Assembly (NCBI GenBank): GCA_029834535.1
Contig: JAQMWT010000501.1
Coordinates: forward strand, 1 to 41,559
Origin: Chrysophaeum taylorii
Lineage: Eukaryota > Sar > Pelagophyceae > Pelagomonadales > Pelagomonadaceae
Length of the DNA: 41,559 nt
Direction: 5' to 3'
Shown here in pieces: positions 1-41,559 of the stretch; position 1 is the first letter of the stretch; each line of letters opens with the position of its first letter. The position numbers and the translations under genes were made by a program. The notes under the pieces are model-generated. The model ran no database searches. It was not told the DNA's origin and was given only the letters and a program-made list of their open reading frames with translations.

Positions 1-657
1 GACCGGGCTACTTATCAAGTTGATCGTCTTCGCCACCTGTATGGTAAATTACAGGAAGCGAATCCCAATCCTTCCACCGACTCTAAAATGGTACAGGAGG
101 AAATGAAAAGCTTATGAGTACCCTCTGGACAACCGCTTCTCAAGCTTCGACACAGTCCTTAGATCCTGATGAAGCCACCCAAGTTCATCTCTACTTATCT
201 CGAGTTGATACTATGTCCAATACCATATCGAACCTCTTGGAAGCCGATAAGGAATCTCTTGTTTCAGAAGAAAAGTATCAAACTGAAACATCTGCTCCTG
301 AAGCGTCCCCCAGTGATGCGGAGCAGAGGGGACTACTGATACAGAGAAATGTTCCACACTTTCCTGTCCATTGAAGATGATGAAATCGATAACATCCCTC
401 AGCCGCTACAGCACATAAATGCTAAAGCTCAGAATGCTATTGTTCGTCGTCAAGCTCGGGAAACTTCTTCGCACTCTGAGCTCCCCAGTAATTTAACCAA
501 TGAAGATAATGAAGATGGTACAGATCCCCCTGTGTTGCTACCAAAATTAAATACTGGTTTTACACTCGTCGTTGTGCCTTCCGAACAAACGCAAAGTTTC
601 ATGACACAGTACGTTTGGTCAAAGCTCAACACATGCCTGTTATGCAACAATGCTTAA
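1..657 (+). pseudogene. E1 gag-pol linker relic
   Basis: Low-complexity, Ser/Thr/Glu-rich polypeptide spread over at least two frames (114-374 and 349-657). The first 40 codons of the window (DRATYQVDRLRHLYG) resemble the ORF that follows gag in E2 (DRTNHTLNTLREQC), which fixes this as the segment between gag and protease. It has no catalytic motif. A stop interrupts the frame near 117. At 306-332 the segment holds a purine-rich DNA motif that recurs at 4117-4144. Confidence 0.6.
306..332 (+). repeat. E1 purine-rich cassette, copy 1 (ends CAGAGGGGA)
   Basis: The DNA CCCCAGTGATGCGGAGCAGA followed by GGGGA recurs with few changes at 4117-4144. Related CAGAGGGG(G)(A/G) tracts lie at 4554-4563 and 4171-4180 in E1 and at 38834, 38861 and 39237 in E2. 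In frame the motif encodes [DA]xQRG. It may be an internal polypurine tract or a polyprotein cleavage site; neither is proven. Confidence 0.45.
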
Positions 658-1354
658 ACTGTACAACGAGTACAATTTGCCGCTAATGACTACGCCAGGA
701 TATGCTGACACATGTGCTTCTCAACATGTAATTAACTTTAAACGTTATGCTGATCCTATCCACATCGTAAAGCTACCCGAGTCCTTATCACCTGCTATCC
801 AGACTGCTACGGATACGCAGAGAATCACACATGCTATGATTATAAGGACCGTCATTCCCGCTCTCCCAAAGCATCCAAATGTGGGATATGTAAAGCTAGA
901 CGTTGCGCTTTTTCTACCCAAGCAAAACGACCATAACGATCCCGATCTGCACATCATCAGTATGACTCAATGGGGAGAAGATAAACTTGGTATACACCTT
1001 TATGGAGTTGAATTTAAAGGACAATCATCTATCCAGAGTAAAATTGATGATAATGTCAAGATTACTTTGTTTAGACTCAGTAACCTGTTGCCAACTCTAC
1101 CAATTTACTCGCTACAACAAGCAAAAGCGCGTAAATGGAACTTCGCTCACTACAGTTCAGACTATGTGCTTTTAATGAACAACGCGAAATGCTCAAACTA
1201 TATTCCACCCTCATGGAACGTAATTTACGTCCCATGGCTTAAAACCATCCTGGAGTCAATGCATTCGCAGCTGCCTTATACGCAAGCATTTCCCACCTCC
1301 TGTATGACGCAAGGTTACAACACGTTTGCTCCACACAGTAACTTCATCTCCTAG
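650..1354 (+). pseudogene. E1 retropepsin-like aspartic protease domain
   Basis: The protease of a copia element cleaves the Gag-Pol polyprotein. Here the active-site triad reads DTCAS (Asp codon at 707-709) where the family normally has D[TS]GA[TS]. E2 has DSCAT at the same place, so the Gly-to-Cys change is shared and not a random mutation of one copy. Downstream blocks (IQTATDTQR, HPNVGYVKLD) align with E2 (IQTATGQQR, HPQIGYVKID). The frame ends at a stop just before the methyltransferase, which continues in another frame. Identification rests on position in pol and on the triad. Confidence 0.65.
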
Positions 1355-2773
1355 CCCACGAATACCTACAGTAACTTTACTTTGCTCTGGGATGTCCACT
1401 CCTGCATTCTTGGCTTGCGCTTCTAATGACTTGCAAATCAACATCAACGTTAAAGTTCTTGTTGAGAGCGACGACAATATCACGCACATGCTACGAAGCC
1501 ACACTCCGCATCATACGAAGATCATATACGAGTTGCTAATCTCATCTTCTCAACGATGCACTATACGGTGGACATATGTGACCGATTTCCATGCTATTTA
1601 TGTGGAGATTATCAAGCCAGAGAAAGATGGATCCTCGTCGCACGCAAATATAACACCGGCCCTCTTGATCTGCTTTCATGGCCTAATAAACGAGTCACTT
1701 CCTTTCTGGATATTGCAGACCACGCTAATCCATCAGTCGCAAGTTAATAGTCGACGTCTTCCTTCGTCTGCACTCTAATAAAACAGTCGAACATCCCAGT
1801 CAAGATGAAATGGAGGGCATTTCTAACTTTCGCCTGGGATTCTTGACTAATTCAAGAAAACCACTTGCTTGCATGAGATCCCCTATTGAACTCAAAGCTT
1901 TTGTGCTCCTCTATAATATTATGGGACGATTATTCCCTAAATCCATCACATTACCTGTGTCCTTTCGTATTACAACTATCGAATCTAACCAACCATCTCA
2001 CAGGTTATTCTTAAATAAATCCTCTACTTCATCCATCATTTACATCACTGGTGGAAGACATACAGGCGGAGACATAACAGTTTCTAACTCTTCTTCTAAA
2101 TACCAGGCACACATAAATGCTTTGGCGAAACCTACGCCCTTTAACACGATGCCGGAATCGATAAGACTGCTTCTCTCGAACCAGTTACCGGTTTTCTTTG
2201 GCTTTGCCAAGCATACCATCATAATGAAAATCAAGACACGTCGTCTAGTACAAGCACTGGTTTCCTATACCTCTCCTGTATTTCACGATTCTTTGTCTTC
2301 TACCCTCAGGAAAATCGTCTTGAATTTATCGACAAAATATTTGCTTTAAGTGACATGCATTTGTCCCAAAGCAGATATTTGGGCTTTATAACATCAAGCG
2401 ATAGGAAGATGGGTGCCAAAGTTCACTCTATATATACTCCCACTCCTACCATTCGTGGATTTGCTAATATGCTGGTGTACGATCCACGACTCGATCGCAT
2501 TCGACACTACTCAACTCGCGAATTGGCACGCGCCAATAACTTCACAGCGTACCAAATCAACTTTTGTCTTTGTCCCCTGACCTATGCTGTGATATCATCG
2601 CAAATGCTATTCCAGCTGGAACATATCATACAATTTATAAACATTTGTGTCAGCTTGTTTATGACTTGCGTATATTAACGCTATCACCATCGTTTGACCC
2701 TGATCACGCTTCTCTAACCAAAAATATAGGTCAACCTTCTTCACAAATATATTCCCAACAGATACATCTTTAA
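1350..2773 (+). pseudogene. E1 C5 cytosine methyltransferase domain, internally deleted
   Basis: Motif I is clear at about 1379-1480 (LLCSGMSTPAFLA, then VKVLVESDD), as in LCSGxGTPxL of C5-MTases. After MLRSHTP the text jumps to the equivalent of E2 residues around 127, so about 250 bp containing motif IV (catalytic Cys) and motif VI is missing. Motif VIII follows in another frame near 1593-1640 (CGDYQARERWILVAR). The target-recognition region (1810-2349) aligns with E2 through TNQPSHRL versus SNQPSHRL and ITGGRHTGGD versus LTGGHHSDGN. Motif IX/X is at about 2430-2640, with STRELARANN and then CCDIIANAIPAGTY. At least three frame changes occur. Loss of motif IV means no activity. Confidence 0.75.
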
Positions 2774-2929
2774 CATTACACCAGAGTTCCATTACTATTA
2801 CATTCCAATTCTACTATTTTCTACAAAAAATCACATTTCCAATAAAAACTCTTATGTTGTGATACTATCACTTCTAACCACGAACTTCCTTCTTTCATAC
2901 TGATTCAGTAGCTCATGCTTTCCTCTAAC

Positions 2930-4060
2930 ATCCTATCCGCAGATATGTCATCTCCTACTAAAGAAAACAAATACCCCTCATAACGCCAAGACAGCTCCAT
3001 GAGAAGCATGCGCCCTTCGATAAGAAAGTCCATGCCAGGGGCACCCTTGCATTTCGAGATGCGCAACAACGAGCTACCAATTTTCAACATTCACCATTCC
3101 AGTGATTCTCAAGCCATAAAGCTGTTCAGGTTATTGCCAGTCCTGGACACCACCCATCTGACGTACCCTACCGTAAGTTCTGTGTGGATTGTACGATTCA
3201 TAAAAACGCTTTCATCCACACCACCTTATCAAGCAACCATCATTCGAAAAATTTTTCAACCTGGTGAAGCTTGGGCATGTGACGGTGGTTACGTCTCTGT
3301 GCTCTCGGAATGGGGATCCTTTCGACATATCATTGTTTTCTGTCTCATTTCTAAATTTCTGTTAGTGTACTTTTGTCGTAGCACTAACTCCAGCGAATTT
3401 TGTAACGCCCTTGAGTTTGTCCGCAATTTTTGCTCTACTTATGTTCATGTACAACTAAAACAAATCTATTGTGATTCCTTTAAACCCTATTTATCTCAGC
3501 ATGTTACAACCCCTTCCGCGTGGAACATGGTATTAATATGTCCGCGTTCCCCCCTTACTTACATGTCTTTAATCATGAAGTCGAAGCCGCTGTTGGTCAC
3601 ATAGCCACTGCCGCGTCTACACGACTCCGGCATATGCTTAATGTATCCTATAAAGGTCACCCCCTAACAGATCCGGCACCACACTACCCGTGGGCTGTTA
3701 TACATGCTATCATCAATCGTATCATCATCTAATCTCCTCCTAACGTTTCCCTCGAACGTATTTACAATAAAGTCCTAAGCCCCCAACAAGTTTTGTTAGA
3801 CCAATGTAATGTTCCCCAACAAGACTACCTCAAACCTTTTGGTTCTGTTTGTTATTTGCATTTGGAACCTAACGAATTTCATAAATATGAACCCCGATGC
3901 CGTCCCTACATCTACTTATGCGGTGCTAACGTTATAAACCCTTTAATAACACCCCATGTTAATCATTTAGCCGATGTTGTCCTTAATCCTGAAAACGGTC
4001 AAGTCCGTGTTTCCTCTAAACTGACTTTTCCTCATCTTATTTCTAAATCTCCTCCTGATT
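2930..4060 (+). pseudogene. E1 integrase
   Basis: Zinc-finger end near 3165-3210 (CVDCTIH), then the catalytic core. First Asp in WACDGGYVSV (about 3280), second in YCDSFKPYLSQ (about 3470), and Glu in NHEVEAAVGH (about 3575) after a frame change. These align with WACDGGYVTI, YSDAFKPYFSQ and NFEVESAIGF of E2. A DDE integrase inserts the cDNA into the genome. The C-terminal part (3793-4060) holds LNPENGQVRVSSKL, shared with E2. Broken by frameshifts near 3520 and 3735-3790. Confidence 0.8.
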
Positions 4061-6022
4061 ATGAACAGCATCCACCTCCCGCACCTTCACCCGACATTCC
4101 CTTCTCTGTTCACAGCACCCCCAATGATGCGGCGCAGAGGGGGAATGCTATGCCTACCGACACTGACCATGAGAGGGGGACTTCTTCTCATCTCCATGCT
4201 CCCTCCCGCTCCCGCATGTGCTCCAGCTGCTCCTGCACCCGCTACTTCCGCCACCACACCTACATCTGAAGTGTCTTCCGACACTCTGCCACTTTTACCA
4301 TCTTATCGGTCTCTCTATTCCCAGGATGTCCTCCGTCTCACCCGTGGTCCTCATCACCCTCAGCCTCGTCGCAAAACCAATCTCAAGGATGTTCTTACTC
4401 GTATTGCTTCGCCTACTGTTGCCGCTTATAAACAAGCCGGTGGTACGCTTGCCGACTTCAAGTATGACCTCTCCAAGCAGTACATAACATTCTGCGACCC
4501 CACCCTCCACTCCCTTCATATCGCTCATGGCATCCACTGGACGGCTATACCTCCAGAGGGGGAATTTACACCATCCCTTCATCACCATGTGCACCAAGCG
4601 ATTTCACAGTCCTCTTCAGTTATGTGTCGGAGCCATAGCCACCCATCGCCTGATGCTCCCCATGTTCACTTCTGCGACGACGTCAACCTTGCAGACTTTC
4701 ACCTTCCTCAAGCTCTCGTTCATTTAATTTCTGAACATGCTCACGCCTTTCAAGTTCCTCCCGCTCAATATGCTTATGCTTTGTTCACGCCCCACTCCAT
4801 TTTGGATCATAATGACGCTTCTTATGGTGCTTCCGAGCCTCATCTCTCCGCCATCGAAGACTATATCACCGTGCAATCGCATTACATTGAAGCCCACCTT
4901 GGTGATGCTCCTCTACTAGTCGTTCAACTCGTCGAAGATCCCGATCACGCTCATCTGCCCGATAATGTCGCTTCTTACGCAATTACTCATCTGACGACGA
5001 CTCATGACCCCAGCACGGTTGGTTCGGACGAATACAAGATTCAAGCCAAAGATATCAAAATTGATGAATATGAGTTGAACTGCCTCAAAGGTCTCTCAGA
5101 CGCTGATCGCAAAGCTTATGTTGCTGCCATCTCCAAAGAGATTTTTGACATTGTTAAGTTTGGCTGCTTTAAACTAGCGCTGCCAATGGTCAACTCAAAG
5201 CCTATTGACACCCGTCTCGTCCTACGTATAAAAACCAACGCTGCTGGTCAGTACATTAAACATAAAGCACGCCTGGTACTACGAGGATTCTTAGCCTCTC
5301 TGGGCACCGATTTCTTCAACACATTCAGCCCTATGGCACAGCTTACCGGCATCCGTTGTGTTTTGGCGCTAGCAGCTCATCTGCGACTTCCCGTCTATCA
5401 TGTCGACGTCCCTAACGCTTTTGTTCAAGCTCCCATCGATTCGCATGTCTATGTTAAACTGCCACAAGGCATTTACCTTCTCGATCCCGAAGATACTAAA
5501 TACCAAGGCCGCCGTCTCCCAAAGCTACTTAAATCTCTCTATGGATTGCGTCAGAGCCCTGCCCTTTGGAATCAAACCATAAACGGCTTTGATTCATTAG
5601 GCTACACACGATTTCGAACAGACACATGCATTTACGCTAAAGTCCAAGCTGACGCTACATTTCTAATTTGCACGCTCTCAGTAGACGACGTCGTCATTAC
5701 TTGTACTTCGGAAACTCTACGTCGTGAGTTCCAGCAAGCCCTGAAAAAGGAATACTCAGTCGACACCTTCGAGGAAGTCCATACTCTAGGCATGCGCATA
5801 ACGCGTACAACAGATGGCTCTATATCACTGGACTGTCAGGCTAAACTTGACGCATTGTTCGAAGAGTACCCCATTTTAATGCAGTTACGTCCCACTTCTA
5901 CACCGATGTCACCATCAACCACGTATAAAACTGGAGAGCCATCTTCTGATATGGACAAGTTCATCCTTCATACCTTCTACGCTACTCGGCAAGCTCACTT
6001 TTGTTCAAGCCTGTCGCCCTGA
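4061..6022 (+). pseudogene. E1 reverse transcriptase (RVT_2 type)
   Basis: Copies element RNA into DNA. After a Pro/Ser-rich linker the RT domain starts near 5040. Recognisable blocks are KHKARLVLRGFLASLG, FSPMAQLTGIR, HVDVPNAFVQAPID, KSLYGLRQSPALW and the catalytic LSVDDVVIT (Asp-Asp codons at 5684-5689). The usual copia box is YVDD; here Tyr is Ser, as in E2 and E3. The frame is open for 653 codons, the best preserved part of E1. Near 5990 it runs out of frame and ends at 6022, while RNase H continues in another frame. Note a lost codon or two around TLGMR compared with TLLGMR in E2. Confidence 0.9.
4117..4144 (+). repeat. E1 purine-rich cassette, copy 2 (ends CAGAGGGGGA)
   Basis: Second copy of the cassette at 306-332, here in the integrase-RT linker and coding for NDAAQRGNA. 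The same linker holds GAGAGGGGGA at 4171-4180. See the finding on repeated purine tracts. Confidence 0.45.
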
Positions 6023-6848
6023 TTTATCCCAAAGCCTTAGTCGTTGCTCTCGAGGAATGCATAATCCAGCATTTCTGCATGTTCAAGTACTAACAGGAAC
6101 GCTCCGCTACTTGCGCAAGCCCGAAAATCGTAATCTTCGCCTCTGGTACTACTCTGGTTCTTCCGCTCTAATGGACCATCTTCGACTTCTTATCGGTAAT
6201 CGTACTGACATGGCCACCATGTTGGACTACACTAAAGAACAAGTTAATTCAGGTAATTTTGATCCACTGGTCGCATTCGTTGATGCCGATAATGCACCTT
6301 CTTATGAACAAGACCGCAAATCTACAACCGGCTACGCTATCTTTTTGTTTGGTTCTCTCATCACTTGGAAGTCTAAGCTACAGCCTATTACAGCTACTTC
6401 TACGCATGAGAGTGAACTTATCGCCCTCAATATGTGTGCCGATGATGTGGTTTGGTTACGCAAATTGCTAACGGAAATGGCATTCGTTATAAATCCTCAC
6501 TTCTATCTCCGCCAACCTTCAGGGAAAGATCTGCTACTAGATTATGATGCTCACGACAATCCCCTCCCATCGGACATGTCGTTCATACGTAACAGTCCTA
6601 TACTTGGAGATTCGGCCTCTGCTATTCATCTATCAAATAACCCCGACAGCGCGACTAAGGCTAAAGCTATCAGCACACGCTGGTTCCGTATACGCGACTA
6701 CGTACAGTTAAAACGAATACGCCTACATCATGTTTCCGGTACCCATAATATCGCCGATGGATTTACCAAACCCTTTGGAGCTCCACTCTTCAGCAGATTT
6801 CGCACGTTACTCGGCTTACAACAACCCATAGCTCAACAAGATGGTTAA
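6023..6848 (+). pseudogene. E1 RNase H domain
   Basis: Degrades the RNA strand during reverse transcription. The connection segment is SRGMHNPAFLHVQ and RYLRKPENRNLRLW. The acidic residues lie in AFVDADNA (Asp), STHESELIAL (Glu) and ILGDSASAIH (Asp). The copia-typical C-terminal motif IADGFTKPFG is at about 6754. The frame 6057-6848 is open to its natural stop; only the join to RT at about 6000-6057 is shifted. Confidence 0.88.
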
Positions 6849-6926
6849 TCATTACCCTCCATTATGTCCGAAATGACTTTAAACTAACCCTGCTATGCAC
6901 AGGATACTGGCTTGCTAAAATGTGAA

Positions 6927-8963
6927 ATGCTACATAATTGTGATGTGGAGATTCCTCTCATGATGAATCCCACTAAAAACAAAGATGCTGCGAGCCGACG
7001 CCACTCTACCATGAACCGTGGTCGCGGTGGTGGTATACTGTCACTGTCTCCACCTTTTAATGCTCTAACTCCAAGCGTTGCACCGACTAGTTCCCCTAAT
7101 CGGAAACATCAAACCTATTTGTCGGTGGCGCAAGGACATCAATCTACGCCCGTGACGCCCAAGGCGCCCATGGCAGCTGCCCAACAACAGTCTAAATCGC
7201 AAGCAGCAAAGTCTGAGTATTTCCTGCTCAAACACTGTAAATTTGACGTATTAGCGATGATGTCCGGGAACGTTACTGCTCTTGGTTCATCACCACCCAA
7301 CTTTCTTATTCCGCAACACAAGGACCCCCAGTGCTGGCTTAAGTCTTTGCAGCAGCTGCTTACGGAAGCACAACAGACAGAGTTTGTAGACAATGTCCAA
7401 TATCTCAGCTCTATGTTGTGTATCAAGACTAAGCGTATCCGAAACGCCCCGCTATATCTCCTAACGAGGGAATACGTCTTCATCGCTTCCCACCCATTAA
7501 AGGGTTGTCAAAGTACGTGACGTGTACAATGTGCTACAATAAAACTGATATGCCAGGCACACCAGTCGTGCTCATCATATGAAGATGAACTCAAAACTGA
7601 CAGGATTCGCCAAATTATTGAGGATCATCTCGCGTCTGAGCAACATGCATCGCACTGCTTTGACGTACCACGCCCTTTCTTTTAGTTGATTTGTATGCTG
7701 TGCGATCGGTCACACCATGGGATAGCCTTAATTCGCAATAGTCAGCAGCCATTCCAACTGTCTTGTTTTGATGATCCGGCTGCTCACACCAGAGCTATAA
7801 TCTTCCGCCTTGGAAAGTCAATTGCTATTAATAAGCAGCTCAAAGAGGCAATCATGCAGACTGCAACATCCCTTAAAGTTGATGCCTCTAAAATCATTGT
7901 TAACCTTGACGATAGCACCATGCTTTTACTTCAGTGGCCCTTTATCTCGAGTGTAAATCTTGAGATTCTTGTAGCAGCTTGGGCTTTGTTACATTCTGTT
8001 GAAGATAAAGTATGTGTAGTAACCAACCCGGATGAACTGCTTAACGTGCTTGTCGAACGCTTCGTTAATGATGTTTCCCACCAATTTAACGCAATCTCCT
8101 CCGAAACGTTACCGCCAATGCTTAATTATTTTCGTCAACTATCACCTGTACTGCAAACTGCCTTTAAAAATGTGCTAATCCAGGTTGGCTACCCTTCGGA
8201 CATAATTGATGTCTTTTCAGACGATACTTCTTCTGAAGATGTTTCACCAGCGCCGATCGACAATCCACCCGCTGAACCCACGCCAGATAAAGCTAACGAC
8301 GATATGGCTGAATCTTTACATCAATTAAAAGAAGAGGCTCGGTCTTTATCCTTACGTCTCACTAATACCGAACAGCAATTGATGGCGCGAGATCAACAAA
8401 TATCGCTTGCATTAACATCTCTCACACAGCTACAAGAGACATACGAAAATTTAAACACTCAAGTGATTGAGAACATCAAGCATGTGTCTCTATTAGACAA
8501 CATCCTGTCAAGTCTTCAGATGCATCAGGACACCATAATCCTGTCCTCTGCTGTATTTGTCCATATCATTTCTCGGTCACTTATCTCATCTATTGGACAG
8601 CTCCCTCCAGATACGTATAATGAGGCTCAGCAAGTTCAAATCGACGCAGCAGCTCATCACCTCCACACAGCTATGCCTGATGCAAATGATCGTGTTATTC
8701 CTGCATTGGATCTACACGCTCTTACACCCGATGCTGCTATGCCTTTCCTTTCGTCTGTCATATCACCCTTGGTCACTTTGAGTGATGCAATGACTACGCA
8801 CAATACTAACACTACTAACGACCTACCCTCTGATGTTCATAATTCGTCTTCTCCAGAGTTAAAGGAACTGGACGATAATAGCGAAGATGAATTGGACCAT
8901 ACATCTGATGAGGATACTGATACAGCTTCTTTGCGTAACATTACAACGCGCTCGACATCATAA
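6927..8963 (+). pseudogene. Extra ORF downstream of E1 RNase H, unknown function, two in-frame stops
   Basis: One continuous reading frame of about 680 codons, interrupted by TGA at 7518-7520 and TAG at 7683-7685. Both flanking parts stay in the same frame, so this was a single protein. I do not recognise it. The N-terminal 60 residues are basic and Ser/Pro-rich. The middle has hydrophobic helices. A heptad-like Leu/Gln region (about 8305-8490, ESLHQLKEEARSLSLRL) suggests a coiled coil, and the C-terminus is acidic (ELDDNSEDELDHTSDED). No zinc knuckle, signal peptide or convincing membrane anchor was seen, so an env role is not supported. It may be a third ORF of E1 or a Gag of a neighbouring element. 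The first ATG in frame is at 6927. Confidence 0.6.
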
Positions 8964-9539
8964 TTAATTTGTCCTGTTCTGTTGTTGTTTGTTCCATTGT
9001 CCACTGTTTTCATGTATATTGCACAAGTTCCGCCTCAAGAACGTCTGAAATGCACAAACCGTTTCCACACGTTGAGGGGGTCCAGAGAGCTACACTATTA
9101 TGTGTGCGACACTGGAACATTTTTACACCTATCTCTACACGAGGGTTTTCTCTCCGTAATACGGCATTCCCTCTTTCTTTCCTTCCTTACCTTTCCGCCC
9201 TTTTTATTTCATGACTATGAAGAACCCAGTCTGAAGCTCTTTTCCAACATGGAGTAGGCCTCCAGGTGCGTACCGTCGGGTACGGGGTTTTCTGTTTAAT
9301 TAACAGAGACTTCGTTCCCCGTTGTCAGTGTAAACGCTTCTATGGGACCTAATGTCCTTAAGGAGTTAGGGCCTAAATCCCTACCTTGTGTAGTAGCATG
9401 TGACAAGCGGAATAGTCTGTACACGCCTAAGTCTGGACGCAGTCTCTACCATGTACCCGGAGAGGGTCAAATCTCTCCAGTCATATCAATTTACGAGAAT
9501 TTCGCATTCGTGACTACCAAGCTAATTCGATCATTAGAC
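8964..9539 (+). other. Noncoding spacer, possible LTR remnant
   Basis: No convincing coding sequence. A purine tract (TTGAGGGGG, 9072-9080) could be the plus-strand primer of E1, which would place its 3' LTR just downstream, but I found no paired copy to prove it. A short perfect hairpin-like stretch GTACCGTCGGGTAC lies near 9271, followed by a T-run. Confidence 0.3.
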
Positions 9540-9808
9540 CTCTCTGGTGTCCTACTCACTACCAAGTTGCTGATCATTGTTCGAAGCTCCTACCACGTAA
9601 TTTATTTCACAAGTTCAAAAACGCCTACGTGTTCACTCAACCTCCTCCTCACCGCCATCTCATCAAGTTACTCTTTCAGCTACTCTTCCACCGTACGACT
9701 CTGTCCAGAACACTCTCTATGTTCTTGTCGATGGTATGAGGCTTCCTGCTTTGTTTGATCCAGATTTCGCTCACCGAGTTCAACCTGCTGTGAGGGCGTA
9801 GAGATAGA
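9540..9808 (+). pseudogene. E3 upstream coding relic, possible protease
   Basis: Coding-like text over two frames: LFHKFKNAYVFTQ near 9600 and then LPALFDPDFAHRV near 9745-9780, ending at a stop near 9800. Position ahead of the methyltransferase and the block LPALFD resemble the region around a retropepsin active site, with the Gly-containing triad replaced by DPD. This is a weak inference. No gag was found for E3. Confidence 0.3.
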
Positions 9809-9862
9809 AAAAATTGAATTAGGGTTAGTACCCCCTATTCTAGGGTTAATTCCCTTAACTTT

Positions 9863-11770
9863 ATGACGTCCTCCACCTTCGATCCGCACGATTATAAGAC
9901 TCTTCTAGGCAAAACCGCCGTCGTACTCGCCACTCGCAAACCCAACGGCCTGTTGTCCCTGCCGTCCCATCCAAAGCAAACATTTACAACTGTGCTTAGT
10001 TTCCACACAAGAAAACGAATGTCACTCAAGGATGAGATTGCGCACATCACACAGCATGTCCCCAAGACACGCTCTAAATCGCATACGCTTGATTTCGCCA
10101 AGCTACAGAATCATTCCCTGTATTTTACTGAACAGCTCAACCTCCCACATACTGTCGTCCACTACGCCTTTAATGGCACCGCAGACCTCTTTGTGCAAGC
10201 ACAACCCCCCCCGCTCAAAACAGCCATTATTGCAGGTGGACTTCACCAAGAAGGTTTCGACAAATCTCGCGCACAACAACTCTTCCCGCATGCTCAGCAT
10301 TATGTGGACCTCAGGAAGCTCAATGCCGCTTTACAAACCGGCAAAATCAGACTACCTCATTTTGACTTAGCGGTTTTCACACTGCCATGTCAACATTTTA
10401 AATGTAATGAAAGAATATGACGGCTACGCCACTCCAGTGACAGCCGACCTTTTTGTCACAGAACAAATCCGCTTGGTTCGCTTCACGCTCCCGACCTACG
10501 CCATTGTCGAGAACGTCCCTCCAAACCCCCGACCTCACCACGAGTACACCCAACTCGCCAAATGCCATCAGCGCTTAGGCTACTTCCGACACTCCAGTGT
10601 CTACAATGCCTCCGCTTTTGGTGACGTCATCAGCAAGAACCGCTATCTCGCTGTCTATGCCCGGCACCCGCTCACCGAATACAACCACGAGAAAAGTGCT
10701 TCTCCTTGGTTAACCTCGCCTCCGAGCATGGTTCCTCACCTTGACCCCAGACATACCATCCCTGACGATCTCTGGATCGCCAACCCCGCCCTTCGTGGTA
10801 CAGTGCCGCGCTCCACCTTGGACTACTACCAGCACAAGGCCACCTACTCCTACAAGCCCGCCAACGCCTCGATACTCCCGATTTCCGATAACGCACGCAT
10901 CTGCCAAATGCTTGCCCGCTTCACCAAGCCCTTCACGGACCTAGGTCTCGACGCCAACGGCACTCCCCACGCCGCCATGGCCCATATCTCCAATCTCCTA
11001 GTTTTCAAATTCCTGCACAATCACTTGTCGCAACACCCCACTCTCGCCGCTTGGAACACCATCCGCTGTTTTCATGCCGCAGAGTCCCAATGTGCTTACC
11101 ATTTGGATGGAGCCATCACCGGCACCGCCGCTACTGCCGTCGCATGTGGCTACTTCCCGCGCGCCTCCCTCACCCTCCATTCCAGGCCCCTCAGATATTA
11201 GACTGTTCCCATCAACCCAACGCACGCATTTTCCCTGGATGTTCCCAAGGGCACCGCCTTTCTAGTTGTCGCCTATACCACCTCCTTGGCCGCCGCTCAC
11301 AGCTGCACGCGCCCCTCCACGTGGGTTCACTACATGAATCGCTCGCATCCCGGCTTTGCCGCGATCGACTCACGAGGGCGAATTGCTCTCGATGACCCCA
11401 AGGGACTCATTATGTCCAAAGCACGTCCCACTTACGCGGACTACGTCGGCCACATCGGAGACACGCTTCAGAAAAGCACCAAGTGTTACTCGGTCACTGG
11501 CTCGTACCCAACAAACACGAGCTACTCCAACCCCTTGCTGCTGATCTCTCCAGACCACATCCGCTATGCGACCCTCAACGAAATCGCAAAGTTTGGACAC
11601 CACTCGGACCCGGAACTGCTCCGACTGTTCCAACAGCACCCGCCGTACTTCGCGTTTAAGGCACTGGCCAACGCCGTCCCGCACAATATGCTGCAGGAGA
11701 AGTACAACACGGTTCTCGCACTCCACGAATCGAACCACCACGTGAACCTTTACATCGAATGGGCAACGAT
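9863..11770 (+). pseudogene. E3 C5 cytosine methyltransferase domain
   Basis: C5-MTases transfer methyl from S-adenosylmethionine to cytosine C5. First frame (9863-10420): a degenerate motif I (AFNGTADLFVQA), then AQQLFPHAQHYVDLRKL like the NFP...GDIR region, and motif IV FDLAVFTLPCQHF with the nucleophile Cys codon at 10388-10390. After a frameshift near 10400 come motif VI (YAIVENVPP, about 10497-10523), LGYF, and motif VIII (SKNRYLAVYARHP, about 10630). An in-frame TAG at 11199 is followed without frame change by motifs IX and X: SNPLLLISPDHIRYATLNEI (11526-11585) and KALANAVPHNM (11658-11690). All signature motifs are in family order. One frameshift and one stop break the gene. Confidence 0.8.
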
Positions 11771-12902
11771 ACGCCATGGCATCCCCAGCCCCGGAGACAT
11801 CAACCAGCTTGCAGAATTCGTCTCGGCCATCTCCAGCCGTCTCTTAGCAGAGGAAGACCTGAACCTCACCTCCCTCTTCAATGCTGTTGCAGATACTCAC
11901 CATGATGCGATCCGCAAACCAAGCAAATCGCAAAACCTCGAGACGCTTCTCGCCGAGACAACCGTTGCCAAAGTCCGAGTTGACAAGCAACTCAGCCCCC
12001 CTAGCGCGTCGACCGCCGCACTGCCCCCCTTGCACAAGCCCGGCACCAGTCAGCACGCTAAAAGAGTGCTTTTGGTCACTCGCTGGCACCGCATACACCA
12101 CCAGCAACCAGAGATTCTTCGCCGCACGATTGCCGCTAATGTAACGAATCTTCGCCCAGGTGATGATAGGTATCTGCAAGACTGCAGCGAATGCAAGCGC
12201 TGTCAATCGCATGTCAGCTTCCGTCACAACAGCACTTCCTGGTCACTGGATGAACTAGCCTATGCTCCTGGCCAACACCTCCACATGGATGTATCATACC
12301 CGAGCATCAGCAAGTGCTACGGTGGATTTCGCTACATCATGCACTTCGTTTGTATTATCTCAGCACACAAGTGGGTCTATTTCCTGCGGAAACTAGACGC
12401 CCAGGATGTTCTGGTCGGCATCCTCTATGTGGTCAATGTGATTAAGGTCGAATTCGATGTCAGTGTGAAAATCATATCGTCGGATGCATTCTCAACTTTC
12501 CGCTCTGAAGCTTTCCACCCCCTCAAGGTGCAACTTGGCATCCAGTTTCAAATCCTTGGTCGCCACCTCCACCAGAGGAATTTCGCGGAAAACATCATCA
12601 AGGAAATCACCCGAGGCACCGTAGTTCGTCTCCTCAACCCTCGCAGTGTACGCATCGAAGGAAAGTCTATTGCCGCCGAGTATTATCATCCATTTGCTCT
12701 CCTGCATAAGATCCAAGCTGACAACCAGCGCTCTCATGGACTGCCCTCGCGCACAAACATGACATGCACCGTTTCCCCGACGTATCATGTCACCCATGGC
12801 ACCGCTCTTGAAGCTTCTCCCCTTTGGCGAACCTGTCACATTTGTCTACCCTCAAAGTCACAAGCTGGAACCCTCCAGCGTCTCCGCCTCTTACTTTCAT
12901 AG
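11771..12902 (+). pseudogene. E3 integrase
   Basis: Zinc-binding domain: RWHRIHH (about 12081-12101) paired with CSECKRC (12184-12204). Catalytic core: Asp in LHMDVSYPS (about 12282), Asp in IISSDAFSTF (about 12474) and Glu in HQRNFAENIIKEI (about 12571), the DDE set of retroviral-type integrases. It follows the methyltransferase in the same frame (frame open 11286-12902), so both were parts of one polyprotein. Near 12830 the frame shifts and continues as the linker. Confidence 0.85.
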
Positions 12903-14331
12903 TAACAACTATCTCCCGAACCTCCGCGGCACGGACCGATTTATCCGTGATGTTCACAGCTCTATCTTGTACATCAGGGACGATATGGAAAAATCGTCAC
13001 CTCTAACGACTTTCATGTTGACGCAGACATGCCAGTCAACCGTAAACAAGGAGATCGAACGGATCAAAGCACTCGCACAGATCCCAACAGAGGCACGGCA
13101 AGAGGACCCGCTACCAGCTATAATCGAACAGCAAATGCCGGAAGTTAGACAGGAATCGCAAAATGAGGTCGAGGCTCACGATGACGAGCACGATGATAAA
13201 CCTAGCGATGACGACGAACGCAAAGAACTGGATCCAACTCCCGCTGCTGATTCAAGTCCCGTCAGCGACGAGACACCTGAACAGGATTTTTCGTTCCTCA
13301 ACCGGCCACCTCCGCCTGATGGTAGCATTCCGATTCCCAAACGAAAAGATCGCCCAGAGGTTGTTCTCGACGATTCAGGTTTTACCCCAATTCTCGTGCA
13401 TCGCAACCAGAGCGATAAGCTCAAAGCAGATCTCAAGGACGAACGTGGATTTCGCATCCCTAAGGATCAGCTCTATATCGTGAAGCGTGTTGACGATGGA
13501 AAACTCTTCACCAGACGCATTATCGCCTCAGGGTATGGTCGCAACTGGAAATACCAGCAGGAGCAATCCACGGCTCACGCCACAGCCAACATGTCCAGCA
13601 CATTGATGTTCCTCATCAGTGTCAGCGCTCAGCACCAGGGCCACGCCGCCAGCATCGCATTTGATCTCAACATTCGAAGAGATGCTAAGCCGCCAAATGA
13701 TGTCCCGAAAGGATGTCTCCTAGCAAGTACCACACAAGACTATGGTATCATGGGCGGCACCGCACTGGATTTGCAGAGAGAAACCGATGCAGAACTCTTG
13801 TATGTTGACTTCCCAAGGAAGCCGTACCACTCGTCTGTATTGGTTGACCACCTTGATAATGACAATTCTGTTCTCGAGAACTATGTGTGCCACGACGAAC
13901 TGTCACCGGCAGAGTACTATGCGCGTCAATGGAACCAAGAGTTCCGTTGCATGGGTTCCTCTCTTTTGTGGGACATCTCCGCGCATCAACACTACCACCG
14001 AGCTTCTCGTCACAGGCATGCCTTATTGCATGATTCTGGCGAACTCGGACACCTCCTACTAAGTCAAAGTGATCCGAAACAACATATTCTCCAAGAAGTC
14101 ATGGACTATGATTTGCAGCACATCGATCACGTCGTCTTACAACTCGTGACCGCTGAAGATATTCTCTATGAGCCTGAAAAGATTGTCGAACTCAAAGGAC
14201 TCAGCGAAGAAGATAAGTTAAGCATGTCGCTTCGATTCGCAAAGAAATTGAAGGCTTGTGCTCCAACGGTGTCTTTAAACTTGAACCTTTACCGCCAGAC
14301 CGTTCGTCTATCTCGACGAAACTCGTGCTGA
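12787..14331 (+). pseudogene. E3 integrase C-terminus and integrase-RT linker
   Basis: Open frame of 514 codons. It starts as the integrase C-terminal part and becomes an acidic low-complexity linker (HDDEHDDKPSDDDERKELD near 13180). A basic patch follows (IPIPKRKDRPEVV near 13330). The end, LKGLSEEDKLSMS near 14190, corresponds to LKGLSDADRKAY of E1 and CLHGLSPENRHAY of E2, which directly precede RT. A frameshift near 14235-14280 leads into RT. The N-terminal third has no match that I recognise. Confidence 0.65.
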
Positions 14332-15146
14332 AGATCAAATATTTTGCTGATGGCACCCCAGACCGCTATAAAGCTCGTCTAGTCGCCCGAGGTTTCTTGG
14401 CACGTGTAGGCATTGACTTTGATGCCGCATCCTCCCCAACCGCAATGCTCGCCACCAACCGGCTACTGCTCGCCATCGCTGTGAAGCACAAGCCCCCGGT
14501 CGCGCACGCGGACATTCCTCAGGCATTCATCCAATCGGCACTCGATCGCCCAGTATGGATCGACTTCCCTCGAGGAATACGCGTCTCGCAAAATCTTCTC
14601 CAGCAGATACAGAAGAACCACCCAGAGTCGAAGCTCGCTCTCCGAGTCGTCAAGGCTCTCTATGGCATCAAACAGTCAGTTTTGTTGTGGAACATCAAAC
14701 TCGACTCGTTTCTTCGACAACATGAGTTCGAACGCTCACAAGTCGACACTTGCCTCTACATCAACTGGGATCGATCTATCAACAAATGGGTTCTACTATC
14801 CGTTTCAGTCGATGACCTATTGATCACTGGTACCAACACTGCCAAAATTACATCTCTTCGCATTGCTAGGGAGAAGGAATATGGCAAAGGTACGTGGCAT
14901 GACAACATCAGATCCTTTCTTGGTATCGATGTCCACTACAATGTCTCCGCTGGTCATCTCACTATGAATGTAGCAGCGAAGATCACCAAGATGCTCGCTG
15001 AGCATAAGCTCAACCTACATAGTCTGGACGCCCCCTATTCGGACATCCTCATTCAAAAACCTTCTGCTAAACTTCTCTCAGACTTGGCTCCTACCTTAGA
15101 CGTATTACGTCAAAATTTTCCTCACTACTATGGCACTAGTATTTAG
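14256..15146 (+). pseudogene. E3 reverse transcriptase
   Basis: RVT_2-type RT with YKARLVARGFLARVGIDF, VAHADIPQAFIQSALD, KALYGIKQSVLLW and the catalytic VSVDDLLIT (Asp codons at 14811-14816). Tyr of the usual YVDD is replaced by Ser, as in E1 and E2. The 3' end is degraded after APYSD (about 15030), where the frame runs to a stop at 15146 and RNase H resumes in another frame. Confidence 0.9.
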
Positions 15147-15745
15147 TCTGTCACATGTCGGCCTGATATCTATCACCACTTTGTGCAACAAATGCTGCAA
15201 GGGCATGCACAACCCTGATCAGACCCACCTTCTGCACTTATATGTTTTACTTCGCTACTTAAAGGGCACTCCGAATGATTCACTCGACTATTCATCAGAC
15301 AGCCCCTCTATTACCCCCTTTATTCAGCATCTGATCAACCGCTATCCTGAACTGCATCACCTTCGTTCACCCCTTATTTGTTTTACTGATGCAAGTTTTG
15401 CTGATCGTTCTGACCCTCGCTTGCTATCCAATTCTGGTGCATGTATCTTCGTCTTTGGCAATCTCGTATTTTGGTCTAGCAAACGACTAACTCTTACTGC
15501 CAAAAGCACCATGGAAGCTGAACTCATCGCCGCCAGCGCAGCCGCCGATGAATGTCACTGGTTTTACAAGCTTTTCTCCTCTCGCCCTTATCTGTTTTCG
15601 CGTGATCAAGCTCACGCTATTCCCCTGCTTATTGATAACGCTAGCGCAATTACATGTCGCGAATCACCCTAAAATCAGTGCTCCTTGCCACCTTATTCAC
15701 ACCGGCTGTCCTCGTTTAGGAGACAGATTCGAGGACGACCTTTAA
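15130..15745 (+). pseudogene. E3 RNase H domain, 3' truncated
   Basis: RT-RNase H connection MHNPDQTHLLHLYVLLRYLK, then the acidic residues in CFTDASFAD (Asp), STMEAELIAAS (Glu) and LLIDNASAI (Asp). The frame stops at 15672; coding-like text continues in another frame to 15745 (NHPKISAPC). The C-terminal motif with xADxxTKP, present in E1 and E2, is missing, so the 3' end of E3 is lost. Confidence 0.85.
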
Positions 15746-15761
15746 AGACAGATTCGAGGAC
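15721..15761 (+). repeat. 16-bp direct repeat at the E3 3' break
   Basis: AGACAGATTCGAGGAC occurs at 15721-15736 and again at 15746-15761. It marks the place where E3 coding similarity ends and may be a local duplication formed during repair. Confidence 0.6.
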
Positions 15762-15823
15762 AGACTACCACTGTTCTCACGCTCTGGTAAAGAGTAACAC
15801 AGTTATAATTACTGTTCTGTAGT

Positions 15824-15853
15824 GAGCGAGCGAGCGAGCGAGCGAGCGAGCGA
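15824..15853 (+). repeat. (GAGC)n microsatellite
   Basis: Seven tandem GAGC units with little interruption. With an A-run at about 15916-15927 it fills the 250-bp noncoding gap between E3 and the bestrophin gene. No other feature was seen in that gap. Confidence 0.9.
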
Positions 15854-16032
15854 CTATTGGAGGAGGAATGAGAGATACTGTCGTCACGCGTGGATCGGAC
15901 CGAGATGGAGACAGGAAAAAAAAAAAAACCGCAAGCACAGAGACTGAAGCAGAAAAGTCCTGTTCGTTGGCGACGAACAAAAGACGGTCAGTAGTAGTCG
16001 CTTAAATCGTCGATCCCCCTCCCGACGTCGCT

Positions 16033-17574
16033 TTAGCGGTGGTCGTCCGTGACGACACTGTTGTGGTAGGGTGGGTCCTCGAAGATCGGGACGGCCCCCG
16101 CGTCAACGCCGGCGTATCTGTGTTCTTGCTGGTAATGCGATAGCGCGGGGTCGTAGGCAGGATGCGTGAAGTACATGGCTGTTTCCCGAACGTCGCAGAT
16201 GATGGTGTCCGAGATGACGCCGAGCTTGAGGAGACCTCGGAAGGGGTCCTCGATCCAGAGTCCGATTTCCTGGATCCCAAAGAGGCCCCAGGAAACGAGG
16301 GCCATGACGAGCGGAGTGAGAACTGGGCCGAAGGCCGGGGCGATCGCAAAGGGGAGCGAGAGACACCACAACGAAAGGAATCTGGAGGTATGTCGAGCGT
16401 AGCTGAGAGGGACGGGGGTCTGGACGAGTCTTTCGCAGGCGGCGATCGAGGTCGCGAGGGCGTTGACCTTCTCGATCATGCCGAAGCGCTCGCGGTTGGT
16501 AAAGAAGCCGTCGTCGGAGTCCGGGACTTCTCTGAGCTCGGCGACGAGCGCGTTCGCGACAAACAAGGGTCGGTTGGCGCATTCGCGGAGCCTTTTTTCG
16601 AAGACGTCGTTCCGTCGCGGGGTGTCGCGCACCGATTCTCGCGGGTCGATGTCCGTCGACAGCAACAAATCGTCGTCGGTGTTGGTCTCCTCCTGGAGCA
16701 CGACGAGATTGTCAGAACTTTGACCGTTCCGGCCGAGCCTCGATTTCGTCGCGTAGTGTCGCGCGAGCTGGCGCTGGTGTTTCGGGAGCTGGTGGAACCG
16801 CAGGGGCCGGCTCGTGGTGCGGTCCAGCACGACCTCCTCGATGAGCGAGACCGCCGCGGGCTCCTTGGAGGACTTGCGGCCTTCGAGGTGGTACTCGAGC
16901 ATCAACGGGAACCGGCTCAACAACGCGCACACGCGCCGGTACCGCGCCGCCCCGAGCGCGTCCGCGTACGCCGCCGACAAGCGCGCGAGGTCGCGGCACC
17001 TGTCGACGACATTCTGCCAGATCGTCCGGCCTTCCCAAAACCGCGTGTATGCCGCGTTCGTGCGAAACGTGAGCAACAGTCCCAACGTCGATCCCGTTAT
17101 AGCGTGGATGAAGGTTAAATCGACAAATTCAACGTGCTGGCACCCGAGAGCGACGAGGCCGCTCCAGACCGTCAGTCCGAGGACGGGGTTTCGGATTCGC
17201 CGCAGCGTCTTCGAACTCGGAATGCCGATCAAATTACGGACCCACTCGCGGCTCCGGTATCGCTTCTGCTGCGGGATCGGCAGGATCCGCCCGTCTCGCC
17301 GTCGCACGGTCACCTTGTCGTGGTCTGTCCTATCTCGGAGGTATGAGCCTATTCCCGCGGAAGATTTTGGCTTGTCGTACAGCGAGGCGATCGTCGTCCT
17401 GTTGTAGACTTCGATGAACCCCTGCCGCTGCCACCACTTGGGGGGATCGCTGTACTTCGCACGCAGCGGTTGCCAACATGGGTGAGGCCTACATGCCGCC
17501 GGCGGCGGCACCCCGCTCAGGAGCGCCCGCACCACCACCACGCAAGACGTGACGAAGACGAAGCAGCAACGCAT
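16033..17574 (-). CDS. Bestrophin-like anion channel
   Basis: Predicted 513-residue membrane protein of the bestrophin/RFP-TM family, which form chloride or bicarbonate channels; algal members include thylakoid channels that supply bicarbonate. Seen: GSTLGLLLTFRTNAAYTRFWEGRTIW-type region at about residues 170-195 with the family hallmark F-R-T-N-x-A-Y-x-R-F-W-E-G, TPVPLSYARHTSRF near residue 400, and the IEDPF motif near residue 455. The family bestrophins have I-E-[ND]-P-F there. The chosen start gives a hydrophobic N-terminus (MRCCFVFVTSCVVVVRALL) that looks like a signal or bipartite plastid-targeting peptide. The open frame extends 60 codons upstream, but that would run into the neighbouring gene. 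No intron is needed. Localisation is an inference. Confidence 0.9.
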   Translation of the reverse strand: MRCCFVFVTSCVVVVRALLSGVPPPAACRPHPCWQPLRAKYSDPPKWWQRQGFIEVYNRTTIASLYDKPKSSAGIGSYLRDRTDHDKVTVRRRDGRILPIPQQKRYRSREWVRNLIGIPSSKTLRRIRNPVLGLTVWSGLVALGCQHVEFVDLTFIHAITGSTLGLLLTFRTNAAYTRFWEGRTIWQNVVDRCRDLARLSAAYADALGAARYRRVCALLSRFPLMLEYHLEGRKSSKEPAAVSLIEEVVLDRTTSRPLRFHQLPKHQRQLARHYATKSRLGRNGQSSDNLVVLQEETNTDDDLLLSTDIDPRESVRDTPRRNDVFEKRLRECANRPLFVANALVAELREVPDSDDGFFTNRERFGMIEKVNALATSIAACERLVQTPVPLSYARHTSRFLSLWCLSLPFAIAPAFGPVLTPLVMALVSWGLFGIQEIGLWIEDPFRGLLKLGVISDTIICDVRETAMYFTHPAYDPALSHYQQEHRYAGVDAGAVPIFEDPPYHNSVVTDDHR

Positions 17575-17659
17575 CGTGTTCAACTCTAACCCTAATGACA
17601 GTTTCTCCTGAAACCCTTTTGTTGTTAAAAAAACCCTACTCTTCGAATCCCGAAAAAGG
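17575..17659. promoter_or_regulatory. Divergent promoter shared by bestrophin and actin-related genes
   Basis: Only 85 bp separate the two start codons, which face apart. The gap is AT-richer than the genes, with runs of A, and a TAACCCTAA block near 17587. Such spacing implies a bidirectional promoter. No TATA box is obvious. Confidence 0.55.
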
Positions 17660-19404
17660 ATGCGAAGAAGACTCACGCTCGCGTACGAGGGCGCGTCGCC
17701 CGCCGTCTTCGAGATGGAGGTGCCCCCGAGCTGGCACCTCAAACCCTGCTCCAAGCTGTTGACCCACTTCGACCGCGCATATAGGGAAAAGTACCCCGAG
17801 GTCGAGCTCGAGGGCCCCCTCGAGCTGCTAAGCGTAGAGGGAAATGTCGTGGACCTGGGGTCCCCGATCGGGGTCGCGTCCTCGGAGCTCGTGGTCGCCC
17901 AGGTTGCAAAAGCCCCGATCGTTCTGGTCTTGGGCGAGTTGGAGACGAGCGTGGGACTCGCCGGCGAGGCTAAACCTCGAGCGGTCGTTCCGAGCTACGT
18001 CAAGGAAGTCTACGCGAAGAACCTCTTTGTTAGCGAGGCGACCGCCGGCGGGAGCCCGCTCGAACGCCTCTGCAAGCACCCGGAGGGATCAAAGGCCCGC
18101 TACCCGATCGGGAGCATTGGCCTCAAGTACGAAAAGCGAATCAAAAAATCAAACGGCGTGAGCTTTAAGGGCTGGGTTGACATCGAACTCATCGTGCGCA
18201 ACGCCCTCGTCGAGAGCGGGCTGCGCGTCGCCGGCCGCCACGCAGTTTGTGTTGTCCCGAGCCGCGCGAGCGCCAACTTCTGCACTCATATTTTGGAATT
18301 GCTCTTCTGCCAGCACGGCGCCGAGACGGCCTGCGTCGTGCCGCTCGCGGCGGCCGCGATCACACTCATCACCAGTACCACCAACGACGCTCCCTCGTGG
18401 CGCGCTGACGCCTGCGTCCTCGAGTGCGGCCACGACTCGACTTGCGCGATCGTCCTGGAGAATGGCGTCGAGAGCGCGCTGCGGTGGACCCTACGCGGCG
18501 GCCACCACGTCTCGCACATGTTTGACGAACTCGTGCGCAAGGCCGCCGGCGCGGACGTCTTCTCCGGTACCCACGATCTTCATGTAACCAAAAAACGACT
18601 GTGCTACGCGCGCCGCCTCGACGACGACGATGATGTCCGCGTTGCGGGCCGCGTCGGCCTCGTCGACGGCGGCGACGTTTTCGTCGCCGAGGAGGCCTTC
18701 CTCGCGCCCGAGGTCCTCTTCGTCGCCGGCGACCAAGCCCCATCTCTCCACCGCATTGCCGTTGACGCCATCCGCGCGGCGGGGGGGGATCATCCCGCTC
18801 GTCTCGCCACACTCTTTGCTAACCTCGTCGTCACGGGCTCCGACGACGCGCTCCTCAGAGACCTCGACGTCCGCTTCGCCCAGGAGCTCGCCAAACTCAT
18901 TCACTACCGCGCGCGCGTCTCTTTCTTTCTTTCTTGCTTGCTTGCTTCTTCTCCAAGTGGCCACAGGCGCGTGCGAGCGACGGCCGCGCCCGCGTGGGAC
19001 AGTGCGTTTGTTGTTGTTGTTGTTGTTGTTGTTGTGCAAACCTTCCTCCTTGGCCTGTGCTGCGACGACTCCTCTCTCCCTCCGTGTACTACAAATGAGG
19101 ACTTCTCGCAAGGTGCCATCGCCTTTGCGGCATGCCTCGCGTCGCCGACTGTCTCCGCGGAGTGGATTGTTACGCGCGCGGAGTTCGATCAGATGATGCA
19201 TGACAACACCGTCACGGCCAAGGACCCGCAGCGGCGCCCCGACGGCGGTGACGACCGTGGCCCCGCACGGTGCGTAGAGACGGTTTCTTTTTTCTTCTGG
19301 CTGACCCCCCCTAACTTGTCGTTTGGTTGTCCGTGGTCAGGCTCAAAGTAGTCGTCGACAGCCTGAGCCCCAAGGACGACGAGGACGCTCCACCGGACTC
19401 CTAG
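17660..19404 (+). CDS. Actin-related protein with N-terminal extension, three exons
   Basis: The C-terminal half is actin-fold: AFLAPEVLF (actin CPEVLF), NLVVTGSDDALLRDLDVRFAQEL (actin NIVLSGGTT...RMQKEI, here lacking the SGG phosphate loop) and FAACLASPTVSAEWIVTRAEFDQ (actin [20 protein letters not shown]). The N-terminal 100 residues are an extra domain I do not recognise, with a ubiquitin-like feel. Proposed exons 17660-19001, 19113-19269 and 19341-19404 give 520 residues. Intron 1 (111 bp) has GTGCGT/AAG and a TTG repeat; intron 2 (71 bp) has GTGCGT/CAG. The Phe/Ser/Leu insert at 18917-18966 looks intronic (GT...CAG), but removing it shifts the frame, so it is left in. Degenerate nucleotide-binding residues suggest an ARP rather than true actin. 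Confidence 0.7.
19008..19035 (+). repeat. (TTG)n microsatellite in intron 1 of the actin-related gene
   Basis: Nine tandem TTG units directly after the proposed 5' splice site. It stays in frame if the intron is retained. Confidence 0.85.
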
Positions 19405-19544
19405 TGAACCCCCATCGGCTCCTTAAAAAAACGAAGACAACGAGTACGACGACGAATGAAGAGCGAAGCATCATCGGGTTCTTCAAGGAGAACGTGATGA
19501 ATAATCACGAAACGGGCGTCTCGAAGCGAAGGCATTTCTTCTAC

Positions 19545-20087
19545 TTAGATCCAATGCTGGGCCCGCGGCGCGGGGAGTGGATGGCTCGGGACGAGGAAGG
19601 GAAGGGGGGGTCCCTGCGGGCGGGGGGAGGGCTGCGCGTTGTCGAGTGCGAGAAGGCAGTGGGCCGCGAGAAACATCTCATTGTCGGGGAGCGCCGGGCG
19701 CTTGTTTTTTCTGTGGTCGACGAGGTCGTCGTTCTCCTTGGGGACGTCCCTCTTTTTCGAGCGACGCATGAGCGGTCGAAGACTAAGGAGATCGCGGACG
19801 TCCGAAGATGCTGGCGACCCGACGACCTTGTGATACCTCACGCCGCTGACCTCCCCCCCGAACGAGTCGTGCGCGCGGTGGTAGCCAAAGTTATTGAGCT
19901 GGCGCTGGAAGGACGAAAACTTAGAGGTCCGGTAGTATTGTGGCAACACCTTCTCGAGGCGCGACGGATCCCGGATGACGATCGTGCCGCGATCCCAGAA
20001 GATGTCCGTCTCCCGCTCGAACATCCGCACGAGCGATCGCATGAAACTCGTCTCGCTCCGGCTCGCGTCGTTACGGGCAGGCATCAT
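19545..20087 (-). CDS. HSF-type DNA-binding protein
   Basis: 180 residues. The heat-shock-factor winged-helix domain covers about residues 14-88: FMRSLVRMFERE, DIFWDRGTIVIRDPSRLEKV, LPQYYRTSKFSSFQRQLNNFGYHR and GVRYHK. The recognition helix SSFQRQLNNFGF-type is fully recognisable. After it come basic and Pro-rich tails without a clear coiled-coil trimerisation region. Stramenopile genomes carry many such small HSF-like genes. The wing is shorter than in typical HSFs. Its 3' end faces the 3' end of the actin-related gene at 140 bp. Intronless as drawn; tandem Met codons open the frame. Confidence 0.88.
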   Translation of the reverse strand: MMPARNDASRSETSFMRSLVRMFERETDIFWDRGTIVIRDPSRLEKVLPQYYRTSKFSSFQRQLNNFGYHRAHDSFGGEVSGVRYHKVVGSPASSDVRDLLSLRPLMRRSKKRDVPKENDDLVDHRKNKRPALPDNEMFLAAHCLLALDNAQPSPRPQGPPLPFLVPSHPLPAPRAQHWI

Positions 20088-20283
20088 CTTGCCAGGCGAA
20101 CAAAACGTCGTCTATTGGCGAACTTTCGAACAATTCACCAACTACTCACCAAAAACACGTTGTCCCATACAACCTCTGACGTTGTTTCGAAATTCCGTTT
20201 TGACACGCCCCGACTACAAGTCTTCTTGTATTTCAGATGATACCCTACTTAAAATCGACCGTTAATTTAGAGACAAGTGCAGG

Positions 20284-20612
20284 CCAGTAAGTTCACCTAG
20301 TCCCAATCTCTAACCCCAGTAAGTTCACCTGGTCCCAGTAAGTTCACCTAGTCCCAATCTCTAACCCCAGTAAATTCGGCGTAAGCCCACTCGTGCTCAC
20401 ACCCACTCACCCCACTCTCCTTCGAGCTCGTCGCTCTCACCCCCGCCAATCTAAGCTGCGTTGATCCGCAGACGCCGCCAACCTTTGAGTTTACTCTAAA
20501 AGCCCCAGTAAGTTCACACTTGGTCTCAGTAAGTTCACCTGGTCACTAAGTTCACCTAGTCCCAATCTCTAACCCCAGTAAGTTCACCTGGTCCCAGTAA
20601 GTTAACCTATAG
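20284..20612 (+). repeat. Clustered AGTAAGTTCACC repeats
   Basis: About eight copies of CCAGTAAGTTCACCT(A/G)GTC occur at 20284, 20316, 20335, 20367 (diverged), 20503, 20527, 20546, 20575 and 20594. Some are followed by CCAATCTCTAACC, giving a composite higher-order unit. A 110-bp spacer at about 20390-20500 separates two sub-clusters. Nothing coding was seen between 20088 and 20284. Confidence 0.85.
20442..20496 (+). repeat. Dispersed repeat, + copy (partner at 24927-24987)
   Basis: Contains CCCGCCAATCTAAG and GAGTTTACTC about 30 bp apart. Both occur in the same order on the opposite strand at 24987-24927. It lies between the two AGTAAGTTCACC sub-clusters. Confidence 0.65.
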
Positions 20613-20659
20613 TGCGCGTGTAGACGCTGGGAGGGGGCTTATCAGTATTGCGCAGCACG

Positions 20660-21195
20660 TGTGGAGTAGGGTGGAGTCGTCGACTCAGAAGAGGATATCC
20701 TCGGGGTTGCCGATCGACAGAGAGCCACGTAGAGCTGGACGTGGCAGAAGACGGGCTTCGCCAAGAGGATGCCGACCTCGCGGGGCGTCTGGCCCTGGCT
20801 CTTGGTGATCGTTTGGCGTCGGCGGGCCTTAAGGAATACAGGCTGGAGGAGCCTCGGTGACAACGACACGATCGATCACGTATCTGGTACCGTTGCAGTG
20901 GCCGTGCGACGGGTCGAGGTTGCGAAGACTTTAAGCTCGCGATCAAAGTCAGCATGCCGTTGGTTGTCAGGGAGTTCAAAACTCGACTCTTGAGAGCGAG
21001 GCGTCGTCTTCCGACCCAACCTAGTCGGCCGAAAAGAACTCCGACGCCTCGTCTCCGGGAAAAAAAGGCCGCGGTTATGCGCGCGTTGTCAGCATCGACA
21101 ACATCGTCTGAAAGAGCCGCCGCGGGTCGTGGAAATAGTCTGCGAGGTCGCCGTAGACGGCTTGGAGGATCACTGTCTGGCTCTCGCGCCTACCT
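20660..21195 (-). pseudogene. Pif1/Helitron-type helicase C-terminal relic
   Basis: Reading the - strand from 21195 down and allowing frame changes, the blocks are VYGDLADYFHDPRRL, FPGDEASEFFSAD, LNSLTTNGM, RNLDPSHGHCNGTRYVID and TITKSQGQTPREVGI, then VFCHVQLYVALCRS. These match, in order, the C-terminal region of Pif1-family helicases (LNSL..NGMP, LRNLDP..G.CNGTR, KSQGQT, GQLYVALSR), as carried by Helitrons. About 20 residues are missing before the KSQGQT block, and at least two frameshifts and stops occur. No Rep/HUH domain was seen, so a Helitron origin rather than a host Pif1 gene is an inference. Confidence 0.75.
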
Positions 21196-21240
21196 GATCC
21201 TTACTCTCGTGCCTACCTGATCCTTACCCTAAATCGAGGG

Positions 21241-21286
21241 ACAAACAGACAGACAAACAAACAAACAAACAAACAGACAAACATCT
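21241..21286 (+). repeat. (CAAA/CAGA)n microsatellite
   Basis: Tandem ACAA and ACAG tetranucleotides. Just upstream a 24-bp unit (CTCTCGTGCCTACCTGATCC-like) is duplicated at about 21181-21229. Positions 21290-21619 hold nothing that I recognise. Confidence 0.85.
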
Positions 21287-21619
21287 GTCGATTAGTAGTT
21301 AGGACCCTTTAAACGAACGAAAAAATGAGTCATCAGTGTGACTTTCAGACGTCGTCGCTTTTTGTTCGATTCGAACACCACCTTCTCCAGGCGCTGGAGC
21401 GCGTTGCAGTGGTGCTCTATTACGTACTGGACTTCGTCTCTACCGGCCTTAGGACACCTCATCCGACGGTCGAGCCAACGTCCAGAGTAAATGGGGAATG
21501 AAGACGGACGCGCTACGGGATGCGTCGTCACACGAGATGGCCAAGCATTTCTGGCCTGTCCGTTGAGACGTCAGCAATCGTGCATTCCACGTCAGTATAA
21601 TTGCCGATCCTAAACCCTG

Positions 21620-24600
21620 ATGAGGGTGTCATTTGAACTGCGAGAATTGAAGAGAAGAAACGGTGCTGCCTCGCGAACAAACGTCTTGCCTAGGGCATCG
21701 GTCCTGCCCCCGAACGGGCCGCTTGGCAGCCGGAACGTTCGCATCGAGACGTGGTATGGCCGGGGGAGCAGAAGGAAGTTGACGACGAAATTGTTCGATA
21801 GTCAATATGTTCGTGGTCTCAAAAACGAGGTGAAGATGGAAGAATTTGTGGCGAATATGCGGAGGCGACGGATTTATGCGGGAATGCACCAGGAAACTTG
21901 GCTCTCGGGGAATCAATCGTTGGAGGAAGAGGATGGACTCACGCACTCGGTTTGTCTCGGGTCTTCGTGCTGAAGAACAATGCCACCGAGGCCGACGAGA
22001 TGTGGCCGTGACTCTCAGCTCCTCGGCGGCGAGGGCATGGCGAGACAACGGCGAAGAACTGATTCGGGCATCAACTCGCGTCCCGGCATTGCGTCTTGTT
22101 GCGAAAGATGCGAAAGGTCGTGCTGTTGGGCTCGTCCTCGTCACTGCGTATGCACCGGACGGTAATGCCTCTACTGAGGCGTGGGCCTCTTTCTACGATG
22201 ATGTAGATACCGCGCTACAACTGCAACGGCTTCACGACACTCTTGTTGTGGGGATGGGTGGGAACGCCAGCATTGGCGTTCGGGCTGATTTGGATGACGA
22301 CATGTATGTGGTCCGCGCGAGGTCCGGCACGTGAACGACGGGGGTCGGGGGATATATACGTTTCTCGCCACGAGGGAACTGGCAGCAGCTGGCACCTTTT
22401 TCGCCAAACCCAACCACGGGACATGGGTGAATCCTTGTTCGTGTTTACCCAACAAACTCGACCATATTGTCGTCGACCGTCACAAATTCGGTTGTTTTTT
22501 GGATGTAGGTGTCAACGAGAGCATTGCCGATTCTGATCAACGAGCACTCAAGTGCATCGTCCAAATCCAGATGCGACTCGCGCGGCCTAGGACAAAAAAT
22601 TCACTCCCGCCTAGACTACTCTCCGCTGCAAACTCCTGCTGGTGCGGCCAGTTTTTGTCGCGCCGTCCGTGCGAACTACCACGCGTAAGCAAATACACCG
22701 TCGGACGCGGACGCGGTCTCTGTGTACTCCGAGTCGGAAACAGCGCCGCGAGCAGCGGCCTCTGCCACGCTGAATCGCACCCGACGCAACGAACCGGGTT
22801 GGTTCACAGCTGCAGCTAAGATTAAATCACCCACTAATTCAAGCGCGCAACTCGGCTTTCGCAGCATTCACGGCAGCAGCAGATCCTCGGTCGCCGCGCG
22901 CCGCTTGCTCCTCACTCCCCTGAGAGTTGCTCGTCGTGAAGTTTCTAAGGCCGTGGTACCGGCAAAAGAACGCTGAATCTGCTCGATGTGTGACGGGCTG
23001 AATGCCGGCTGCGAGAAGCTTGGTGGCATGAAGCGACGTTGGGCGATTTTCGGCCGTCTTAAGAGCGGCTTGTCCAAGAATAAGTCGTCACGTCAGACAC
23101 TCCTGCGAATGCCGGATGGTACGCGCTGTTCAACAGCTCAGGATAATATCGAAGTGTTTCGTTCACACTTTGCGAAGCTTTATCTCCGCCAGCTATGTTT
23201 TGACGCAGAAGTAAGTCATTGAGGATATAGTAGATCAGTGGTCAATCCGTAATGAACTTGGTGCTGTTCCGTCAGATGACGAGATTCGCCATGCTGTGCG
23301 GCAGCTCATCTTTCAACGGCTGCAGCATCGGGCGTTCGTGCGGGGATATGGCGGACGATCGCTGGTCGTCAGAGCACATTTGGGATCCTCAGAACAAAAG
23401 TGCACGATTTCAGGTCGTCCGAGAAATAACTGAAAGCGTAGGATATCGGCCTTCTTGGTATTTTGCCGAAGAAAGGTGACATTTCGCTCCCAGGCCCCTA
23501 TCGCAAAGTGACGATTCTCGAGGTTGCGCAAAAGACTGTCTCCAACATCATGCGCGCGTCTCCGTGTCATTTCAGCTGAGCTCGAACACGAATCGCAGTG
23601 CGACCTTCGGCCGGAACGGTAGACTGCCGACGCAATCTTCAGCCTGAGGATGGCATTGAAGAAGCGTCGTGAGCACGGCTTAGAAATATGGGGATTATTC
23701 ATTATTTTTTTCAAGGCTTCGACAGGGTCCCGCGTGAACTACTCTGGCAAGTGCTATCGAAATTCGGCGTAACTTGTACGCCTCATTGTAGCTCTCCACC
23801 GTATACAAGCGCGGTTCTCCGTCTCTGGCGCTACCGCCTCGATCGACTCCATCATCGATGTTAAGCAGGGTGATGTCCTAAGTCCGGTTCTTTTCGCTCT
23901 ATACGTGGCGGCCTTGACCACATTTCATGGCGACATTGTGAAGGTCGGGAACCAGCCTGCGTTTTCAAGACGAAGCACGATGGTGTACTTACTGGACGTC
24001 GCTGCAACGCAAAATGCGGCACTGAGGAAGCCGCACTCGAAGAGTCAGCGTACGCAGCAGATGATGTGGCGTTCCCGTTTCCCGATCGTCGTGCTGTGAA
24101 TGAGGAGACGCCCCGTCTCATCCGGCATTTTGCCAGATGGGGTATGGAAGTCCCATGCGGGTGACCACCAAGCAGGGAAAGAGTCGAAATCCGAGATACC
24201 GTTTGTCGCCAAGCCAGACATTCTCTACAACGGCCCGACAACCAACGATGGTGCAGACCTCTCCGACTTAGACGTAGGTGACGGCCGTCATGTCGCCGCG
24301 GTGGCGAAATTCACACACCTAGGCTCTGAACTCTCTCGCAACTGCAGTGACTCTGGGGACGTCGACTCTCGTCTGAAGAAGGCGGCAGCGGCTTTTGGTG
24401 CGCTCCGTCACAACGTTTTGCCTCGAAATACGTCTCTGCCGTAGCCAAACGAACTGTCTACGTCGGTCTTATCTTCGCCATCCTAATCATGGTGCCTAGC
24501 CGAGGTTGTCTACATTCGTCTACGATGCTTTCACGTACAATGCGCACGCGCGATGTGTCGCGTTACACGTCGCAAGACCTGGTAACATCATGTCAAAACT

Positions 24601-24840
24601 TCGATCCTCCTCCAGCGCCTCGGCCTGGAGACTATTGATGACTACATCTCGCGCCGGCAACTTCGCTAGGCAGGCCATGTTGCCCGCATGGCCTGGCATC
24701 GCCTCCCTCGGAAAATGCTCACCTCCTGGTGCGCCTCCAAACGTCCCCGTGCGGCCGTTGTCTCAACAAGGCACCCCGCAAATTCAACATTCTGACGACG
24801 ACCTGGTACTCCCTCGCTCAAAACCGTGACAACTAGCGAC
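21620..24840 (+). mobile_element. Degenerate LINE (non-LTR retrotransposon) with APE-type endonuclease and RT
   Basis: Frames change often, but domains are in order. Endonuclease: MHQETWLSGN (21880), LVTAYAPDGN (22134), DTLVVGMGGNASIG (22236; the usual GDFN is GMGGN), LDHIVVDRHKF (22455) and SDQ where catalytic SDH is expected (22532). RT: EVFRSHFAKLY (23150), GILPKKGDISLPGPYRKV (23460), MALKKRREHGLE, FFKAFDRVPRELLW (23708), VKQGDVLSPVLFALY (23861), and AYAADDVAF (24048), which is the [YF]ADD box with an extra Ala. Then HFARWGMEVPCG, FTHLGSELS and the C-terminal RRQLR*AGHVARM and LTSWCASKRPRA. Several catalytic residues are lost, so it is a fossil. The 5' part (about 21716-21790) is homologous to the insertion at 36501-37111. 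Confidence 0.88.
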
Positions 24841-24926
24841 AACAAATCAACTCGTCCTCTAATACCCTTTCTACCCCCCACCGTTTCAGTGACCGTAATC
24901 CCACGCGCCTTGGCGCTGGGACTTAG

Positions 24927-24987
24927 GAGTAAACTCTAAGGTTAAAGGGCGAAGCGTGCGCTCATAAAAGCACCTTAGATTGGCGGG
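24927..24987 (-). repeat. Dispersed repeat, - copy (partner at 20442-20496)
   Basis: CTTAGATTGGCGGG (24974-24987) and GAGTAAACTC (24927-24936) are the reverse complements of blocks at 20442-20455 and 20487-20496. The LINE and helicase relics lie between the two copies. Confidence 0.65.
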
Positions 24988-25040
24988 TCGAGCTGAAAGG
25001 AGAACAGGGGCGAGCGGAAGGAAGGACGTGCTGGGATTAC

Positions 25041-26480
25041 CCTACGCCCCATGCAGTGGGCTGGCGTCTGGTAAGTTATTTAGGTGGCAATCGAGAGTGG
25101 CGGTGGTATCTTCAAAACAATCTTAAAAGCGCGCAGCAAAGAACTGAAACATGTCGAATGGGGGGGCTCGCAGAGTGCGCGTACAATGATGGCCATGAAC
25201 TGAGGTTGAGAACGGTAATACCCTTGGCAGCGGCGTCCCTTGGAAATACGCCGAGAATCCCACCCAAAGATCTCAATGAGCTCGCGTTGAGTTACAGTTC
25301 GCTGACCTGCGCGCCAAATCAGAGCCCAAGGGCCCGTGAACAGGCAATATAATCGTAGAGTTCGTCGTTCGAGAGTGCCGTGCTTGACAATCCGGTCGTC
25401 GTCGGACGTCGTGCTCGCTCGCGACTCGATTATTTTGCATGCGCACCGAGCTCAGTCGTAATTCCGCTGTCTGACTTCGTTAATAAAAAATGCGTGGTAC
25501 AACATTAAGAGTGGCTGGCCACTCAGGACCGGTGTTGGCTGGTCATCCTCCCTACAATTGGACTGGGCCCATGGGACTAGATTGGCGCGCATTGCCGAGC
25601 TCGTGCGGAGGAGAGATTGTAGTGCCATCGTCGAGCGGGCATTGCAAACGTCCGAGCAACCGCCGAGTGACTTCTTCGTGTTCAGTATAACCGATCTATT
25701 TCGTGCTTGCGGTGCGCGAAAACACCAAACAACGATTCTTGAGGGGAAAATCGCAGGACCGAACTTAACTTGACAGCTTCGTAGGTCGCAAGTGGCTCAG
25801 CCTTTGATGCGCGTCACACGCGAGGAGGGTGGATTCCTCGTGCGAACCATCCTCCATACTACGTGATATTGAAGCAGTACACCCGAGCGCTGGATCGACT
25901 GGAACCTGGCGGATGGGGTCCATAGTGCTCTCGGAACCGTACCCCACGATCCGCATGACTTCAAAGTCCGCGAGCCGATCTCACACATCGACACGCGTGC
26001 TCGAAACCGGCGATGGAGGCCGTCGTGAGCCGTTGACAGGTACGAACTTGTGAGCGCCAGGGCGACTAGAAACGGCCAAAATCACTATTGCTGTGTTGCC
26101 GCCGTGCCCCATGCGCATACACCTCGACGCGCAGCAACTTTACGCCTTTTACCATATGGCCAGAAGAAGCTAAGGTTTGAGATCATGACTCCGACTCGCC
26201 GATTCACGAGCAAGGTGTGTTTTGCTGCGGGCGAGGAAACGAATTCGAGTGGTCCGCGGCGTCGAAATAAAATGAAAACGTAGTTTCACATTTGCTGTCG
26301 TCGGCGCACTGTTTTAATTCTCTCCCCCGTTGTGGCAACGTTGACGGCGGTGCGCATAGGCATGTCGCGCAGGCTGTTAATCATGACGTTGCGGCTCTCC
26401 GCGGGCTAGGCGTCGAAGTAGAATACGACTTGCCGGTTAAGATTTTGCAACGGTGGCACTGGTGGATATTAAGTCGACAG
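25041..26480. other. Noncoding or unrecognised region
   Basis: Only short, unconvincing open frames. I recognise no domain, RNA gene or mobile-element end. The stretch may be decayed transposon sequence, since both neighbours are. Confidence 0.5.
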
Positions 26481-26484
26481 GTGG

Positions 26485-27570
26485 TGTTGCGCGACACCCG
26501 GCGTGGTCTCGAAGAGCATGCCTTTGAGGCAGTACGGGGGCTGCAATGTGGCGATGGACCCTCGGGAGACGCACGAGCGTCCAGGGATGTGGTGCGAGGC
26601 CCACGGGATATCGCTGTTTAGGTGGCCACACAACGATACAATGTTTTGCGTCCCTCTTAAGAACGGGAAGTAGCACCTGTTGACCTAACTAACTAACTTC
26701 AGACCTCTCCCGAGCATGGGAGCTAGGCCGGACCGGCAGGAGCCGGTACGGAATCACAGAGGAAAATCACGCAGTTGGGGCAGAGGCGAGGGACGAGGAC
26801 GGACTTGTTGATGGTGGACCGCCACTGCGCGCGGTCTTGTGCGAGGTCGTGCAAAAGCGTCGCAGGCCGCGGACGTGTTGGTCCACGAACAATCGACCTG
26901 TCCGTCGCTGTTGACCGTGGTTCGGCAACGTGGAAAAAAGCACTGGTGATGCGAAGAAACACGGCGGGCGAAAACGTATATACTCAAACGACAGTAGCTT
27001 GGGTTCTCACGTTTTTTTTGTCGCACGAAGCCCTTACTCGCGCCTCCTGTCGGTTGACCTACTGTTTGGAAGCGGACGACTTCTTGGAAGCGGACGACTT
27101 CTAGAGGCCGGTTTGCCGATCTGAGCGAGAACTCGATGTTTCCCGACTTTGTCCAATACCACCGGTCCCCGACCTCATCGACATACACCTCAAGTCGAGG
27201 GCTGCTACTTTCCGATACGAGCATCTTGAAGAACGAAGACAAGCAGTCTTGAATACACTGCGAGTTCCGATCCAAAGTGAGCCCATCTCTACTAAGGAAA
27301 CAGCCCTAGTTTGAATTCGGAGCGTTCCCTGCTTCTACGACTCCGATTGTCAGAATACGGGGCGAGATTCGACACAAGACTCGCCGCGAGCTCCAGCGGC
27401 TTCTTCGCCGGACGTTTTCATGAGGCACGACGATCGAACCTAGGGGATATCAATATTGATAACCCTAGATCGAACTACGCCGCACCTTGTCAACGACCTA
27501 TACGGACTCTCGAGTGTATCCTCGGTTTCGGCAGATGGGGCGGCCAAGCGCCGCTCAGCATCGTCGAAAT
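26485..27570 (+). pseudogene. Carbohydrate sulfotransferase pseudogene, paralogue of the gene at 28870
   Basis: Blocks collinear with the intact gene downstream: GTGTTGC.CGAC near 26486, CCAGGGATGTGGTGCGAGGC (26581) for the PGMWCQA region, AAGAACGGGAA (26660) for the PAPS loop, SHVFFVARSPYSRLLS (27018) for the 3'-phosphate site, GTCGAGGGCTGCTACTTTCC (27195) identical to the intact gene, and the ending CQRPIRTLE...ILGFGRWGGQAP (27490-27555). Stops and frameshifts are present throughout. A LINE 3' fragment (26685-26907) is inserted right after the PAPS-loop region, with an 8-bp duplication of pseudogene sequence. The copy is an older tandem duplicate. Confidence 0.85.
26685..26907 (-). mobile_element. 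5'-truncated LINE 3' end inserted in the sulfotransferase pseudogene
   Basis: 223-bp insertion flanked by CTGTTGAC at 26677-26684 and 26908-26915. On the - strand it encodes DLAQDRAQWRSTINK, matching the C-terminus of the LINE ORF (SLAQNRDN at about 24810). It continues through a GGCTCCTGCCGGTCCGGCCT-containing 3' untranslated tail and ends in (GTTA)n at 26685-26697. The flanks join perfectly when compared with the intact sulfotransferase gene. Confidence 0.85.
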
Positions 27571-27585
27571 CCAGCCAACCGGGAC

Positions 27586-27777
27586 TGACTAACTAATTTA
27601 CTAACTAACTAACTTCAGACCTCTCCCGAGCATGGGAGCCACGCCGGGCCGACAGGAGCCAGAATCACGGAGGAAGCACACAGTTGGGGTAGAGGGCGCG
27701 ATGGACGAGTACGAGTGGATGGCGGACCGCCAGTGAGCGCGATCTTGTGCGAGGTCGTGCTCGTCGCGTCGGAGGCC
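27586..27777 (-). mobile_element. 5'-truncated LINE 3' end just after the sulfotransferase pseudogene
   Basis: 192-bp fragment similar along its length to 26685-26907, with the same GGTCTGAAG plus GTTA-repeat tail on the - strand. Near-perfect 12-bp flanking duplication: GCCAACCGGGAC at 27574-27585 and GCCAACGGGGAC at 27778-27789 (one mismatch). Confidence 0.82.
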
Positions 27778-27956
27778 GCCAACGGGGACAAAGTGTCATT
27801 ACCGAGGTATGTGTGGAGACGTGAGGGATGCCGAAAAGGCGGAGGTATCCCGTTCAGGGGTTGGGGGGTTTTGTGAAGACGTCAGGGGTGCCTGAAAGGC
27901 GGGGCCTAGTCGAGGTCATCGTCGAGCCGCGGGGCAGGCGAAGATACGCCCGTAGG

Positions 27957-28502
27957 TCATACGCCTGTTGCTGCTGGACGTATGTGCGACGAAGTGTGAC
28001 ATCCTGCTGCGCCGGCGGCCTGGGTTGGGCTGCCCGAGGCGGCGACATGGCTGAGATAGGTGAGGGCACAGCGTGCCCGGACCAAGATGTTGGCGATCCC
28101 CCACTCGCGGTAGATGCGGCAAAATTGGGCTGCTTTGGCTTCGGTGAAGTTGGCAAAGCCACTTTCTGCCCGAGTCAACGCTGCGATGCGCTCCGCGCAG
28201 GCTTTGGCGAGATCATGGCACGCCGCACTGAACTCACCGAAGGCACCAAACACGAGGCCAGCGACGGCGCCGTAGCTGCATAGCCGCTGGTCAACAGGGA
28301 GGCCGGGCGGGGGTGCAGCGCCAGGCTGGGTGGTGATCGGTGTGCGCTTGCGCTGCGCGCCGATCGACAGGCGACGGATGGGAAGAGGATTAACGAGGGT
28401 TAACGTCACCCTCCAGTGAAGCGCAAGGGCCACCGGTACTCTCCAATCCTCTTCGACACACACCGGCTTCATACTTCGGTCAATCGTAGCGCGCTCGCTC
28501 AT
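27957..28502 (-). pseudogene. Open frame resembling a retroelement C-terminal fragment
   Basis: 181-codon frame. The stretch LVFGAFGEFSAACHDLAKA and the following RIYREWGIANILVRARCAL look like a C-terminal segment often found after RT in algal LINE-like elements; this is recollection of style, not a search. No RT motif is in reach. It could equally be an unrelated gene fragment. The rest of 27790-27956 and 28503-28869 shows nothing recognisable. Confidence 0.35.
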
Positions 28503-28869
28503 TTTCGCTAGTCACCTGGCAGCCGAGTGTCGATAGAGTTATAGTGCCAGGCCATAGAACGCTGCCGGCCGTCCTCCCCAACCACGAACTTTGCTTCTGG
28601 CTGCTGACCGAATCCTTTTTTAGCGCGTCACGCGCGTGGTCGGGGCTCGACAACACAAGAAGTCGTTCGTCTTGAATTGATCGGTCCCTTGTATTCCTTC
28701 CCGAGAGGAGTGGTATGCAGCGGCGTCACGAGACCGAGGTTTGCACAAACGCGGACCAACGACGGACAGGCGGGGGTATCCCATCTCCTTTCTCTCGCTG
28801 TTTCATCTTCGACCAAGAGTAGTGTCGTCAGTGTCGTCATCAGACTTTGTGGCAGAAAAAACGCGCAAG

Positions 28870-29859
28870 ATGTGGGTCATCATAGCGTGGACGATCGTGA
28901 GGCTTGTCGCGGGCCAGCCGCCAAAGATCAAGTCAAGTTGCTTTTCGTGTTGCACGACCCACGACTATGGCACGAACTCGACCCAAGGAACTTGGAGGAG
29001 GAGTAAAGAAGGTCTAGTGTGGCACGAGGGATGCAATCGGGCTATGGACCGAAAAGACAAATACGACCACCCCGGGATGTGGTGCCAGGCACATCGCATG
29101 TCGCTCCCCGAGCCGAACACAGACACGATATTGTGCGTTCCACAGAAGAACGGGAATGTCGATTGGAATCTGTTGATGTATCAACTTTGGACGGGTGTCT
29201 TGCCAAAGTCGGCCGTAGAGGCAAAGCACTTCCGCGGCAGATACACTTACGGCAGTACGAACGTGAGTTCGACGTCGCATGTTCTATTTATCGCACGCCA
29301 TCCCTACTCGCGCCTCTTGTCGTACTATCTCGACAAAGTGGTCGCGAGTCACTACTCTGACAGATTTCCCGCGCTACGAAAGAAGGCAAAATTCTCAGAA
29401 TTCGTTCAGTATCTCCACGGCCGATGGGTCGCCGAGAAGCTCTCGAGCATCTGCATCCTTGATCACCATCTCTGCGCGCAAGTCGAGGGCTGCTACTTTC
29501 CGGATGCTGCCGAGACAATCATATTGAAGCACGAAGACGAGCGGTCTTGGATACATTGCGAGCTCAAGTACCGCCTGAATGCCGACGACGCCAAGCTCTT
29601 CGATCCCGACTGGCGTCGCCGAGGTTTTCGAAACGGGCCGTGTTTTTACGAACCCGACTGTCATTCAAACACCACGGGAGGAATCATCACCGGCAGCTTC
29701 CACCCTACTCACGCTTCGTCGCCCGAGGTGCTGGAGGCACACTACGACCGAAACACGGCGCGCCTTGTCAACGATCTCTACGCCGCCGACTTCGCTATTC
29801 TCGGCTATGCAAAATGGGATGGCCAAGAGCCGTTCTTTGTTGCCAACATCACACTCCAT

Positions 29860-29891
<32 letters not shown>

Positions 29892-29907
29892 TGAGTCCAG
29901 AAGTTAG
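28870..29907 (+). CDS. Carbohydrate sulfotransferase (sulfotransferase family 2-like), secreted/Golgi
   Basis: 345 residues. Transfers sulfate from PAPS to a glycan, in the Golgi if like its family. The N-terminus (MWVIIAWTIVRLVAG) is a signal peptide or anchor; the start is the first ATG of a longer open frame. Cys-rich region at residues 24-72. PAPS 5'-phosphosulfate loop at about residues 89-100 (CVPQKNGNVDWN, family PKxGCTNW), 3'-phosphate site at about 140-151 (FIARHPYSRLLS, family RDPxxRLxS). Later CYFPDAAETIILKHED and DFAILGY, typical of the C-terminal Phe/Leu-Gly-Tyr of the family. A poly-Ser tail of 11 Ser comes from a TCG repeat. No intron needed. A decayed paralogue lies 1.3 kb upstream on the same strand. 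Confidence 0.85.
29860..29892 (+). repeat. (TCG)n trinucleotide repeat coding for poly-Ser
   Basis: Eleven tandem TCG/TCT codons at the C-terminus of the sulfotransferase; probably variable in length between alleles. Confidence 0.9.
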
Positions 29908-30008
29908 TTGCAACACATCACCCTGGCCATTTCTTGATATACATATGCCGGTACGACTCCTAATATGGATTGTCGCCTCTAATAATGTGGAGAAAGGAAC
30001 TTCTCCTC

Positions 30009-31013
30009 TCACTCTTCCGATGGTGGTTTAACACCAAGCTCGTAGACATCGGGGCGTCTCTGATCCCAGAGACGCATCGAGGCGCGGACCTCGGCAATCC
30101 GGCTGAGGTCGAGGTCGGCAACGATAATCTCCTCGTCGTGGCCCTTGGCGGTCGCGATGGGCGTACCCCACGGGTCGCAGATTATGGAGTGGCCGTAGGC
30201 CTGGTAGTTCGAGTTCGGGTTTCTCGCGGGCGAAGCGAAGAGCACGAAGGCCTGGGAATCGAGGGCGCGCGCCCGCGCGAGGAGGTGGTAGTGCGGGGGC
30301 CCTGTATTGCATTGAAAAAATGAACAAAATAAAAAAAAATTCTCCAAGCAGCACTCACCCGTGACGGTGTTGAACGCGCCGGGATAAGCGATGATCGTCG
30401 CGCCCTTGCCGCGCATCGTGATGGCGAGGGGGGCGAACCTGCAGTCGTAGCATATTCCGACGCCGAGTTTGTGCCCCCCGGGGGCGACGTCTTCGGGGAG
30501 CGGGACGACGGTCGCCTCGTCGCCCGCCGCGAGCGTCTCGCTCTCGAAGAAGCGAATCTTGCCGGGGACGTCGATGTCGAACAAGTGGACCTTGCGGTGC
30601 TTGGCGACGATCGTTCCCAGGTCGTCGACAACGGGCGCCGTGTTGTAGATGTTGGCGCCGTCGCGTTCCGGTATCGAGCCTCCCACGATCCAGACGCCGC
30701 GACGCCGCGCGAGGTCCCCCAAGAGCTCGGTCGAAGCCCCCTCGGGCTTGCCCAGCTTCACGGGCTCGGCGTTCCCCGCAAACGCGCCGACCGCGTACTC
30801 GCTGTTCCAGACCTCGGGCAGCACGACGAGCTGCGCGCCGGTGTCGGCGGCCTTCTCCACGAGTTCTCGACAGTGTCTGAGGTTGGCTGTCTTGTCGTTC
30901 TCGACGCGCATCTGCACGACCGCGACGCGTACCGGCGTCTCCGCCTGCATCGACGAGGACATGGCAAGCGGGGCCGTGGCGGCGGCGAGGCCGCGCAGGA
31001 CGGCGCCGCGCAT
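30009..31013 (-). CDS. NIT2: Omega-amidase / NIT2-type nitrilase, two exons
   Basis: Carbon-nitrogen hydrolase; NIT2 hydrolyses alpha-ketoglutaramate and alpha-ketosuccinamate to the keto acid and ammonia. The catalytic triad is visible: Glu67 in LPEVWNSEY, Lys141 in KHRKVHLFD and Cys188 in GICYDCRFAP. Further NIT2 blocks are PGAFN, TGPPHYHLLARARALD, FASPARN and HSIICDPWG. Exons 30359-31013 and 30009-30301 give 315 residues. The 57-bp intron has GTGAGT and ACAG, is AT-rich in a GC-rich gene, and contains no stop, so retention would add 19 residues in frame. The start at 31013 gives an Ala/Arg-rich leader that could target a mitochondrion or plastid; 30962 is an alternative start. Confidence 0.92.
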   Translation of the reverse strand: MRGAVLRGLAAATAPLAMSSSMQAETPVRVAVVQMRVENDKTANLRHCRELVEKAADTGAQLVVLPEVWNSEYAVGAFAGNAEPVKLGKPEGASTELLGDLARRRGVWIVGGSIPERDGANIYNTAPVVDDLGTIVAKHRKVHLFDIDVPGKIRFFESETLAAGDEATVVPLPEDVAPGGHKLGVGICYDCRFAPLAITMRGKGATIIAYPGAFNTVTGECCLENFFLFCSFFQCNTGPPHYHLLARARALDSQAFVLFASPARNPNSNYQAYGHSIICDPWGTPIATAKGHDEEIIVADLDLSRIAEVRASMRLWDQRRPDVYELGVKPPSEE

Positions 31014-31585
31014 GTGACAGACCTGTGGAGCAGGCGTATAACCGACCGCGGGACGCGGGCGGGAGTTATATCTGCGCATTGCTTTCGCATCCTTGCACAC
31101 AAGGTGGGGGCTGACGCCGACGCTTCGCAGCGCCGACCGAGACCCTCGCCTTCCGATTGAATTTGGATGCTCTGACGCTGGTCGCGACCTACTACGAGAC
31201 GACGGCTACTCAAGACGGGAGCGAGGGACCACAGGCGAGACAGCACAGACAACGACACAGGCGCTCTTTCATTCAGTTTCCTTCACGACTTAATTTTGTC
31301 AGAAGAGGTGAAATTGATGAGAAGTGTTCTTTCTTCACCGCGCACACACGGCCACACAGACACAACAACATCGTGCGCACCACTCGCTGAAGACAGGCGC
31401 CACCAAAAATGAGGAAATCCTCAAATGAGCGACGTTGGACTAGGGGACTCGAGCCCTGTGATGAGTGCTGCCTCAAGAGGGCTTGAATCTTTTCTAGCCG
31501 GACAACGAACAAAAGAAGTGGTTTGCAACAACCGCAATGACCGTCTGACATTTTGGATGCGCCAGCGGATGAATTGTTTGTGCAG
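31014..31585. other. 5' flank of NIT2 gene, no gene recognised
   Basis: Open frames here overlap NIT2 antisense or are short. No domain is recognised. Confidence 0.4.
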
Positions 31586-31650
31586 CTCCACGTTCCCGTA
31601 CCGGCTCCTGCCGGTCCGGCCTGGCTCCCATGCTCGGGAGAGATCTGAAG
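31586..31650 (+). mobile_element. Short LINE/SINE 3' tail fragment
   Basis: Contains CCGGCTCCTGCCGGTCCGGC and CTCCCATGCTCGGGAGAG, the 3' tail shared with 26685-26907, 27586-27777 and 37044-37111. It lacks the GTTA repeats. GTGCAG flanks it at 31580-31585 and 31651-31656, possibly a short target-site duplication. Confidence 0.65.
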
Positions 31651-31829
31651 GTGCAGAGAAATCTGCTGCCTCTTACCCTTATTCGTCCGTTGAGAACGCG
31701 GTCGCTTCCTTACCCTTCTTCTTCCTTTCTACACAAGCAAATAGTCCTCTGATTTGTGCCTACGCTCATCATCCTGGTCAAGCGCGTCCCGAGGTATGTA
31801 GCACTATACACTTAACCTTGCTCGTGTAG

Positions 31830-32483
31830 TTCTAGATGCCGCCTGTCGTGTTCTGAGGATATAGGGAACATGACCTGCATTCCCCGAATTAACCTTTCCA
31901 GACGTACACGATGAGACGGGATGGTTTCCCAGGTGACTTACCACTGCTTGCTAAATGCTCTGCAGGTTATGGGCCCAGGCGGGTCCCTGAGAAACCATGT
32001 CTCAACATGCACGTAACCTATGGGTATTGGGTCGTTACCGCGCCGACCTAGCCTCGACATGTGATACGCTTGTCAATATATCGCCATTACCATTGAGCTG
32101 TATATAATACCCTTTTGCACACGTGATCGTGTAACCTTGTGTGCACCTGTTCATAGCATCGTATTGTCATGTCAATGTTGATGTGTGTGTAATTGGCTAA
32201 CCTGTACTCTTGCACACATGTTATGGAATATTTTGGGTACGTCCACTCGTACATTACATGGCAATGCTTAACAAGCTCCTTGGGAGCACCAAAACTAACC
32301 AGCTGCCTGAGTGACTACGCTTAGCGACACTACTCTGGACTCATAGCTTGCACAGTCGTCATATAGACACATTTTCCATCGAAAAATCGATGAGTGTACA
32401 TAGACACCGACAGACAGACCCCCTTAGAATGTCTAGACAGTGTCAACTGCGTGACTGAACCCACAGTTTCCCCGTCAACTGCT
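31830..32483 (+). promoter_or_regulatory. E2 5' leader, probably including the 5' LTR
   Basis: Noncoding, AT-rich like E2 and directly ahead of its gag. A TATA-like box TATATAATA sits at 32101-32109, plausible for the LTR promoter that drives transcription of the element. The 3' LTR is outside the window, so LTR borders and the tRNA primer site could not be fixed. Confidence 0.4.
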
Positions 32484-33696
32484 ATGGCAGAACACGCAGC
32501 ACGAGCCGCACCCAGGGCGATCAGAGGTGCGGATATATTGAAGCTCGAAGCTCCTGTAGCTGAGTTTCTTAACCCTTTTTGTTGGCATTTCACCAACGAT
32601 GCTTTCCCCCACTCACCTGATGCAGAAGTAGCTCAGCTAGCTACTGTCTGTTACGACTATGAAGTCAAGGCATTACGTCCAAATCAATGCTCGTTTCTTA
32701 GAAGAGGAACGAATCTTAAATCGCGCGCACCCGAAAGCATTAGCTTTCGACACTCGTGTTCGTGCCCCGGTTACCATGTTTTCGTTAACTGCAGCTGACT
32801 GGCACACTTACCAGAACACGTACGCTACATTCTTGCATACTTACTTCAATCTTGAAAGTGTTGGAAAACCGGCACTTGCGGCCTGGCCCGCCATCAATGA
32901 GATATACAACAAAAGCTATTTACCCAACAAGGCTCGAGCTATTATGCTCATCGCCTTTAGTCACTACGAGTCTGTTACGACTACTGATGTGTCTTATTTG
33001 AAACAGCAATTTAACTCTGTTGTTTATAATCCTAACTGGTATGTCCATGTATTTATCGAAGCTGTCCTAGCATTTAGGCAAATCTCTTACCAACTTAACC
33101 AGGAAGAGACTGACCTTCAATTCGACTTTGGCACTCTTTGTAGAAAAATCTATGAAGAGATACATCGGCATTATGCCGATAATACCAGCAACAACCGTTA
33201 CGATCGTGGTTGGGTAGATTGGTGTTATATGTACGAAACCCGATCTTCATCTCGACCTGTACCAGAAGCTGAACGATTGTGTCACCCTACCAACCCAAGC
33301 TACATTTTAGAATACGCATTAGACCTTTACAATGTCGTATCAAATGGGTCGAACAAAAGACGCTTAGAACGCCCTGTTTCTTGGCAACCCTATGTCGAAG
33401 GTTTATCATCTCAACCAAAGCCAAAGTTACTTACACATACTTTGGACTCATCGGACAAAAGTCTGACTCAAACTGCTAACACACTCGCCTTCATCACTTC
33501 GTCCCAACCTGGTACATCTTCCACGTTTAATGCTAGACGCTTGCGTAACTCTAATGATGCTCGCCAGCCTTTCTCTCGCAGCGATTTATCGTATTATCGT
33601 CCTGGTGATTCTTACGTCACCAAGAAAACTGCCGGACAGTCCCATGACCGTCCAATTTACCCCGCACTTTTGACAGGTCCTCTCGGTCTAACATGA
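32484..33696 (+). pseudogene. E2 Gag
   Basis: Capsid-type protein of the element, assigned by its place ahead of protease. It begins at the ATG at 32484 (MAEHAARAAPRAIRG), shifts by one base near 32700 (into RFLEEERIL) and then runs openly to 33696. The body is helical and rich in Tyr/Trp/His, with YNKSYLPNKARAIMLIAF and YLKQQFNSV, compatible with a copia gag fold. No CCHC zinc knuckle is seen. The C-terminus is basic and Ser/Arg-rich. The stop overlaps the next ORF start in ATGA. Confidence 0.65.
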
Positions 33697-34060
33697 AATT
33701 ATTAGATCGAACAAACCACACCTTAAACACCCTGCGAGAACAGTGTAGCGAACTCACGAAGCATGTGACAGATAATGATACCACGGCTCAGCTACAACAT
33801 AATATCAACAAGTTATTTGAGACCTTGCTACAATCAGCCGATATCCTGTCAACAACATCTACTGAGGACAACAGTAGTTTACTTCGTCTAAACGAACAGC
33901 TCATGTTTGCAGAAGACATCATTTATGATGTAGACGTTCATCTATCCTCGACCGAAAAGTCGTTAAACTACGTGGAGCCACAACACCATACTGTTGTACT
34001 GCTCCCACCCCAACAACAGCTCCTCCTACTACAAACACACAGGGTAATCCTTCCAATACT
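33693..34060 (+). pseudogene. E2 linker ORF between Gag and protease
   Basis: Starts at the ATGA overlap with the gag stop and is in the -1 frame relative to gag. The first 105 codons are probably genuine (LDRTNHTLNTLREQC, then an amphipathic region with LQHNINKLFETLLQSA). It then becomes Pro/Gln/Thr low-complexity and shifts frame near 34000 into the protease frame. The homologous segment opens the window in E1. Confidence 0.6.
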
Positions 34061-35011
34061 GTGTCTAACCTCTTTACCGCTTCCGCCATCTCGGCTTTAC
34101 CACCAGCATTATTGTCCTCGCTATCTTCACAGGTCCAATCTGCCCTCAACCTACCGTCACAAGCCGAAACCAAAAGGGATGCCGATCACACCTCTCTATC
34201 GTCATTTGACGAAAAGCACGGCATGGCTGATGAGGCTGACGAGCCATCACCACCTGTTCAACCGATCATTATTCCAACGAATCTGTTATTGCTGAAGAAC
34301 TTCTTTACCGCCAGTCTCTCCACTACTTGCCCACATTCGGAAAACGCCTTCCTCACCAACTACATGAAGGTAAACAGTGTCCCTCCACATTGCTCTTTTC
34401 TATATTTTGACTCTTGTGCTACCATCTCATTGATGTCCACCTACGATTTCGCAATACCCAATCATATAATTCCATTGGACTCTACATACGCTCCGGTTGT
34501 TATTCAGACGGCAACAGGACAACAACGGGCATCACACATGATGTTAACACGCAACATCGTTATTCCCCTACCAGATCATCCACAAATTGGCTACGTTAAG
34601 ATCGACTTCGCTTTATGTCTTCAACCAGTGCATGACCGACATCTCGCTATCCTGAGCATGCTCGAATGGAACCAGACCAATCTTACCACCGTGTTCAACG
34701 ATCGAGCTGAGCCAAAGCTCAGCGCTGTCACGAGCCGCATAGACAAAGATGTACGTATACCCATACACTATGTCGCAGCTAATTTACCCGCTCTCCCTTG
34801 TATCACTTACAACATCGCGCGCGACAAGCGGCTGGAACTTCGCTCCCTTGCATTTCCCCTCAAGCGATACCATGAAAACAGGGAGCTACTGGCATACTAC
34901 AATTACCTACTCCAACGAGTTTTACCAGATCGGCCGTGGATTCGCCCTTTGGTTCTCAATCTTCGGAAACAGAACAAATTTGTTCAGCAAAATACGCAGC
35001 CATTAAGTTGA
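34061..35011 (+). pseudogene. E2 retropepsin-like aspartic protease
   Basis: Open frame of 316 codons. The triad is YFDSCATISLM (Asp codon 34409-34411), with Cys in place of the usual Gly. Following blocks (VVIQTATGQQR, HPQIGYVKIDFAL, HLAILSMLEWN) align with E1. It would cut the Gag-Pol precursor. It ends at TGA 35009-35011, and the methyltransferase continues in the same frame, so either this stop is a mutation or readthrough separates the two. Confidence 0.65.
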
Positions 35012-36500
35012 CTACTCGCACGGCCAGTTTTTCTCTCACAAGAGTCCAATCTCCGCAAACCCTCTGTCATGTTACTTTGTTCTGGTTTGTCAACTCCGGC
35101 GTTCCTGTCTCAAGCCACTAATGACTTAGGCTTAAATATCAATGTAAAAGTTGTTGTTGAGTCTGATGATACGCTTGTTCGTATGTTACGCCACCGTTTT
35201 CCTACTGTACTATTATTTGAATCTCTCCCCGCCTTTATTAACCATCTTCACCTAATCTCACCAGAGGAAAGGCGCACATTCTATTGTGATATAATTGAGA
35301 TCACTCCTCCCTGCACAAACAGGAATTTACTAAAACAACAAAAGTCAGAAGACTTACACAGTCTGCTGGACGATTCTCTTTTCGACAGCATGCTGTCTGT
35401 CATCAAGCTACTCCAGCCCTTGGTACTACTGGCTGAGATGACGCCTCCGCATAAGTACTGTCATCAAGACCACATCACAGTGGCCAACCTTATCTATACT
35501 ACCCTTGATTACTGTGTCGATGTTGTTGATAGGTTCCCGACCTACCTATGTGGCGACTACCAATCTAGAGAAAGGTGGATATGCGTCGCACGCAGATATT
35601 CTACTGGACCAATTAAACTATCATCGTGGCCCATCCTCCATCCACGCCCCTTCCTAAAGATCGTGGATGATCTACAAGCTATTCCCAAGCGCCTTTGGCT
35701 ACCTAACCACATAACCAAAGACTGGATCCGGGTGTTCCCCGATCCTCCATACATATCCATTCCTAAAACGTTTGCACCTTACTCTCGCACAGGTTCTGCT
35801 CAGCTTACTATGGCTGACCTTGAATCCCTCAATATGTTACTACTTCGCCTTCACTCACAACAGGCTCACGAGCAACGTACTCACTCTGTTCAACCCGAGT
35901 GTACTTACCATCAGTTGTGCTTTAAACGCTCCTCTATGGAGCCATTACCCAATGCAACACATCCTATACACGTCAAGATTTTTACAATCCTCTATAACGT
36001 GTTCGCAAGCTTACATACTAACTCACCCACTCCTGTGTCCTATTACATAACCGTTTTCGAAACTAACCAACCGTCACACAGGTTATTACTTACAACCTCA
36101 TCAACATCACACAACTCCTACTTCTTAACTGGTGGCCACCATTCCGACGGCAACCTCACCATAGAGAACGCCACCTCCAACCAAAAGACCCCCATCAACG
36201 CCTTTGGGAGCACGTATACGTTCACTGCTTCCGACATCCCCCGCGACCGGGACAGGTCCATATATCTGGAGCCGTTTATGGGTTACTTGTGGATAGTCCA
36301 AGCCCTTCCCCAAGTTGGCTCCGCTACTACCTATGGCACCGCCATACAAAACCTCGTGTCCAGATGCGCTCTCGTGATGCCTGGCTGCCTTACCTACAAG
36401 GCCACCGACAACTCTTTCGATTACAAGGATTCTCTTTTTGCTCTGGAAGATCATCACCTATCTCATAGTCGCTATATAGGGTACCTTCGTGGAAGTGACC

Positions 36501-37111
36501 CTGATCGCCGACTACGGTTGCGATGGAGGACGGTGCCTCATGAATCCTGAGCCTTGCGAGGGCATCCGCCCTCCCGGCGTAGGTTGGCACCTAGTCGCCT
36601 CCCGGGCGGGCCGGTTGGCAGCCGGAACGTTCGCAGTGGGACGGGGTATGGCCGGGGGGCGAAGACGGAAGGTTATCGACGAGTTGGTTGTCAGTCACAT
36701 CGCGGTCTCCTCGTCGCATGGCGACAAGCTTGATGGTCACTCTCCGCCGACCGACCTTTCGGCGCTCCTCGTCTACAGGCCCGTGGAGGATGGTGCCTCA
36801 TGAATCCTGAGCCTTGCGAGGGCATCCGCCCTCCCGGCGTAGGTTGGCACCTAGTCGCCTCCCGGGCGGGCCGGTTGGCAGCCGGAACGTTCGCAGTGGG
36901 ACGGGGTATGGCCGGGGGGCGAAGACGGAAGGTTATCGACGAGTTGGTTGCCAGTCACATCGCGGTCTCCTCGTCGCATGGCGACAAGCTTGATGGTCAC
37001 TCTCCGCCGACCGACCTTTCGGCGCTCCTCGTCTACAGGCCCGTGATTCCGGACTGGCTCCTATCGGTCCGGCCTGGCTCCCATGCTCTGGAGAGGTCTG
37101 AAGTTAGTTAG
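36501..37111 (+). mobile_element. Non-autonomous LINE-derived insertion inside the E2 methyltransferase
   Basis: Flanked by a perfect 15-bp duplication TTCGTGGAAGTGACC (36486-36500 and 37112-37126); removing the insert and one copy restores collinearity with E1. It is built from a 23-bp start, two 260-bp tandem units, and a 68-bp 3' tail (37044-37111) ending GTTAGTTAG. The units contain GGCAGCCGGAACGTTCGCA, also at 21725 in the 5' part of the LINE relic; the tail equals the LINE 3' end at 26685-26750 and 27586-27660. So both LINE ends are present and the middle is absent. Confidence 0.88.
36524..37043 (+). repeat. 260-bp tandem duplication within the insertion
   Basis: Two units, 36524-36783 and 36784-37043, nearly identical (for example GGTTGTCAG versus GGTTGCCAG). 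Each is open in one frame, from MNPEPCEGIRPPG to LLVYRP, so it may derive from LINE coding sequence or from a 5' monomer promoter repeat. Confidence 0.92.
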
Positions 37112-37689
37112 TTCGTGGAAGTGACCGCAAGCTCGGCTCTAAAATCCACTCAATGCTTGCTCCATTGCCAACCGTCCGATATGCCAATATTATTTTACTC
37201 GACCCTCGCAACGGGAAATTACGCTACCCCACTCGACCGGAGTTGATTCGTGCTAACAACCACACCAAACAACAGGAATCTTTCCTCTTGTCTCTACGCC
37301 ATGACCTTTGCTGTGACATGCTCAGCAATGCTCTGCCTACCGGTACGTATAGCACCCTGTACAAGCACCTTTCGCTCATCGTCGCCGATATTAAATCCCT
37401 TATGTTGGACCCTACCTTCCAACATACTGCTGCCGTGACGAAGAAATCCTATGTATCCAATTTCATGACCGTTGACCCAGCCTCCACCACGTGCAGCACA
37501 GATACCTTGTCTTTGGCACAATCTTTTATGATGTCTATTTCCAGCAACTGCTTGACCGAAATGTCGTTAAACTATATATCGTCGTCCTACGAAGATACTC
37601 TCGCTACTCGTGATAATGAGGATGCACCTCCAAGTGACCCTGCTGTGCACCAGGATGACGACGCACCGCCTTCCACTGCCTTAGACACC

Positions 37690-38700
37690 GAACTCAAGTT
37701 CGATGTTCGGCGCAAACGGCACATTCCCGCTCATCCATTCCTCGTAAGTTCCTCGCACACGGATCCACCGAATATCTCAATGCCAAAGAACGTGCTAATC
37801 GCTTTCACCGGGTGCATCACTGCCCCGACAACGTCGCTGCCAAGGCCCCCAACGTACTTGCTCGCCCTGGATTCTCTGCTTCTGACATACCATATCGCGA
37901 CTTATGCACCGACTGCATCGCACACAACAAGCGCCACCCGCACAAGCATTTCAATGCGACCAAGCCTTCTTTTGAGCAAACCCACAAAGCCGGTGAAGTC
38001 TGGGCGTGCGACGGCGGCTATGTGACCATCCCATCCGAATGGGGAGGCTTCACACATATCATCGTCTTCAAGGAACTCATTTCGAAATTTCTCTTGGTGT
38101 ACTTTACACGCACCACCAACGCCACGGAGTTCACTCAAGCTCTGGATTTTGTGTATGACTTCTGTCGTACACAACTCAATGTGCACATGCGCACCCTCTA
38201 CTCCGATGCATTCAAGCCTTACTTTAGCCAGCACATTACCTCCCCGTACCGCGTCGATAAGGGCATTCAACTCATTGCCTTCCCGCCGTACATGCACCAC
38301 TTTAACTTTGAAGTTGAGTCTGCCATCGGTTTCATCGCCTCCGCCTCCTCAACTCGCCTTCGTTCTCTCCTTAATGCTCACTATCGTGGCGCCAAGATCG
38401 TGGAACCCGCTATCATGTTCCCATGGGCGGTGATACACACCGTTCAAAGCTATAACCTTCTCCCGAACGCCACGCTCGAGCGCATTCATCATGCTATTCT
38501 GAGTCCGCAACAGCTACTCTACAACCAACTCAGCACTCCCCAACACGATATGCTCAAGATCTTTGGCGCTGAATGTTACCTCCTATTGGAGCCCCATGAA
38601 CACCACAAGTGGGAACCGTGCCGCCGCAAATATCTGTATCTCTGTTGCGCCAACGCACAAAACCCGCTCGTCTCCTCAACCCTGAAAACGGACAAATCCG
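37690..38700 (+). pseudogene. E2 integrase
   Basis: Zinc-binding part: RFHRVHH (about 37812) and LCTDCIAH (37902). Core: Asp in WACDGGYVTIPSEWG (38008), Asp in LYSDAFKPYFSQ (38203) and Glu in NFEVESAIGFIAS (38312). C-terminal part: SPQQLLYNQLSTPQHDML, CYLLLEPHEHHKWEPCRRKY. A frameshift near 37740 precedes the zinc domain and another near 38680 follows the core. All catalytic residues are retained. Confidence 0.88.
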
Positions 38701-40552
38701 TGTTTGGTCCAAGCTGCAATTCCTCTACATGTTGCAGCATCCTACTCCTGATCCTGAATTAGCTCCTCCGCCACATGCTCCTTCCGCGCCTTTCTCGCTC
38801 ACACCCCACACCACTATACAAGACCATGTCATTCAGAGGGGGACAAGGACTTCTCATGCTCAGAGGGGGCACTCCCCACCTCCTTCAGCTCCTCCTTCTT
38901 CGTCCCCTACTCCGGCCTCTTCTCCATCTTCTGACGCTACCGCCGACGAATCTGGCTCTATGTCACCGCCGCCCTTGCTTCCTTCTTACAAAGACCTTTT
39001 TGCACAAGATAACCTCATTCTTGTCCCAGGTTCCAAACAGCCTAACACTCGCAAGGCCACTTCTATGAAAACTATCCGAGCCCGGTTACAAGCGTCTACT
39101 ATTGGTGCTTACAAAGCCGCTGGTGGCAAGCTCGCCGATTTCCGCTGGGATCTTCGCCACCACTTTCTTACGTTCAAGTCTCCCGCCCTCTCCGCCCTTC
39201 ATCTCCGTGGTGGTATCCTCTGGTCTGCTATCTGCTCAGAGGGGAACATGCGTCGTTAGCTCGTCTTGTTCTCCCGTTGCGCACTGACTTACTTGCCCGC
39301 TACCCGCACGTCGATGGTTACTTCGCCCACGCCAAGTGCGCATCCAGCATCCCAGCTAACTGCTGATGGTTCACCTACGTGCCCTATTCCTCAGCCCCTT
39401 TTATCTGCGTTCACTGAACACGCTGCTGCCTTCGGCACTTCTTCCTTACAATATGCACTTACGTACCTGGCGCCGACCAGCTTTATTGATCACAACTCAT
39501 CCGAGTTTGGCGCTACTTCTGCATCTCTGGCTGACTTGGAGGAATACCTTCTGGTCTCTACAGAGTTTATCACCCAGGTCTTACGTACCGACCCTACTAT
39601 CCATATCCAACTGGAATCTGCCCCTACTACTCCTACCGACGCTGTTTCCGCTTATCCCGAAGTTGCGCACACTGCCTCGACCGCAACGTCGCTAAACTAT
39701 AATTCACCAGCCACTGTTGGTCCTGACGAATATAAGGTCCAAGAAGCGGACGTTTCCATTGACGAATATAAACTTAAGTGCCTCCACGGTTTGTCGCCTG
39801 AAAACAGGCACGCCTACCTCAAGGCCATCGCCAAGGAACTCCACGACATTATCCGCTTTGGCTGCTTCAAACTTTCCTTACCCGACGGTGTCTCTCGTCC
39901 TATTGACAGCAAGATGGTGCTGAAGATTAAAACAGACTCTGCAGGCAAATACGTTAAGCACAAGGCTCGCCTCGTACTACGTGGCTTCCTAGCATCTCTT
40001 GGCGCCGATTTCTTTGGTACCTTCAGCCCCATGGCCACTATGACCGCAATCCGGGTACTACTAGCTATTGCAGCATACAAGCAATTGCCTGTCTACCATG
40101 CAGACGTCCCGAACGCCTTCGTTCAGTCTGACATCGATGCCAATGTCTATGTTCAGTTACCAGACGGCATCAAGCTTATCGACCCCGATGACGCTAAGTA
40201 CAAGGGCCGACGTCTACCGAAACTGCTGAAGTCACTTTATGGACTTCGGCAATCACCATCCCTTTGGAACAAAGAGATAGACGGCTTCTTCCGTAGCCTT
40301 GGTTACAAACGCCTGCATTCGGACTCTTGCCTATATGCTCGAGTATCCGCACATGCTAAGTTCGTCGTATGCAGTCTGTCTGTAGACGACATTGTTATTG
40401 TGTCCAATGACGACCCTCTTCGTACTGAATTACAGGATGCCCTCCACAAACGGTATGCTGTAGAGCAGTTTGAACCTGTCCATACCCTCCTAGGCATGCG
40501 TGTGTGTCGCACATCTGACGGCTCCATTTCTCTGATGTGCCAAGCTGGATGA
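38609..40552 (+). pseudogene. E2 integrase C-terminus, linker and reverse transcriptase
   Basis: LNPENGQIRVWSKL near 38675 is the integrase C-terminus shared with E1. A Pro/Ser linker with three CAGAGGGG-type purine tracts follows. The frame breaks at 39259 and resumes to 40552 as RT: DEYKVQEADVSIDEYKL, KHKARLVLRGFLASLGADFF, HADVPNAFVQSDID, KSLYGLRQSPSLW and catalytic LSVDDIVIV (Asp codons 40385-40390). Ser replaces the Tyr of YVDD. It shifts frame after MCQAG near 40550. Confidence 0.9.
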
Positions 40553-41559
40553 ACTCTTCGCTGATCACCCAGTCTTGCAGCAACTGACCCCGCTTAAATA
40601 TCCTATGTCATCGTCCTTCAAGTATAAAGATGGCACTCCCAGCACTGAAACAGAGTTGTACATCAACTCGCACTTTGCCACCCTCCTTGGCAAGCTGGTG
40701 TTCATGCAAGTTGCCTGCAGACCTGACTTCTCGCAAGCCTTGGGCAGATGTTCGCGTGGTATGCATGCACCCACATATGTTCACGTCCAAATGCTAGAGC
40801 ATTTACTTCGCTACCTCAAGAAGCCGGAAAACCGCTCACTTCGCCTCTGGTTTCATCCTAAAGGTAATGCCATTGAAGCTCACCTTCGCACTGTCTCCGC
40901 TAATCGAATTGATCTATCCACTGTGGTCGACTACCAACCAGGATGTATCTACTGGACAGTTTGACCCCTTAGTTGCCATGGTTGACGCTGACAATGCCCT
41001 TCCTTAGCACAGGAAGATAGGAAATCTACCACCGGGTTTGTCTTCTATCTTTTCAACTGCCTTATTGGTTGGAAAAGCAAACTTCAACCGATTGTCTCCT
41101 GCTCAACTCACGAAGCTGAGTTGATTGCCCTCAGTATTTGTGCTGATGAAGCTGTTTGGCTACGCAAGCTGCTGTTGGAACTCTCCTTGTCGTCAACCCC
41201 ACCTTCTACGTCAACAATGCTAATGGTGAGAACACCGCTGATCCTGTTGACTTCGATGACAATGACAACCCAATTGCTGAAGATATGCGCTTCATCAGAA
41301 GCCTCACCTTTTGTCTGACAATGCTGCCGCTGTTCACACCCTAATAACCCAGATGGGTCCTCTCGATCCAAGGCACTGTCGACTAGATGTTTTAAGATCC
41401 GTGAGTACATATCGCTTCAGAAAATACGAGTCCATCATGTTCCCGGCAAGCTGAACGTGGCGGATGGGTTTACAAAACCACTTGCTGCTGAGTTCTCCAC
41501 TTTCGTTCTCTACTCGGTATGCATCATGCTTCACGACAACTTTTTACAGGATTGAAGAT
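40553..41559 (+). pseudogene. E2 RNase H domain
   Basis: Connection: LLGKLVFMQV, RCSRGMHAPTYVHVQ, RYLKKPENRSLRLW. RNase H: MVDADNA (40979; Asp), SCSTHEAELIALS (41096; Glu), LSDNAAAVHT (about 41311; Asp) and VADGFTKPLA (41459). Frameshifts near 40945, 41005, 41180 and 41310 and one base-level break per 100-150 bp show decay. The natural end is close to 41553; the 3' LTR would follow outside the window. Confidence 0.85.

Follow-up and report, generated by a model that had tools for sequence, protein, structure and literature searches.

A Ty1/copia retrotransposon of the pelagophyte Chrysophaeum taylorii, here termed E2, carries in its pol a domain that is almost certainly a divergent homologue of cytosine-5 DNA methyltransferases (C5-MTases). 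As judged from sequence, E2 and a second family of the same genome, E1, are related Ty1/copia families with a predicted C5-MTase between protease and integrase, acquired before the two split. DNA methylation is a usual means of transposon silencing; transposons that bring along the writer enzyme are therefore paradoxical, and few hosts are known to have them. Here, a copia element bears a domain akin to the enzymes by which cells silence jumping genes. The evidence comes from family searches on relatives of the domain, from the alignment of E2 with E1 and from purifying selection between copies. On these grounds, the claim of a preceding sequence-only reading, that a C5-MTase is built into copia pol, has held up both for the identity of the domain and for its place, which is collinear in E1.

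Architecture of E2 and its copies

The window, i.e., the whole stretch of DNA analysed (41,559 nucleotides), is contig 501 of the Chrysophaeum taylorii genome (70.8 Mb, 697 contigs), which was searched for further copies. E2 lies on the forward strand at 31652–41559 and runs off the contig end. Comparison of copies showed that its 5′ edge near 31652, with TG as the first letters, is common to other copies; its 3′ end is beyond position 41559, and of a candidate LTR pair the window shows this common 5′ edge. The gag-protease region (32484–35011), outlined by the open frames of other copies, is followed on the same strand by the part of the C5-MTase domain with motifs I–VIII and a TRD-like stretch (35069–36500), delimited by family searches on relatives, conservation in the E2 alignment A1, alignment with E1 and motifs. 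Then come a 611-bp insert (36501–37111) and the C-terminal MTase part (37112–37401). The latter was located by tblastn, with the L009 domain as query (95.9%), and contains YPTRPEL, which resembles motif IX, and SNALP as motif X. The integrase (37737–38675), found by Pfam search and tblastn, comprises a zinc-finger pattern, rve and SH3, and the region of reverse transcriptase and RNase H (38672–41559) extends up to the contig end; the former matches RVT_2 at 2.1e-42, while RNase H was recognised by eye only.

As its integrase precedes the RVT_2 reverse transcriptase, E2 is a Ty1/copia element. Downstream of the zinc-finger pattern (37815–37928) come SH3 (9.4e-5), rve (0.0011) and RVT_2, the first two each under their own Pfam cut-offs; the order of rve/SH3 and then RVT_2 recurs in L009 and in the E1 copy L041, with rve under the cut-off each time. 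A protease-like DSCATIS was noticed by eye at 34409–34429, a stretch for which Pfam gave no match. The MTase motifs thus sit between DSCATIS and the zinc-finger pattern, i.e., between protease and integrase, as the sequence-only reading had it.

The window copy of E2 is broken. Its gag has suffered a local deletion near 32573–32583 relative to other copies, together with frame changes, and its MTase is split by the 611-bp insert, which consists of two 260-bp units and a tail and is flanked by a 15-bp target-site duplication (TTCGTGGAAGTGACC at 36486–36500 and 37112–37126). This insert explains why the domain had earlier been described in two pieces (35069–36500 and 37127–37440), a description that rightly allowed for a split. 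The insert is a tandem form of a short interspersed repeat, of which related pieces are present elsewhere in the window (26685–26870, 27601–27779 and 31596–31650) as well as in loci L010, L013, L018 and L020. Another recurrent sequence, roughly 1 kb long and itself made up in part of short repeats (window 20267–21305), lies beside or within several E2 copies; it was found in L011, L014, L015 and L018, three in a row in L011.

Including E2, the window holds three MTase-bearing copia elements, all on the forward strand. A decayed relative of E2 with the same MTase domain occupies 1359–5485 and was recognised from MTase pieces with 40–67% identity in tblastn and from the motifs LLCSGMST, CGDYQARERW, STRELARA and ANAIP. 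A broken E1 copy extends over 9857–14615; its stretch 10407–11198 matches PF00145 at 0.0018, its domain is 72–87% identical to that of L041, and it displays the motifs TLPCQH (10379), VENVPP (10506), GDVISKNR (10620) and ANAVP (11667). The window also contains an ORF at 17660–19351 with an Actin match (PF00022, 2.3e-9) and long overlapping frames on the opposite strand; this ORF probably belongs to a host gene related to actin.

In the whole genome, the E2 window ORF gave 90 matches, corresponding to at least 87 places (three copies were counted twice). Eleven of the 90 fall within open frames 1000 aa or more in length; hence, the search for intact copies proposed earlier did find uninterrupted ones elsewhere.

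Identity and conservation of the methyltransferase domain

The window ORF with the domain (35069–36547) had no Pfam match at E ≤ 1 and no NCBIfam match at E ≤ 0.1, its single family match being phrog_116 at 0.0082, and the E2 profile matched no PDB sequence at E ≤ 1. Direct assignment to the C5-MTases through Pfam, NCBIfam and PDB sequences, whether from the window ORF or from the profile of E2, failed accordingly, one weak match (E 0.39) being unrelated. Pfam annotation can overlook such domains, as the zero score of the window ORF illustrates.

The assignment is instead based on relatives. The product of an MMETSP transcript, P0003 (392 aa), is 42% identical to E2 over 338 columns and is the sole E2 relative at E ≤ 0.01 in a database of 5.8 billion proteins, with 3903 candidates scored. 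P0003 matches PF00145 at 4.4e-4 (20.2 bits, under the cut-off of 22) and phrog_116, a phage DNA-MTase family, at 3e-8. In the E1 copy L041, the domain found at the same place in the element matches PF00145 at 2e-8 and 34.5 bits, above the cut-off, and TIGR00675 (dcm) at 2.9e-8, far below that model's own cut-off. PF00145 matched all eight members of the E1 alignment A2 and 3 of the 15 members of A1 at E ≤ 1, while matches of E1 in PDB were weak, with M.HhaI first (E 0.26). Between the profiles of E1 and E2, 210 columns can be aligned, and these take in motifs I, IV, VI and VIII (probability 68%, E 5e-5); for E1 against P0003, hhalign gave 5.4e-6 (probability 86%). The sequence-only reading had named the lack of a significant C5-MTase match as its refutation. 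For the window ORF alone, Pfam gave no such match, and it is through the relatives P0003 and E1 that this refutation is overturned.

The E1 domain had no match at E ≤ 0.01 among 8000 candidates scored from the 5.8 billion proteins. In viral contigs, none of 79 candidate stretches was related to E2; one of 203 candidate stretches for E1 was a phage-type C5-MTase at 28%. A structure model of the domain, built from a five-row alignment, is of low confidence (mean pLDDT 36.8, pTM 0.28); strands and helices follow each other in it as in a Rossmann core, the PPC coming behind strand four, but we gave it no weight.

In E2, motifs I (LLCSGLST, 35072–35095), IV (EITPPC, 35297–35314), VI (LLAEMTPPH, 35426–35452), VIII (CGDYQSRERW, 35549–35578) and X (SNALP, 37324–37338) were all found where they had been reported before, and we add by eye a candidate motif IX, YPTRPEL (37225–37245). 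The PPC of motif IV with the catalytic Cys, the Glu of AEM in motif VI and the QxRxR of motif VIII (Q168, R170, R172) are invariant in 15 of 15 A1 sequences, P0003 included. Motif VI had been called degenerate; AEM does differ from ENV, but it keeps the Glu of ENV and is less degenerate than claimed. In E1, FTLPC is found in 19 of 19 loci, which are 18 places because L037 and L041 are one, and VENVPP in 16 of the 19; motif VIII has the form ISKxR, in which the last Arg alone of QxRxR is kept. Motif I, the glycine-rich SAM loop, usually has the form FxGxG. It is atypical both in E2 (CSGLST, one Gly kept) and in E1 (AGGLHQ), while the gypsy copy L042, discussed below, has LFSGAGG; the residues after PPC in E2 also depart from the usual PCQxxS. 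Motifs IX and X follow the TRD in the expected order, by eye, as YPTRPEL/SNALP in E2, RYATLNEIA/ANAVP in E1 and STRELARA/ANAIP in the element at 1359–5485.

The domain has evolved under purifying selection. Median pairwise dN/dS was 0.222 in E2 (135 pairs, 17 copies) and 0.147 in E1 (45 pairs, 10 copies), pairs with fewer than 8 synonymous changes being dropped; the pairs are non-independent, and the copies were among the best matches to the MTase query or picked for long frames, so that intact copies are favoured. By region of E2, with pairs under 5 synonymous changes dropped, dN/dS was 0.117 for motifs I–VIII (142 pairs) and 0.061 for motifs IX–X (89 pairs) vs. 0.161 for the integrase (123 pairs) and 0.088 for the reverse transcriptase (22 pairs, 10 copies); it reached 0.263 in the TRD (150 pairs) and 0.271 in the linker between MTase and integrase (109 pairs). 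The catalytic parts are thus constrained about as the integrase and reverse transcriptase are, and more tightly than the TRD and linker. Three stops were seen in the matched stretches of motifs I–VIII and none in the other E2 regions.

Proposed expression and function

A candidate readthrough stop, the in-frame TGA CTA at 35009–35014 on the forward strand, marks the boundary between the gag-protease and MTase-integrase-reverse transcriptase parts of E2. Comparison of copies showed an in-frame TGA at this boundary in 13 of 18 copies, 9 of the 13 reading TGACTA; in the remaining five, the TGA stretch is not in register. UGA CUA is a leaky stop, and therefore the pol with the MTase may come from readthrough. 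In the scenario we propose, the UGA after gag-protease is probably read through, yielding a pol that begins with the MTase, and the protease would then probably cut this pol. As a neighbour of the integrase in pol, the MTase would accompany the new cDNA and most likely methylate cytosines in it, either inside the particle or when the cDNA is integrated. A new copy would arrive pre-methylated and could then be kept so by host methylation. Possible gains discussed by De Mendoza et al. 2018 (PMC5890265) are that the element is taken for host DNA, that it is shielded from deaminases or degradation, or that it transposes more slowly and so spares the host.

Comparison of copies showed no CpG-to-TpG excess, neither in E2 (CG<->TG 0.033 vs. 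CA<->TA 0.054) nor in E1 (0.176 vs. 0.083–0.192 in other contexts). This speaks against a lasting CpG mark, since CpG sites methylated over long periods and decaying would have left such an excess.

Other explanations have to be weighed. One might suppose that the motifs arose by chance in an unrelated pol spacer, which would agree with the missing Pfam match of the window ORF, the missing PDB sequence match of the E2 profile at E ≤ 1 and the low confidence of the structure model; however, P0003 and E1 do match significantly, and E1 and E2 align collinearly, which largely contradicts this idea, and we regard it as extremely improbable. Alternatively, the fold might have been kept without catalysis, as a nucleic-acid-binding module steering integration or packaging. 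The atypical motif I and the altered residues after PPC in E2 point in this direction, but Cys, Glu and QxRxR would hardly be expected to stay invariant in 15 of 15 sequences, or FTLPC in all 19 E1 loci (18 places), in a domain freed from catalysis, and the catalytic parts are under tighter constraint than the TRD. A non-catalytic role is rather unlikely in our opinion, and the domain of E2 and E1 is probably an active enzyme.

Such an enzyme might act on RNA, not DNA, with the genomic RNA or the primer tRNA as its target, and thereby aid packaging, stability or priming. DNMT2-type enzymes, which share the fold, act on tRNA, and the CpG decay signal was not seen between copies; the authors of the 2018 study raise RNA methylation for SymbioLINE-Dnmt, which gave no DNA methylation in yeast (PMC5890265). 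Against an RNA target stand the matches to families of DNA C5-MTases and the presence of a TRD-like part; E1 also has no special similarity to the host DNMT2-like protein, although a comparison of single sequences is a weak test. On balance, action on RNA appears quite unlikely, and we lean towards DNA as the substrate of the copia MTase. That the element's own cDNA would be the main target is somewhat more doubtful, its chance falling a little short of even. To the proposal as a whole, which joins capture of a C5-MTase in copia pol before the split, UGA readthrough and methylation of the element's own cDNA, we would give an even chance. Because Chrysophaeum taylorii is in culture, the benefit that a transposon draws from a methyltransferase of its own can be put to the test.

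Origin of the domain and comparison with known systems

The reverse transcriptases of E1 and E2 are 43% identical over 148 columns, and the alignment of the two families is continuous from motif IX through the integrase (529 columns, 23%, 2e-19). Such continuity indicates that E1 and E2 have a common MTase-integrase junction, and the capture is therefore older than their split.

PF00145 gave 124 matches in the genome. The two that rank highest resemble host genes: L021 is DNMT2-like by eye, and L022 (G000:C621, 7.9e-18) is a C5-MTase whose open frame of 2086 aa includes acidic stretches of low complexity. Ranks 3–20 are E1 MTases in 18 of the 18 loci fetched. A group of 26 matches has 21.9 bits (E 0.00416) at about profile positions 2–53, and the one that was read, L042 (C235), is a Ty3/gypsy element by its domain order, in which RVT_1 is followed by RNase H and an integrase domain of the H2C2 type. 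A different C5-MTase domain (2631–3830, forward strand) precedes the reverse transcriptase, with LFSGAGG, SPPC, SSRVR and a motif IX-X-like end, all by eye. This domain matches PF00145 at 7.7e-6, the whole ORF scoring 22.6 bits, just above the cut-off, and phrog_116 at 8.4e-8. Separately, mitochondrial cox1 was found in three pieces across 14 kb (L043–L045, G000:C696), with long reverse-transcriptase-like frames, by eye, between the pieces, as in group II introns; contigs C696 and C697 are organellar. Among the 120 matches listed for the RuBisCO large subunit (8000 scored), the one with an organism name is Pelagococcus subviridis at 93%, and the closest matches reach 97%.

In hhalign comparisons of single sequences, a weak test, the copia and gypsy MTase domains had no mutual similarity, and a single origin for them found no support there; the same weak test revealed no clear similarity of the copia MTase to the two host-like DNMTs found. 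Overall, the comparison suggests two captures. If the C5-MTase assignment is true, the capture in copia predates the split of two families, and a gypsy case is added to copia within one genome. We are more doubtful of a broader scenario for this small algal genome, in which copia and gypsy, as LTR superfamilies without relation to each other, acquired separate methyltransferases, that of copia before the two-family split and constrained like integrase; were this unlikely scenario true, the host would make self-methylation a near-requirement for LTR elements, and the elements would supply much of the new DNA methylation.

In the open-licence PMC literature, we found no pelagophyte copia element described as having a C5-MTase and no paper that brings Chrysophaeum and retrotransposons together; the word "transposable" does not occur in the Chrysophaeum taylorii genome paper (PMC10366177). 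According to another paper, DNMT5a is present in pelagophytes, and DNMT5 accompanies heavy linker methylation in Aureococcus (PMC9998398). The 2018 study describes captures of DNMTs by LINE and DIRS elements in Symbiodinium and by a Gypsy element in Klebsormidium, and states that in Symbiodinium the LTR Copia are devoid of a DNMT domain (PMC5890265); a later paper credits it with DNMT3 members in "LTR Copia and DIRS" elements (PMC12344493). Because captures have been published for elements of the LINE, DIRS and Gypsy types, and Copia of Symbiodinium lacks a DNMT domain, the copia capture looks separate, set apart by the type of its host element; E1 and E2, being copia, fall outside SymbioLINE, SymbioDIRS and KnitGypsy.

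KnitGypsy-Dnmt3 of Klebsormidium nitens (PMC5890265) resembles E2 in having a C5-MTase with intact key residues in the Pol of an LTR retrotransposon, likewise under purifying selection (Ka/Ks < 0.2). Unlike this Gypsy element of a charophyte, with its enzyme of the Dnmt3 clade, E2 is a copia with a divergent enzyme in a stramenopile host; the gypsy element L042 would be the nearer parallel. SymbioDIRS-Dnmt3 and SymbioLINE-Dnmt of Symbiodinium are similar in being many retrotransposon copies with a C5-MTase, yet they are DIRS and LINE elements, while E1 and E2 are copia (PMC5890265). With PF00145, dcm (TIGR00675) and phrog_116, the copia domain shares the motif order IV, VI, VIII, X and the catalytic Cys and Glu; it differs in its atypical motif I, long TRD-like part and site in a retrotransposon polyprotein, and E2 scores under the family cut-offs. 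If our assignment is true, the copia superfamily and a stramenopile host are added to the DNMT-bearing retrotransposons. The idea of a retrotransposon with a C5-MTase is a known one; what differs here is the superfamily, the group of hosts and the position of the domain, and the enzyme is divergent.
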